From Hyphomicrobiales bacterium (GTDB lineage: Bacteria; Pseudomonadota; Alphaproteobacteria; Rhizobiales; Rhizobiaceae): a DNA stretch of 53,253 nucleotides. The notes beneath the pieces were generated by a model, which was not told where the DNA came from, made no database searches, and saw only the letters and a list, made by a program, of their open reading frames with translations. Made by a program: the position numbers and the translations under genes. This document shows, piece by piece, positions 1-53,253 of this stretch. The stretch lies in contig DUSC01000088.1 in assembly GCA_012842935.1 (NCBI GenBank), positions 1 to 53,253 on the forward strand, given 5' to 3'. Positions within the stretch are counted from its first letter, which is position 1. Every line of letters starts with the position of its first letter.

Positions 1-75
1 ACCCAGATCTACACGCATGTTCTCGAGGAGCGCCTGGTGCGGCTGGTCAACGACCACCATCCGCTTGCCGATTAG
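1..75 (+). CDS. xerD: Tyrosine recombinase XerD, C-terminal end (truncated by window start)
   Basis: Reading frame 1 gives 24 residues and a TAG stop. It contains the stretch TQIYTHV, the conserved end of XerC/XerD recombinases that carries the catalytic tyrosine (Y4 here), followed by a short helical tail rich in Arg, Val and His. XerD acts with XerC at dif to resolve chromosome dimers. Only the last few percent of the protein is present. Its position just upstream of accA matches the usual chromosomal arrangement in rhizobia, so I read it as the housekeeping recombinase and not an island integrase. XerC cannot be strictly excluded from so short a piece. Confidence 0.8.
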
Positions 76-170
76 GCGCCGCGTCGCTATGTGAGGTCGG
101 ATTTCGGGCCGTGGGCATTGCCGCCCACCCCGCTCCGTCGATGCGCATGCCGCGCCTGGTCCGATCGAAC

Positions 171-1121
171 ATGTACAACTACCTCGATTTCGAAAAGCCC
201 GTCGCCGATCTCGAGGGCAAGATCATCGAGCTGAAGAAGCTTGCGGAGAACGGCGAGGCCGTCGACGTCGGCGACGAGATCGCTCGCCTGGAAAAGCGGT
301 CGAAGGAAGCGCTCCGCGAGATATATCGGGCGCTGACGCCCTGGCAGAAGGCCCAGGTAGCGCGTCACCCCGACCGGCCGCATTGCGTCGACTACCTGCG
401 CGCCCTGTTCACCGACTTCACGCCGCTCGCCGGCGACCGCGCCTTTGGCGAGGACCACGCCATTGTCGGCGGTTTCGCCCGCTTCCGCGGCGAGCCCGTG
501 GCCGTCATCGGCCAGGAGAAGGGTTCCGATACCAGGACCCGGCTCAAGCACAATTTCGGCATGGCCAAGCCCGAAGGATATCGTAAGGCGGTGCGAATCA
601 TGGACCTCGCCGACCGCTTCGGCGTGCCGGTCATCAGCCTCGTCGACACGGCCGGCGCCTATCCCGGCATCGGCGCCGAGGAACGCGGCCAGGCCGAGGC
701 GATCGCCCGCTCGACGTCGCGCTGCCTGGCGCTGAAGGTGCCGTCGCTTGCGATGATCATCGGCGAGGGCGGTTCCGGCGGCGCCATCGCCATCGCCACG
801 GCAAACCGCGTCTACATGCTGGAGCATGCCATCTACTCGGTGATTTCGCCGGAAGGCGCGGCGTCGATACTCTGGCACGATTCGACCCGCGCCAAGGACG
901 CCGCGACGTCGATGAGGATCACGGCGCAGGATCTGCTCGACATGAAGATCATCGACGGAATCGTGCCCGAGCCGCTCGGCGGGGCCCACCGGGCGCCGGA
1001 CGCGGTCATCGCCGCGGCCGGGGAGCAGCTCGCTGCCGGCCTGCGCGAACTTGCCGCATCGAACGCGGATTTCCGCGAGCAGCGACGGGAAAAGTTCCTG
1101 GCGATCGGCCGCAGCCTCTGA
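171..1121 (+). CDS. accA: Acetyl-CoA carboxylase carboxyltransferase subunit alpha
   Basis: This is the alpha subunit of the carboxyltransferase component, which moves the carboxyl group from carboxybiotin on BCCP to acetyl-CoA to make malonyl-CoA for fatty-acid synthesis. The 316-residue length and whole-length pattern fit AccA: the N-terminal [15 protein letters not shown] segment, then [11 protein letters not shown] and the oxyanion/CoA-binding region around [10 protein letters not shown]. The ORF track starts at 111, but the ATG at 171 begins exactly where the family normally does, so the 20 extra upstream residues are probably not translated. No strong Shine-Dalgarno is visible before either start. 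It follows xerD by about 95 bases in the same direction. Confidence 0.95.
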
Positions 1122-1123
1122 CG

Positions 1124-1148
1124 GGCGCCGCGCAGGCTGCGCGCCGTC
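1124..1148 (+). terminator. GC-rich hairpin just after accA
   Basis: Immediately after the accA stop, GGCGCCGCGC and GCGCGCCGTC pair with one mismatch around a 5-base loop. The stem is strong but is not followed by a T-run, so it may be a Rho-dependent or mRNA-stabilising structure and not a canonical intrinsic terminator. Confidence 0.35.
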
Positions 1149-1329
1149 GGCGACACGGTTTCGCCATAAAAACGCCGCCTCGCGACGTTCAATGGCAATG
1201 GCATGAGGAAGGCGGGCCGGGTGCTTGCGGTAATCCTTTCTCAAGGTTAACGCACCTAGTGTGCCGAAAACCAATCGACCGGGCGCAGCCGAACCGGCCC
1301 GCCTGGCTAGGGAAGTCGATTTCGAGAGC

Positions 1330-2604
1330 ATGATATCCAGCGTCGCCCGCACCGCACTGCTGATTGCCGCGCTGGCCGTGACCGGCTGTACGGAAGGCTC
1401 TTATGGCGACTTCGCACCGAAGGCCGAGAAGAACCTGCCGTCGGAAATACTCGCGCGGATGAACGCCAAGGGCATGAGTCGCAACTCCCCCGTGATGGCG
1501 CGCATCTTCAAGGAGGAGGGCAAGCTCGAGATCTGGAAGCAGAAGTCGAACGGCCGCTACGACCTCATCGCCTCCTACGATATATGCAAGTGGTCGGGTC
1601 AGCTCGGACCGAAGTTCATCGAGGGCGATCGCCAGGCCCCTGAAGGCTTCTACACGGTCACGCCGGCGCAGATGAACCCGAACTCGAGCTACCACCTCGC
1701 CTTCAACATCGGCTATCCGAACGCCTACGACCGCGCGCACGGACGCACGGGTTCGAACCTGATGGTCCATGGCGCCTGCTCGTCGTCCGGCTGCTATTCG
1801 ATGACCGACGAGCAGATCGAGCAGATTTACGCGTTCGGCCGCGACGCCTTCCGCGGCGGCCAGACGGAATTCCAGATCCAGGCCTTCCCCTTCCGCATGA
1901 CCGCAGCCAACATGGCGCGCTACCGCAACGACCCGAACTACGAATTCTGGACGATGCTGAAGGAAGGTTACGACTACTTCGAGATCACCAAGGTGCCGCC
2001 CAAGGTCGACGTCTGCGACGGGCGCTACGTCTTCAACCGGATCGCCGAGGAAGGCGCGACCTTCTCGCCGACCGAACCCTGTCCGGCGACCACCCAGCCG
2101 GCGACCCTTGCCGCCGCCTACCAGTCCTACAAGTCGAGCTATGACGCCGCTTTCAACGCCGCCCTCGGCAGCAGTTCGTCGGTTCCGCCGCGGCCGTCGA
2201 TCAACGGGCTCAAGGAGGCCAAGATGGTCCAGGAATGGACCAGGAAGCGCGCCCGCGGCGAACGTGTCTCGCTGGAGCCGCCGGACATGATCGAGGATGG
2301 CGTCATCGTCGAGACGACCGACCGCAAGGGACGGATCGATTCGCCCGCCGGCCGCCGCATGGCGGCCCTCGAGGCCGCCGAGGCCGCGAAGAAGAAGGCC
2401 GAGGAAGAGAAGATCGCCGCCAGGAAGCGCGCCGAGGAGGAGAAGGCGGCTGCAGCCGCCCTCGCGCAGGCCGAGAAGGACGCTGCCGCGGCGAAACCGG
2501 AAGCCGGGTCGGACCAGCCAGCCGAAGCGGCCGCCGAGCCGGAAACCAGGCCGGGACTGCTCGGGGGCGTGCGCAAGCGATTCAGCAACATCTTCGGCAG
2601 CTGA
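1330..2604 (+). CDS. YafK-type L,D-transpeptidase lipoprotein
   Basis: A 424-residue secreted protein. With the ATG at 1330, the N-terminus is a hydrophobic signal ending in a lipobox (VTGC, Cys20), so it is predicted to be lipidated; the longer GTG start at 1261 would bury this signal. Residues 60-240 form a YkuD-family L,D-transpeptidase domain of the YafK/DpaA branch, with His147 in MVHGAC and a probable catalytic Cys155 in SSGCYSM. YafK relatives act on meso-DAP peptidoglycan crosslinks or release Braun's lipoprotein, so the site of action is the periplasm. The C-terminal third is low-complexity, rich in Ala, Lys and Glu (about 345-410), and probably a coiled coil. A second, unrelated-length L,D-transpeptidase lies at 39292-39753. 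Confidence 0.85.
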   Translation: MISSVARTALLIAALAVTGCTEGSYGDFAPKAEKNLPSEILARMNAKGMSRNSPVMARIFKEEGKLEIWKQKSNGRYDLIASYDICKWSGQLGPKFIEGDRQAPEGFYTVTPAQMNPNSSYHLAFNIGYPNAYDRAHGRTGSNLMVHGACSSSGCYSMTDEQIEQIYAFGRDAFRGGQTEFQIQAFPFRMTAANMARYRNDPNYEFWTMLKEGYDYFEITKVPPKVDVCDGRYVFNRIAEEGATFSPTEPCPATTQPATLAAAYQSYKSSYDAAFNAALGSSSSVPPRPSINGLKEAKMVQEWTRKRARGERVSLEPPDMIEDGVIVETTDRKGRIDSPAGRRMAALEAAEAAKKKAEEEKIAARKRAEEEKAAAAALAQAEKDAAAAKPEAGSDQPAEAAAEPETRPGLLGGVRKRFSNIFGS

Positions 2605-2610
2605 CCTTTC

Positions 2611-2844
2611 ATGGCGCCCGACGCCGAGACCTACGACCTGCGCGGCCTGAACTGTCCGCTGCCGGTGCTGAAGGCGCGCAAGCGGCTGCAGGCGATGCCT
2701 GTGGGCGCCCGGCTCTGGCTGGAGACGACCGACCCGCTGGCCGTCATCGACATCCCCGCCTTCCTCATCGAGAGCGGCCACCGGCTCCTGGAAAGCGCCG
2801 CCACCGAACGCGGCCACCGGTTCCTCGTCGAACGCGGCGGCTGA
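2611..2844 (+). CDS. TusA/SirA-family sulfur-carrier protein
   Basis: A 77-residue protein with the TusA signature LRGLNCPLPVLKARK near residues 10-24. The Cys in CPLP is the residue that carries persulfide sulfur in TusA, which relays sulfur for tRNA thiolation and cofactor synthesis. It starts 6 bases after the L,D-transpeptidase stop, so the two are probably co-transcribed. Rhizobial genomes often carry such a stand-alone TusA-like gene here; whether it serves tRNA thiolation or another sulfur path cannot be read from the sequence. Confidence 0.85.
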   Translation: MAPDAETYDLRGLNCPLPVLKARKRLQAMPVGARLWLETTDPLAVIDIPAFLIESGHRLLESAATERGHRFLVERGG

Positions 2845-2905
2845 GGCGCTTCTGCGCCCCCTCCCATGGCGCCGCGTTCGTGCCTTCGATGTGACGCGCC
2901 GGCCT

Positions 2906-4039
2906 TCAGGACCGGCGCGGCGCTCCGCCGGAAAATCCCGCGATGGCGAGCGGGTTTGCCTCCAGCGCGGTGCGGTCCGGCGCATCGACCGCAGGCCGCC
3001 CCGTCGCCGCCGCGAAGAGCCTGCGCACATAGTCCTCCGGAACGTCGATGGCGATGACGACGAGGCGCGTGCCGCGCCGAGCGTCCGGCCACGCGGCAAG
3101 CCGAGCGGGCGGATAAAGCATACGCTGCACAGCGTGGACAACGAGCGGCCGCGACCGGTCCTCGGCGAGTTCGACGATACCCTTCAGCCGCAGCAGGTTG
3201 TCCCCCTGCGTCGAAAGCAGGATGTCGAGGAAGGTCTCGATAGCCGAATGGGGGAGCGGACCGGCATGGCTGAGCGACAGCGCGCGGATCCGGGAGTCGT
3301 GGCGGTGATGCCCGTCCCCGCCGCCATGCGCGTGATGGTGATGGTCGTGATCGTGCCCGTGATGCGCGTGTCCGGCCTCCTCGCCCAGCCATCGAGCGAC
3401 GTCGGCAGTCTTGGTCGCCGGGTCGTAGAGGCCGCATGACAGCAGCGAAGCCGACAGCGCATCCGGTTCGGACGCGGCGATCAAACGCGCCCGCGGGTTG
3501 AGCGCGGCGAGCCGCTCTATGAGTGCCGCCGACGCCGGCTCGATGTCGGTCTTCGTGAGCACGATGCGATCGGCCATCGCCACCTGCTTGACCGCCTCCA
3601 CGTGATCGTCGAGCGCCCTTCCGCCGTTGACGGCGTCGACCAGGGTGACGACGCCGTCGAGCCGGAAGGCCTGCGCCAGCACCGGATGGCCCATGATCGC
3701 CTGGAGAACAGGCGCGGGGTCGGCGAGTCCGGTGGTTTCGATCACCACCCGCGCCAGCCGCGCGATCCGACCGGTCTGCAGCCGGTCGACGAGATCGGCG
3801 AGGGTGTCGACCAGTTCGCCGCGCACCGTGCAGCAGAGGCAGCCGTCCGAGAGTTGGATCACACCGTCGGAAGCCCGTTCGACGAGAAGATGGTCGATCG
3901 CCACGTCGCCGAACTCGTTGATGATGACCGCCGTGTCGGCCATCGCCGGGTCCTTGAGCAGGCGGTTGAGCAGGGTCGTCTTGCCGGCGCCGAGAAAGCC
4001 GGTGACCACCGAGACCGGAATGGGGAAGGAGGCACTCAT
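2906..4039 (-). CDS. CobW/COG0523 metallochaperone GTPase with His-rich loop
   Basis: A 377-residue G3E GTPase. It has a Walker A GFLGAGKTTLL (about 14-24), the COG0523 hallmark GCLCC (Cys67, Cys69, Cys70) that binds metal, and the guanine-specificity motif TKTD. A central linker (about 240-270) is a run of His, Asp and Gly that should bind Zn, Co or Ni. A C-terminal CobW domain follows. Such proteins deliver metal to target enzymes in a GTP-dependent way. The start at 4039 lies 7 bases after the stop of the upstream D-Ala-D-Ala carboxypeptidase gene, so they form an operon; that enzyme is not a metalloprotein, so the client is unknown. I do not assign cobW because no cobalamin gene is nearby. 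Confidence 0.9.
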   Translation of the reverse strand: MSASFPIPVSVVTGFLGAGKTTLLNRLLKDPAMADTAVIINEFGDVAIDHLLVERASDGVIQLSDGCLCCTVRGELVDTLADLVDRLQTGRIARLARVVIETTGLADPAPVLQAIMGHPVLAQAFRLDGVVTLVDAVNGGRALDDHVEAVKQVAMADRIVLTKTDIEPASAALIERLAALNPRARLIAASEPDALSASLLSCGLYDPATKTADVARWLGEEAGHAHHGHDHDHHHHAHGGGDGHHRHDSRIRALSLSHAGPLPHSAIETFLDILLSTQGDNLLRLKGIVELAEDRSRPLVVHAVQRMLYPPARLAAWPDARRGTRLVVIAIDVPEDYVRRLFAAATGRPAVDAPDRTALEANPLAIAGFSGGAPRRS

Positions 4040-4046
4040 CGCGGTT

Positions 4047-5189
4047 TCAGTTGGCCGTCGTAGCGCTGTCGCCCTGTGCCGTGGCCTTGGTAACGGCCGG
4101 CGGATAGTCGGGGCGCGGCGTCGGAATCGGCACGTCGGCATATTTCGCCCGCGCCTCCGCCCACGCGAGCGGAACCGGACCCGTGGCGCCGCCGAGGCCG
4201 ACGGCGACCAGGTTCGGTTTCTCCAGCTTTTCCAGCCACGGCGACTTCGCGGCGTCGGCCTCGTGGTCCGCTGCCGCCTCGGATTGCGCCGCTTCGGGCT
4301 TCTTCTTGCCGCAGACTTCCTCGCGCATGTCCGGTGCGGGCATGCCGACGAGGCCGTAGGCGGGGAGCGAGGCGAGCGTCGTCCCGTCGCCGGCGCTGCC
4401 GGCGAAACCGCGGTCCAGCAGGGCGGCCGCGGCTTCGGTGCGCTCCAGCGCCGACTTGCGGCCGAGCACCACGGCGACGAGCGTACGACCGCCACGGGTC
4501 GCCGAACCGACCATGTTGAAGCCCGATGCGCAGACGAAGCCGGTCTTCATGCCGTCGGCGCCGGCATAGCGGCCGACCAGCAGGTTGTAGCTCATCATCT
4601 TGGCCTTGCCGGCGACTAACCCCTCGATGGCGAAGTAGTGCGCGTATTGCGGGAACTCGCGGCGGATCGCCATGACCAGCAGGCCGAGGTCGCGCGCTGT
4701 GGTGAACTGATCGGGCGAATGAAGTCCGTTCGGATTTTCGAAATGGGTGTCGGTCATGCCGAGACGGGCGGCCTCTCCGTTCATGCGCGCGACGAAGGCG
4801 GGCACGGTGCCGCCTACGTTCTCGCCGACCGCCATGGCGATGTCGTTGGCCGACTTGATCAGCATCATCTTGAGGGCGTTGTCGAGCGTCATCACGGCGC
4901 CGGGCTTGTAGCCCATCTTCGCCGGCGGCTCGGCGGAGGCGCGCTTGCTCACCTCGATCGGCGAATCGAGGGCGAGTTCGCCGGCGGCAATGGCGCGGAA
5001 GGTGACATAGGCCGTCATCAGCTTCGTCAGCGATGCCGGGTGCCAGCGCCTGAACGCGTCCTCGTGGGCGACGATCCTGCCGTTCGATGCATCGAAGACG
5101 ATCGAGGGCGAGGCCTGGACCGTCGCCTGGCCAGTTGCGATGAGCAGCAGCGCGCAGAGCGCGACAAGCGAGAGTTTACGTCGTGCCAT
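4047..5189 (-). CDS. D-alanyl-D-alanine carboxypeptidase (DacC/DacF-type penicillin-binding protein)
   Basis: A 380-residue exported serine peptidase of family S11. After a signal peptide (about 1-26) it shows all three active-site motifs: SLTK (Ser53/Lys56), SAN (113-115) and KTG (215-217). It removes the terminal D-Ala of peptidoglycan pentapeptides in the periplasm. The C-terminal part, rich in Ala, Glu and Lys, contains a second small domain and ends without a clear amphipathic anchor. The gene is first in a two-gene operon with the CobW-like GTPase and diverges from the M20 amidohydrolase, leaving a 218-base shared upstream region. Confidence 0.92.
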   Translation of the reverse strand: MARRKLSLVALCALLLIATGQATVQASPSIVFDASNGRIVAHEDAFRRWHPASLTKLMTAYVTFRAIAAGELALDSPIEVSKRASAEPPAKMGYKPGAVMTLDNALKMMLIKSANDIAMAVGENVGGTVPAFVARMNGEAARLGMTDTHFENPNGLHSPDQFTTARDLGLLVMAIRREFPQYAHYFAIEGLVAGKAKMMSYNLLVGRYAGADGMKTGFVCASGFNMVGSATRGGRTLVAVVLGRKSALERTEAAAALLDRGFAGSAGDGTTLASLPAYGLVGMPAPDMREEVCGKKKPEAAQSEAAADHEADAAKSPWLEKLEKPNLVAVGLGGATGPVPLAWAEARAKYADVPIPTPRPDYPPAVTKATAQGDSATTAN

Positions 5190-5407
5190 CGATCCGGCTC
5201 AGCCCTTTGCGTTTGTTCGCCGGCGCGCTCCAAGCTCCTTGAGCATGGTCGCGCAGATCGTCTATGGTCGCAGCCGTCGCCAGCGCCGGAGCGACTTCGC
5301 CGATGCCGGTGCTAGATAGCCTATGTGACGCCACGAAGGCAAAGCAAGGCGCGTTCACGATCTCGCGGCCGAAGCGTCCGGCCCGTTCAAACCGCAGGAG
5401 CGCCTGA

Positions 5408-6571
5408 ATGCCGATCCTCAACCGTGCGGCCGAACTGCAGGACGAAGTCGCCGGCTGGCGGCGGGAACTCCACCGCATGCCCGAATTGAACTTCGACCTC
5501 TACCGGACCTCGGCTTTCGTCGCGGCGAAGCTCGGCGAGTTCGGCTGCGACGAGATCGTCACTGGCCTGGCCAACACCGGGATCGTCGCGGTCATCCGCG
5601 GCCGCCTCGGTCCCGGGCCGACGATCGGTTTGCGCGCCGACATGGATGCCCTGCCCATCGTCGAGGCGAGCGGCGTCGCGCACGCCTCCCAGACCCCGGG
5701 CGTCATGCATGCCTGCGGCCATGACGGGCACACCGCCATGCTGCTCGGCGCCGCGAAATACCTCGCCGAGACACGCAACTTCACCGGTTCGGTGGCGCTC
5801 ATCTTCCAGCCTGCGGAAGAGGGCGGCGGCGGCGGCAACGTCATGGTCCAGGAGGGCATGATGGAACGCTTCGGCATCTCCAGGGTCTTCGGCATGCACA
5901 ATATGCCGGGCCTGCCCGTCGGCCATTTCGCCATCCGGCCCGGCCCGATCATGGCGGCGACGGCCGAGTTCACCATAACGGTCAGGGGCAAGGGCGGACA
6001 CGCCGCCATGCCGCATCGCACCGTCGACCCGATCATGATCGCCAGCCAGCTGGTCGGCGCGTTACAGACCATCGTGTCGCGCACGACGGACCCGATCGAA
6101 TCGCTCGTTGTCACCGTCACCAAGTTCCACGCCGGCGATGCCTACAACATCATTCCCGAGCGGGCCGAGATCGCCGGTACCGTGCGCACGCTGAAGAAGG
6201 AGGTCGCGGCGATGGCGCGGGAGCGCATCCACGCCATCTGCGCCGGCATTGGCGCGACCTTCGGCGCCGAGATCGCAGTCGACTACGACGCCAACTATCC
6301 CGTGACCTTCAACCACGCCGACGAGACCGTGGTCGCCGCGCAGATCGCCGCGGAGGTCGCCGGCGAGGCGCGCGTCAATCGCGCGATGCCGCCGGTGATG
6401 GGCGGCGAAGACTTCTCGTACATGCTCGAGGCGCGGCCGGGCGCCTTCATCTTCATGGGCAACGGCGACACTGCCAACCTCCACCATCCCGCCTACGACT
6501 TCAACGACGACGCCATCCCCCACGGCATGAGCTACTGGATCCGGCTGGCCGAAACCGCGCTCGCCGCCTGA
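5408..6571 (+). CDS. M20D amidohydrolase (hippurate / IAA-amino-acid hydrolase family)
   Basis: A 387-residue metallopeptidase. The dinuclear metal site is visible in GLRADMDALP, MHACGHDGHT and QPAEEGGGG, and the lid domain follows (about 180-290). Family members cleave N-acyl amino acids such as hippurate, N-acetyl-amino acids or, in plants, indole-3-acetyl-amino acid conjugates. An AGGAG sits 6 bases before the ATG. It is a single gene between the divergent D-Ala-D-Ala carboxypeptidase and tRNA-Arg. The link to the indole-like cluster that starts just beyond the tRNA is only positional; these hydrolases are very common in rhizobia. Confidence 0.88.
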   Translation: MPILNRAAELQDEVAGWRRELHRMPELNFDLYRTSAFVAAKLGEFGCDEIVTGLANTGIVAVIRGRLGPGPTIGLRADMDALPIVEASGVAHASQTPGVMHACGHDGHTAMLLGAAKYLAETRNFTGSVALIFQPAEEGGGGGNVMVQEGMMERFGISRVFGMHNMPGLPVGHFAIRPGPIMAATAEFTITVRGKGGHAAMPHRTVDPIMIASQLVGALQTIVSRTTDPIESLVVTVTKFHAGDAYNIIPERAEIAGTVRTLKKEVAAMARERIHAICAGIGATFGAEIAVDYDANYPVTFNHADETVVAAQIAAEVAGEARVNRAMPPVMGGEDFSYMLEARPGAFIFMGNGDTANLHHPAYDFNDDAIPHGMSYWIRLAETALAA

Positions 6572-6626
6572 TGCCGGCGACAGAAACGCTTGGCGCGCGC
6601 GGCCGAACCGTCTATGAGGAGCGCGT

Positions 6627-6703
6627 GGTCCCGTAGCTCAGTAGGATAGAGCGACAGATTCCTAATCTGTAGGTCACAGGTTCGATTCCTGTCGGGATCA
6701 CCA
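6627..6703 (+). tRNA. tRNA-Arg (anticodon CCU)
   Basis: A full cloverleaf can be folded. Acceptor GGTCCCG pairs with CGGGATC (one G-U); the D arm contains AGCTCAGTAGGATAGAGC; the anticodon arm ACAGA/TCTGT has loop TTCCTAA with CCT at 6661-6663; the T arm CAGG-TTCGATT-CCTG has the canonical TTCGA loop. The 3' CCA is encoded. It reads AGG codons. It stands alone between the M20D gene and the catabolic region, a typical position for island integration, although no integrase or repeated 3' end was found. Confidence 0.95.
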
Positions 6704-6795
6704 CGTTTCCCGAATCCACAATCGCTGAAAGGCGTTCCCCGCTGCCGCCCCTCCCTTGGCTGGAAGGCGGCGAGAAAGCCGCACAGGACTTCTGC

Positions 6796-7800
6796 CTATT
6801 CGGCGAAGCCCACCGCCTTGGCCGCAGCCAGCGTCTCGCTCGGGCTGCAGCCGTAGCGCGCCCGGTAGATCTGGGCGAAGCGGCCGAAATGGTTGAAGCC
6901 CCAGCGCAGCGCCACGTCGGTGACGGAGAGTCCCGGCGCGGCAGACTGGAGTTCGCGGTGCGCGTGGTCGAGGCGGGCGTCGCGCAGGAAGTTCATCGGC
7001 GTGGTGTCGCGGAAGTCGCGAAAGCCCTTCTGCAGCGCGCGCGTGCTCAGGCCCGACGAGCGGGCGACGTCGTCGAGGTCGATCGGCCGGTCGAGATGCG
7101 CCAGCATGAATTCTTCCGCCTGGCGGATCTGGCGTGGCGCCAGCCGCGCCGGAGCGCTGCCGGTTAGCCCGCGAAAGTTGTGCGCCTGCGCGTCGAGCAG
7201 CCCGGCCATCACGGCGGCCTCGATCTGCCGGGCCATCAGGCTGCCGTTGCCGATCGGCGGATTGCCGCGGTCCACCTCCTGGATGAGGTGCAGGACCAGT
7301 TGCCTGAGCCTCGCCCCCTCGCCGGTGGTGAGGTCGATCCCGCCGGTGAAGGTGAGCGGCTTGCCGGGCGTGGCGCCGAGATAGGCCGCCAGATGCTCCT
7401 GCATGGCCTTCCGGTCGACCCACACCAGCACCTGACGGCAACGCTCCTCCCAGATCATCGTCGTCGACAGATGCGGGTTGAGGATCGCCGCCATGCCGGG
7501 ATGCGAATAGTACCTGTACGAGCCGTTGTGGATCGCGGCACCGCCCTCGAGCGGAATCTGCAGCAGGTAGAAATGGCCGAGCTCGCCCGGCGCGATCAGC
7601 GTCTTGCCGCCATATTCGATGTAGTTCAGCGACAGGCGCTCGCCGGCGAAATGGTTGTGCCGGGCATCGAGCCGCGTGCGCCCGATCGTCTCCAGCCTGT
7701 GGTCGCAGAACACCCGCGCGACCCGTTCGCGGGCCTCGTCCAGGTCGAAACTGCGGAACATCGTGTGCGCTGCGAGCGGCACGTCAGATCGAGGCTGCAT
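6796..7800 (-). CDS. AraC-family transcriptional regulator
   Basis: A 334-residue regulator. The N-terminal 200 residues resemble the AraC-binding-like effector domain found in FeaR-type regulators, and the C-terminal 95 residues hold the double helix-turn-helix with typical SVTDVALRWGFNHFGRFAQIY spacing, quoted in part as ALRWGFNHFGRF. It diverges from the SDR-StyA-StyB operon and probably controls it; indole-oxygenase (iif-type) clusters are also known to carry an AraC regulator. The ORF track starts at a GTG (7830); I prefer the ATG at 7800 because a GGAACGGGAAA stretch precedes it, but this is not certain. Confidence 0.85.
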   Translation of the reverse strand: MQPRSDVPLAAHTMFRSFDLDEARERVARVFCDHRLETIGRTRLDARHNHFAGERLSLNYIEYGGKTLIAPGELGHFYLLQIPLEGGAAIHNGSYRYYSHPGMAAILNPHLSTTMIWEERCRQVLVWVDRKAMQEHLAAYLGATPGKPLTFTGGIDLTTGEGARLRQLVLHLIQEVDRGNPPIGNGSLMARQIEAAVMAGLLDAQAHNFRGLTGSAPARLAPRQIRQAEEFMLAHLDRPIDLDDVARSSGLSTRALQKGFRDFRDTTPMNFLRDARLDHAHRELQSAAPGLSVTDVALRWGFNHFGRFAQIYRARYGCSPSETLAAAKAVGFAE

Positions 7801-7830
7801 GCGTTTCCCGTTCCGGAATGCGCAAGTCAC

Positions 7831-7870
7831 GGGCCGTCATTCACAATTATCAGCATATCAGCGACGGCCC
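7831..7870. repeat. Inverted repeat between the AraC gene and the SDR operon
   Basis: GGGCCGTC (7831-7838) and GACGGCCC (7863-7870) are perfect 8-base inverted arms separated by 24 AT-richer bases. It sits just upstream of the AraC start and about 110 bases before the SDR. It may be an operator or an mRNA structure in the AraC leader. A T-run follows 13 bases later on the plus strand. Confidence 0.4.
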
Positions 7871-7896
7871 TTGCGCGTCATCTTTTTTTCGCGATC

Positions 7897-7924
7897 CGGA
7901 TAGCCGGTGCGCTTTGCGGATAGC
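7897..7924. promoter_or_regulatory. Direct-repeat candidate operator for the AraC regulator
   Basis: CGGATAGC occurs twice, at 7897-7904 and 7917-7924, 20 bases apart start to start, i.e. two helical turns in the same orientation. AraC-family dimers or monomers commonly bind direct repeats with about 20-21 base spacing. The pair lies 57-84 bases upstream of the SDR start, a suitable place for activation. Confidence 0.5.
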
Positions 7925-7980
7925 GACCGGACGCGCTTCGCCGAAATCCTTGGCATCGAACGCGATCGAGGAGGAGCGGC

Positions 7981-8757
7981 ATGCGCGGTCTGGATGGAAA
8001 AGTCGCCATTGTCCCCGGCGGGGCGACGAAGATTGGACAGGCGGTGGTCGCCGCCTTCCGCAAGGCGGGCACGCGGGTGATGGTCGCCGACATCAATGCC
8101 GAGGCCGGCGCGGCCCTGGCCGGCGACGGCGTCGCCTTCCGGGCGACCGACCTGCGCGACGACGGACAGATTGCCGACCTGGTCAAGGCGACGAAGGAGG
8201 CGTTCGGCCGCATCGACTTCCTCGTCAACGTCGCCTGCACCTATGTCGACAACGGTGCCGGATCGACCCGCGCCGAGTGGCTGGAAGGCTTCAACGTCAA
8301 CGTCGTCGGATCAATCGTGCTGATGCAGGCCGCCCGCGAGGAACTGGCCAGGAACCGCGGCGCCATCGTCAATTTCGGCTCGATCTCCAGCCGCGTCGCC
8401 CAGACCGGCCGCTGGATCTACCCGGTCTCCAAGGCCGCCATCCTGCAGCTGACGCGCAACCAGGCGATGGATCTGGCGCCCGACGGCATCCGCGTCAACG
8501 CCGTCTCGCCGGGCTGGACTTGGTCGAACATCATGGACCAGCTGACCGGCGGCAACCGCGAGAAGACCGACCGCGTCGCCGCGCCGTTCCACCTGCTCAA
8601 GCGCACCGGCGACCCGGAGGAGGTCGCCTCCGCGGTGCTGTTCCTGTGCTCCGACGAGGCGAGCTTCATCACAGGCACCGACATCCGCGTCGACGGCGGC
8701 TACACGGCGATGGGCCCGGAGCGCGCCGACCCGGCGATCCCCCTGCTCATGGAGTGA
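7981..8757 (+). CDS. Short-chain dehydrogenase/reductase (first gene of the StyAB-type operon)
   Basis: A 258-residue classical SDR. The cofactor loop is PGGATKIG (12-19), a variant of TGxxxGxG; the NNAG motif is replaced by NVAC (83-86). The catalytic Ser134, Tyr147 and Lys151 are all present, so it should be an active NAD(P)-dependent dehydrogenase. A strong GAGGAGG-like ribosome site precedes the ATG. It is followed 68 bases later by a styrene/indole monooxygenase pair. In indole-degrading iif clusters an SDR oxidises the indole-2,3-dihydrodiol formed by the oxygenase, and that is the role I would propose here, by context only. Confidence 0.85.
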   Translation: MRGLDGKVAIVPGGATKIGQAVVAAFRKAGTRVMVADINAEAGAALAGDGVAFRATDLRDDGQIADLVKATKEAFGRIDFLVNVACTYVDNGAGSTRAEWLEGFNVNVVGSIVLMQAAREELARNRGAIVNFGSISSRVAQTGRWIYPVSKAAILQLTRNQAMDLAPDGIRVNAVSPGWTWSNIMDQLTGGNREKTDRVAAPFHLLKRTGDPEEVASAVLFLCSDEASFITGTDIRVDGGYTAMGPERADPAIPLLME

Positions 8758-8825
8758 GGCCGGGCGGACGGCGACGCCGACAACGAAAACGCAAACGAAA
8801 ACACCGAAAACGGCAAGAGGAGAAC

Positions 8826-10058
8826 ATGAGGAAGATCACCATCATCGGAGGCGGCCAGTCCGGCCTCCAGCTCGGCATCGGCCTTCTCAAGAACGGCTAC
8901 AAGGTGCGTGTCGTGCAGAACCGCACAGCGGAGGAAATCGAGAAGGGCAAGGTCCTCTCCAGCCAGTGCATGTTCCACAACGCCGTGCAGAACGAGCGCG
9001 ACCTCGGCATCGACTTCTGGTCCGACACCTGCCCGCCGGTCGAAGGCATCAACTTCATGGTGCCCTCGCCCGACAAGCCCGGCGAGAAGGTCATCGACTG
9101 GGTCGGCCGGCTCGACCGCAACGCCTACTCGGTCGACCAGCGCGTCAAGATCCCGCGCTGGATGGCCGAATTCGAGAAGCTCGGCGGCACGATAACCATA
9201 AAGGACGCCGGCGTCTCCGACCTCGAGCTCTATGCCCGCCAGGACGATTTGGTCATCGTCGCTTCGGGCAAGGGCGAGATCGGCCGGCTGTTCGAGCGCG
9301 ATGCGCAGAAATCGGCCTATGACAAGCCGATGCGCGCGCTGGCGCTGACCTATGTCACCGGCATGACGCCGCGCCCCGTTCACTCGGCCGTTTGCTTCAA
9401 CCTGATCCCGGGCGTCGGCGAGTACTTCGTCTTCCCGGCGCTGACGACCACCGGCGCCTGCGAGATCATGGTGTTCGAGGGCGTTCCCGGCGGGCCGATG
9501 GACTGCTGGGGTGACGTCAGGACGCCGGCCGAGCACCTCGCCACATCGAAGAGGATCCTCGAAACCTTCCTCCCCTGGGAGGCGGCCCGCTGCCGCAACG
9601 TCGAGCTCACCGACGAGAACGGCATTCTCGCCGGCCGTTTCCCCCCGACCATCCGCCATCCCGTCGCCACGCTGCCGTCCGGGCGCCAGGTGCTCGGCCT
9701 GGGCGATGCCGTCTGCCTCAACGACCCGATCACCGGCCAGGGATCGAACAACGCCTCGAAGGCCGCGGCCGTCTATCTGAAGCGCATCCTCGAGCGCGGC
9801 GACCGGCCCTTCGACGCTGCCTGGATGCAGGGTACCTTCGACGCCTTCTGGGACTACGCACAGTGGGTGGTCGCCTGGACCAACATGCTGCTCCTGCCGC
9901 CGCCGCCCTTCGTCCTGGAGATCATGGGCACGGCCTGCGTCGTCCCCAGCCTGGCACACCGCATGGCCAATGGCTTCGACGATCCGCGCGACTTCTTCCC
10001 GTGGTTCGCCGACCCCAACGCCGCCGCGTCCTATCTCGGCGAACTGAGGGCGGCCTGA
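8826..10058 (+). CDS. StyA-type FAD monooxygenase (styrene/indole epoxidase family)
   Basis: A 410-residue group E flavin monooxygenase. It opens with a Rossmann motif IIGGGQSG (6-13) and has the StyA-like segments SSQCMFHNAVQ and, near residue 300, LGLGDAVCLNDPITGQGSN, the FAD-binding GD region. These enzymes take reduced FAD from a separate reductase and epoxidise styrene or indole at the C2-C3 bond. The partner reductase gene starts 4 bases after its stop. With an SDR upstream and an AraC regulator opposite, the arrangement resembles indole-oxygenase clusters more than styrene catabolic ones, which would contain styrene-oxide isomerase. The ORF track fuses it with upstream out-of-gene sequence; ATG 8826 is the family start and follows AAGAGGAG. 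Confidence 0.88.
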   Translation: MRKITIIGGGQSGLQLGIGLLKNGYKVRVVQNRTAEEIEKGKVLSSQCMFHNAVQNERDLGIDFWSDTCPPVEGINFMVPSPDKPGEKVIDWVGRLDRNAYSVDQRVKIPRWMAEFEKLGGTITIKDAGVSDLELYARQDDLVIVASGKGEIGRLFERDAQKSAYDKPMRALALTYVTGMTPRPVHSAVCFNLIPGVGEYFVFPALTTTGACEIMVFEGVPGGPMDCWGDVRTPAEHLATSKRILETFLPWEAARCRNVELTDENGILAGRFPPTIRHPVATLPSGRQVLGLGDAVCLNDPITGQGSNNASKAAAVYLKRILERGDRPFDAAWMQGTFDAFWDYAQWVVAWTNMLLLPPPPFVLEIMGTACVVPSLAHRMANGFDDPRDFFPWFADPNAAASYLGELRAA

Positions 10059-10062
10059 GGCG

Positions 10063-10557
10063 ATGGGTATGGCCGTCGATCCCCAGACCTTCCGGACGGC
10101 CATGGGCCGCTTTCCGGGGGCGGTGACCATCATCACCGCCCGCTCGGCTACCGAGCGTCGCGGCATCACGGCGACGGCGGTGTGTTCGGTTTCGGCCGAA
10201 CCGCCGAGCCTTCTGGTCTGCGTCAATCGCAAGACCGGCACCTGCGCGAGTATCGATGAAAGCGGGGTCTTCAACATCAACCTGTTGCAGGACCCCTCTT
10301 CCGAACTGGCGATGCGCTTCGCCGGCGCCGGCGGGGCGACCGGCGAGGAAAAATTCGCCGTCGGCGATTGGGACGAAGACGCCCGGGGGCTGCCGATCCT
10401 GAAGGATGCGCTGGTCGCGTTCTGCTGCGAAGTCCGCGAGCGGGTCGACGCCGGCAGCCACGCGATCTTCATCGGCCAGATCGTCGACATCCGCCTGGGC
10501 GACGGCGTGCCGCTGCTCTACGAGCGCTCGCGCTTCCACCGGCTGACGCCGATCTGA
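10063..10557 (+). CDS. StyB-type flavin reductase
   Basis: A 164-residue flavin reductase of the HpaC/StyB fold. The start DPQTFRTAMGRFPGAVTIIT and the segments GITATAVCSVSAEPPSLLVC and FNINLL are typical. It supplies reduced FAD to the adjacent monooxygenase using NADH. It is last in the plus-strand operon and ends convergent with the ABC transporter operon, leaving 145 bases that contain a G/C-rich imperfect hairpin but no clear T-run. Confidence 0.9.
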   Translation: MGMAVDPQTFRTAMGRFPGAVTIITARSATERRGITATAVCSVSAEPPSLLVCVNRKTGTCASIDESGVFNINLLQDPSSELAMRFAGAGGATGEEKFAVGDWDEDARGLPILKDALVAFCCEVRERVDAGSHAIFIGQIVDIRLGDGVPLLYERSRFHRLTPI

Positions 10558-10702
10558 ACGTCTATGGCCTGCCGGACGAAAGGGCTACCTCTCCACCGCC
10601 GGAGCCTGCCCCCGGACGTCCGAAGCGCTGGTTCCTCCCCCGTTCGCGGCGGAGGGGGACGATGTGCAGCATGGCGGAGGGCGCGACTGAACGCCGCGCC
10701 CG

Positions 10703-11518
10703 TCAAGCCAGCCAGTTGGCCTGGTTGGGGTCGGGCAGCGGGATGGCGTCGAGGAGTTCGCGCGTATAGGCGGCCTGCGGCCGGTCGAACACGGTCTCGA
10801 CCGGCCCGTGTTCGACGATCCTGCCGCGGTAGAGCACCATCACGTGCGAGCACAGGCGGCGGATCACCGAGAGATCGTGGCTGATGAAGGCGAGGGTCAG
10901 GTCGAGCTCGCGCACCAGTTTTTCCAGGAGGTTCAACACCTGCGCCTGCGACGACACGTCGAGGCCGGAGACGATCTCGTCGGCGAGGATGAACTGCGGC
11001 CGCATGGCGATGGCGCGCGCGATGCCGACCCGTTGGCGTTGCCCGCCGGACAGCTCGTGCGGATAGCGCGACAGGAACGAGCGCGGCAGGCCGACGTGAT
11101 CGAGCGCCTCGGCGGCCCGTTCCTTCACCCGGTCGAAGCCGTTCAGCCGGAGCGGGCCGGTGATGATGGTGCTCACCCGGTGCCGCGGATTGAGGGAGGA
11201 CATCGGGTCCTGGAAGATCATCTGCGCCTGGCGGCGGAAGGGGCGGAGCGCGGCCTCGCCGAGATGACTGATGTCCTGGCCGGCAAACCTTATCGTCCCT
11301 CCCGTAGGCTCGATCAGCCTCAGCATGGTCCGCCCCAGCGTCGATTTGCCAGAGCCGGACTGGCCGACGATGCCGAGGATCGAGCCTCGACCGATGTCGA
11401 AGTCGAGCCGGTCGAGGATCTTGATCGGCGGCGCCTTGCCGAACAGCGGCTTGCGTGTCAAGTCGGGCAGGGCGACCTCGAGGCCGCGGACGCTGACCAG
11501 CGGCTCGTCCTCAGACAT
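10703..11518 (-). CDS. Dipeptide/oligopeptide-type ABC transporter ATPase (DppF-like)
   Basis: A 271-residue ATPase with Walker A GQSGSGKST, Q-loop FQDPMSSLNPR, signature LSGGQRQR, Walker B FILADEIVSGLD and H-loop SHDLSV. The DppF/OppF-type tail is present. It is the last gene of the transporter operon and overlaps the upstream ATPase gene by 8 bases. Both ATPases should form a heterodimer under the two permeases. The cargo is not certain: this family carries peptides, opines, glycosides or nickel. Confidence 0.93.
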   Translation of the reverse strand: MSEDEPLVSVRGLEVALPDLTRKPLFGKAPPIKILDRLDFDIGRGSILGIVGQSGSGKSTLGRTMLRLIEPTGGTIRFAGQDISHLGEAALRPFRRQAQMIFQDPMSSLNPRHRVSTIITGPLRLNGFDRVKERAAEALDHVGLPRSFLSRYPHELSGGQRQRVGIARAIAMRPQFILADEIVSGLDVSSQAQVLNLLEKLVRELDLTLAFISHDLSVIRRLCSHVMVLYRGRIVEHGPVETVFDRPQAAYTRELLDAIPLPDPNQANWLA

Positions 11519-12386
11519 GGCGCCACTCCCGGTCGGCTGCTTTCACCTCAGCATCGACGGAGGCGATGACGGCCTCGTCGACGGGCAGGAGCGAGGCGAA
11601 CGGATCCGTGTATTTCGGTGTCGCCGCAAGCAGCGCCTTCGAATAGGCGTGGCGAGGCTCCGCGAAGAATTCGCTCACCGCGCGGTCCTCCACCACCTTG
11701 CCCGAATAGAGCACCGAGAGCTTCTGGCAGACTTTCGAGACGACGCCGAGATCGTGGGTGACGAACAGCATCGCCGTGCCGTGGCGGGCCTGCATCTCGC
11801 GGATCAGCTTCAGGATCTGTTTCTGCACCGTCACGTCCAGCGCCGTGGTCGGCTCGTCGGCGATGATCAGCTTCGGGTTGGCGGCGAAGGCCGCGGCGAT
11901 CAGCACGCGCTGGCGCATGCCGCCCGACAGCTCGTGCGGATAGCTCGCCATGACCCGTTGCGGATTCTGGATCTGCACCTCGTCGAGCAGTTCCAATGCC
12001 CGCGCGCTGGCGTTCGCCTCGGTCCAGCCGAGAATGTCGACCAGCCGGTCGGTGATCTGCCGGCCGATCCGCCGCGACGGATTGAGCGCCGTCAGCGGGT
12101 CCTGCGGGATCAGCGCGGCGACGGTACCGATCGTCCGCCGCCGCTCCTTCTGCGGCATGGCAAGCAGATTCCTGCCGTCGAGCAGGATCTCGCCCTCGAC
12201 GATCGAGACGGCCGACGGCAGGATGCCGAGCACGGCCTTGCCGATCATGCTTTTGCCCGCGCCGCTCTCGCCGACCAGGCCGCGCACCTCACCGGCCTCG
12301 ACCGCTAGGTCGACGGACCGGAGCACGCGCTGCGATCCGCCGCGCAGGATGGCGCTGAGATTTCGGATGGCAAGGAAGGCGTTCAC
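11511..12386 (-). CDS. Dipeptide/oligopeptide-type ABC transporter ATPase (DppD-like)
   Basis: A 291-residue ATPase with Walker A GESGAGKSM, signature LSGGMRQR, Walker B LIIADEPTTALD and H-loop THDLGV. The ORF track runs to 12662, but the correct start is the GTG at 12386, whose GTGA overlaps the stop of the upstream permease; residues before it are antisense-frame noise. It pairs with the DppF-like ATPase. Walker A ends in GKSM in place of the commoner GKST/S, a change at the residue after the Mg-binding Ser, which is not expected to be inactivating. Confidence 0.92.
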   Translation of the reverse strand: MNAFLAIRNLSAILRGGSQRVLRSVDLAVEAGEVRGLVGESGAGKSMIGKAVLGILPSAVSIVEGEILLDGRNLLAMPQKERRRTIGTVAALIPQDPLTALNPSRRIGRQITDRLVDILGWTEANASARALELLDEVQIQNPQRVMASYPHELSGGMRQRVLIAAAFAANPKLIIADEPTTALDVTVQKQILKLIREMQARHGTAMLFVTHDLGVVSKVCQKLSVLYSGKVVEDRAVSEFFAEPRHAYSKALLAATPKYTDPFASLLPVDEAVIASVDAEVKAADREWRHV

Positions 12387-13234
12387 CGGAGCACCGGGTC
12401 GAATCGGTCCTTGAGGCCTTCGCCGAGCTGGCTGAAGGAAAGGACGGTGAGGAACAGCACGACCAGCGGGAACACCAGCACCCACCAGGCTTGGTAAACC
12501 GCGGTGCGACCCTCGGCGATCATGCCGCCCCAGGTTGGCGCGTCGGTCGAGATCGACAGGTTGACGAAGGACAGGATCGCCTCGACGATCACCGCGATGC
12601 CCATCTCCAGCGTCAGCAGGGCGACGATGGTAGGCAGCACGTTCGGTCCGATCTCGCGCCACAATATGCCCACCCTGCCCTGCCCGGCGACGACGGCGCT
12701 GGCGATGTAGTCCATCTTCGACTGGTTCATCGCCTCGGCGCGCACCACCCGGCAGAACCGTGTCCAGTCGATCACCACGATGGCGATGACGATCGAGGAC
12801 AGGCCGGTACCGAGGACCGCGATCAGCAGGATGGCGAACAGAACGGGCGGGAACGCCATCCAGATGTCGACGAGGCGCGAGATGAGGAGATCGGTGCGCC
12901 CGCGCAGATAGCCGGCCAGCAAGCCCAGCAACGAGCCGACGAAGCCGGTGGCGAGACCCGCGATCAGCGCGACGGTGAGCGCCACGCGCGATCCGTGGAT
13001 GATACGCGAGAGCACGTCGCGGCCGAGGCTGTCGGTGCCGAGCAGGTAGACGGGATCGGCACCGTGCATCCAGAAAGGCGGCAGCCTCGCGGCGAACAGA
13101 TCCTGCTCGAGGGGATCGTGCGGGCTTATCAGCGGAGCGGCGAGGGCCAGGAACAGGACGAACACCAGCCAGCTTGCCGAAAGGATCAGCCGCCAGCTCG
13201 CCCTGCGGCCGACCGCTCCGCGTCCGTCAAGCAT
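12383..13234 (-). CDS. ABC transporter permease (DppC-like)
   Basis: A 283-residue inner-membrane permease with about six transmembrane segments. The N-terminal OppC-like region carries LGTDSLGRDVLSRII and the EAA-type loop is seen around ALTLEMG and EAILSF. It pairs with the upstream DppB-like permease, whose stop it overlaps by 8 bases, while its own stop overlaps the DppD-like GTG by 4. Such tight overlaps indicate translational coupling. Confidence 0.92.
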   Translation of the reverse strand: MLDGRGAVGRRASWRLILSASWLVFVLFLALAAPLISPHDPLEQDLFAARLPPFWMHGADPVYLLGTDSLGRDVLSRIIHGSRVALTVALIAGLATGFVGSLLGLLAGYLRGRTDLLISRLVDIWMAFPPVLFAILLIAVLGTGLSSIVIAIVVIDWTRFCRVVRAEAMNQSKMDYIASAVVAGQGRVGILWREIGPNVLPTIVALLTLEMGIAVIVEAILSFVNLSISTDAPTWGGMIAEGRTAVYQAWWVLVFPLVVLFLTVLSFSQLGEGLKDRFDPVLR

Positions 13235-14237
13235 GGCGGAGCCTCGGATTGAGCAGGGCGTAAGTCATGTCGACCAGGAGGTTGATCAGCGTGAACATCA
13301 GGGCGAAGACCAGCACGATGCCCTGGATCAGCGGCAGGTCGCGGTTGATCACCGCGTCGATGGCCATGTTGCCGAGGCCTTCGTAGGAGAACAGCCGCTC
13401 GATGATGACGGTGCCGCCGACGAGGAAGGTGAACTGGACGCCGATCAGCGTCAGCGTCGGCAGGACGGCGTTGGGCAGGCTTTCCGACAGGATGACGTGG
13501 TTCTCGCTGTAGCCCTTGGTGCGCGCCAGCACGACGTAGTCGAGATGCATCGTCTCCTTCAGCGACTGTTTCAGCAGCTGGCTGACGATCGCCGCGAGCG
13601 GTATGGCGAGAGCCAGCGCCGGCATGAACATGTGTTTCAGGAGATCCCACCAGAGATCGAAGCGCAGCCGGACGATGCTCTCGAAGACGTAGAACTGGGT
13701 GACGAAGGGCAGCTCCGCCGAGGGCGAGATGCGACCCGATATGTGGAAGATCGGCATCAGAACGCCGAACAGCAGGATCAGTACCAGTGCCCAGAGGAAA
13801 TCGGGCACCGACAGGCCGACGCCGTTGGCGACGTCGATCGCCGCCTCGGTCTTGGTGCCGCGCCACAGCGTCCCGGCAAGCGCCGAGGCGCCGCCGATGA
13901 TCACGGCAATCACCAGCGCGAAGATCGACAGCTCCAGCGTTGCCGGCAGGCGCCCGAGAACCAGCGGCATGACCGGCTGGCGCAGCGAGATCGACGTGCC
14001 GAAGTCGCCGTGGATCACACCGGTCAGCCAGATCAGGAACTGCTCGGGGATCGACCTGTCGAGGCCGTAATGGGCGCTGAGTCTGGCGATGTCGGTTTCC
14101 GACGCACCGGGCGGCAGCATCATCGCGATCGGATTGCCGGGGACCACACGGATGACGAAGAAGACGACGACCGCTGCCCCGAACAGGGTCACGGCCATCG
14201 TCGCCAGTCGTAGCAGGAGGCTGCGCAACAACGTCAA
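13227..14237 (-). CDS. ABC transporter permease (DppB-like)
   Basis: A 336-residue permease with about six membrane spans. It has the DppB-typical N-terminus (VVFFVIRVVPGNP), the segment YGLDRSIPEQFLIWL and the loop YVVLARTKGYSE. The annotated ORF extends to 14369, but the hydrophobic protein starts near LLRSLLLRLATMAV; I chose the TTG at 14237, which has GAGGA 8 bases upstream. A short hairpin separates it from the substrate-binding-protein gene. The start codon is uncertain by a few residues. Confidence 0.88.
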   Translation of the reverse strand: MTLLRSLLLRLATMAVTLFGAAVVVFFVIRVVPGNPIAMMLPPGASETDIARLSAHYGLDRSIPEQFLIWLTGVIHGDFGTSISLRQPVMPLVLGRLPATLELSIFALVIAVIIGGASALAGTLWRGTKTEAAIDVANGVGLSVPDFLWALVLILLFGVLMPIFHISGRISPSAELPFVTQFYVFESIVRLRFDLWWDLLKHMFMPALALAIPLAAIVSQLLKQSLKETMHLDYVVLARTKGYSENHVILSESLPNAVLPTLTLIGVQFTFLVGGTVIIERLFSYEGLGNMAIDAVINRDLPLIQGIVLVFALMFTLINLLVDMTYALLNPRLRHA

Positions 14238-14278
14238 GCGGCGTGTCCTCGAAATCCCTCGGTCATGTCGGGCGGGCC

Positions 14279-14306
14279 GGGGCGACGTCCATTCCGGCGT
14301 CGCCCC
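14279..14306. repeat. 9-bp stem hairpin between binding-protein and permease genes
   Basis: GGGGCGACG (14279-14287) and CGTCGCCCC (14298-14306) are perfect inverted arms with a 10-base loop. In ABC operons, hairpins after the binding-protein gene often protect its mRNA and raise its level over the membrane components. There is no T-run on either strand, so read-through into the permease gene is expected. Confidence 0.5.
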
Positions 14307-14397
14307 CGCACCCGCCTCTCGGAATCCGCCCCCCCTCGCGGGCAAGAGCCCGTTGCCGAGCTCATGCACGGGCGGCCTGCCCCGATGTGCGTCCCGA

Positions 14398-15924
14398 TCA
14401 GGCCCGCTTCATCAGGTGCGGCAGCAACGCGCCCGAGGTGTGCGGCGTCACGCTGACGCCCGATACGTGCAGGATCGGCTGCACGTACTGGAACAGCGGG
14501 ATCACCAGGGCGTTTTCGGCGATGTAGCGGTCGACGGCCTTCCAGCCGGCGATACGCTTCTCCTCGTCGGCCTCGCCCCACAGCGGCGCGATCATGTCGA
14601 TCAGGTCCTTGCCGTCCCACACCGAGTGGGGCGACGGGCCGAACATGGCGAAGCCGGTCGAGGTGGTCGGGTCGGCGACCGAATTGCCCCAGTTGTAGAA
14701 CGCGGCGGGCGCCAGCTGGTCGGCGGCGCGCAGTTCGTAGTGCTTGGCGATCTCGTAGACCTCGATCTCGGCCTCGATGCCGACCTTGCGCCACAGGCCG
14801 ACGATCGCCTGGATGATCTCGTAGTCCTTCGGCTTGAAGCCGCGGGTCGTCTGGATCTTGAACTTCACCGGGTTTTCCGGCGAGAAGCCGGATTCCGCGA
14901 GCAGCTTCTTGGCCAGTTCGGGGTCGTAGGCGACAGTGATCGACGGGTCGTAGGCGAGATATTCCGGCGTCTCCAGCGTGTCGATCGGCACGCCGTAGCC
15001 CGACAGCAGGCGATCGACGAGAGTCTTCTTGTCGATGGCATGCGCCGCCGCCTTGCGCACGTTGGGATCGAGCATCGGCTCGACGTCGTTGAGGAAGATC
15101 ATGCCGATGTCGGAGATCGGCTTCGCCGTGCCGGCCAGTCCCTCCTTGCCCTTCAGGCGGTCGAACTCCTCGTAGGGCATCTCCAGCGTCACGTGGGCGT
15201 TGCCGGATTCGATCTCGGCGACGCGCGAGGTGGCATCTGTGACGAACTTGATCGTCACGGTCTCGAAGTCGGGCTTGCCGCCCCAGTAGTTCGGATTGGC
15301 CTTCAGGCGCACGAACGCGTTGCGCTCGAACTTCTCGACCATGTACGGGCCGGTGCCGATCGGCGCTGCCTCGAAGCCTTCGGCGCCGACCTTCTCGTAA
15401 TAGGCCTTCGGCAGCACGTAGCCGGTGAGGAAATACATCCACTTGAAGATGGTCGGCTCGAAGCGGGCGACGTCGGCGGTGACCTTGTTGCCCTCGGCCT
15501 TGATGTTGGTCAGCGTCGACCAGATGAACTGGATCGGGTTGCCGGTCTTCTCGTCGGCGGCCCGCGTCAGCGACCAGGCGACGTCCTCGGCGGTGAACGG
15601 CGATCCGTCATGCCAGGTGACCCCCTCGCGCACCGTCATCGACACCTTGGTCTTGTCTTCGTTCCAGCCCCATTCGGTGAGCAGGCCCGGCGCCGGCGAA
15701 AGATCCGGCTGCTGCAGGATGAACTGGTCGAACACCGACTGGTAGATGCCCTGGATCGTCGGGTTGACCGCCGAGGGGCCGACGGTCGGGTCCCACGACG
15801 GCAGGTTCACGTTGTAGGCGATGACCAGCTCGTCGATCGCCGCGGACGCCTTCGCCCCCAGCATGCCCAGCGCCACCGTCGCGGCCGACGCCTTCAGCAC
15901 CGTACGTCTCGAAATGGAATTCAT
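14398..15924 (-). CDS. Family-5 extracellular solute-binding protein, Tat-exported
   Basis: A 508-residue periplasmic binding protein of the peptide/nickel/opine family (SBP_bac_5). The start MNSISRRTVLKASAATVALG is a twin-arginine signal (SRRTVLK), so it should leave the cell folded through Tat. Typical landmarks follow: the domain-I segment LLTEWGWNEDKTKV, TVREGVTWHDGSPFTAEDV and, later, GTGPYMVEKF. A strong GGGGAGAAGGA ribosome site precedes the ATG. It lies 29 bases after the FAD oxidoreductase gene and is probably in the same operon, suggesting that the transported compound is the substrate of that enzyme or its pathway. The ligand cannot be read from the sequence. Confidence 0.92.
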   Translation of the reverse strand: MNSISRRTVLKASAATVALGMLGAKASAAIDELVIAYNVNLPSWDPTVGPSAVNPTIQGIYQSVFDQFILQQPDLSPAPGLLTEWGWNEDKTKVSMTVREGVTWHDGSPFTAEDVAWSLTRAADEKTGNPIQFIWSTLTNIKAEGNKVTADVARFEPTIFKWMYFLTGYVLPKAYYEKVGAEGFEAAPIGTGPYMVEKFERNAFVRLKANPNYWGGKPDFETVTIKFVTDATSRVAEIESGNAHVTLEMPYEEFDRLKGKEGLAGTAKPISDIGMIFLNDVEPMLDPNVRKAAAHAIDKKTLVDRLLSGYGVPIDTLETPEYLAYDPSITVAYDPELAKKLLAESGFSPENPVKFKIQTTRGFKPKDYEIIQAIVGLWRKVGIEAEIEVYEIAKHYELRAADQLAPAAFYNWGNSVADPTTSTGFAMFGPSPHSVWDGKDLIDMIAPLWGEADEEKRIAGWKAVDRYIAENALVIPLFQYVQPILHVSGVSVTPHTSGALLPHLMKRA

Positions 15925-15953
15925 GTCCTTCTCCCCTGCTTCGAGTGCATTTC

Positions 15954-17528
15954 CTATCCGGCCAGTTCGCGGCCCAGCATGAAACCCGATCCGGCGCCGA
16001 GCCCGGCGCCCGGCCACACCGCCGCGCCGGTGAGGTAGAGCCCCTTCACCGGCGTGCGCCCCGACGCGTGACCGTACGCCGGGCGGAACAGGAAGTTCTG
16101 CGAAAGATGATGGCTGCCGCAGATCTGGTCGCCGCCGACCAGGTTCGGATTGTCGGCCTCCAGTTCGAGCGGCGACACGACGGCGCGGCCGAGGATCTTC
16201 GACCTCAGCCCCGGCGCATGGCGCTCGATCAGGTCGAGCACGCGTTCGGCATAGGTCTCCTTCACCGACGTCCAGTCGCGCGCCGCGATCGTGCCGGCCG
16301 CGTCGCCGCAAATCTCCGCCGGAACCATGCGCACCTGCACCCACAGCACATGCTTGCCATCCGGCGCCCGCGACGGGTCGACCGCCGTCGGCTGGCCGAC
16401 CACGATCACCGGCTCGTCGGGCAAGAGCCCCGCCATCGCCTGCTGATAGGTCCGCGCCATCTGGTCGAGCGAAGGCGCGATATGCACGTAGGCGAAGCGC
16501 CTGAGCTCCTCGCCCGCCGTCCAGGCCGGCAGGTCGTCCATCGCAAGGTGGATCATCATCGTGCCGGGCGCGTGGGCGAACCGGCGCATGCTCCGGTCGA
16601 AGCCGGCGTCGCCGGAGTTCCCGTCGAGCAACCCGTCGACCAGCCTGCCCGGCGCGACGTTGGCGATCACCGCCTTGCCGGCCATGACGCGGCGGCCGCC
16701 CGAGAGCTCGATGCCGGCCGCCCGGCCGCCCTCTTTCACCACCCGCACCACCTTCTCGTTGCAGTGGATCTCGCCGCCGGCCGCCTCGATCATCCCGCCC
16801 AGTGCGCGGGTGACCGTATCGGCCCCGCCCTTGCCGATGACCATGCCGAAGGCCTGGTTGGCCATCGCCTCGAGATAGGGGAACACAGCACCGCCGGCGA
16901 TGTCGGGGGCGAAGTCGAGATGCATCCCCCAGGCGCCGAGCGTGGCGCGCACATGCGGCGAGGTGAAGGTGTCCGTCAGCCACCTGCGCGGCGACGAGAC
17001 AAGCAGGCGGGCCAGTGCTATCGTCCAGGAAAATCCCCTGCGCAGCGACGCCTTTGCCAAAAGGCGCGCCAATATATGCATTTTCATGGGATTTCCGAGC
17101 AGCGCGAAAATGTACTCGGCGCGCCCGGGGAATTCCTCGAGCATCGCCTGCCAGGTCTCGGCGTCCGCCGGCGACAGCGCCGCGAGGCGTTTCTTCGTCT
17201 CCGCCGCGTCGGTGCCCACCCCGAACCATTTGCCGTCGGGAAAGACGCTGGCGAAGCAGTGCGAGGCCGGCGCGAATTCCAGCCCGTGCTTCATCAGCTG
17301 TTCGCTGTAGGCCTTGAAAAAGGCGGATCCGACAAAAAGGTTGAGGTTCATGGCCGCCCAGTCGTGCCGGAAGCCGGGCTGCGTCAGTTCCAGCGTCTTG
17401 ACTGCGCCGCCCGGTCGCGACGCCTGTTCGAACACGGCGACGCGCCAGCCCTTCGCCGACAGATGGGCCGCACAGGCGAGGCTGTTGTGCCCCGCGCCGA
17501 TGACGACGGCATCGTAGGACTGGCGCAC
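15954..17528 (-). CDS. CrtI/PYROXD2-like FAD-dependent oxidoreductase (copy 1)
   Basis: A 524-residue flavoprotein of the phytoene-desaturase/PYROXD2 type. It begins with a dinucleotide-binding motif VVIGAGHNSLACAAHL followed by EQASRPGGAVKT, and ends with LYLTGAAVWPGAGLGAGSGF, the second FAD-contact region. The ORF track shows a 1343-residue frame, but everything upstream of the GTG at 17528 is antisense to another gene; GAGGGA lies 9 bases before this GTG. It heads the minus-strand operon with the ABC transporter and diverges from the cyclase-family gene. It is a paralogue of the 18474-20045 product. The reaction is unknown; family members oxidise C-C or C-O bonds of hydrophobic substrates. 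Confidence 0.85.
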   Translation of the reverse strand: MRQSYDAVVIGAGHNSLACAAHLSAKGWRVAVFEQASRPGGAVKTLELTQPGFRHDWAAMNLNLFVGSAFFKAYSEQLMKHGLEFAPASHCFASVFPDGKWFGVGTDAAETKKRLAALSPADAETWQAMLEEFPGRAEYIFALLGNPMKMHILARLLAKASLRRGFSWTIALARLLVSSPRRWLTDTFTSPHVRATLGAWGMHLDFAPDIAGGAVFPYLEAMANQAFGMVIGKGGADTVTRALGGMIEAAGGEIHCNEKVVRVVKEGGRAAGIELSGGRRVMAGKAVIANVAPGRLVDGLLDGNSGDAGFDRSMRRFAHAPGTMMIHLAMDDLPAWTAGEELRRFAYVHIAPSLDQMARTYQQAMAGLLPDEPVIVVGQPTAVDPSRAPDGKHVLWVQVRMVPAEICGDAAGTIAARDWTSVKETYAERVLDLIERHAPGLRSKILGRAVVSPLELEADNPNLVGGDQICGSHHLSQNFLFRPAYGHASGRTPVKGLYLTGAAVWPGAGLGAGSGFMLGRELAG

Positions 17529-17663
17529 GATATGTGTTCCCTCAATTTTTGAAAGATAATTGCAAATGCATATTCTTTTGTCTAGCATAATGTTTGAACG
17601 GGCCGGGGAACCGCCACACCGCGAAGGAAGGTGCCCGTCTGCGAGACAACGGAGGACGTATCC
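17529..17663. promoter_or_regulatory. AT-rich divergent promoter region between the two oxidoreductase operons
   Basis: The 135 bases between the two divergent operons contain an AT-rich core (about 17543-17598) in otherwise GC-rich DNA, including TGCAAATGCA and several A/T runs. It must hold both promoters. A MarR gene lies in the plus-strand operon, so this is the likeliest place for its operator, but I could not identify a single convincing palindrome. Confidence 0.5.
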
Positions 17664-18455
17664 ATGAATGCCGCGCAAACTCTGGGAAATCTGGCCAGCC
17701 TGCTCGTGAGTGGGGCGGTTCAGGTCGTCGACCTTTCCGGCCCGCTGGGGCCCGACACTCCCCTTCTGAAGCTCCCGCCGGATTTCGCCAAGGACACGCC
17801 GAAGATCGAGGTCCACAAGATCTCCGAATACGACAAGGACGGTCCGTTCTGGGCCTGGAACTGGCTGAAGATCGGCGAGCATTCCGGCACCCACTTCGAC
17901 GCACCCCACCACTGGATTACCGGCCGCGATTTCGCCGACGGCTTCACCGACACCATTCCGGTGCAGAATTTCGTCGCGCCGCTCAACGTCATCGACTGTT
18001 CGGCGGAAGTCGCCGCCGATCCCGACTTCCTGCTCGATGCCGCCGGCGTGAAGGCCTGGGAGGCGAAGCACGGCGCAATCGGCGCCGGGGAGTGGGTGGT
18101 CATGCGCTCCGACTGGGACAAGCGTGTCCATGACGAGGCGCTCTATCTCAACGCCGACGCCAACGGCCCGCATTCGCCCGGCCCGACGGTCGACTGCATC
18201 GAGTACATCCTGTCCAGGGGCGCGCTCGGCTGGGGCACGCAGTGCATCGGCACCGACGCCGGCCAGGCCGGCGGTATGCAGCCGCCCTACCCTGCACACA
18301 ATCTGCTGCACAAGGCCAACCGCTACGGCCTCGCCTCGCTCGCCAACCTCGACAAGCTCCCGCCCAAGGGCGCGATCCTGATCGCCGCCCCGCTCAAGCT
18401 GGTCCGGGGCACCGGCAGCCCGATCCGCGCAATGGCCCTCGTCCCCCGCTCGTAA
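17664..18455 (+). CDS. Cyclase-family hydrolase (kynurenine formamidase / isatin hydrolase type)
   Basis: A 263-residue metal-dependent hydrolase of the cyclase family (PF04199). The metal-binding signature HxGTHxDxPxH is complete: His73, Gly75, Thr76, His77, Asp79, Pro81 and His83. Characterised members open cyclic or formyl amides, e.g. kynurenine formamidase and isatin hydrolase, which converts isatin to isatinate. ATG 17664 has GGAGG 8 bases upstream; the ORF track's earlier start (17631) is not needed. It is the first gene of an operon with a FAD oxidoreductase, MarR and IorAB. No other kynurenine-pathway gene (kynureninase, tryptophan dioxygenase) is present, which makes kynurenine formamidase less likely in this setting. 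Confidence 0.85.
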   Translation: MNAAQTLGNLASLLVSGAVQVVDLSGPLGPDTPLLKLPPDFAKDTPKIEVHKISEYDKDGPFWAWNWLKIGEHSGTHFDAPHHWITGRDFADGFTDTIPVQNFVAPLNVIDCSAEVAADPDFLLDAAGVKAWEAKHGAIGAGEWVVMRSDWDKRVHDEALYLNADANGPHSPGPTVDCIEYILSRGALGWGTQCIGTDAGQAGGMQPPYPAHNLLHKANRYGLASLANLDKLPPKGAILIAAPLKLVRGTGSPIRAMALVPRS

Positions 18456-18473
18456 GTTCGGGGGCTTCCGGCC

Positions 18474-20045
18474 ATGGCGGATTACGATCAGATCATCGTC
18501 GGCAGCGGCATCAATGCCCTTGTCGCTGCGGCGATGCTTTCCGCGAAAGGAAAGCGCGTCCTCGTGCTCGAGCGCAACGACCGTCTCGGCGGCTGCATGC
18601 GCACCGAAGAGATCACGATGCCCGGCTTCCATCACGACGTGATGGCGGCCACCTTCGTGCTTTTCCTCACCTCGCCCGCCTATGCCGCACTCGCCGCCGG
18701 CCTGGCGCGCCACGGCTTCGAGCTCTGCCACACGAAGCATCCGACGGCCGTTCTGCGGCCTGACGGTTCCTCGTTGGTCCTGACCACGGATCGTGCCGCC
18801 AACGTCGCGCGCTTCGACGCGCTCAATCCCGGCGACGGCGCCCGCCACGGTGCCGATGTCGGCGCCATCGAAGCCGACGCGCCGTTCCTCTTCGCCCTTC
18901 TCGGCGGCGAACTGTGGAGCTGGCCGACGCTGAAGCTCCTCCTCCGCGAGACCTGGAAGCGCGGGCCGCGCGGCCTCGTCGAGTGGATGGGCCGGGCGCT
19001 CGTGCCGGCGCGTGGCTGGCTGGAGACCACTTATGCGTCGGACATGGTGCGCGCGCTCTGGGCGCCGTGGGTCCTGCACACCGGCCTGACGCCGGAATCG
19101 ACCTATGGCGGCCAGATGGGCAAGGTCATCGCGTTCGCCCTCGAGGCGGCGGGCGCGCCGGTAGTCAAGGGCGGCGCCGGCCGGGCGGTCGATGCCTTCA
19201 GGTCGCTGATCGAGGAACAGGGCGGCACGACGCGCACGGGCGTCGACGTCGACCGCATCATCGTACGCAACGGCACGGCCTGCGGCGTCGTCACCGCCAC
19301 CGGCGAAGAGATCTTCGGCCGCGAGATCGTCTGCTCGGTAGCGCCCGGACAACTCTACGGAAGGCTCCTGAAGGGGGTTGCGGAAGCCCGCGGGGCAGAC
19401 GAGGCCGTCGCCCGCTACCGTCACGGACGCGGCGACTTCCAGCTTCACTATGCCGTCGACGGCCCGATCCGCTGGAAGACGCCGGGCCTGGACGACGTCG
19501 CGCTGATCCATCTCGCGGACGGCATCGATTCCGTCTCGAAGTCGGCGAACGAGGCCGAGCGCGGCATGCTGCCGGAGATGCCGACGATCTGTGTCGGCCA
19601 GCCGCACCGGCTCGACCCGTCCCGGTGTCCGGAAGGCAAATCGATCGTCTGGATCCAGATTCCCGACGCCCCGCGCACCGTGAAGGGCGACGCCGCCGGC
19701 AGGATCACGACCTCGGGCGGATGGGACGAGGCGACGCGCGAGGCCTTCGCCGACCGCATCGAGACGATCCTCGCCCGCCATATCGACGGCTTCCCCGGCT
19801 CGGTACTCGCGCGGCGCGCCTACTCGCCGGCCGATCTGGAGAAGCTCAACATCAATCTCGTCGGCGGCGATCCCTATGGCGGCGCCTGCTCGATCGACCA
19901 GTTCTTCGTCTGGCGCCCCTTCGCCGGTTCGAGGGGATCGGCGACGGCCGTCCGCAACCTCCATCACATCGGCGCCTCGACCCATCCCGGCCCCGGGCTG
20001 GGCGGCGGCTCCGGCTTCCTGCTGGCGAAGAGGCTCGGCGGATGA
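18474..20045 (+). CDS. CrtI/PYROXD2-like FAD-dependent oxidoreductase (copy 2)
   Basis: A 523-residue paralogue of the 15954-17528 product. It starts with QIIVGSGINALVAAAMLSAKG, then ERNDRLGGCMRTEE, and ends with GASTHPGPGLGGGSGFLLAK, aligned with copy 1. Both share the inner NLVGGD block near residue 460. The gene starts 18 bases after the cyclase-family gene and its stop overlaps the MarR start (ATGA). The two copies may be functionally distinct or form a hetero-oligomer. The substrate is unknown; oxidation of a dioxindole-like or partially reduced ring would fit the neighbours. Confidence 0.85.
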   Translation: MADYDQIIVGSGINALVAAAMLSAKGKRVLVLERNDRLGGCMRTEEITMPGFHHDVMAATFVLFLTSPAYAALAAGLARHGFELCHTKHPTAVLRPDGSSLVLTTDRAANVARFDALNPGDGARHGADVGAIEADAPFLFALLGGELWSWPTLKLLLRETWKRGPRGLVEWMGRALVPARGWLETTYASDMVRALWAPWVLHTGLTPESTYGGQMGKVIAFALEAAGAPVVKGGAGRAVDAFRSLIEEQGGTTRTGVDVDRIIVRNGTACGVVTATGEEIFGREIVCSVAPGQLYGRLLKGVAEARGADEAVARYRHGRGDFQLHYAVDGPIRWKTPGLDDVALIHLADGIDSVSKSANEAERGMLPEMPTICVGQPHRLDPSRCPEGKSIVWIQIPDAPRTVKGDAAGRITTSGGWDEATREAFADRIETILARHIDGFPGSVLARRAYSPADLEKLNINLVGGDPYGGACSIDQFFVWRPFAGSRGSATAVRNLHHIGASTHPGPGLGGGSGFLLAKRLGG

Positions 20046-20533
20046 ACGACAGCACGGAAATCAAGGCCCGCGACGACGCGACCGTTCCGCGCCTCGGCGA
20101 AATCGGTCTGTCGAACTTCGCTCCCTACCTGATGAACCGCATCATGGGGCGCTACAACGCGACCATCCGCCACGAGATGTCGGCGCTCGGCCTGACGACA
20201 CCGAAGATGCGCTCGCTCGCGGTCCTCTCCGTCATCGACGGGCTGCAGATCCGCGAACTTGCCGTCTATGCGGTGGTCGAGCAGTCCACCCTGAGCCGCG
20301 CCCTCGATCAGCTCGTTGCCGACGGGCTCATCCGCCGCGAGACCGACGCCAACGACAGCCGGGTCACGCGCGTCTTCATCACCGACGCCGGAAGGGCCGC
20401 GTTCGAGCGCATCTGGCCGTCGATGGCGAAGGCCTACTCGAAGATGTTCACACGCATTCCCGACGAGGAGCGCAGGGCGTTCGTCGCCACGCTGCAGAAG
20501 ATGCTGAACAACGTCCGCAAGCACGAGATCTAG
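20042..20533 (+). CDS. MarR-family transcriptional regulator (first of two in the region)
   Basis: A 163-residue winged-helix regulator. The MarR DNA-binding helix is seen in AVVEQSTLSRALDQLVADG and the wing in RRETDANDSRVTRVFIT (about 82-115). It is translationally coupled to the preceding FAD oxidoreductase (ATGA overlap) and followed after 59 bases by iorA. MarR proteins usually repress catabolic genes until an aromatic acid or CoA ester binds. A second, different MarR gene lies in the facing operon (27277-27789), so the pathway appears to have two sensors. Confidence 0.92.
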   Translation: MNDSTEIKARDDATVPRLGEIGLSNFAPYLMNRIMGRYNATIRHEMSALGLTTPKMRSLAVLSVIDGLQIRELAVYAVVEQSTLSRALDQLVADGLIRRETDANDSRVTRVFITDAGRAAFERIWPSMAKAYSKMFTRIPDEERRAFVATLQKMLNNVRKHEI

Positions 20534-20592
20534 ACCGGTGATGCCGCGCCGGTACGGCGCGTCGAGAACGCAGGAAACGGAACAAGTCAGGC

Positions 20593-22740
20593 ATGGCCGA
20601 ACGTTCTTTCGCCAGGGAAGTCCAGAAACTGAAGCTCGGTGCGGGCGAGACCTTCACCAGCGAAGGCATTCTGGCAATCACCAAGGCCCTGCTGGAGAGC
20701 GGGGTGGGTTACGTAGGCGGTTACCAGGGCGCTCCGATCAGCCACCTGATGGACGTGCTCGCCGACGCCGAGGAGATCCTCTCCGAACTCGGCGTGCGTT
20801 TCGAGGCCAATGCTTCGGAGGCTGCCGCGGCGGCGATGCTGGCGGCCTCGGTCCACTATCCCATCCGCGGCGCCGTCACCTTCAAGGGCTCGGTCGGCGT
20901 CAACGTCGCCTCAGACGCGCTCGCCAACCTCGCCTCCTCGGGCGTCACCGGCGGCGCGCTCGTGATCATCGGCGAGGACTACGGCGAGGGCTCCTCGATC
21001 ATGCAGGAGCGCAGCCACGCCTTCGCCATGAAGTCGCAGATGTGGCTTCTCGATCCGCGCCCGAACCTGCCTTCGATCGTACGCTCGGTCGAGCAGGGCT
21101 TCGAACTCTCGGAGGCGACCAATACGCCGGTGATGCTGATGGTACGCATCCGCTCCTGCCACGTCACCGGCAGCTTCACGGCCAGGGACAACCGGCGGCC
21201 CCCCTTCACCGTGAAGGACGCGCTGGCCAACCCGCGCAGCGACTATTCGCGCGTCGTCCTGCCGCCCATGTCCTACGCGCAGGAACAGGACAAGATCAGG
21301 AACCGCTGGCCGGCGGCGCAGAAATACATCCGCGATAAGGGCCTTAACGAGTTCTTCGGTCCGAAGGACGGTTCTGTCGGCATCGTCTGCCAGGGCGGCA
21401 TGTACAACGGCGTGGTGCGGGCCCTGCAGCGCCTCGGGCTCGCCGACATCTACGGCGAGAGCGAAATCCCGCTCTACGTCCTCAACGTCACCTACCCGAT
21501 CGTGGGCGACGAGTTCCTCGACTTCTGCGAGGGCAAGTCCCACGTGCTGGTCGTCGAGGAAGGCCAGCCCGACTTCCTCGAGCAGGCGCTCGGCTCGATC
21601 CTCTACAAGGCCGGCAGCCGCGTCTCGCTGCACGGCAAGGACGTCCTGCCGATGGCCGGCGAGTACACCGGCAAGGTCATGCTCGACGGTGTCGAGGCCT
21701 TCCTGCGCAAGGCGGACTCCGACCTGCTTCCTGCCCGGAGCCGTGCCCCCAACCGGCAGGAGACGCCTGCCATCCCCGACCTGTCGAAGACCGTTCCGAT
21801 CCGCCCGCCTGGCTTCTGCACCGGCTGCCCGGAGCGGCCGATCTTCGCCGCGCTGAAACTGACCGAGAAGGAGCACGGCAAGCACCAGATCGCCGGCGAC
21901 ATCGGCTGCCACCTTTTCGCCTGCCTTCCGCCCTTCGAGATCGGCGGCTCGACCATGGGCTACGGTCTCGGCCCGGCGTCGAACGCCGCCTTCGACGGCG
22001 GCGGCCGGAAGCGCGCGATCTCGATCATCGGCGACGGCGGCTTCTGGCACAACGGCCTGTCGTCCTCCGTCGGCAACGCCGTCTACAACAGGTCCGACAG
22101 CGTCATCGTCGTCGTCGACAATTTCTACTCGGCCGCGACCGGCGGCCAGGACGTGCTCTCCTCGCGCGCCGAGAACGCCACCAAGTCGACCGGCCATCCG
22201 ATCGCCGAGGCGGTGAAGGGCATCGGGGTGAAGTGGGTTCGCCAGATCGACCGCACCTACGACGTGCCGCGCATGCGCAAGATTCTCGACGAGGCGCTGA
22301 CCACCGACTACGCCGGCCCGAAGGTCATCGTCGCCTCGTCGGAGTGCATGCTCAACAGACAGCGGCGCGAGAAGCCTGCCGCCAACAAGGCGATCGCCGA
22401 GGGCCGCCGGGTGGAGAAGCCGCGTTTCGGCGTCGACGAGGACGTCTGCACCGGCGACCACGCCTGCATCCGACTCTCCGGCTGTCCCTCGCTGTCCTTG
22501 AAGAAGCTCGACGATCCGCTGCGCGACGATCCCGTCGCCAGCATCGACCAGAGCTGCGTCGGCTGCGGCAACTGCGGCGAGGTCGCCGACGCCGCGGTGC
22601 TCTGCCCGTCCTTCTATCGTGCCGACGTCGTCTACAATCCCGGCTGGTTCGAGCGCACGCTGTCGGATCTCTCACAGCGCGTCATCGGCTGGCTGCAGAA
22701 GCGGCGCTCCGGCAGGCGCCTCGAATTCGGGCAGGCTTGA
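20593..22740 (+). CDS. iorA: Indolepyruvate-type 2-oxoacid:ferredoxin oxidoreductase, alpha subunit
   Basis: A 715-residue TPP- and Fe-S-containing subunit. In order: an N-terminal pyrimidine-binding domain (about 20-230), a transketolase C-type domain (about 250-380), CTGCPERP near 408, the TPP pyrophosphate motif GDGGFWHNG with VVVDNFYSAATGGQ (about 478-510), and a C-terminal ferredoxin domain with Cys clusters CTGDHACIRLSGC (about 617) and CVGCGNCGEV (about 654). It decarboxylates aryl 2-oxoacids such as indolepyruvate to acyl-CoA, passing electrons to ferredoxin. The beta subunit follows after 1 base. Because it lies between an isatin-hydrolase-like gene and a 2-aminobenzoyl-CoA enzyme, an arylglyoxylate substrate is plausible. 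Confidence 0.92.
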   Translation: MAERSFAREVQKLKLGAGETFTSEGILAITKALLESGVGYVGGYQGAPISHLMDVLADAEEILSELGVRFEANASEAAAAAMLAASVHYPIRGAVTFKGSVGVNVASDALANLASSGVTGGALVIIGEDYGEGSSIMQERSHAFAMKSQMWLLDPRPNLPSIVRSVEQGFELSEATNTPVMLMVRIRSCHVTGSFTARDNRRPPFTVKDALANPRSDYSRVVLPPMSYAQEQDKIRNRWPAAQKYIRDKGLNEFFGPKDGSVGIVCQGGMYNGVVRALQRLGLADIYGESEIPLYVLNVTYPIVGDEFLDFCEGKSHVLVVEEGQPDFLEQALGSILYKAGSRVSLHGKDVLPMAGEYTGKVMLDGVEAFLRKADSDLLPARSRAPNRQETPAIPDLSKTVPIRPPGFCTGCPERPIFAALKLTEKEHGKHQIAGDIGCHLFACLPPFEIGGSTMGYGLGPASNAAFDGGGRKRAISIIGDGGFWHNGLSSSVGNAVYNRSDSVIVVVDNFYSAATGGQDVLSSRAENATKSTGHPIAEAVKGIGVKWVRQIDRTYDVPRMRKILDEALTTDYAGPKVIVASSECMLNRQRREKPAANKAIAEGRRVEKPRFGVDEDVCTGDHACIRLSGCPSLSLKKLDDPLRDDPVASIDQSCVGCGNCGEVADAAVLCPSFYRADVVYNPGWFERTLSDLSQRVIGWLQKRRSGRRLEFGQA

Positions 22741-22741
22741 G

Positions 22742-24334
22742 ATGGCAGACATGATCGTTCTCCCGCCCCGCAAGCCCCACGATCCGGCGATGGACCAGAT
22801 CATCAAGCTGGCCATCATGGCGGTTGGCGGCCAGGGCGGCGGCGTGCTCACCAACTGGATCGAGGATTGCGCCCGGATGAACGGCTACGCCGTCCAGGCG
22901 ACTTCTGTCGCCGGCGTCGCCCAGCGCACCGGCGCGACGATCTACTACATCGAGATGGCGCCGGCCACCGACCGGCAGCCGGTGTTCTCGCTGATGCCCG
23001 CCGCCGGCGACGTCGACATCCTCGTCGCCGCAGAGATGATGGAAGCGGGCCGCGCCATCATGCGCGGCTTCGTCACGCCGGACCGCACGACCTTGATCGC
23101 CTCCACCCACCGCGCGCTGGCCGTGTCGGAGAAGACCGTCCCCGGCGACGGTATCGCCAACTCCGAGGAAGTGCTCGCCGCTGCCGAGATCGCGGCGCAG
23201 CGGCTTATCGCCTTCGACATGGAGAAGATCGCGGTCGAGTCGGGTACCGTCATCTCGGCGAGCCTGCTCGGCGCGCTGGCAGGTTCCGGCGAGCTTCCTT
23301 TTGCCCGCGACAGCTTCGAGAAGGCCATCCGAGCGTCGGGCCGTGGCGTCGAACCGAGCCTGAAGGCGTTCTCCCGGGCCTTCGAGGCAGCGCAGGCCGG
23401 CCGCAAGGAGCTCCCTGCCCGGTCGGAGACCCGACGACCCGCGGGAGCTGGAACGGGGCGCCCCGTGGGACCGAAAAACCTTCTCGATCAATGGGATGCT
23501 CTGGTCCGGCGTGTCGCTGCGCTGCCGGCGCCGGCCAGCGACATGGCCATGCGCGGCCTGAAGGCCGTCGTCGACTTCCAGGACGTCGCGTATGGCGCGG
23601 AATACCTCGAAAAGCTTGAGGAAATCGCCGCGCGCGATCGCGCCGACAGGGAATTCGTCCTCACCGTCGAGGCCGCGAAGTACCTTGCGAAGGCGATGGC
23701 CTACGACGACGTCATTCGTGTCGCCGATCTCAAGACCCGCGCCTCGCGATTCGAGCGTGTCCGCCGCGAGATCCGCCCGGCAAAGGACACGCGCATGATG
23801 CTCACCGAATTCATGCACCCGCGCGCCGAGGAACTCGTCGGTTTGCTGCCGGCAAGAATAGGTAAGCGAATTCAAGCAAGTAGCCGCTCCATGCGGTTGA
23901 TCGACCGGCTCTTCAACCGCGGCCGGCGGCTGCGCACCGACCGGTTGCTGCCGTTTCTCCAGTTGCATCTGCTGGGCGGCCTCCGCCGTTGGCGGCGCGG
24001 CACGCTGCGCCACGCGACCGAGATGGAGCACGTGCGCAGCTGGCTCGACGCCGCGCTTTCGCATCTCGACGGCCGGGTTTTACCCCCCGATAGCGGCTAC
24101 GATATTGCCGTTGAAATCGTCCGCAACCGGCGCCTGATCAAGGGCTACTCGGATACCCACGCGCGGGGCCTGTCGAAGTATGACCGCGTGATGCAGGCGG
24201 TGGAACTCGTCGCCGGGCGGCCAGACGCGGCGAGCTGGCTCCGCCGACTGCGCGAGGCGGCACTCCTCGACGAGGAGGGAAAAGCCCTTGACGGCGCCCT
24301 GCAGACGGTAAAGTCCTTCGCTGGAAACAATTAG
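22742..24334 (+). CDS. iorB: Indolepyruvate-type oxidoreductase beta subunit with C-terminal DUF6537-like domain
   Basis: A 530-residue subunit. Residues 20-230 are the gamma-type catalytic domain of 2-oxoacid oxidoreductases (MAVGGQGGGVLTNWI, then SVAGVAQRTGATIYYIEMAP). Residues about 260-520 form an all-helical extension of the type found in long IorB proteins of aerobic proteobacteria. It forms the active complex with IorA. The start at 22742 follows the iorA stop by one base; the ORF track's earlier start lies inside iorA. The long two-subunit form is typical of aerobic or facultative bacteria, so oxygen exposure need not exclude function. Confidence 0.9.
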   Translation: MADMIVLPPRKPHDPAMDQIIKLAIMAVGGQGGGVLTNWIEDCARMNGYAVQATSVAGVAQRTGATIYYIEMAPATDRQPVFSLMPAAGDVDILVAAEMMEAGRAIMRGFVTPDRTTLIASTHRALAVSEKTVPGDGIANSEEVLAAAEIAAQRLIAFDMEKIAVESGTVISASLLGALAGSGELPFARDSFEKAIRASGRGVEPSLKAFSRAFEAAQAGRKELPARSETRRPAGAGTGRPVGPKNLLDQWDALVRRVAALPAPASDMAMRGLKAVVDFQDVAYGAEYLEKLEEIAARDRADREFVLTVEAAKYLAKAMAYDDVIRVADLKTRASRFERVRREIRPAKDTRMMLTEFMHPRAEELVGLLPARIGKRIQASSRSMRLIDRLFNRGRRLRTDRLLPFLQLHLLGGLRRWRRGTLRHATEMEHVRSWLDAALSHLDGRVLPPDSGYDIAVEIVRNRRLIKGYSDTHARGLSKYDRVMQAVELVAGRPDAASWLRRLREAALLDEEGKALDGALQTVKSFAGNN

Positions 24335-24360
24335 ATAACGATTCCAGCGAGAGGAAACCC

Positions 24361-24798
24361 ATGGCCGTCTGCTACACGACCGACCGTATGCTGCATTTCG
24401 GTGACTGCGACATTTCCGGAACGGCCTACTATCCCTCCTACCTCAACATCCTGAACGGCGTCATCGAGGAATTCTGGGCCTCGATTGGCTATCCTTGGCA
24501 CGAGATCATCTGGAACGAACGCTGGGGCACGCCGACGGTTCACCTGACCTGCGACTTCTCCAAGCCGTCCTTCTTCGGCGACAGGCTGACCTTCAGATTG
24601 ACCATAACCCGGGTCGGCAAGTCGTCGGTGACGATCGAGCACACGGTGCATTGCGGCGACGAGCCGCGCTGGGCGGGCAAGCAGGTGCTCGCCGCCAGCT
24701 GGCTCGACAAGCACACGTCGATGGCCTGGCCCGACGACGTCAGGGCCAAGCTCCTGTCGATGCTGTCTTCCGAGACGCCCGCCGCGACCCCGGCATAG
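24361..24798 (+). CDS. 4-hydroxybenzoyl-CoA-type hotdog thioesterase
   Basis: A 145-residue single hotdog domain. The motif HFGDCDISGTAYYPSYL (12-28) matches the 4HBT active-site loop, and Asp17 is at the position of the catalytic Asp of the Pseudomonas enzyme. It hydrolyses aryl- or acyl-CoA esters. AGAGG precedes the ATG and it is 26 bases from iorB, so it is the last gene of the plus-strand operon. In this context it may release an aminobenzoyl- or ring-opened acyl-CoA, or rescue CoA when the route stalls. Confidence 0.87.
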   Translation: MAVCYTTDRMLHFGDCDISGTAYYPSYLNILNGVIEEFWASIGYPWHEIIWNERWGTPTVHLTCDFSKPSFFGDRLTFRLTITRVGKSSVTIEHTVHCGDEPRWAGKQVLAASWLDKHTSMAWPDDVRAKLLSMLSSETPAATPA

Positions 24799-24806
24799 GC
24801 GTTTCG

Positions 24807-24821
24807 GCCTCGGATCGAGGC
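24807..24821. terminator. Small perfect hairpin between convergent operons
   Basis: GCCTCG-GAT-CGAGGC is a 6-base perfect stem with a 3-base loop in the 43-base gap between the thioesterase and Rid genes, which converge. No T-run follows on either strand, so its termination strength is doubtful. Confidence 0.35.
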
Positions 24822-24841
24822 TGCGTGGCCCGAGGAGCAGC

Positions 24842-25246
24842 TCAGGCGGCGGACCGCCCGATTTCTGCCGTCGCCTCGATCTCGACGAGCGCCTCGTCCT
24901 CGACGAGGCCGGCGACGACCAGCAGACTCATCGCCGGAAAGTGACGGCCCATGACCCGCTGATAGGCCTCGCCGATCTCGCGCTGGCGGGCAACGTATTC
25001 GCGCTTGTCGGTGACGAACCACGTCAGCCGGACGATGTCCTTCACGCTGCCGCCGGCCGCCGTGACGACGTCGACGATGTTCTTCAGCGCCTGCTCCATT
25101 TGCGCGACGAAGTCGCGGCTTTCGAAGACCTGGTCCTTGTTCCAGCCGATCTGGCCGCCCGCGTAGAGCCGCGTCCCGTCGACGAGCACGCCGTTGGCGT
25201 AGCCCTTGGGCTTCTTCCAGCCGGGAGGATTGATGGTCTCGATCAT
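24842..25246 (-). CDS. Rid-family (YjgF/YER057c/UK114) protein lacking the RidA arginine
   Basis: A 134-residue Rid protein: ADGTRLYAGGQIG-like core (seen as RLYAGGQIGW), then FPAMSLLVVAGL and VEIEATAEIG. In RidA the Arg of FPARSCV is the catalytic residue that binds the imine/enamine carboxylate; here the position is Met106. So archetypal 2-iminopropionate deaminase activity is unlikely, but other Rid groups act on different amino-substrates. ATG 25246 is the family start. It ends the minus-strand operon, 47 bases after the acyl-CoA dehydrogenase. Deamination of the cyclic enamine formed from 2-aminobenzoyl-CoA would be a sensible job, but this is inference. Confidence 0.85.
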   Translation of the reverse strand: MIETINPPGWKKPKGYANGVLVDGTRLYAGGQIGWNKDQVFESRDFVAQMEQALKNIVDVVTAAGGSVKDIVRLTWFVTDKREYVARQREIGEAYQRVMGRHFPAMSLLVVAGLVEDEALVEIEATAEIGRSAA

Positions 25247-25293
25247 GGTTTCTCCGATCACGTTTCCTGGTTCAGTCTCGCCGGGCGTCCGCC

Positions 25294-26468
<1,175 letters not shown>

Positions 26469-26469
<1 letters not shown>

Positions 26470-27272
26470 CAGTCGCCCCCGAAGATCGGTTTCCGCTTCG
26501 CCGCGAATGCCTCGAAGGCGCGGCCGAAGTCCCTCGTCTGCATGCAGATGGCCTGGGCCTGGGCCTCCGCCTCGATCGCCTGCTCGAGGCTCATGTTCCA
26601 TTCCTGGGCGAGCATGGTCTTGGTCATCATGTGCGCGAAGTTGGGACCCTCGGCGATACGCTCGGCGAGCGCCTGCGCTTCGGCGTCGAGGGCGTCGGCA
26701 GCGACGATGCGGTTGAAGAAGCCCCAGCGCTCGCCCTCGTCCGCGGTCATCGTGCGGCCGGTATAGAGGAGCTCCGAGGCGCGGCCCTGGCCGATGATGC
26801 GCGGCAGCATCGCGCAGGCGCCCATGTCGCAGCCGGCGAGGCCGACGCGGGTGAACAGGAAGGCGGTCTTGGCTTCCGGCGTGCCGATGCGGATATCGCT
26901 TGCCATGGCGATGATGGCGCCGGCGCCGACGCAGATGCCGTCGATCGCCGAAATGACCGGTTTGCCGCAGGCAATCATTCCCTTGACCAGGTCGCCGGTC
27001 ATCCGCGTGAACTCGAGGAGACCCTTCATGTCCATGTCGAGCAACGGCTTGATGATCTCGAAGACGTCGCCGCCCGAGCAGAAGTTGCCGCCATTCGAAC
27101 CGAATACGACAGCCTTGACGGCGTCGTCGTAGCGCAGCGCGCGGAACCAGTCGCGCAGCTCGGCGTAGCTCTCGAAGGTCAGCGGGTTCTTGCGCTCCGG
27201 CCGGTCGAGGCGGACGGTCGCAACCCCGTTCGCAACGGACAGGAGGAAGTGCTTGGGTGTCGTCCTGTTCAT
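26469..27272 (-). CDS. Crotonase-fold enzyme, possibly a BadI/MenB-like ring hydrolase
   Basis: A 267-residue enoyl-CoA hydratase/isomerase-family protein. The first oxyanion-hole segment is [12 protein letters not shown] (about 61-72), the second [17 protein letters not shown]. The hydratase glutamates are missing: the Glu144 position is Ala in GAGAI, and the Glu164 region reads [11 protein letters not shown], where Asp149 stands. BadI (2-ketocyclohexanecarboxyl-CoA hydrolase) and MenB also use an Asp in that segment (from memory of those families). So simple hydration is doubtful and hydrolytic C-C ring cleavage is an attractive alternative. It is 4 bases downstream of the MarR gene and coupled to the acyl-CoA dehydrogenase. 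Confidence 0.88.
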
Positions 27273-27276
27273 TCCT

Positions 27277-27789
27277 TCACTCGCTTTCCTTGCCTTCGAG
27301 ACGGCGGACCGCAGCTTCCAGTGTCGCCATCAGCCTCGTCGCCTCCGCCGCCGAGAGCCCGCCGAGAATCTCGTTCACCCAGCTCTCGTGCTTCGCCGCC
27401 ATGCGCTGGAAGAGCTCGCGTCCGGAATTGGTCAGCCGCACGATCATCGCCCGCCGGTCGTTGTCGACCGGTACACGCACGATCAGCCCATCGGAAACGA
27501 GGCGGTCGACGATGCCGGTGACGTTGCCGTTGGAGACGCGCAGCTCGCTCGACAGGTCGCTCATTCTGAGGCCAGCCTCGGCGCGGTAAAGGGCGGCCAT
27601 GACGTCGAAGCGCGGCAGGGTGCTGTCGAACTCCTGACGCAGCTTCTCGCGGACTTCGCTCTCGATCAGCCGCGAGGTCTTCAGAATGCGCAGCCACAGC
27701 CTCAGGCGCGTCTTCGACGCGGCGCGGCCGCTCGCGCTCACCGAGGCATCGGCGACCGTGGCGGCTGGTTCGTTCGAAAGCACGCTCAT
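27277..27789 (-). CDS. MarR-family transcriptional regulator (second)
   Basis: A 170-residue winged-helix protein. The N-terminal 25 residues are Ala/Ser-rich and probably disordered. The recognition region is [19 protein letters not shown] and the wing [23 protein letters not shown] lies just before the ATG at 27789, inside the end of the SDR gene, and the start overlaps the SDR stop (ATGA). It is embedded in the aminobenzoyl-CoA operon and likely autoregulates it. It is distinct in sequence from the MarR at 20042-20533. Confidence 0.92.
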
Positions 27790-28544
27790 ACTTCTCCTCC
27801 GGAAATCGATATCGCCTGGCCGGTGACGGACGCCGCCGCCTCGCTGCACAGCCACATCACCGTTGCGGCGATCTCGCTCGGCTGGATGAAGCGCTTCTGC
27901 GGATTTCCGGCCTTCAGCATCGCTTCCGCCTCGGCGCGGCTACGGCCGGTCCTGGCGACGATGTTGGCCAGCGTGCGCTCCAGCATCGGCGTTTCCGTGT
28001 AGCCGGGGCAGATGGCGTTCACCGTCGTCCCGGTCGGCGCGAGCTCGAGCGCCAGCGCGCGCACGAGGCCGACAACGCCATGCTTGGCGGCGCAGTAGGC
28101 GGTAACATAGGCATAGCCCTTGAGCGCCGCCGTCGAGGCGATCGCGATCAGCCGGCCGCCCGGCGCCATGCTCGCCATTCCCGCCTGGAATGTATTGAAC
28201 ACTCCGGTGAGGTTCACATCGAGCGTCGCCCGGAACAGTTCCGGCGTCGTTCGGGCGAAGGGCGCGCTCTCCGCCGCCCCGGCATTGGCGACCACGATCG
28301 ACACGGGGCCGGACCTGGCGACGGCGCCGGCAATCGCCTGCCGCAGGCTCTCGGCGTCGGTCACGTCCCCGGCTGCTGGGGCGAGGCGGACATGGGCGCG
28401 CGCGACCTCTTCCAGCGCTGCGAGCCGCCGGCCGACGATGGTGACCGACGCGCCGGCATCTGCCAACGCCAGGGCCACCGCCGCGCCGACGCCGCTTCCG
28501 GCGCCGGTGACGATCGCATGGCGGCCGGAAAGGTTCCCTGCCAT
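27786..28544 (-). CDS. Short-chain dehydrogenase/reductase of the aminobenzoyl-CoA operon
   Basis: A 252-residue classical SDR with TGAGSGVG (13-20), NAG (87-89), Ser137, Tyr150 and Lys154. It resembles 3-hydroxyacyl-CoA or 3-hydroxybutyrate dehydrogenases. Its start overlaps the stop of the upstream bifunctional monooxygenase/reductase gene by one base. In CoA-dependent 2-aminobenzoate metabolism a 3-hydroxyacyl-CoA dehydrogenase is needed after dearomatisation, and this gene could fill that step. Substrate is inferred only from position. Confidence 0.88.
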   Translation of the reverse strand: MAGNLSGRHAIVTGAGSGVGAAVALALADAGASVTIVGRRLAALEEVARAHVRLAPAAGDVTDAESLRQAIAGAVARSGPVSIVVANAGAAESAPFARTTPELFRATLDVNLTGVFNTFQAGMASMAPGGRLIAIASTAALKGYAYVTAYCAAKHGVVGLVRALALELAPTGTTVNAICPGYTETPMLERTLANIVARTGRSRAEAEAMLKAGNPQKRFIQPSEIAATVMWLCSEAAASVTGQAISISGGEV

Positions 28545-30841
28545 CAGACCTTGCCCAGGAGGGCATCGCCGCGCTCGGCGAGACGCCACATCTGGTCACG
28601 GCCCCGGTAGTAGGGCGCAGGCCATTCCTCCTCGCGGTCGCCGAGTGCGCTCGCCGCATGCAGCGTCCAGTAGGGGTTGGCAAGATGCGGCCGCGCCAGG
28701 CAGACGAGATCGGCGCGACCCGCCATCAGGATCGAATTGACGTGGTCGGGCTCGTAGATGTTGCCGACCGCCATGGTCGCCATGTGCGCCTCGTTGCGGA
28801 TCTGGTCGGCGAACGGCGTCTGGAACATGCGGCCGTAGACCGGCCTGGCCCTGTTCGAGGTCTGGCCCGCCGAGACGTCGCAGATGTCGACGCCGGCCTC
28901 CTTGAGCATGGCGGCGATGGCCACCGCCTCGTGCGGGGTGACCCCCTCCTCGCCGACCCAATCGTTGGCCGAGATGCGCACGGAGATCGGCTTGTCCGCG
29001 GGCCAGACTGCGCGCACCGCATGGAAGACTTCGAGCGGGTAGCGCATGCGGTTTTCCAGGCTGCCGCCGTATTCGTCGCTACGCCGGTTGGTCAGCGGCG
29101 TGATGAAGGACGAAAGCAGGTAGCCGTGCGCCATGTGCAGTTCGAGCATGTCGAAGCCGGCACGCTGGGCCATCTTCGCCGATTCGACGAACTGGTCGCG
29201 GACCATGTCCATGTCGGCGCGGGTCATCGCCTTGGGCACCTGGTTGCGTTCCGACCACGGAACGTCGGACGCCGACATCACCGGCCAGTTGCCGCGTTCC
29301 AGCGGCGCATCACTCTCCTCCCAGCCGAGCTGGGTGGAGCCCTTGGCACCCGAATGGCCGAGCTGGCAGCAGATCTTCGCCGTCGTCTCGCGGTGGATGA
29401 AATCGACGATGCGCCTCCACGCCGCCTCGTGGCCCGGATCGTACAGCCCGGGGCAGCCGGGCGTGATGCGCCCTTCCGGCGAAACGCAGGTCATCTCGGT
29501 ACAGACGAGGCCCGCGCCGCCCTTGGCGCGCTCCGCATAGTGGGCGAAGTGCCAGTCGGTCGGGCAGCCGTCGACAGCCTTGTACTGTGCCATCGGCGAG
29601 ACGACGATGCGGTTCTTCACCGTCATGCCGCGCAGCGAAAAAGGCTGGAACATCGGCCGGCGCAGCGGCGCGTTTTCGCTCACGCCCGACGCCAGCTGGA
29701 ACCAGCGCTCGGCGCCTTCCAGCCAGTCCTTGTCGCGCAGGCGCAGGTTCTCGTGCGAGATGCGTTGTGATCGCGTCAGCAGCGAATAGACGAACTGCAC
29801 GGGATCGAGGTCGAGGTAGCGCTCGACGTTCTCGAACCATTCGAGGCTGTTGCGTGCGGCCGACTGGAGCCGCAGCACCTCCATGCGCCGCTCCGCCTGG
29901 TAGCGCTCGAACGCCTTCTGCATGGTCGGTTCGGAATGCAGGTAGTCGGCGAGCGCGATCGCGCTGTCGAAGGCGAGACGCGACCCGGAGCCGATGGAGA
30001 AATGCCCGGTCGCGGCGGCGTCGCCCATCAGCACGACGTTGCCGTGGTACCAGCGCTCGCAGATCACCCGCGGGAAGTTCATCCACACCGCCGAGCCGCG
30101 CAGATGCGCAGCGTTCGACATCAGGTCGTGCCCGCCGAGGTGTCTTGCGAAAATGCGCTGGCAGGTCGCGACCGTCTCCTCCTTCGTCATGCCGGCGAAG
30201 CCCCAGGCGTCCCAGGTGTGCGGCAGGCATTCGACGATGAAGGTCGCGGTCTCGGCATCGAACTGGTAGGCGTGCGCCCACACCCAGCCGTGCTCGGTCT
30301 TCTCGAAGATGAAGGTGAAGGCGTCGTCGAACTTCTGGTGCGTGCCCAGCCAGATGAACTTGCACAGGCGCATGTCTATGTCGGGCTTGAAGACGTCGGC
30401 ATATTCCTTGCGCACCAGCGAGTTGATGCCGTCCGAGGCGACGACGAGGTCATACTCCTTCCGGTACTCCTCGGCGCTCCTGAACTCGGTCTGGAAACGC
30501 ATCTCGACGCCCAGTTCGCGCGCGCGCTCCTGCAGGTCAATCAGCATCTGCCTGCGGCCGAGGCCGGCAAAGCCGTGCCCGCCCGAGACGATGCGCTGGC
30601 CCTTGTAGACGACGGCGATGTCGTCCCAGTAGGCGAAGTGGCTGCGGATCGTCGCCGTGCTTTTCGGGTCGTTCTTCTGCATGCGGCCGAGCGCGTCGTC
30701 GGACAGGACCACGCCCCAGCCGAACGTGTCGTTGGACCGGTTGCGTTCGAGCACCACGACCTCATGGGACGGGTCGCGCAGCTTCATCGAGATCGCGAAA
30801 TAGAGGCCCGCAGGCCCACCACCCAAGCACATGACCTTCAT
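28544..30841 (-). CDS. Bifunctional 2-aminobenzoyl-CoA monooxygenase/reductase-like (salicylyl-CoA 5-hydroxylase family)
   Basis: A 765-residue two-domain flavoprotein. Residues 1-385 are a group A flavin monooxygenase: [12 protein letters not shown] (6-17), the DG motif [12 protein letters not shown] (133-144) and [14 protein letters not shown] (273-286). Residues 398-745 are an old-yellow-enzyme TIM barrel with VSPMAQY and [19 protein letters not shown] (in part: [13 protein letters not shown]). This fusion matches the Azoarcus evansii enzyme that hydroxylates 2-aminobenzoyl-CoA at C5 and reduces the ring to a non-aromatic enamine product; database annotation often calls it salicylyl-CoA 5-hydroxylase. 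ATG 30841 has GGAGGAC upstream. It heads the operon SDR-MarR-crotonase-ACAD-Rid. If the substrate were salicylyl-CoA, gentisyl-CoA would result, which would link to the nearby GST and FAH genes. Confidence 0.88.
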
Positions 30842-30904
30842 GGCGTCGTCCTCCAGCAGCATCGGTCTCAGGGGGTCTTCGATGCGGGCATGCTAGCAGG
30901 GCGG

Positions 30905-30946
30905 TAATTTATTTCAAGCCTAAACATTTCTGGTATGAAATTTATC
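30905..30946. promoter_or_regulatory. AT-rich promoter/operator upstream of the bifunctional monooxygenase gene
   Basis: An AT-rich patch about 65-105 bases upstream of the ATG at 30841 (minus strand) contains the inverted arms ATTTCA (30911-30916) and TGAAAT (30936-30941), with flanking TAATTT and TTTATC. It is the only such patch in the 182-base gap after the GST gene and is the best candidate for a MarR-controlled promoter of this operon. Confidence 0.45.
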
Positions 30947-31023
30947 CGGCGAGGCCGCGCGCGGAAACCTTCGCGCCCAAGCCGCGGCGCGAGGTCTGCC
31001 GGTCGGCGGCGGAGCGGGGCCGC

Positions 31024-31671
31024 CTATTCGGCGTCGGGCTGGTTTTCCGGCGCGGCGGCAATGAAGGCCGGCAGCGCCGCGCAGGCATCGAAGATGCGGC
31101 GGATCGTCGGATAGGGCTCCATGTCGATGCCGAAGCGTCGGTTGTTGAGCACCTGGGCGTAGAGACAGATGTCGGCGAGCCCCGGCCGGTCTCCCCGGCA
31201 GAAGCGCCCGGTCCCGGGATCGGAAGCGAGCATCGCCTCGAGCGGCGCAAAGGTTGCAGCGACCCAGTGGCGGAACCACGCCGTCACCGCCGCGTCGTCG
31301 GCGCCGAACTCGGAGCGGAGGTAGTCGAGGATGCGCAGGTTGTTGACCGGATGGATCTCGCAGGCGACCGCATAGGCGATGGCGCGTACCCTCGCGCGGT
31401 CCACCGGACCGACCGGCAGCAGCGGCGGCTCCGGATGGGCTTCCTCGAGGTATTCGATGATGGCGAGCGACTGGGTCAGCACCGTGCCGTCCCACAGCTC
31501 CAACGCGGGCACCAGCCCTTGCGGGTTCTTGGCGAGATACGCCGCCGAGCGCTGCTCGCCCTTCCTCAGGTGCCAGGCCACCGTGTCGTAGGCAAGTCCC
31601 TTCAGGTTGAGCGCCGCGCGCAGGCGGGTCGAGGTCGAGGAACGGAAATAGCTGTGCAGGACGAGGTTCAC
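31024..31671 (-). CDS. Zeta-class glutathione S-transferase (maleylpyruvate/maleylacetoacetate isomerase-like)
   Basis: A 215-residue GST. The zeta-class signature SSTSTRLRAALNLKG (11-25) and the CEIHPVNNLR segment near 110 match maleylacetoacetate and maleylpyruvate isomerases, which use glutathione to isomerise a cis double bond to trans. GTG 31671 overlaps the stop of the fumarylpyruvate-hydrolase-like gene by 4 bases (GTGA), so the two form a coupled pair. In the gentisate pathway these are the second and third enzymes. No gentisate 1,2-dioxygenase is visible in this window. Confidence 0.87.
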   Translation of the reverse strand: MNLVLHSYFRSSTSTRLRAALNLKGLAYDTVAWHLRKGEQRSAAYLAKNPQGLVPALELWDGTVLTQSLAIIEYLEEAHPEPPLLPVGPVDRARVRAIAYAVACEIHPVNNLRILDYLRSEFGADDAAVTAWFRHWVAATFAPLEAMLASDPGTGRFCRGDRPGLADICLYAQVLNNRRFGIDMEPYPTIRRIFDACAALPAFIAAAPENQPDAE

Positions 31672-32369
31672 GGGTTGACCCTTTCGCCGATGGAGATGCT
31701 GACCGGATCGAGCCCGTCGATAACGACGGTACAGACGTCGCCGGGAACCAGCGGCCCGACGCCGGCGGGCGTGCCGGTGAAGACGAGGTCGCCCGGCCTG
31801 ATACGCACCGAATGCGACAGGATGGAAACGATCTCCGGCACGGACCAGATCATCTCGGCAAGGTCGGCGTCCTGGCGCACGGTGCCGTTGACCTCGAGCC
31901 GGATGCGGCCCGCGGAGAGATGTCCGGTGGCCGCTACCCGGCGGATCGTTCCGCACACCGCGGAGTTGTCGAATGCCTTCGCCCAGTCCCACGGCCTGCC
32001 GGCCTCGCGGGCCTCGAACTGAAGGTCGCGCCGCGTCAGGTCGTTGCCGGCGGCATAGCCGAAGACATGGTCGAGCGCGGTCTCCTCGGCGACCCGGAAT
32101 CCCTCGCGTCCGATCGCCACGACCAGTTCGGCTTCGTGGTGAAGGTTCTTCGTCAGCGGCGGATAGGGAACGATCGTGCCGCCGGCAACCACCGCGTCGG
32201 ACGGCTTGGTGAAGAAGAACGGCGCCTCCCGATCGGGATCCCGGCCCATCTCGCGGGCGTGGGCGGCATAGTTACGCCCGACGCAGAAAACGCGGCGCAC
32301 GGGAAAGCGCGCGTCCTCGCCGTCGACGGCGACGCTGGGGATCGGCTGTGGAGGGAACACGAACGGCAT
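31668..32369 (-). CDS. FAH-family hydrolase (fumarylpyruvate hydrolase-like)
   Basis: A 233-residue fumarylacetoacetase-fold enzyme. It starts with RRVFCVGRNYAAHAREMG and has FFTKPSDAV, the metal-binding HHEAELVVAIG and GYAAGNDLTRRDLQ, then VFTGTPAGVGPL. This short single-domain type fits fumarylpyruvate hydrolase (NagK-like) better than true fumarylacetoacetase. It hydrolyses a beta-diketone to fumarate and pyruvate. It is co-directional with the ALDH gene 76 bases upstream and overlaps the GST. Confidence 0.88.
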   Translation of the reverse strand: MPFVFPPQPIPSVAVDGEDARFPVRRVFCVGRNYAAHAREMGRDPDREAPFFFTKPSDAVVAGGTIVPYPPLTKNLHHEAELVVAIGREGFRVAEETALDHVFGYAAGNDLTRRDLQFEAREAGRPWDWAKAFDNSAVCGTIRRVAATGHLSAGRIRLEVNGTVRQDADLAEMIWSVPEIVSILSHSVRIRPGDLVFTGTPAGVGPLVPGDVCTVVIDGLDPVSISIGERVNP

Positions 32370-32445
32370 GCGGGCTGTCCTCGGCGTGTTGATGCGAACA
32401 GGCCTGACGGCGCGGGGCGCGAAGTATCGGCGGCCCGGCCTGCGG

Positions 32446-33876
32446 TCAGGCGGCGCCCCAGCCGACGATGCCCTTGATCTCCAGGAAGTCGTGAATTCCC
32501 CAGTCTGCATATTCGCGGCCATTGCCGGACTGCTTGTAGCCGCCGAACGGCGCATGCGTGTCCCACTCGGGATAGTTGAGATAGACCGAGCCGGCGCGCA
32601 TGCGGGCGGCGACGGCGCGGGCATGGCCGATGTCCTTCGACTGGACGTAGGCGGCAAGCCCGTAGACCGTGTCGTTGGCGATCCTGACCGCGTCCTCCTC
32701 GTCGGCGTAGGACAGCACCGAAAGCACCGGTCCGAAGATTTCCTCGCGCGCGATCGTCATATCGGGCGTGACGTGGCCGAACACGGTCGGGCGGACGTAA
32801 TAGCCGCGGTTGAGGCCTTCCGGCCGGCCGAGGCCGCCGGTCACCAGCGTCGCGCCTTCCCTGATGCCGGCCTCGATCAGCCGCTGGATCTTGTCGAACT
32901 GAAGCTGGCTGACGACGGGGCCGAGGCGCGTGTCGGCGGCGTCCGGGTGGCCCACCTTGTGGGCTTCGGCCGCCTTCCTTGCGATCGCCAGCGCCTCGTC
33001 GTGGCGGTCGGCCGGCACCAGCATGCGCGTCGGCGCGTCGCAGGACTGGCCGCTGTTGCCGAAGCAACCCTCGACGCCCTTGATCACCGCCGTCTCGAAA
33101 TCGGCGTCGGGCAGGATGATGTTGGCGGACTTGCCGCCGAGTTCCTGAGCGACGCGCTTGACCGTGTCGGCCGCGGTCTTGGCGACGATGATGCCGGCCC
33201 GGGTCGAGCCGGTGAACGACACCATGTCGACGTCCGGGTGGCCGGCCATCACCTGGCCGACGTCGGGGCCGGTGCCGTTGACGAGGTTGAAGACGCCCTT
33301 CGGCACGCCGGCCGCGTGCATCGCCTCGGCGAAGATCAGGCCGCTCACCGGCGCGATTTCCGACGGCTTCAGCACCACCGTGCAACCGGCGGCGATCGCC
33401 GGCGCGACCTTGCAGACGATCTGGTTCAGCGGCCAGTTCCACGGCGTGATCAGCGCGCACACGCCGATCGGCTCCTTGACCACCATGGTCGTGCCGCGCA
33501 GGTGGCTGAACTCGTAGGCCTCGAGCGCCTCTATCGTCGCCTCCATGTGGGCGCGTCCGGCCCAGGCCTGAGCCTCGCGGGCAAATCCGATCGGCGCGCC
33601 CATCTCGCGCGAGACGGCGCGAGCGATATCCTCGAACCGCTCGTTGTAGGCGGCGAGCATGGCGCGCAGCAGCGCCAGCCGCTCCGCCTTTCCGGTTCGC
33701 GAAAAGCCGTCGAAGGCGGCCCGCGCCGCCGCCACGGCACGATCGACGTCGGCCTTCGAACCGACCGAGATGGCGGTGAAGGCTTCTTCCGTCGCCGGGT
33801 CGATCACGTCGAGCGTTGCCGGCACGACGGGATCGACCCAGGCGCCGTCGATGTAGAATTTCAGGTCGTTGCTCAT
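32446..33876 (-). CDS. NAD(P)-dependent aldehyde dehydrogenase
   Basis: A 476-residue ALDH with Asn147 in PWNWPL, general base Glu245 in QELGGKS, catalytic Cys279 in GQSCDAPTRM and EIFGPVLSV. All key residues are present, so it should oxidise an aldehyde to the acid. Of three in-frame starts I chose 33876 because GGAG lies 9 bases upstream; at 33885 the same GGAG would abut the codon. It lies in the minus-strand run MFS-oxidoreductase-ALDH-FAH-GST. The aldehyde could come from the neighbouring DAO-type amine oxidoreductase, as in putrescine-like catabolism. Confidence 0.92.
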   Translation of the reverse strand: MSNDLKFYIDGAWVDPVVPATLDVIDPATEEAFTAISVGSKADVDRAVAAARAAFDGFSRTGKAERLALLRAMLAAYNERFEDIARAVSREMGAPIGFAREAQAWAGRAHMEATIEALEAYEFSHLRGTTMVVKEPIGVCALITPWNWPLNQIVCKVAPAIAAGCTVVLKPSEIAPVSGLIFAEAMHAAGVPKGVFNLVNGTGPDVGQVMAGHPDVDMVSFTGSTRAGIIVAKTAADTVKRVAQELGGKSANIILPDADFETAVIKGVEGCFGNSGQSCDAPTRMLVPADRHDEALAIARKAAEAHKVGHPDAADTRLGPVVSQLQFDKIQRLIEAGIREGATLVTGGLGRPEGLNRGYYVRPTVFGHVTPDMTIAREEIFGPVLSVLSYADEEDAVRIANDTVYGLAAYVQSKDIGHARAVAARMRAGSVYLNYPEWDTHAPFGGYKQSGNGREYADWGIHDFLEIKGIVGWGAA

Positions 33877-33985
33877 GGAAGGCATCTCCGGTCTGCAGGC
33901 GGATTCGGTCGCGCCATCCTTGCACGGGTGGGACCCCGATGGCGACGGGCGCGGCGCCACGATCGGCAAGAATTGCGGCGCGGGC

Positions 33986-35290
33986 TCAACGTTCGAGGCG
34001 GTCGAGGAGCCGATACCAGGCGAGCGTCGCCGCGACGCCGACGCGGCGGAAGCGGTGGAAAGGAATGGGCCGGATGGGGGACGGCGGGAACGGCAGCGCC
34101 TCGCGATCGCCTTCCGCGAAATAGGCGGCCATGCGCGGGCCGAGCGCGGTCATCAGGCCGACGCCGCGCCCCTGGCAGCCAGCGACGGCGACGAGACCCT
34201 CCTCGGGCGTGTGGATATGCGGTAGATGGTCCGCCGTCATGGCGACTCGGCCGAACCAGCGCCGCTCGATCGGGAAACCGGCCAGAGCCGGAAAGAGCCG
34301 CGCCATCGCCCGCTCGAGGTGCGCCCAGTCGGCAGGCCGCTTCGGCGTCGGCATGCCGCCGCGCCCACCGACGATGAGCCGGCCATCGGGACCGCGGCGG
34401 TAATAGATGAGGATGCGCCGCGAATCCGAGACCGCCTGACCGCCGGGAAGCACGCCCGCGCCGAGCCCGTCCGGAAGCGGCGGCGTCGCGATCTGGAAGG
34501 AATTCAGCCAGACCAGCGATTGCGCCAGGCCCGGGATCAACCCGTCGGAGTAGGCATTGGTGGCGACGAGCACTCTTGCCGCCTTCACCGTTGCCCCGGA
34601 AGCGGTATCGACCCGCCAGTGCCCCTCCCGGCGCGAGAGCCGGGTCACCTGCGTCCCCGTCGCGATCCGCGCACCGGCCGCTTGCGCGACTCGCGCCAGC
34701 CCGAACGTCAGGGCCAGCGGCTGGACGACACCGGCACGACGGTCGAGCCAGCCGCCGCGATAGCCGGACGCCCCGGTCAGGGTGCCGATCGCCGCGGCGT
34801 CGAGCAGTTCGGCGTCGGCACCGCGCGACGACCATTGGCGGTGGCGGTCTGCCGCAGCCGCGAGCGCTTTCGCGGTGTGTGCGGCGAAGATCCAGCCGGC
34901 GCGCCGGTGGGGAACGTCGAGCCTTTCCGAACGGATCAGGTCGAACACCGTGTCGGCCGTCGAGGACACGAACGAGACCAACGCCTCGCCAGCCTTCTCG
35001 CCGTAATGCGCGACCAGCCATTCGGGATCGAACTTCAGCCCTGGGATCACCTGCCCGCCGTTGAGGCCGGAGGCACCTTCGCCCAGCGCCCTGGCTTCGA
35101 TGACGCGCACCGAAAGGCCGCGCCGCGCTGCGTGAAGCGCCGTCGAAAGGCCGAGGAAGCCCCCGCCGACGATGGCGAGGTCGCAGGTCTCGCCGTCGAC
35201 GAGCGAATCGGCAGCGGGCGCGACGAACTGCGGCGCCCTCCAGGCCGACAGGCCGACCCCGGTCGCCACCGGTTCACGCGGGGTAGACAA
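33986..35290 (-). CDS. DAO-family FAD-dependent oxidoreductase (PuuB-like)
   Basis: A 434-residue flavoprotein. The FAD motif is DLAIVGGGFLGLSTALHAARRG (in part IVGGGFLGLSTALHAA, near 40), followed by EGASGLNGGQVIPG and, near the end, GCQGRGVGLMTALG. This pattern fits gamma-glutamylputrescine oxidase and related amine/amino-acid oxidoreductases. The chosen start is a TTG at 35290 that overlaps the MFS gene end by 17 bases and has GGAGG 4 bases upstream; a GTG at 35269 is an alternative. With the MFS carrier upstream and the ALDH downstream, uptake and oxidative deamination of an amine is the simplest reading. Confidence 0.85.
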   Translation of the reverse strand: MSTPREPVATGVGLSAWRAPQFVAPAADSLVDGETCDLAIVGGGFLGLSTALHAARRGLSVRVIEARALGEGASGLNGGQVIPGLKFDPEWLVAHYGEKAGEALVSFVSSTADTVFDLIRSERLDVPHRRAGWIFAAHTAKALAAAADRHRQWSSRGADAELLDAAAIGTLTGASGYRGGWLDRRAGVVQPLALTFGLARVAQAAGARIATGTQVTRLSRREGHWRVDTASGATVKAARVLVATNAYSDGLIPGLAQSLVWLNSFQIATPPLPDGLGAGVLPGGQAVSDSRRILIYYRRGPDGRLIVGGRGGMPTPKRPADWAHLERAMARLFPALAGFPIERRWFGRVAMTADHLPHIHTPEEGLVAVAGCQGRGVGLMTALGPRMAAYFAEGDREALPFPPSPIRPIPFHRFRRVGVAATLAWYRLLDRLER

Positions 35291-36506
35291 CGGGCCTCCG
35301 CGTGCGGAACAGGACGAGGGTCATGACGGTCACGTTGAGCAGGTTCCAGGCGATGCCGTTCAGGAACGCTGCAGCGTAGGATCCGGTGAGATCGTAGATC
35401 CAGCCCGACATCCAGCCGCCCAGCGCCATGCCGGCGATCGTCGCCATGATGACGACGCCGACGCGCCGCCCGGCCTCCGCCGCCGGCATGTATTCCCGAA
35501 CGATGATGGCATAGCAGGGAACGATGCCGCCCTGCGAGAGACCGAAGACGAAGGACACGACATAGAGCGAGGCAAGTCCGTCGAAGGGGATGTAGAGAAG
35601 CAGCGAAAGGCCCTGCAGCACCGAGCCGATCAGCAGGGTGCGGATGCCGCCGATGCGGTCGGCGAGAATGCCCGAGCCGAGCCGGCTCACGATGCCGGCG
35701 CCGAGCATCAGCGCCAGCATCTCGGAGCCGCGCGCCACGCCGTAGCCGAGGTCGGCGCAATAGGCGACGATGTGGACCTGCGGCATCGACATCGCCACGC
35801 AGCATCCCAGGCCCGCGATCACCAGCAACGCCTGCAGAGCCGACGGCGAAAGGTCGATCGGCTTCGCCTTGAAGCCACCCGTCGATCCCGCATCCGCGCG
35901 GAGCGACGCCGCGTGCGGCCGGCGCCTGAGCATCAGAACGAGCGGGACCATGGTGACCAGGCAGATGATGCCGATGCCGAGATAGGTGGTGCGCCAGCCT
36001 TCGCTCACGAGGAAGGGCTGCATGGCCACCGGCCAGATGGCGCCGGCGAGATAGTTGCCGCTCGCCGCAGCCGTCACCGCGATGCCGCGCCGCAGCCGGA
36101 ACCAGTGCGAGATGTCGGCCAGCAGCGGGCCGAAGGTCGCCGAGGAACCGGCACCGATGAGCAGGCTCTGCACGACGGCGAACTGCGTGACCGACGCCGA
36201 CATCGCCGCCAGGACGAAACCAGTGCCGAGCGCGAGCGACGCGACGAGCGCCGGCAGCATGTAGCCCACACGATCGATCGCCCGGCCGATGAAGACGTTG
36301 CCGAGCGCAAATCCGATCATGGTCATCGTGTAGGGCAGCGAGGCGTCGGCGCGGTCGACGCCGAATTCGGCCTGTACCGCCGGCAGGACCACGATCACCG
36401 CCCACATGCCGACGCCGCCGAGAGTGGCGAACGCCACCGAAAGGCCGAGCCTCAACCAGGCGTAGGCACCGTCGATGTCGGCTGAATCGTCCCGGGCTGT
36501 CGCCAT
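35274..36506 (-). CDS. MFS transporter
   Basis: A 410-residue major facilitator with about 12 predicted membrane spans. After the second span it has the loop GRAIDRVGYMLPALVA, a variant of the MFS motif A, repeated in the second half as GILADRIGGIRTLLIG. It resembles the monocarboxylate/oxalate-type branch. ATG 36506 has GGAGG 9 bases upstream; the earlier ORF start is in sequence without coding character. First gene of the minus-strand run leading to the DAO, ALDH, FAH and GST genes. Substrate unknown; an aromatic acid or amine is likely from context. Confidence 0.9.
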   Translation of the reverse strand: MATARDDSADIDGAYAWLRLGLSVAFATLGGVGMWAVIVVLPAVQAEFGVDRADASLPYTMTMIGFALGNVFIGRAIDRVGYMLPALVASLALGTGFVLAAMSASVTQFAVVQSLLIGAGSSATFGPLLADISHWFRLRRGIAVTAAASGNYLAGAIWPVAMQPFLVSEGWRTTYLGIGIICLVTMVPLVLMLRRRPHAASLRADAGSTGGFKAKPIDLSPSALQALLVIAGLGCCVAMSMPQVHIVAYCADLGYGVARGSEMLALMLGAGIVSRLGSGILADRIGGIRTLLIGSVLQGLSLLLYIPFDGLASLYVVSFVFGLSQGGIVPCYAIIVREYMPAAEAGRRVGVVIMATIAGMALGGWMSGWIYDLTGSYAAAFLNGIAWNLLNVTVMTLVLFRTRRPVVYPA

Positions 36507-36648
36507 GTCGCTCGTCCTCCCCCGGCGACCCGTGCACGTCACCTGCCGCCAGCTTTCGCGCCTTTCGCCGCGACGGGCAGCGCCACGCATCGCCGAACGC
36601 TGTTCCAGGACGATCGCCCGGCGCGGTTCGGACACGGTCCTTATTCAT

Positions 36649-36667
36649 GACAATGACAATCAACTTT
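36649..36667. promoter_or_regulatory. Fur-box-like site upstream of exbB
   Basis: GACAATGACAATCAACTTT matches the 19-base Fur consensus GATAATGATAATCATTATC at 13 of 19 positions. It lies about 120 bases before exbB in the 279-base divergent gap. It is followed by CAAC-TTTTTT-GTTG, a short inverted repeat (36661-36674). In rhizobia iron control is often by RirA or Irr, so the regulator is not certain. Confidence 0.45.
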
Positions 36668-36785
36668 TTTGTTGCCGAGCGCCGGGCGGCGTTCTAAGGG
36701 GTTTCGGCGTCGGCGGCTCGCAGGTGCTCGCCCGCGCCGCCGGACATGGGCCGACGCCACGCTTGTTCGCAGAAGGACGACCGTT

Positions 36786-37742
36786 TTGCCGATCCGCGCG
36801 TTCCCGTTGATCCTGCTGGCCGTCATTTCCCTGGCCGGCCAGGCCGTCGGCTGCATCGCGCAGGAACAGGCAGCCGGGTCCGTGACCCGACCGGCGCCGG
36901 CGGAAGCGGCCGCACGCTTGGTCGCGCCGGCGGTGAACGGGACGACCGTCCGCTCGACCGCGACTGCACCGGCCGGGACCGGCGACCCGGAATCGATGCC
37001 GTTCGCCTTGGAGGAAAGTTCCTCGACGCTGCCGCGCGACCTGTCGCCGTGGGGCATGTTCATGGCGGCCGACATCGTTGTGAAGGCCGTGATGATCGGG
37101 CTGGCCGTCGCCTCGCTGGCGACGTGGACGGTGTGGTTCGCCAAGTCGATCGAGCTTGCCGCCGCCCGACGCCGGCTGCGTCGCGCCGTCCGCGCCATCT
37201 CGGCCGCCGACAATCTCGACGCGGCCCTCGGCGCCCTCGATCGCGAGGCAGGACCCGCCGCCCTGTTGGCGCGCGAGGCGAAGGAGGAGGTCGCGCTCTC
37301 GGCCGGTGATGGCGAACGCGTCGAAGGCGGCGGCATCAAGGAGCGAGTCGCCTCCCGCCTCGGCCGCATAGAATCGGCCGCCGCGCGGCGCATGACGCGC
37401 GGTACCGGCGTGCTCGCCACCGTCGGCTCGACGGCGCCCTTCGTCGGCCTGTTCGGCACGGTGTGGGGCATCATGAACGCCTTCATCGGCATCAGCGAGG
37501 CGCAGACGACGAACCTCGCCGTCGTCGCGCCCGGCATCGCCGAGGCGCTGCTGGCGACCGCCATGGGTCTCGTCGCCGCCATCCCTGCCGTCGTCGTCTA
37601 CAACACCTTCGCGCGGGCCATCGGCGGCTACCGCCAGATGCTTGCGGACGCCTCGGCCGGGGTCGAGCGGCTGGTCAGCCGAGACCTCGATCGCGGGCTG
37701 ATCGCGCGCCGGCCGATGCGCCGCGCCGCGGCCGCCGAATAG
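36786..37742 (+). CDS. exbB: TonB-system energiser ExbB
   Basis: A 318-residue MotA/TolQ/ExbB-family proton-channel subunit. The N-terminus has a signal-like segment (about 5-22) and a poorly conserved periplasmic stretch to about 75, the long form common in alphaproteobacteria. The first conserved membrane span is near 95-115, and the hallmark [19 protein letters not shown] and [20 protein letters not shown] (in part [15 protein letters not shown]) are near 215-280. I start at TTG 36786 with AAGGA 8 bases before; no ATG fits. First gene of exbB-exbD-tonB. Confidence 0.92.
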
Positions 37743-37752
37743 GACCGTCTCC

Positions 37753-38208
37753 ATGGCCGCGAGAATCCGAGAAAACGACGGCGACGATCTCGAGGAGAAC
37801 CATGAGATCAACGTCACACCGTTCATCGACGTCATCCTCGTGCTGCTGATCATCTTCATGGTCGCAGCGCCGCTCGCCACCGTCGATGTCGATGTCGATC
37901 TGCCCGGCTCGACCGCGACGCCGGCGCCGCGGCCCGAGCAGCCGCTCTTCCTCACCCTCAAGGAAGACCTGACCCTGGCGCTGGGCAACGACGCGGTGTC
38001 GCGCGACCGTCTCGCCGCCGCCCTCGCCGCGCGCACGAACGGCGATACGCAGACCCGCATCTTCCTTCGGGCGGACAAGGCGGTCGGCTACGGCGACCTG
38101 ATGCAGGTGATGAACCTCCTGCGCGCCGCAGGCTACCTTAAGATCGCGCTAGTCGGGCTGGAGACCGCTGGCGCGCCTGCGGCTGCGGTGGCCGGGGAGC
38201 AGCCATGA
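37753..38208 (+). CDS. exbD: TonB-system energiser ExbD
   Basis: A 151-residue ExbD/TolR protein. It has the INVTPFIDVILVLLIIFMV membrane anchor with the essential Asp of PFIDV (about residue 25), then a periplasmic domain ending DLMQVMNLLRAAGYLKIALVG. It couples proton flow through ExbB to TonB. It lies 10 bases after exbB and its stop overlaps the tonB start (ATGA). Confidence 0.94.
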   Translation: MAARIRENDGDDLEENHEINVTPFIDVILVLLIIFMVAAPLATVDVDVDLPGSTATPAPRPEQPLFLTLKEDLTLALGNDAVSRDRLAAALAARTNGDTQTRIFLRADKAVGYGDLMQVMNLLRAAGYLKIALVGLETAGAPAAAVAGEQP

Positions 38209-39269
38209 CGACCGTCACCCTTCCGACCGCGCCGAGCCTCGACCTCGGCCGCCTTACGCGGAGCGACCGTGTCCTGTGGATCGCGGCCGCTGCGGCGGCG
38301 ATCTCCTTTCATGTCGCGATGGCCTATGCCGTGCAGTCGTTGCGGCCAGCCGCGCGGGACGGCGGTGCACCGCCGGCACTGGCGATCGAACTCGCGCCCG
38401 TCGCCATGGCTTCCCCGCGTGCCGTCGATGGCGACATCGTCGAGGCGGTTCCATCGGAGCCGGCGTCGGCCGCCGAAGCCGTCGAGACGCTGAGCGAAGC
38501 GGAGCCGGACGAGGTCGCCGAGGCGACCGAGCCGGCGCCGGAAACGGTGCAGCCCGCGGTCGAGGCCATCGACGCGGTCGCGGCGGGGACGCTTTCTGCC
38601 GAGGACACGCCCGCCGCGAGCCCGCTGGCGCCGCCGGAGAAGGTGCAGAGGGTGGCGATTGCGCCGATCGACGAAAACATTCCCGACCCGCCGGAGCGGG
38701 AGATGGCGACGGAGACCGAAGAAGTCGTCCCCGACGTGCTCGAGGCTGTGACGCCGGAAGTCGACGTGCCGTTGCCGCAGCCGCGGCCAACGGTCGCCGA
38801 GTTTGCCGAAGCCGACAGGAAGTCGGAGGCGAAGGCGCGGAAACCCGCGACGCAAACCCGCGCCGCCCCGAAGAGGAAGGCCGCCGCCACGGCGACGGCC
38901 GTTGCGGCAGCGAAGGCCGACGCGCCGTCGCCGAAGGCGGCGGCGCCGGAAAGGTTCGCGACGGTGGCTCAGCCCACGGTCAGCCCGGCGAAATGGCAGT
39001 CGCGCGTTCTCTCCTGGCTGAACCGGCACAAGCGCTACCCGTCGAGCGCCAGGTCGCTGCGGCAGGAGGGCCTCGTTCACGTCGCCTTCACCATCGACCG
39101 GGGCGGACGCGTCACGTCCTCGCACGTCGCCCGTTCATCGGGAATCCCGGCCCTCGACCAGGCCGCGCTCGACATGGTACGCCGTGCCTCGCCGGTGCCG
39201 GCACCGCCGCCGGAGATCGCCTCATCGGCTCTGCGAATCGCCGTGCCGGTCGAATTTTCGCTGCGCTAG
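38205..39269 (+). CDS. tonB: TonB protein
   Basis: A 354-residue TonB. One membrane span (about 24-45) follows a short cytoplasmic tail. A long Ala/Glu/Pro-rich periplasmic spacer (60-230) leads into a Lys/Ala-rich stretch (about 200-250). The C-terminal domain starts near LSWLNRHKRYPSSAR and has the TonB fold motif GLVHVAFTIDRGGRV and LDQAALDMVRRASP. It transmits energy to outer-membrane receptors for siderophores, haem or other ligands. No receptor gene is in the window, so its partners are elsewhere. Confidence 0.93.
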   Translation: MTTVTLPTAPSLDLGRLTRSDRVLWIAAAAAAISFHVAMAYAVQSLRPAARDGGAPPALAIELAPVAMASPRAVDGDIVEAVPSEPASAAEAVETLSEAEPDEVAEATEPAPETVQPAVEAIDAVAAGTLSAEDTPAASPLAPPEKVQRVAIAPIDENIPDPPEREMATETEEVVPDVLEAVTPEVDVPLPQPRPTVAEFAEADRKSEAKARKPATQTRAAPKRKAAATATAVAAAKADAPSPKAAAPERFATVAQPTVSPAKWQSRVLSWLNRHKRYPSSARSLRQEGLVHVAFTIDRGGRVTSSHVARSSGIPALDQAALDMVRRASPVPAPPPEIASSALRIAVPVEFSLR

Positions 39270-39291
39270 ACTCGGGTACCGACACCTCCGA

Positions 39292-39753
39292 CTACTGGAC
39301 GATGACGATCCGCGTGTTCTGCGGGCCGAACACCTTCACCAGTTCGAAGAACTCCTCGGCATTGTCGGGATGCAAACGGATGCAGCCATGCGAGGCGGGC
39401 CGACCGAGGCGTTTCACGTACGGCGTGGCATGGACCGCATAGCCTTCGTGGAAGAACACCGAGTGCGGCATCGGCGCGTTGTCGTACTTCTTGGAGTACC
39501 ACATCTCGTGCATGCGGGTCGGTTTGAACGATCCGGTCGGCGTGACATAGCCCTTGGCGGCGGTGGACACCTTCCATTCGAAGGCCTGCCTGCCGTCGAC
39601 CAGGACGCGCATCTTCTGTTCCGAGATCGAGACCTTGGCGACGATCTCGCTTGCCGCGTCGGCCGCTCCGGTGCCGGCTCCGAACATGAGCGCCGCCCCG
39701 GTCAGGGCACAGGCGGCGATGTTGATCAGGCGGGTCGAAAAGGTCGTTGCCAT
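39292..39753 (-). CDS. L,D-transpeptidase (YkuD/ErfK family)
   Basis: A 153-residue exported L,D-transpeptidase: signal peptide (about 1-33) followed directly by a minimal YkuD catalytic domain. The active-site motif is complete: FHEGYAVHATPYVKRLGRPA with SHGCIRLHPDNAEE (catalytic Cys about 128). It makes 3-3 crosslinks in peptidoglycan or anchors proteins to it. It converges with tonB (22 bases apart) and starts upstream of an extended regulatory gap. It lacks peptidoglycan-binding domains. Confidence 0.92.
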   Translation of the reverse strand: MATTFSTRLINIAACALTGAALMFGAGTGAADAASEIVAKVSISEQKMRVLVDGRQAFEWKVSTAAKGYVTPTGSFKPTRMHEMWYSKKYDNAPMPHSVFFHEGYAVHATPYVKRLGRPASHGCIRLHPDNAEEFFELVKVFGPQNTRIVIVQ

Positions 39754-39882
39754 CGGGTGTCTCCATCGGTTCGCGATGGGGCCCTTATGGTTAAGACCCG
39801 TTTCGGCCGTATTTCGCGGAATCCGTCTTTTTGTTTCGATTCTGTTTCAGATCGCGAAAGTTTACGTCGATTTCGTGCCCGA

Positions 39883-39909
39883 TCCTGTCCGAATCCTGTC
39901 CGAATCTGT
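39883..39909. promoter_or_regulatory. Tandem 11-base direct repeats before a small ORF
   Basis: TCCTGTCCGAA occurs twice in perfect tandem (39883-39893 and 39894-39904), followed by the partial copy TCTGT. An 11-base period puts the units on one face of the helix, the typical geometry of OmpR/PhoB-type response-regulator sites. Two OmpR-type regulators lie 0.5-2 kb downstream. The repeats are 85-105 bases before the first small ORF. Confidence 0.5.
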
Positions 39910-39988
39910 GGATTCGCCCGATTCCGCCTGCAACTTGAATGCAACACGAAAGCCGCCGCGCGGCATCGTCCCGAAACAGGGAGCGGCG

Positions 39989-40174
39989 ATGATGCCGAGG
40001 AAAGCGGAGACCGACGGCGGGCGCATGGGACGGAAGGGAGCCATCTGGCTGGCGAAGGTGAGCGCGGCGACCGCGCTGCTGGCCGTGATCGGCATCTTCG
40101 CGGCGCCGGCAGACGGCAACCTGGCGCCCGGGGAACCACCGGCACAGGTTCGACATTTCTCCGTACACGGATGA
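39989..40174 (+). CDS. Small single-span membrane protein (hypothetical)
   Basis: A 61-residue ORF: a basic N-terminus (MMPRKAETDGGRMGRKG), one hydrophobic segment IWLAKVSAATALLAVIGIFA (about 20-39), and a short polar tail. A GGGAG lies 6-8 bases before the ATG pair. It is a single-pass or signal-anchored small protein with no recognised family. It follows the 11-base repeats and is 24 bases before a second small ORF of the same design. The ORF track embeds it in a longer frame; the part before 39989 is unlikely to be coding. Confidence 0.45.
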   Translation: MMPRKAETDGGRMGRKGAIWLAKVSAATALLAVIGIFAAPADGNLAPGEPPAQVRHFSVHG

Positions 40175-40198
40175 CCGGCCGCCGCAGCGGCAGAACGG

Positions 40199-40363
40199 AT
40201 GGACGACATGAGGGCGCGCAAGGCAACACTTCTTCTGACGGCTCTGCTCTATGCGCAGGGCCTGCTCGGCGTGGCCGCAGTGGCCGCCGTCCTGATGCGG
40301 CTTCCGGCGGAAGCGCCGAAGAACTCTCCCGTCGCCGCGGCCGCGATCTCCGACGTCGGATAG
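40199..40363 (+). CDS. Second small single-span membrane protein (hypothetical)
   Basis: A 54-residue ORF too short for the track. It starts MDDMRARKATLLLTALLYAQ, continues with a hydrophobic stretch GLLGVAAVAAVLM (about 21-33), and ends with an Ala/Pro-rich tail and TAG. The start may be at the first ATG (40199) or the internal ATG nine bases later. Like its neighbour it has positive residues before a single hydrophobic helix. It converges with the degenerate response regulator gene. No function is known; with the upstream repeats it could be a response-regulator target. Confidence 0.45.
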   Translation: MDDMRARKATLLLTALLYAQGLLGVAAVAAVLMRLPAEAPKNSPVAAAAISDVG

Positions 40364-40398
40364 CGAACTTGATCGCCTTGAGCGTCGCCCAGGGATCG

Positions 40399-41070
40399 TC
40401 ATGGCGGATCGAAGCGGTAACCCGCTCCGCGTACGGTGACGATGCTTTCGGTGCCGAGCTTCCGCCGCAGCCGCACGATGCGCGAATCGATGGACCTGTC
40501 GAACGCCTCGCTGGTCTCCGCCGGCGCGGCGGCGATGATGTCGTCGCGGCTGAGCACGACATGCGGGTTGGCCGTGAACAGCCGGAGGAGAGCGACCTGC
40601 CCGGCCGACAGCATGTCTTCCTCGCCCGTCCGGTGCATGACGATCGCCGCCCTGAGATCGACGGTCGACGTCTCCAGCACGAGCAGTTCCGGCTGGTGAT
40701 GCCGGCCTCTGGCAACGAGGCCCCCGACACGGGCGGCGAGTTCGCGCCGGTCGATCGGCCGGGCGACGGCGTCGGCGGCGCCCAGTTCAAGGGCGAGTAT
40801 CCTGTCGAGAAGATTGCCGGGAGCGCCGACGGCGATGAACAGTGCGCCGCTTTCGCCGGCACGGCGCCTGAGCAGGTCGAGCCCCGCGCCGTCGCCGGTT
40901 TCCAGATCGACCACGGCGACGTCGGCCCTCTCGGCGGAAAGAATCGTGTCGGCCTCCCAGACCTCGCCGGCGATGCGAACATCGTAGCCCCGCCTTTCAA
41001 GATAAGAGCCCAGACCGTCCTGCGCCTCGGCCAGCCCCACGAGGACAACAACCGCCCGCGCCGCCGCCAT
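40399..41070 (-). CDS. OmpR-family response regulator with degenerate receiver
   Basis: A 223-residue protein: receiver-like domain (1-115) plus a winged-helix DNA-binding domain (130-222, ending IVTVRGAGYRFDPP). The receiver keeps the phosphorylatable Asp55 (VVDLE), but the acidic pair of the metal site is reduced to a lone Glu15 in GLAEAQDG, and the invariant Lys is Arg104 (VARPIDRRE). Phosphorylation-dependent switching is therefore doubtful and it may act as a phosphorylation-independent regulator. It diverges from an intact response regulator with 45 bases between the starts, so the two probably share control. Confidence 0.88.
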   Translation of the reverse strand: MAAARAVVVLVGLAEAQDGLGSYLERRGYDVRIAGEVWEADTILSAERADVAVVDLETGDGAGLDLLRRRAGESGALFIAVGAPGNLLDRILALELGAADAVARPIDRRELAARVGGLVARGRHHQPELLVLETSTVDLRAAIVMHRTGEEDMLSAGQVALLRLFTANPHVVLSRDDIIAAAPAETSEAFDRSIDSRIVRLRRKLGTESIVTVRGAGYRFDPP

Positions 41071-41115
41071 CTTCGCCTTCGCGCTCCAGATCGCCGATGA
41101 AATGAACTAGACAAC

Positions 41116-41907
41116 ATGTTTATACCGAATCTACTTTCCGCCGAAAGCGGAGGCGAGATCCCCCTGCGAGCGCGCATAGCTATCGTCGAAGACGAACCGG
41201 ATCTTCGCGAAGCCGTGGCTGAATATCTTGCCGCGAACGGCTTCGACGTGATGACGGCGGCCGACGCCGCGGAGATGCGGTCTCTCGCGGCGGAGGAGCC
41301 GTTTCATCTCGCCATTCTCGACATCGCCATGCCGGGCGAGGACGGGCTCTCGCTCGGTCGCTGGCTGCGCTCCAGGATGCCGCTCGGCATCATCTTCGCT
41401 TCCGCGGCCGGAACGACGATCGACCGGATCGTCGGCCTCGAAATCGGCGCCGACGACTATCTGGTGAAGCCTTATGAACTGCGCGAGCTCCTGGCGCGGG
41501 TGCGCAGCGTGCTGCGCCGCGTGCCGACGTCGCTCGGCACGCCCCCGGCCGGGCCGGGCAGCGCAGCCGGCACGCGCAGGGTCGTGACCTTCGGCCCGTA
41601 CAGCGCCGACCTCGAAAGCCGCCGCGTCATCGGCCCGGCCGGCGCGGCGGTCGAACTGTCGCGGAGCGAATACGACGTACTCGAGGTCTTCCTGACCCGG
41701 CCGAACCGGCTGCTGACCCGCGCGGCGCTCGCCGACGCCATCGGCGCCGAAGACAACGGCGAGGACTCGCGGGCGATCGACATCCGCATCATGCGGCTGC
41801 GCAGGAAGATCGAGGAGGACCCGGCCAATCCGCGTTTCCTGCGCACGGTGCGCGGCGAAGGCTACGTGTTCGCGATCCCGTCCGCCGGCGAGCCGGGCGA
41901 AGCATGA
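41116..41907 (+). CDS. OmpR-family response regulator (intact receiver)
   Basis: A 263-residue regulator. The receiver has the acidic pair Glu25-Asp26 (VEDEPDL), phospho-acceptor Asp69 (AILDIAMPGEDG) and Lys118 (YLVKPYELRELLARV). The winged helix (about 160-255) ends FLRTVRGEGYVFAIP. The extended N-terminus (about 16 residues) has no clear Shine-Dalgarno at 41116, so the true start is uncertain. It is followed 21 bases later by a hybrid histidine kinase gene, its probable partner. Confidence 0.92.
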   Translation: MFIPNLLSAESGGEIPLRARIAIVEDEPDLREAVAEYLAANGFDVMTAADAAEMRSLAAEEPFHLAILDIAMPGEDGLSLGRWLRSRMPLGIIFASAAGTTIDRIVGLEIGADDYLVKPYELRELLARVRSVLRRVPTSLGTPPAGPGSAAGTRRVVTFGPYSADLESRRVIGPAGAAVELSRSEYDVLEVFLTRPNRLLTRAALADAIGAEDNGEDSRAIDIRIMRLRRKIEEDPANPRFLRTVRGEGYVFAIPSAGEPGEA

Positions 41908-41928
41908 CCCTCCGCCCCTGACCGGATC

Positions 41929-44010
41929 ATGATCGACACGACGCCGCCCAGCATCGATCCCGGCATCGACCAGCCGGGCATCTCCGTCGCAGCGGCGAGA
42001 GCCGCCCGGCGACTGCGCTACGCCCACGACTGGACGGCGGAAATCGACGGCATCGTCGAGATGCTGGGACGTGCGCTCGGCGCCCACCGTTCGATCCTGT
42101 TCCGCCTGCGCGAGGAACCGGGACAGGGCCTGACCCAGTCGATCGCATCCTACTGGGTCGACGAAAGCGTTGCCGGCGTGGGACCGCCGACGGTCATCGT
42201 GCAGGCCGTGGTGCAGTCCGATCCGCTTCTCGAGCAGATCGCCGAGGAAGGGCGGCAGGGCAAGATGTTCGCCGGCCTGACCCGCGACATCGACGGCTTC
42301 CTGCGCAGCGACTTCGAGAAGCAGAAGATCAAGTCGTTCGCCTCCGTGGCGGTCTTCGCGCACGGCCACTCCTGGGGTTCGCTGGCGGTCAACGACTGCG
42401 TCGAGGAGCGCCGCTGGACAGACGAGGAGAAGGCCGCGCTGGAGATCGTGGCGCTGGCCATCGGCGACGCGATCGAGCGTTCGCAGTCGGAACAGCATGC
42501 CGGCGAGATCATCCGCTCGGCGATGCTGCAGGCCTCGCTCGACGCCATCATCGTCATCGACGAGACCGGCAAGATCATCGAGTTCAACCCGGCGGCGGAG
42601 ACGATCTTCGGCTACCCGCGCTCGTTCATCATCGGCAAGGACGTGCTCGACACGATCATTCCCCACTTCTATCGCAACGGCTACGCCAGTGGCGGGGAAT
42701 ACATGCTCGGCCGCGGCGCGCCGATGGTGGGGCGCCGGCTGGAAACCGTCTCGCAGAACGCGGCCGGCGAGGTCTTTCCGATCGAGCTGACCGCCTTCGA
42801 GATCAAGGCCGCTGACCGCCGGCTGTTCCTCGCCTCGATCCGCGACCTGCGCGAGAAGCGGCGCGCCGAGGACGAGATCAACCGCCAGCGCGAGAAGCTG
42901 CACCAGAACGAGAAGATGGCTGCGATGGGCTCGCTGCTCGCCGGCGTCTCGCACGAACTGAACAATCCGCTGGCCGTCGTGGTCGCGCAGTCGACCCTTC
43001 TGCACGAATTCGCCGCCGACCCGCAGACCAAGGTACGCGCCGAGAAGGTGCGCGCCGCCGCCGAACGCTGCGGCCGGATCGTAAAGAGCTTCCTCGGCAT
43101 GGTGCGCCTGCATCCGACCGAGCAGGTGACGACCGACCTGAACCAGGTCGTGCGTTCCGCACTCGAAGTGACCGCCTACGGTGCGCGCAGCGCCGGGATC
43201 GGCATCGACACCGACCTCGTCGAAGGCGGCCTTCCGGTTCTGGCCGATCCCGACCATCTCACTCAGGTGGCGGCCAACTTCCTGGTGAACAGCCAGCACG
43301 CGCTGGCCGCCGTGCCGAAGGACCGGCGCATCCGCGTGCGCACCGTCCGCAACGGCGACAGCGTCGGGTTCTCGGTCGAGGACAACGGGCCGGGCATTGC
43401 GCCGGAGATCCGCCACCGCATCTTCGAATCCTACTTCACCACAAAGCCGGTCGGGGTGGGCACCGGCATCGGCCTGTCGATCTCGCGCCAGATCATCGAG
43501 CGCCACCGCGGCCGCATCTGGTTCGAGGAGGCGGCGCCGCAGGGCGCCCGTTTCGTCGTCGAGCTTCCCGCGGCGAAGAAGGCAGGCATCGGCACGGAGG
43601 AAGAGCGGGACACGTCCGCCGGACTGAGGCGCGCGCTGATCGTCGACGACGAGCCCGACGTCGCCGCCTCCCTCGCCGACATCCTCGAACTGATGGGCAT
43701 CAAGTCGACGGTGATGACCCAGTGGACGTCTGCCGCCGAGGCGCTGGAGCAGGCCCGGCCGGACATCGTCTTCAGCGACCTGCGCATGCCGGGTACCGGC
43801 GGCGTCGCGCTCTACCGCGAACTGCTCGACCGCCGTGCCGACTTCGCCCGCCGCTTCGTGCTGGTCACCGGGGACATGATCGGCGCCCGTGCCGAGGTCG
43901 ATGCGCTGGCGGCGCACCTGCGGCCGCTCATCCTGGAAAAGCCGTTCTCGACGCTCGACGTCCGCGGCGTGCTGGCCGCCGTCGCCGACCAGATCGCACT
44001 GACGCGCTGA
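41929..44010 (+). CDS. Hybrid sensor histidine kinase (GAF-PAS-HisKA-HATPase-REC)
   Basis: A 693-residue soluble kinase with no membrane span. Order: GAF-like domain (about 25-185), PAS (about 195-310, EFNPAAETIFGYPRSFIIGK), a coiled coil (305-330), HisKA with His342 (LLAGVSHELNNPLAV), an HATPase domain with Asn454 (NFLVNSQHAL), VEDNGPGIAP, YFTTKP and GTGIGLSIS, then a C-terminal receiver with Asp617 (VFSDLRMPGTGG) and EKPFS. It should sense a cytoplasmic signal and phosphorylate either its own receiver or the upstream regulator. The lack of a periplasmic sensor fits a diffusible or redox signal. Confidence 0.93.
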   Translation: MIDTTPPSIDPGIDQPGISVAAARAARRLRYAHDWTAEIDGIVEMLGRALGAHRSILFRLREEPGQGLTQSIASYWVDESVAGVGPPTVIVQAVVQSDPLLEQIAEEGRQGKMFAGLTRDIDGFLRSDFEKQKIKSFASVAVFAHGHSWGSLAVNDCVEERRWTDEEKAALEIVALAIGDAIERSQSEQHAGEIIRSAMLQASLDAIIVIDETGKIIEFNPAAETIFGYPRSFIIGKDVLDTIIPHFYRNGYASGGEYMLGRGAPMVGRRLETVSQNAAGEVFPIELTAFEIKAADRRLFLASIRDLREKRRAEDEINRQREKLHQNEKMAAMGSLLAGVSHELNNPLAVVVAQSTLLHEFAADPQTKVRAEKVRAAAERCGRIVKSFLGMVRLHPTEQVTTDLNQVVRSALEVTAYGARSAGIGIDTDLVEGGLPVLADPDHLTQVAANFLVNSQHALAAVPKDRRIRVRTVRNGDSVGFSVEDNGPGIAPEIRHRIFESYFTTKPVGVGTGIGLSISRQIIERHRGRIWFEEAAPQGARFVVELPAAKKAGIGTEEERDTSAGLRRALIVDDEPDVAASLADILELMGIKSTVMTQWTSAAEALEQARPDIVFSDLRMPGTGGVALYRELLDRRADFARRFVLVTGDMIGARAEVDALAAHLRPLILEKPFSTLDVRGVLAAVADQIALTR

Positions 44011-44148
44011 GGCGCGCGGCGCGGCCTTCACCCCCCCTTTGCGGTGAGGCAAGGGCGCGGGCACCCGACTTCGCGGACAAGCGGGATCGTGCCCGGGAGG
44101 GCATGGCGGACTCGCGGTTTTCCAGGTCGCGGTCGCGTGCAGCGGGCG

Positions 44149-44643
44149 TCATGAGGTGTCGGGCAGACGGCAGCGGCGCGTAGAGGGGACGCAGACGACG
44201 AGGAGCAGGGCCAGGTGCGTCACGCCATTGGCGAGCGGCGCACGGTCGGCAAAGTGTCCCGCGGAACCGTGGAACGAAACGCCTTCGGGCCGGCCGGCGG
44301 GGCGGCCATCAGATAATCCGGCCGAGGCGGCGCCCGTATCCGCCAGCGCGCCGAGCACGGCGGCGAGCAGGCGCAGGCGCAGCGCCAGGATGTCGGCGCC
44401 GGCGGCGGCGAAGCGCATGGCGGGCGGTTCGTCGGGGAAGGCCAGGTCGAGACACCAACCCTCGGCTCCGATCTCCCTGGCGACATAGGCCCGCGCCACG
44501 GCCACCGCCCGGCCGAGGATGGCGACGACGAGGAAGCGGACGGGAAAGGAGCGGCCGGCGGCGCGTTCGGCGAGCAGCGCAAGCGCGAGCAGCGTCCGGG
44601 CGATGCCCGGAAACGTCCCCCTGTCCTGCGACCCACCCGCCAT
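44149..44643 (-). CDS. Hypothetical protein with hydrophobic segments
   Basis: A 164-residue ORF, not recognised. It starts MAGGSQDRGTFPGIARTLLA; hydrophobic stretches occur at about 16-26 and 33-48, near 85-105 (ILALRLRLLAAVLGALA) and at the end (LTHLALLLVVCV-like). A strong GGAGG lies 7 bases before the ATG at 44643, which supports this start over the 474-residue ORF in the track. It converges with the hybrid kinase gene and diverges from modE, with a notable inverted-repeat region between. The Arg/Ala-rich make-up matches neighbouring coding DNA; it may be a small membrane protein. Confidence 0.6.
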   Translation of the reverse strand: MAGGSQDRGTFPGIARTLLALALLAERAAGRSFPVRFLVVAILGRAVAVARAYVAREIGAEGWCLDLAFPDEPPAMRFAAAGADILALRLRLLAAVLGALADTGAASAGLSDGRPAGRPEGVSFHGSAGHFADRAPLANGVTHLALLLVVCVPSTRRCRLPDTS

Positions 44644-44691
44644 GTCCGGGCCTCCATTGACCCGGGCGATTCTACGGCAGGCGCTCCGAGA

Positions 44692-44774
44692 GGGGGACAA
44701 AATTGCCGCCGGAGACGGGCGAAAATCGCTGAAGTCATTGATTTCGTTGAAGCGCATCTCGGATCTTGTCCCCC
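44692..44774. repeat. Nested inverted-repeat element upstream of the 44149-44643 gene
   Basis: The perfect 9-base arms GGGGGACAA (44692-44700) and TTGTCCCCC (44766-44774) enclose 65 bases. Within them GAGA pairs with TCTC and CGAAA with TTTCG in nested order. The 296-base gap between this gene and modE holds no other coding signal that I can see. It could be an RNA with a long stem, a two-half-site operator, or a remnant of a mobile sequence. Confidence 0.45.
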
Positions 44775-44939
44775 GGGTCCCGGATGCGCGCGCGGAGAGC
44801 ACCGGCGATGAGGGGAAGGACAAACGGCGGCGAAGGGGGTGAGCAGCGGCAAGGCGGCTCTGTTGCGGGCATCGGCGGGAAGCGCTCGTCCTGCCCGTGA
44901 GCCTTGCAACAAGTCCGCCCTGTCCGCGATAGTGGAAAC

Positions 44940-45311
44940 ATGAACGAGAACAGCAAGCGGCCGGTCCTGCGCATCCGCGTCGTCTTCGGCGAAGAGGAAA
45001 TGATCGGCCCGGGCAAGGTCGAGCTTCTCGAACGCATCGACCGCTGCGGGTCGATCGCGGCGGCGGGGCGCGAGATGGGCATGAGCTACAAGCGCGCCTG
45101 GGAACTGGTGGGCATGCTGAATGCGATGTTCCGCGATCCGATGGTCGAGAGCACGAGGGGCGGACCCGGCGGCGGCGGAGCGGTACTGACCGGGGCTGGA
45201 CGCGAGGTGCTCGAACTGTACCGCGCCTTCGAACGCGAGGCTGCACGAGCGGGCGCCGGGCCGCTCGCGGCGTTGCAGGCCCGTCTGAAGGATATTCCCG
45301 AAGGGAAATAA
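44940..45311 (+). CDS. modE: ModE-type molybdate regulator, DNA-binding domain only
   Basis: A 123-residue LysR-type winged helix of the ModE N-terminal family. Landmarks are IGPGKVELLERIDRCGSIAAAGREMGMSYKRAWELV (in part ISAAG-like GSIAAAGREMGMSYKRAW) and a glycine-rich wing GGPGGGGAVLT. The C-terminal Mop molybdate-binding domain of E. coli ModE is absent, so molybdate sensing must occur differently or through another protein. It is 62 bases upstream of modA; a palindrome lies in the gap. Confidence 0.88.
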   Translation: MNENSKRPVLRIRVVFGEEEMIGPGKVELLERIDRCGSIAAAGREMGMSYKRAWELVGMLNAMFRDPMVESTRGGPGGGGAVLTGAGREVLELYRAFEREAARAGAGPLAALQARLKDIPEGK

Positions 45312-45338
45312 CGGTTGACCGATCCGGCACTTTCTGCC

Positions 45339-45360
45339 GATATGTTTCGAGAAACATATC
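45339..45360. promoter_or_regulatory. Palindromic operator candidate before modA
   Basis: GATATGTTTC and GAAACATATC are perfect 10-base inverted arms with a 2-base centre. The site overlaps a possible -10 region (TTGACC at 45315 as -35) and ends 13 bases before the modA start, so binding would block transcription. It is the natural target for the adjacent ModE-like protein, although it does not match the E. coli ModE box well. Confidence 0.6.
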
Positions 45361-45373
45361 AGAAGGGTAGTCA

Positions 45374-46162
45374 GTGCCGACTTCGCTCGCCCGCCGATCG
45401 GTCCTTGCCGCCACCGTCGTCCTTGGTCTCCTCTGGGGTCGGGCGGCAGAAGGGGAGGAGGCCCCGATCGTCGCGGCGGCCTCCGACCTGCAGTTCGCCG
45501 TCGAGGAGATCGCGGCGGCCTTCGAAGCCGAGACGGGCATGCGGGTGCGGCTGTCGATGGGCTCGACGGGCAACTTTGCCCGCCAGATCCGCGAGGGCGC
45601 GCCCTTTCAGATGTTCATGGCCGCCGACGAACAGTTCGTTTTCGATCTGGCGCGCGACGGCCTTGCCCGGAACGAAGGCGACCTCTACGCCATTGGCCGG
45701 ATCGTGGTGAAGGTGCCGCCGGGCTCGACGCTTTCAGCCGACGGAACGCTTGAAAGCCTGCGGCGGGCTCTGGCGGAGGGGCGGATCAACCGCTTCGCCA
45801 TCGCCAATCCCGACCACGCGCCCTACGGCAAGCGCGCCCGCGAGGCGCTCCAGCATGCGGGCCTATGGGACGACATCCAGCCCTTCCTCGTGCTGGGCGA
45901 GAACGTCGGCCAGGCGGCGCAGTTCGCGCTGTCGGGCAATGCCGAGGGCGGCATCATCGCGCTGTCACTGGCGCTGGCACCGGAGCTGCGCGATCTGGGC
46001 ACCGCGGATCTGATCCCCGAAGACTACCATGAACCGCTGCGCCAGCGCATGGTCCTGCTGAACGGCGCCGGGCCGGTGGCCGAGGCCTTCTATGCCTACT
46101 TGAAGGCCCCCGTCGCGCGCGCGATCATGGAGCGCTACGGCTTCGTCCTGCCCGAGGAGTGA
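45374..46162 (+). CDS. modA: Molybdate ABC transporter substrate-binding protein
   Basis: A 262-residue periplasmic binding protein with a signal peptide (about 1-27). The anion-binding landmarks are AAASDLQFAVEEI, LSMGSTGNFARQI and FMAADEQFV. It should bind molybdate or tungstate. The GTG start at 45374 follows AGAAGGG. Next to modB and modC in the same direction. Confidence 0.92.
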   Translation: MPTSLARRSVLAATVVLGLLWGRAAEGEEAPIVAAASDLQFAVEEIAAAFEAETGMRVRLSMGSTGNFARQIREGAPFQMFMAADEQFVFDLARDGLARNEGDLYAIGRIVVKVPPGSTLSADGTLESLRRALAEGRINRFAIANPDHAPYGKRAREALQHAGLWDDIQPFLVLGENVGQAAQFALSGNAEGGIIALSLALAPELRDLGTADLIPEDYHEPLRQRMVLLNGAGPVAEAFYAYLKAPVARAIMERYGFVLPEE

Positions 46163-46165
46163 GGC

Positions 46166-46834
46166 ATGGACTGGGAGGCGCTTTTCCTGTCGCTGCGCCT
46201 GGCGGCCTGGACGGTGGCGATCCTGCTGCCTGTCTCGGTGCTGATGGGGCGATGGCTCGCCTACCACGCATTCCGCGGCAGGGGACTGGTCGAGGCGCTG
46301 GTGATGCTTCCCCTGGTCCTGCCGCCCACGGTGTTCGGCTTCTACCTGCTGGTGGGCTTCGGGCGGAACTCGCCGGTCGGCGCCTTCTGGCAGGAGTATT
46401 TCGGGCATCAGCTGGTGTTCACCTTCGAGGGACTGGTGGTGGCCTCGGTGATCTTCAACCTGCCTTTTGCGATCCAGCCGGCGCAACGCGGGTTCGAGGC
46501 GATCGCGACGGAGGTGCGCGAGGCGGCGAGTTGCTGCGGCATGTCGCCCGGACGCAGCCTGTGGAAGGTGGAATTGCCGTTGGCCTGGCCGGGGCTCATG
46601 ACGGCGATGGTGCTGACCTTCGCCCACACGCTGGGCGAATTCGGCATCGTGCTGATGGTCGGCGGTTCGATCCCCGGAGAAACCAAGACCATCGCGATCG
46701 CGATCTACGACAAGGTGCAGAGCTTCGATGAGCGCAGCGCGGGCATCATGTCGGCCGTGCTCGTGGCGACCAGCCTGTTCACCATCGCGATCACCTTCGC
46801 GCTGTCGGCGCGGGTGGGGCGGAGACTCGGCTGA
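46166..46834 (+). CDS. modB: Molybdate ABC transporter permease
   Basis: A 222-residue inner-membrane permease with about five spans. The EAA loop is EVREAASCCGMSPGRSLWKVELPLA (in part AASCCGMSPGRSLWKVELPL), and the segment LVLPPTVFGFYLLV is typical of ModB. GAGGAG precedes the ATG, 3 bases after modA. Its stop overlaps modC by one base. Confidence 0.94.
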   Translation: MDWEALFLSLRLAAWTVAILLPVSVLMGRWLAYHAFRGRGLVEALVMLPLVLPPTVFGFYLLVGFGRNSPVGAFWQEYFGHQLVFTFEGLVVASVIFNLPFAIQPAQRGFEAIATEVREAASCCGMSPGRSLWKVELPLAWPGLMTAMVLTFAHTLGEFGIVLMVGGSIPGETKTIAIAIYDKVQSFDERSAGIMSAVLVATSLFTIAITFALSARVGRRLG

Positions 46835-47934
46835 TGGCGCTGGAGGTGATGGCCAGGGCCGTGGCGCCCATCCCGCTCGATGTCGCCTTCCGGGTAGAGC
46901 CGGGCGAACTGCTGGCGCTCGTGGGCCATTCGGGCTCGGGCAAGACCACGATCCTGCGCACCATTGCCGGACTCTGGCGGCCCGAGGTCGCACGGGTCGC
47001 GGTGGACGGGGTGCCGTGGCTCGACACCGGCGCGGGTATCTTTCTGCCCCCGCATCGCCGCAGGGTGGGTCTGGTGTTCCAGAACTACGCCCTGTTTCCG
47101 CACATGACCGCGTCGCAGAATGTGATGGCGGCGATGGATCGAGCCGATCCGGCCGAGGCGGACCGCATCCTGGATCTGGTGAACCTGCACGGCCTCGCGG
47201 ACCGGAAGCCTGCGCAACTGTCGGGCGGGCAGCAGCAGCGTGTTGCGGTCGCTCGCGCGCTGGCTCGCCGCCCGCAGGCGCTGCTGCTCGACGAGCCCTT
47301 TTCGGCGGTCGATCGGGCCACGCGCGAGAAGCTCCACGGCGAGATCGTCGCGCTGCGCGCGCACCTGAAGATGCCGGTCGTGCTGGTCACCCACGACGTC
47401 AACGAGGCGCAGCTTCTGGCCGACCGCATGGCGGTAATCGAGAAGGGGAAGGTGGTGCGCGAAGGCACGACCGCCGCGGTCATGGCCGACGCGGAAGCGC
47501 TTCGTGCCATGAACATCCGCGAGGTGGCGGTGATGCTTCCCGCGACGATAGCCGAGCATCTGCCTGACGGGCTGACGCGGCTCGATGCCGCGACCGGACC
47601 GTTGTTCCTGCCCACGGTCGAGGGCGCGCCGGGCACGCGGGTGCGCGTGCGGATCATGGCGCATGAGGTGATCGTCTCGCGCGCGCGACCCCGGGGGTTG
47701 TCGGCCCAGAACATTCTGTCAGGCACCATCACGAGGATCGTGCCCGGCGCGGGGCCGGGCGTGATGGTCCATATGGCGGTCGGCGCGCACGAAATCCTCG
47801 CCCGCATCACCCGGCGCGCCGCCGACGAACTGGCACTGGAGCCTGGCGACACCGCCCATGCCATCCTGAAATCCATGTCCGTCGCCCGCGATCATGTGGC
47901 GTACACGCCGGGCATCGCAGAGGCGCTCGACTGA
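46834..47934 (+). CDS. modC: Molybdate ABC transporter ATPase
   Basis: A 366-residue ATPase. Walker A is GHSGSGKTT (31-39), signature LSGGQQQRVAVARALA, Walker B LLLDEPFSAVD and H-loop VTHDVNEA. A C-terminal Mop/TOBE domain (about 290-355; GLSAQNILSGTITRI) can bind molybdate and may regulate transport. This is the one Mop domain in the locus, since ModE lacks it. It overlaps modB by one base (TGATG). Confidence 0.94.
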   Translation: MALEVMARAVAPIPLDVAFRVEPGELLALVGHSGSGKTTILRTIAGLWRPEVARVAVDGVPWLDTGAGIFLPPHRRRVGLVFQNYALFPHMTASQNVMAAMDRADPAEADRILDLVNLHGLADRKPAQLSGGQQQRVAVARALARRPQALLLDEPFSAVDRATREKLHGEIVALRAHLKMPVVLVTHDVNEAQLLADRMAVIEKGKVVREGTTAAVMADAEALRAMNIREVAVMLPATIAEHLPDGLTRLDAATGPLFLPTVEGAPGTRVRVRIMAHEVIVSRARPRGLSAQNILSGTITRIVPGAGPGVMVHMAVGAHEILARITRRAADELALEPGDTAHAILKSMSVARDHVAYTPGIAEALD

Positions 47935-47959
47935 CCCGCCCGGCCCGGCCGGCGCTGCC

Positions 47960-47985
47960 CCGACGGAGGGGCTCCCTTCGGTCGG
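47960..47985 (+). terminator. Hairpin after modC
   Basis: CCGAC-G-GAGGG-GCTC-CCTTC-G-GTCGG forms a two-part stem (5+5 pairs with one G-U and a G-G mismatch) 25 bases after the modC stop. No T-run follows, so it is at best a weak or Rho-assisted terminator. Confidence 0.4.
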
Positions 47986-48134
47986 CTGGAGAAGAACGGC
48001 AGGTCGTGCGGCCTATCCGGTTGGTGCGCGTGCCCGGCACGGGATGACGACGGCGGGGGCGGCCGGCAACTCTCTCCGTCGCCGCCGGCGGGGCGCCCTT
48101 TCTGCCCCGCGGAAGAAGGGGCGTCGAGGCCGCC

Positions 48135-48180
48135 AAAAAAAGGCCCCGGCCGGAAGGGACGACCAGGGCCAGAGCGACTG
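48135..48180 (-). terminator. Probable intrinsic terminator for the 48233-48643 gene
   Basis: On the minus strand, about 50 bases after the stop, GGCCC ... GGGCC forms a stem followed by seven Ts (AAAAAAA at 48135-48141 on the plus strand). Additional CGGCCGG pairing inside the loop may strengthen it. It is the clearest T-tract terminator in the window. Confidence 0.55.
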
Positions 48181-48232
48181 GAAGGTTGAAGAGGAGGGGA
48201 GGAACCCGGAAATCGGGGAGCCGGAGCGGTGC

Positions 48233-48643
48233 TCAGAAGACGTTCGGCGCGTCGCGGTTGGGAATGTCGGCGACGACGAGGCGGATCGGAGCCTCGGCTC
48301 TGCCGGCCGCACGGGCGATCATCACCAGGCAGTCGTGCGTCTCGCTGCCCCAGGCCTGGCCGCGACAGGCGCGCTCGGCCGCGCTCGCCGGCAGGCGATC
48401 GGTCTTGGCCGTGGTGCGCTGGACGTCGGCGACCCTGGCCGGCGCGCCCGGGACGTCTGCGACGGCGGGGCCTTGGTAGGACATGGCGGCCATCGAGGCG
48501 AAGGCGGCGGTGACGATGACGGCAAACATCATCATCGGGTGTTCCTGCGAACGGCGGCGAAGCGCGATCTCGGCGATGCCGAACCCGCGCACGGGTCCGG
48601 TGGGTCGAGCGGCGGCGGCTGGAGCGGACTGTCTGGCGAGCAT
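48233..48643 (-). CDS. Small secreted hypothetical protein
   Basis: A 136-residue ORF. The first 36 residues are Ala/Arg-rich; then MMMFAVIVTAAFASMAAMSY is a signal or anchor helix. The C-terminal part has ERACRGQAWGSETHDCLV with two Cys that could form a disulfide, and ends RLVVADIPNRDAPNVF. This layout (signal, two Cys in a QAWG...C motif, RxVxxD end) is common in small secreted rhizobial proteins of unknown function. A shorter version from the internal MMM (48535) has a good AGGA spacing and cannot be excluded. A complex repeat array lies upstream. Confidence 0.65.
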   Translation of the reverse strand: MLARQSAPAAAARPTGPVRGFGIAEIALRRRSQEHPMMMFAVIVTAAFASMAAMSYQGPAVADVPGAPARVADVQRTTAKTDRLPASAAERACRGQAWGSETHDCLVMIARAAGRAEAPIRLVVADIPNRDAPNVF

Positions 48644-48658
48644 TGTCGTTGCCCTTGT

Positions 48659-48777
48659 AGAAGTTCCCTATGGGAATGCTTCTAGGGCGGATTTGTTTCT
48701 GCCCGATGCTGCGATTTTCGTATCAATGTAACAATGGAGAAACATTGATCCGGGCAGAAATGCCACATTTTCGGGCA
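48659..48777. promoter_or_regulatory. Array of three nested inverted repeats upstream of the small secreted protein gene
   Basis: Hairpin 1: AGAAG-TTCCC-TAT-GGGAA-TG-CTTCT (48659-48683), just before the start. Hairpin 2: TTTCTGCCCG (48696-48705) with CGGGCAGAAA (48751-48760), perfect 10-base arms. Inside it, hairpin 3: ATCAATGT (48722-48729) with ACATTGAT (48742-48749), perfect 8-base arms. A further CGGGCA lies at 48772-48777, 21 bases from the arm copy. The rest of the 292-base gap (48778-48935) shows no feature that I can support. Confidence 0.6.
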
Positions 48778-48935
48778 AACGGTTGCTGATAGGGCAGGAC
48801 GGGACCAAAACGGCCGAGGGGCGCCCGAGTACGGCCGGGCGACGGCCCCCTCCCCCGCCTTCGGCGGTCCTGCTTACCGGTGAACGGGGGCCGGCACGGA
48901 CCGCGGTCCGCCCGTGGATCAGGCGGTGCGGGGGA

Positions 48936-49658
48936 TCAGGCGGTGCGGGAAAACAGCCGGCCGAGGAAGCCGTAGAACCACGCCGCCTGGGCGGCGTCGT
49001 GGAGGACCATCAGCCGATCCTGCTCCGCGCGCGACTGCGCGCCCGGCTTGCCGAAATAGGCCCAGGGTGAGGCCTGCCAGCGGCGAAAGCCCTCGATGGT
49101 GACCTCCGGATGGAACTGGAAGGCAAACGTGGTGTCGCCGGCGCGGAAGGCCTGGTTGGGAAAGAGGTCGGACTCCGCCAGATGCACGGCGCCGGCGGGG
49201 ATGTCGAAAGTGTGGAAATGCGACTGGGCGACGTGGATCGGCGCCGGCAGGACGTCGCGGCCCGCCTCGGTCGGGCGAAGTTCGTAGTAGCCGAATTCGT
49301 GCGCGCCCGACGCCGGCGGCCCGACATGGGCACCCATGACGTGGGCGATCTGCTGGCCCCCCTGGCAGATGCCGAGCAGCGGCACGCCCTTCCTCATGCA
49401 GGCCTCGATCCAGCGCGCCTCGTCGAGCAGGAAAGGATAGGTCTTCGTCTCGTAGACGGCGTACTTGCCGCCGTAGACGACGCTGCCGGCGACGTCATCG
49501 TCGAGCGGTTCGAGCGGCTGCCCGGCATAGGGCCGCCGCCACACCGGCTGGAATCCGTTCCCGTGGAGGAACACGCTGACGCGGTCGTCAGGCGGGTCGT
49601 CGCCGTGCCTGACGAGCACCACCTTGCGCGGCCGATCAGCATTCCTTCCGGGGTTCAT
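48936..49658 (-). CDS. Class I glutamine amidotransferase domain protein
   Basis: A 240-residue stand-alone GATase-1 domain. The nucleophile motif is LLGICQGGQQIAHVMGAH (Cys about 98), and the His-Glu of the triad are in FAFQFHPEVTIEGF. It resembles GMP-synthase-like or gamma-glutamyl hydrolase-type proteins. It hydrolyses glutamine or a gamma-glutamyl amide; the acceptor is unknown. It diverges from the Rieske oxygenase gene with a 200-base gap, and similar pairs could serve an N-methylated or gamma-glutamylated substrate. Confidence 0.88.
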   Translation of the reverse strand: MNPGRNADRPRKVVLVRHGDDPPDDRVSVFLHGNGFQPVWRRPYAGQPLEPLDDDVAGSVVYGGKYAVYETKTYPFLLDEARWIEACMRKGVPLLGICQGGQQIAHVMGAHVGPPASGAHEFGYYELRPTEAGRDVLPAPIHVAQSHFHTFDIPAGAVHLAESDLFPNQAFRAGDTTFAFQFHPEVTIEGFRRWQASPWAYFGKPGAQSRAEQDRLMVLHDAAQAAWFYGFLGRLFSRTA

Positions 49659-49824
49659 GGGCGGAACTTACCGCGCCGCGCGGCCGTCCGCCAAGCCCCG
49701 ACCTAAGCCGCGGAAAATCCGGGGTTTTTGCCGGCGGCGGCGGCACGAGGGCGCTGACGGCAGCAGGCCGGATTTTCGCCGTATTCCCCTAAGGCATTGC
49801 ATTTGAATGCGAAATGTGATTTAT

Positions 49825-49842
49825 ATTGAACGAACATTCAAT
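49825..49842. promoter_or_regulatory. Palindromic operator candidate overlapping upstream starts of the Rieske gene
   Basis: ATTGAA-CGAACA-TTCAAT has perfect 6-base arms around 6 bases. A second short palindrome GCATT-TG-AATGC lies at 49799-49810. The larger one covers both the TTG (49826) and ATG (49841) that the ORF track could use, which argues for the ATG at 49859. Confidence 0.5.
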
Positions 49843-49858
49843 GACAAAGAGCTTTCGC

Positions 49859-51058
49859 ATGAACCGTCACCTGTTCGGAGTGGCGGTCCCAAACGATTGG
49901 GACCGCCGCGGATTACCGGGCTGGAGCTACCATAGTCCCGCCCTTCTCGAGCTGGAGAAGGAATACGTCTTCCGCAACCACTGGCAGATCATCGGTCACG
50001 TCTCGGACGTGCCGGAGGCCGGCGACTACCTGACCATGGACATGGTCGGCGAGCGGGCGCTGGTCGTGCGCGGCAAGGACGGCGTCGTCCGCGGCTTCCT
50101 CAACATGTGCAGGCACCGCGGCAGCCGCGTCGTCGGCGACGAGCGGGGCAACTGCCGCAACGCACTCGTCTGCCCGTTCCACGGCTGGGTCTACAATCTC
50201 GACGGCACGCTGCGCGGCGCGGCCAGGCCGCGCACGTTTCCCGAACTCGACAAGGAGGAGTTCGGGCTGCAGCCCATCGAGACGGAGGTGTGGATGGGAT
50301 TCATCTTCATCCGCTTCCGCGCCGGGCCGCAGCCTCCGGTGGCCGAACTGATGAGGCCCGTCGAGGCGGAGTTCGCCCACTACCGGAGCGCCGCGATGGT
50401 GCCGACCCGCGGCATCTGGACCCAGACCAGCCCGGTCAACTGGAAGTCGGTGCGCGACGTCGACAACGAGGGCTATCACGTCGCCATGGCGCATCCGGCG
50501 CTGCAGGACCTCTACGGCGCCACCTATTTCGACGAGCCCTTCGTCAACGGCGTGTCGCGGTCCTTCGCCACCTACAACCCGCATGCGGGGCGCCGCTGGA
50601 GCGTGCGCAACTATGTCAGGATAGCGCCGCGGCCGGCCTTCCTGCCCGAGCACCTGCGCGAGGCCTGGCTTTACTACGGTCTGTTCCCCAACGCGGTGAT
50701 TGCCGCCACGCCGGAGACGGTCCAGTTCTACCAGGAACTCCCGCTGTCGACCGGCCAGACGATGCTGCGCGGCGCCATCTACCGCTACGCAGACGAGAGC
50801 CGCGAGCAGGCGGCGGCGCGCTACCTCGCCTTCCGGATCGACCGCGACACGATGGCCGAGGACGTGCAGCTGTCGGTGTGGTCGAACGAGTCGATGGTCT
50901 CGGAATCCTTCGGCGGATTCTATCTCTCCGACCTCGAATACGGCGTGCGTACGCACCACGACCATCTGCGCGCGCGCATTCCAGTGCTCGAGCTGGAGAC
51001 GGCGCCGGCGGAAAAGGACATGTGGGCCCTGAACGAGGCGCTTCTGTCGCGCGGCTGA
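49859..51058 (+). CDS. Rieske non-heme iron oxygenase, alpha subunit
   Basis: A 399-residue oxygenase. The Rieske cluster is Cys84-x-His86 (MCRHRG) and Cys105-x2-His108 (CPFHGW). The mononuclear iron site shows DNEGYHVAMAH, giving His207 and His212. The bridging position between Rieske and iron sites is Glu204, not the usual Asp; carnitine monooxygenase CntA has Glu there (from memory), so an amine N-dealkylation or C-N cleavage is possible besides ring hydroxylation. AAAGAGC precedes the ATG at 49859. No reductase or ferredoxin gene is adjacent, so electron partners are elsewhere. Confidence 0.88.
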   Translation: MNRHLFGVAVPNDWDRRGLPGWSYHSPALLELEKEYVFRNHWQIIGHVSDVPEAGDYLTMDMVGERALVVRGKDGVVRGFLNMCRHRGSRVVGDERGNCRNALVCPFHGWVYNLDGTLRGAARPRTFPELDKEEFGLQPIETEVWMGFIFIRFRAGPQPPVAELMRPVEAEFAHYRSAAMVPTRGIWTQTSPVNWKSVRDVDNEGYHVAMAHPALQDLYGATYFDEPFVNGVSRSFATYNPHAGRRWSVRNYVRIAPRPAFLPEHLREAWLYYGLFPNAVIAATPETVQFYQELPLSTGQTMLRGAIYRYADESREQAAARYLAFRIDRDTMAEDVQLSVWSNESMVSESFGGFYLSDLEYGVRTHHDHLRARIPVLELETAPAEKDMWALNEALLSRG

Positions 51059-51137
51059 GGCGGTCGGCCTCCTCGCGTGGAGACCATCGGCCCCCAGACC
51101 ATGCTTCGCACGGTTCCTCCCCCGTGAACGAGGAAGC

Positions 51138-52343
51138 TCAGCGCCGCGGCGCCGGACCGACATAGCGGGCGCGGGGGCGGACGAGCGCGCCGCTCTCCAG
51201 CTGCTCGAAGGCGTGGGCCAGCCAGCCCGCGCACCGCGCCACGGCGAACAGGGCGACCTCGCTGCCGGCGGGAAGCGACAGCGTACGCGACAGGACGGCC
51301 AGCGCGAAGTCGATGTTGGCGCGAAGCCCGGTCGCCTCGGCGACCAACGCCGGCGCATCGACGACGAAACGCCGGTCGGCGCCGGCATGAGCGAGCGCGG
51401 CGAGCAGCGCCTCAGCGCGCGGATCGCCCTCCTCGTAGATCAGATGGCCGAAGCCGGGGATGGTCTCGCCGAGCGCGACGCGTTCGCGCAGGCCCGCGGC
51501 GACGTCGCCGGCGGCGAGGTCAGCGACCATGCGCGCCGCGAGCGGGCCGGCGCCGCCGTGGCGCGGCCCCTTCAGCGCTACCAGGCCGGCGACCGCCGCG
51601 TCGTAGGGGTTGAGCCCGGTCGAGGCGGCAACGCGCACCGCAAACGTCGAGGCGTTGAGTTCGTGGTCGGCGAGCAGCACCAGCGCCCGGCGCACGAGAT
51701 CGGGCGCGCGCGGGTAGGCCGGCGCCCAGGCGGCGGCGAGCTGGCGGTGCAGCGGTTCCGGCGAGGGCTCGCGGCCGAGGATCGCCGCCGCCAGGAGCCG
51801 CATGACGCGGGCGCCGACGCGAACGCGGCCCTCGGGCGTACGGCTGAAGGCGCCGGGATCGGCGTCGCCGGCGAGCGCCAGCACTGCGATCGCGCGCGCC
51901 AGCGGCGCCTCGCCGGCGGCCGCGGAAGCGACCGCGCGCATGGCGGGACCGACGACCGGAAGGTTGTCCGGCGCGAACGGATCGGCGCGGTTGGCGTCCC
52001 AGAGCAGCGTCGCCGCCTGCTCCAGCGTCGCCTCCCCCGACAGGCCGACGGCGCCGACGCCGCGATACACCGGACCGTCGGGCGTGATCGTCGAGACGGC
52101 GGAGTCGACGAGCGCTGCACTCTCCGCCTCGGCGGCGCGGCCGGCGGCCGGCGGGGCGCGGCGGTTCTTCAGGGCGCGTACGTCGTCGGCGCGGTAGCGG
52201 CGGGCACGGGCGTCCTCGGTCGGCTCCGAACGGATCAGGCCGCGGCTGACATAGGCGTAGAGCGTCGCCGTCGAAATGCCGAGCTCGCCGGCCGCCTCGC
52301 GGGCCGAAAGGTAGAGGGGCGCGGAATTCTTCATATTGATCAT
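51138..52343 (-). CDS. Citrate-synthase homologue with N-terminal helix-turn-helix domain
   Basis: A 401-residue two-domain protein. Residues about 10-55 are a MerR/excisionase-like HTH (LSAREAAGELGISTATLYAY). The rest is a citrate-synthase fold that keeps HELNAST, the GPRHGG region, GFGHLIYEEGDPRA and an Asp in NIDFALAVL, so the catalytic His/Asp set seems present, though the CoA-binding basic residue after GFGH is altered (IYEE against IYKV in the neighbour). It diverges from a normal citrate synthase gene. It could be a metabolite-sensing repressor, an enzyme with a dimerisation HTH, or both. The start is uncertain: ATGs at 52343 and 52334 and a TTG at 52352 are all possible. Confidence 0.87.
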   Translation of the reverse strand: MINMKNSAPLYLSAREAAGELGISTATLYAYVSRGLIRSEPTEDARARRYRADDVRALKNRRAPPAAGRAAEAESAALVDSAVSTITPDGPVYRGVGAVGLSGEATLEQAATLLWDANRADPFAPDNLPVVGPAMRAVASAAAGEAPLARAIAVLALAGDADPGAFSRTPEGRVRVGARVMRLLAAAILGREPSPEPLHRQLAAAWAPAYPRAPDLVRRALVLLADHELNASTFAVRVAASTGLNPYDAAVAGLVALKGPRHGGAGPLAARMVADLAAGDVAAGLRERVALGETIPGFGHLIYEEGDPRAEALLAALAHAGADRRFVVDAPALVAEATGLRANIDFALAVLSRTLSLPAGSEVALFAVARCAGWLAHAFEQLESGALVRPRARYVGPAPRR

Positions 52344-52361
52344 GCTAATCAAGATTGATCA
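52335..52361. promoter_or_regulatory. Repeat-rich divergent operator between the two citrate-synthase genes
   Basis: ATTGATCA occurs at 52335-52342 and 52354-52361, 19 bases apart. TTGAT (52336) and ATCAA (52348) also form an inverted repeat. The 66-base gap must carry both promoters, and these sites cover the first codons of the HTH protein, as expected for autoregulation. Confidence 0.5.
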
Positions 52362-52409
52362 CAATGCAAGCCGGTCTCATCCTTGTGCATTGCAACAAGG
52401 AGAACGATC

Positions 52410-53253
52410 ATGACCCTGCACCACGAGATCCGCACCGGCCTCGACGGCGTCGCCGCCGCGGCGACGGTGCTGTCCCATGTCGACGGCGAGCGCGGCGAAC
52501 TGGTTATCGCCGGCGAGCGCGTCGCCGACCTCGCCGGCCGCGTCCGCTTCGAGGCGGTTGCCGGTCGCCTGTGGGCGCTGGCGAAGGGGGCGACACCGGC
52601 CGAGGCGAGCGCCGCCGCGACCGGCGCGGAGAAGGCCGTCGGCGCCGCCCGGCGGCGTGCCTTCGCCCGCCTGCGCGGCGCGTTGGACCTGGCGAAGGAC
52701 CTCGAGCCGGTGGTGGCGATGCGCGCCGTCGTCGCCGCGTTGGTTCCCGAGGACGGGATCGATGACGAAGCGACGCTGACCGGCGGCTTCGGCGTCGCCG
52801 CCGCCGCCCTGCTGCGCCGCGCGCTGGGCGGGGAGCCGGTCGCACCCGACCCCGACCTGCCCCACGCCGCAGACCTGCTGCGGATGGCGCGCGGCGCCAC
52901 GCCCGAGGCGGCCGAGGCCGAGGCGCTCGACACCTATCTGGTGACGGCGATCGACCACGGCATGAACGCCTCGACCTTTGCCGGTCGCGTCGTCGCCTCG
53001 ACCGGCGCCGACCTGTTCATGGCCGCGACCGCGGCCTATTGCGCGCTGACCGGCCCGCTCCACGGCGGCGCGCCGGGGCCGGTGCTCGACATGCTCGACG
53101 CCATCGGCACGGGCGACAACATCGCGCCGTGGATCAGGGCGGCACTCGCCCGCGGCGAGCGGCTGATGGGCTTCGGCCACCGCATCTACAAGGTCCGCGA
53201 CCCGCGCGCCGACGTGCTGCGCGCGGCCGTGGCGCGGCTCGGTGGCCGCGGAG
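52410..53253 (+). CDS. Citrate synthase / 2-methylcitrate synthase-type enzyme (3' end cut by window)
   Basis: The open frame runs off the window (281 codons visible), so it is missing from the ORF track. It starts MTLHHEIRTGLDGVAAAATV, with AAGGAGAA just before the ATG. Citrate-synthase landmarks are DHGMNASTF (catalytic His), GPLHGGAPGPVL and MGFGHRIYKVRDPRAD. It condenses acetyl-CoA (or propionyl-CoA) with oxaloacetate. The short form and the lack of the N-terminal beta-domain of type II suggest a type I/short-chain enzyme. It diverges from the HTH-fused homologue, which probably regulates or assists it. Confidence 0.9.
   Translation, partial: MTLHHEIRTGLDGVAAAATVLSHVDGERGELVIAGERVADLAGRVRFEAVAGRLWALAKGATPAEASAAATGAEKAVGAARRRAFARLRGALDLAKDLEPVVAMRAVVAALVPEDGIDDEATLTGGFGVAAAALLRRALGGEPVAPDPDLPHAADLLRMARGATPEAAEAEALDTYLVTAIDHGMNASTFAGRVVASTGADLFMAATAAYCALTGPLHGGAPGPVLDMLDAIGTGDNIAPWIRAALARGERLMGFGHRIYKVRDPRADVLRAAVARLGGRG

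Follow-up and report, generated by a model that had tools for sequence, protein, structure and literature searches.

An IHB-type isatin hydrolase with a likely central place in indole degradation by a Hyphomicrobiales bacterium

Overview

The stretch of DNA analysed here (53,253 nucleotides, contig DUSC01000088.1 of a Hyphomicrobiales bacterium, referred to as the window) carries at 17664..18455 (+) a gene which, on the basis of its sequence and of a phylogenetic tree, encodes an orthologue of isatin hydrolase B of Labrenzia aggregata (LaIHB), that is to say an IHB-type isatin hydrolase (IH). Most likely the enzyme acts midway in a pathway of indole catabolism whose genes surround it. As an enzyme IH is an ordinary further member of the known isatin hydrolase family, and what is worth following is rather the exchange of IH for IifA and the substrate proposed for IorAB. 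The existence of a bacterial indole route through isatin is still debated, the genes of the window look like a complete route of this kind, and the presence of IH where other clusters carry an IifA-type gene makes the question testable. Chances are about even that the window represents a second set of genes by which indole can be degraded aerobically, in which an FAD oxidoreductase and IH would replace IifA, and in which IorAB would oxidatively decarboxylate isatinate straight to anthraniloyl-CoA instead of a simple decarboxylation giving anthranilate. If this is true, isatin is a genuine pathway intermediate, and IorAB, together with IadAB of the auxin-degrading iad loci, gain a substrate. 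Loci (L) and genomes (G) are designated by our own numbering.

Identification of the isatin hydrolase

The IH frame is open over 263 aa plus a stop and has a codon bias of the coding type (GC per codon position 0.67/0.47/0.87). Its protein scores 111.6 bits with Pfam Cyclase PF04199 (cut-off 23.1), and the metal motif HxG[T/A]HxDxPxH, which an earlier note on this DNA had described as intact in the form HxGTHxDxPxH, is complete as HSGTHFDAPHH. Among solved structures the top match, end to end and with 466 bits, is LaIHB (4j0n/4m8d), followed by isatin hydrolase A of L. aggregata (LaIHA) and the Ralstonia enzyme (RsIHA) at 277-285 bits, the best kynurenine formamidase (KynB) reaching 28.7 bits. 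Identity amounts to 73.7% with LaIHB over the full length, 52.0% to LaIHA, 50.2% to RsIHA and 22.8-25.0% to three KynBs.

In an alignment with LaIHB, LaIHA, RsIHA and the three KynBs (LaIHB numbering is used throughout), the Mn ligands His73, His77 and Asp79 are kept, as are the catalytic His83 and the Asp198/His212 dyad, while W63, W65, W84 and Y209 align with the aromatic pocket and a GLAS signature is present at position 222-225. GLAS or GLQC together with the manganese site is the signature diagnostic of isatin hydrolase activity, its KynB counterpart being I(L/I)E (Sommer et al., PMC6117287). The Mn ligands, the dyad, His83 and GLAS are thus shared with LaIHB (from Labrenzia (Roseibium) aggregata), but the latter has F63 and F209 instead of W and Y, which are also found in LaIHA and RsIHA. 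The A-type enzymes (L. aggregata 5nna; Ralstonia solanacearum 5nmp) have the fold family, the metal motif and 50-52% identity in common with IH, whereas they carry GLQC, lie on separate branches and, in the case of the Roseibium IHA, belong to an iad-like locus.

A tree of 48 proteins including eleven KynB was built with IQ-TREE and places the protein in the LaIHB clade with a support of 100/100, all eleven KynB forming a clade of their own (99/98). Several of the branches leading to KynB and to the outliers are long, which leaves their inner order unsure, but KynB and the isatin hydrolases are firmly separated, as motif and scores both confirm. The earlier note had argued for an isatin hydrolase rather than a KynB and had proposed phylogenetic placement as a check; identities, GLAS and tree all bear this out, and no grouping with KynB occurred.

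Given its orthology to LaIHB, the protein very probably hydrolyses isatin. One Mn2+ bound by His73, His77 and Asp79 would hold isatin in a pocket walled by Trp63, Trp65, Trp84 and Tyr209, and the Asp198-His212 dyad and His83 would activate the water by which the lactam is opened to isatinate (2-aminophenylglyoxylate).

Indole monooxygenase operon and absence of IifA

The neighbours named in the earlier note are indeed found in the window, namely 'StyAB' (8826-10058 and 10063-10557), IorAB (20593-22740 and 22742-24334) and a gene of the 2-aminobenzoyl-CoA type (28544-30862). The first of these belong to an indole-monooxygenase operon located 7.6 kb from IH, which consists of an SDR dehydrogenase at the IifB position (7981..8757, +), an indole monooxygenase of the StyA/IndA flavoprotein family (8826..10058, +; PF17885) and its flavin reductase partner (10063..10557, +; PF01613), with an AraC-family regulator (6796..7830, -; PF14525, PF12833) in divergent orientation. 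By analogy, the SDR would convert indole-2,3-dihydrodiol to dioxindole. The monooxygenase matches the Variovorax-type flavoprotein 7z4x, which we take to be an indole monooxygenase, with 644 bits vs 122 bits for the styrene monooxygenase StyA (3ihm). Being so much closer to the former, it led us to reject styrene catabolism as the main reading.

The SDR adjoins the monooxygenase also in L098, L102, L105, L110, L111, L113-L115 and L158-L160. Nine genomes of the order contain a close indole monooxygenase and all nine contain IH. Outside the class, two genomes (L158, L159) have an SDR-monooxygenase-flavin reductase-IH-FAD2 operon; Azospirillum thermophilum (L098) has AraC and SDR-monooxygenase-reductase-transporter-FAD2-IH, and in G294 and G010 the genes of the window occur together in another order (L102-L105). 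The shared history of the clusters inflates all co-occurrence statistics given here, and independent arrangements outside the order weigh more than p-values. Locus counts below refer to the 49 related IH loci for which 9 kb or more of sequence is available on either side (fully flanked loci). Just two of these 49 IHB loci have an indole monooxygenase within 10 kb of IH, hence the usual source of isatin in those bacteria may differ.

In the published iif cluster, IifA is a cofactor-independent oxygenase which converts dioxindole directly to anthranilate (PMC6221969). A 411-residue dienelactone-hydrolase/SnoaL-like (IifA-type) protein, by position and family presumably IifA itself, adjoins the monooxygenase in 6 of 17 sampled monooxygenase genomes. 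Five of these six are without IH and the sixth has it in an iad-like locus, so that the two genes are never linked, while IH is present in 11/11 monooxygenase genomes without the IifA-type gene (Fisher p ~0.001, with ancestry shared among the genomes). No match to the IifA-type gene was found in the window, nor beside its monooxygenase, and the host genome holds no close relative, the best match (32%) covering the DLH domain only. Compared with the iif/ind pathway of Acinetobacter O153 and Cupriavidus SHE (PMC6221969), the window therefore has the same block of indole monooxygenase, flavin reductase, SDR and AraC genes, but IifA is missing and IH, FAD2 and IorAB are present instead.

A role of IH in indole degradation is probable. 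Gene content, linkage, co-occurrence and the absence of an IifA-type gene are what is observed of the route; its reactions are without exception what we infer, those of FAD2 and IorAB most of all. The monooxygenase and the flavin reductase would oxidise indole, the SDR would yield dioxindole, FAD2 (or air) would turn dioxindole into isatin and IH would hydrolyse isatin to isatinate. IorAB, acting as a 2-oxoacid:acceptor oxidoreductase, would then convert isatinate and CoA to anthraniloyl-CoA and CO2, and the ABM-type monooxygenase/reductase described below would dearomatise the product.

Genes adjoining the isatin hydrolase

FAD2 (18474..20045, +) is a CrtI/CrtO-like NAD(P)/FAD-dependent oxidoreductase and would be the dioxindole dehydrogenase/oxidase that gives isatin. 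It stands beside IH in the SDR-IMO-FR-IH-FAD operons of L158 and L159 and in L098, and its PDB matches are weak only. The regulator MarR1 (20042..20533, +), 47% identical to the MarR of a Roseibium iad-like locus, is present in 45 of the 49 fully flanked loci. FAD1 (15954..17528, -), a paralogous FAD-dependent oxidoreductase divergent from IH, is present in 41 of them. The space between the divergent FAD1 and IH genes contains a promoter-like element (17560..17588, +) of the form TTGCAA-17 bp-TAGCAT with ATTTGCAAAT-like and ATGCAT palindromes. Its exact core, TTGCAAATGCAT-N7-TGTCTAG, is a single site in the window and precedes IH in 37/80 related loci (39 loci are listed including the window's own copy), and the element is a putative operator of the linked MarR regulator.

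A Dpp/Opp-type (peptide/nickel) ABC transporter is encoded at 10703..15924 (-), with two ATPases, permeases at 12383-13234 and 13227-14237 and a solute-binding protein at 14398-15924. It is kept together with IH and FAD1 in 39/49 fully flanked loci (~80%). Indole, which diffuses freely, is not an obvious cargo for it.

IorAB and its candidate substrate

An IorA-like TPP/2[4Fe-4S] 2-oxoacid oxidoreductase subunit (20593..22740, +; TIGR03336, TPP_enzyme_C, GDG and CX2CX2C motifs) and an IorB-like subunit with a DUF6537 extension (22742..24334, +) are encoded next to each other. IorA would be part of a CoA-acylating isatinate (2-aminophenylglyoxylate):acceptor oxidoreductase. Isatinate is a 2-oxoacid (arylglyoxylate), hence the proposed step would be chemically like that of phenylglyoxylate:acceptor oxidoreductase. 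IorA reaches 274.8 bits with TIGR03336 (cut-off 650.9), and IorB 666.6 bits with NF006179 (cut-off 348) and 54.7 bits with TIGR03334 (cut-off 205.8), so both subunits miss the curated IOR alpha/beta equivalog cut-offs of indolepyruvate:ferredoxin oxidoreductase. Neither has a PDB sequence match, and the substrate is thus not readable from a template.

In a survey of 298 genomes of the order, 38 of which have IH, IorA (counted at ≥ 64% identity) was present in all 38 and absent from 253 of the 260 genomes without IH (Fisher p 3e-41, kinship ignored). At the level of loci, IorA is found within ~ 10 kb of IH in 46/49 fully flanked loci and the series IH-MarR-IorA-IorB is kept in order and strand in 44/49. 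The link extends in other arrangements to more distant isatin hydrolases, with an IorA-IorB-IH operon beside a 2-aminobenzoyl-CoA (ABM) cluster in L166, IH-IorA-IorB in L165, and a Burkholderia locus (L101). Furthermore, iorA and iorB have been described as exclusive markers of the iad loci, whose route passes through isatin, and as absent from the iac loci, whose route does not (PMC9613470). For IorAB/IadAB, published as a marker of auxin-degrading iad loci (PMC9613470), linkage with IH proposes a substrate. In the open-access literature we found no paper assigning IorAB/IadAB a function or a substrate, and searches that combined IorAB with isatin, or anthraniloyl-CoA with indole degradation, returned only PMC9613470 or nothing.

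We consider it roughly a toss-up whether IorAB acts on isatinate. According to the family name, IorAB could instead be an ordinary indolepyruvate:ferredoxin oxidoreductase giving indoleacetyl-CoA and tied to IH only via shared indole regulation, a reading which agrees with the presence of IorAB and MarR1 without IH in G041 and G081 (L124, L125). It is the somewhat less likely reading, given that both subunits lie under the IOR equivalog cut-offs, that IorA accompanies IH in 38/38 genomes and forms the IorA-IorB-IH operon of L166, and that IorAB mark the iad loci (isatin) and not the iac loci (PMC9613470). A few genomes in all have IorAB and MarR1 without IH (L124-L130), so the substrate of IorAB need not be isatinate. 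In G041 and G081, where MarR1-IorA-IorB without IH occurs in genomes carrying a true KynB, IorAB may act on another aryl-2-oxoacid; in L124 these genes are followed by those of a TRAP-type transporter.

Probable lower pathway of the 2-aminobenzoyl-CoA type

Past a 4HBT-type thioesterase (24361..24798, +), a block of the 2-aminobenzoyl-CoA lower pathway occupies 24842..30862 (-). On this strand it comprises RidA (24842-25297), an acyl-CoA dehydrogenase (25294-26601), an enoyl-CoA hydratase (26469-27272), a MarR regulator (27277-27855), an SDR (27786-28589) and an FAD monooxygenase fused to an OYE domain (28544-30862; PRK08255 1280.7 bits; FAD_binding_3 and Oxidored_FMN). The fusion is of the 2-aminobenzoyl-CoA monooxygenase/reductase (ABM) type; its NCBI family name being salicylyl-CoA 5-hydroxylase/oxidoreductase, 2-aminobenzoyl-CoA is a candidate substrate. 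ABM-type genes are near IH in 12/49 flanked loci, and the gene set is also found beside distant IH in L164 and L166.

A fused FAD monooxygenase/OYE together with beta-oxidation genes is likewise a feature of the anthraniloyl-CoA pathway (Azoarcus evansii; Arthrobacter Rue61a, PMC3534580), but the host genome differs in having no CoA ligase over the family cut-off, which fits an entry of CoA through IorAB. The best acyl-CoA ligase in the genome reaches 264.9 bits against the benzoate-CoA ligase cut-off of 375.25, which may miss anthranilate-CoA ligases. Many weaker acyl-CoA ligase relatives are present in the genome and an anthranilate-CoA ligase may be among them.

Directly past the ABM-type gene, MaiA-like (maleylacetoacetate isomerase) and fumarylacetoacetate hydrolase-family genes (31024-32357, -) are found, and then an aldehyde dehydrogenase. 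The genes at 31024-32357 resemble those of gentisate-type ring cleavage, and no gentisate dioxygenase is among the genes annotated in the window.

Relation to the iad loci

Isatin and isatinic acid have been detected on the iad route (PMC9613470). The iad locus of Variovorax and Bradyrhizobium (PMC9613470, PMC12633357) resembles the window in having isatin on its route, an IH-family gene (at the IadI position) and IorAB (IadAB), but differs from it by the Rieske IadCDE and CoA ligase/thiolase upstream vs a flavin indole monooxygenase, and by IHA vs IHB. It is therefore conceivable, although we hold it to be unlikely, that indole-3-acetate or some other derivative of indole, and not indole itself, is what the island degrades, with IH in an iad-like route. 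LaIHA is found in an iad-like locus, to whose MarR MarR1 is 47% identical, IorAB are published iad markers (PMC9613470), and L131-L134 and L161 have other IadCDE-FGH neighbours. On the other hand, by annotation no IadCDE, IadF or IadG is present in the neighbourhood of IH, the indole-monooxygenase operon lies 7.6 kb away, and the IHB clade is apart from the iad-linked IHA sequences.

An isolated Rieske ring-hydroxylating dioxygenase alpha subunit is encoded at 49826-51058 (+), unlinked to the genes above, with no beta subunit recognised nearby. On inspection of the translations, the genes at 44904-47934 (+) look like those of a molybdate regulator and a ModABC transporter. On a Roseibium aggregatum plasmid (L100; NZ_CP045623.1, 2635-11487), an isatin hydrolase A locus has the gene content of an iad locus, namely MarR, reductase, Rieske alpha and beta, CoA ligase, thiolase, SDR, cyclase and SDR. 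IadI bears the annotation kynurenine formamidase, and this gene content suggests that it is a member of the isatin hydrolase A family.

Other cyclic amides as substrates

Related cyclase-family enzymes differ in substrate, and genetics has placed IadI after C8H7NO2, its authors proposing a possible broad-specificity amidase (PMC12633357); dioxindole is thus a possible alternative substrate of IH. More generally, isatin might be hydrolysed only in vitro, the IHB-fold enzyme having another oxindole (dioxindole, oxindole itself or a substituted isatin) or some related cyclic amide as its physiological substrate. Such a reading would draw on the placement of IadI (PMC12633357) and on the many IH loci which have a peptide-type ABC transporter and no indole monooxygenase, but it is quite improbable, considering that pocket and catalytic residues match those of structurally solved isatin hydrolases and that both isatin and isatinic acid have been found as compounds of the iad route (PMC9613470).

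Comparison with kynurenine formamidase

That the protein is a KynB, i.e. a binuclear zinc hydrolase of N-formylkynurenine in tryptophan catabolism, has only a vanishing probability and is already refuted at the sequence level: the superfamily and the HxGTHxDxPxH motif are common to both and TIGR03035 (KynB) touches the protein with 29.9 bits, but this is 193 bits short of the curated cut-off of 223, the identity is 23-25%, the ILE motif is absent, KynB form a separate clade, and no tryptophan 2,3-dioxygenase (TDO) or kynureninase (KynU) was found in the genome. Score, motif, tree and genome content thus all led us to reject a KynB. Known KynB (4cog, 4cob, 4co9) share Pfam Cyclase and HxG[T/A]HxDxPxH with IH but differ by their binuclear zinc site (PMC6117287), and where the I(L/I)E motif of KynB provides the second-metal glutamate, IH has GLAS. 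The earlier note had reported a neighbourhood without kynureninase and TDO, and this holds beyond the window: TDO, KynU and KynB above the curated cut-off are each without a hit in the whole host assembly (4.03 Mb), an absence which is not absolute since the assembly is only ~ 89% complete. The same genome contains further cyclase paralogues (L084-L087), all of which stay below the KynB cut-off; L084 and L086 were included in the tree and fall outside the isatin hydrolase clade. In the order as a whole, KynB above the cut-off is present in 13 of the 298 genomes.
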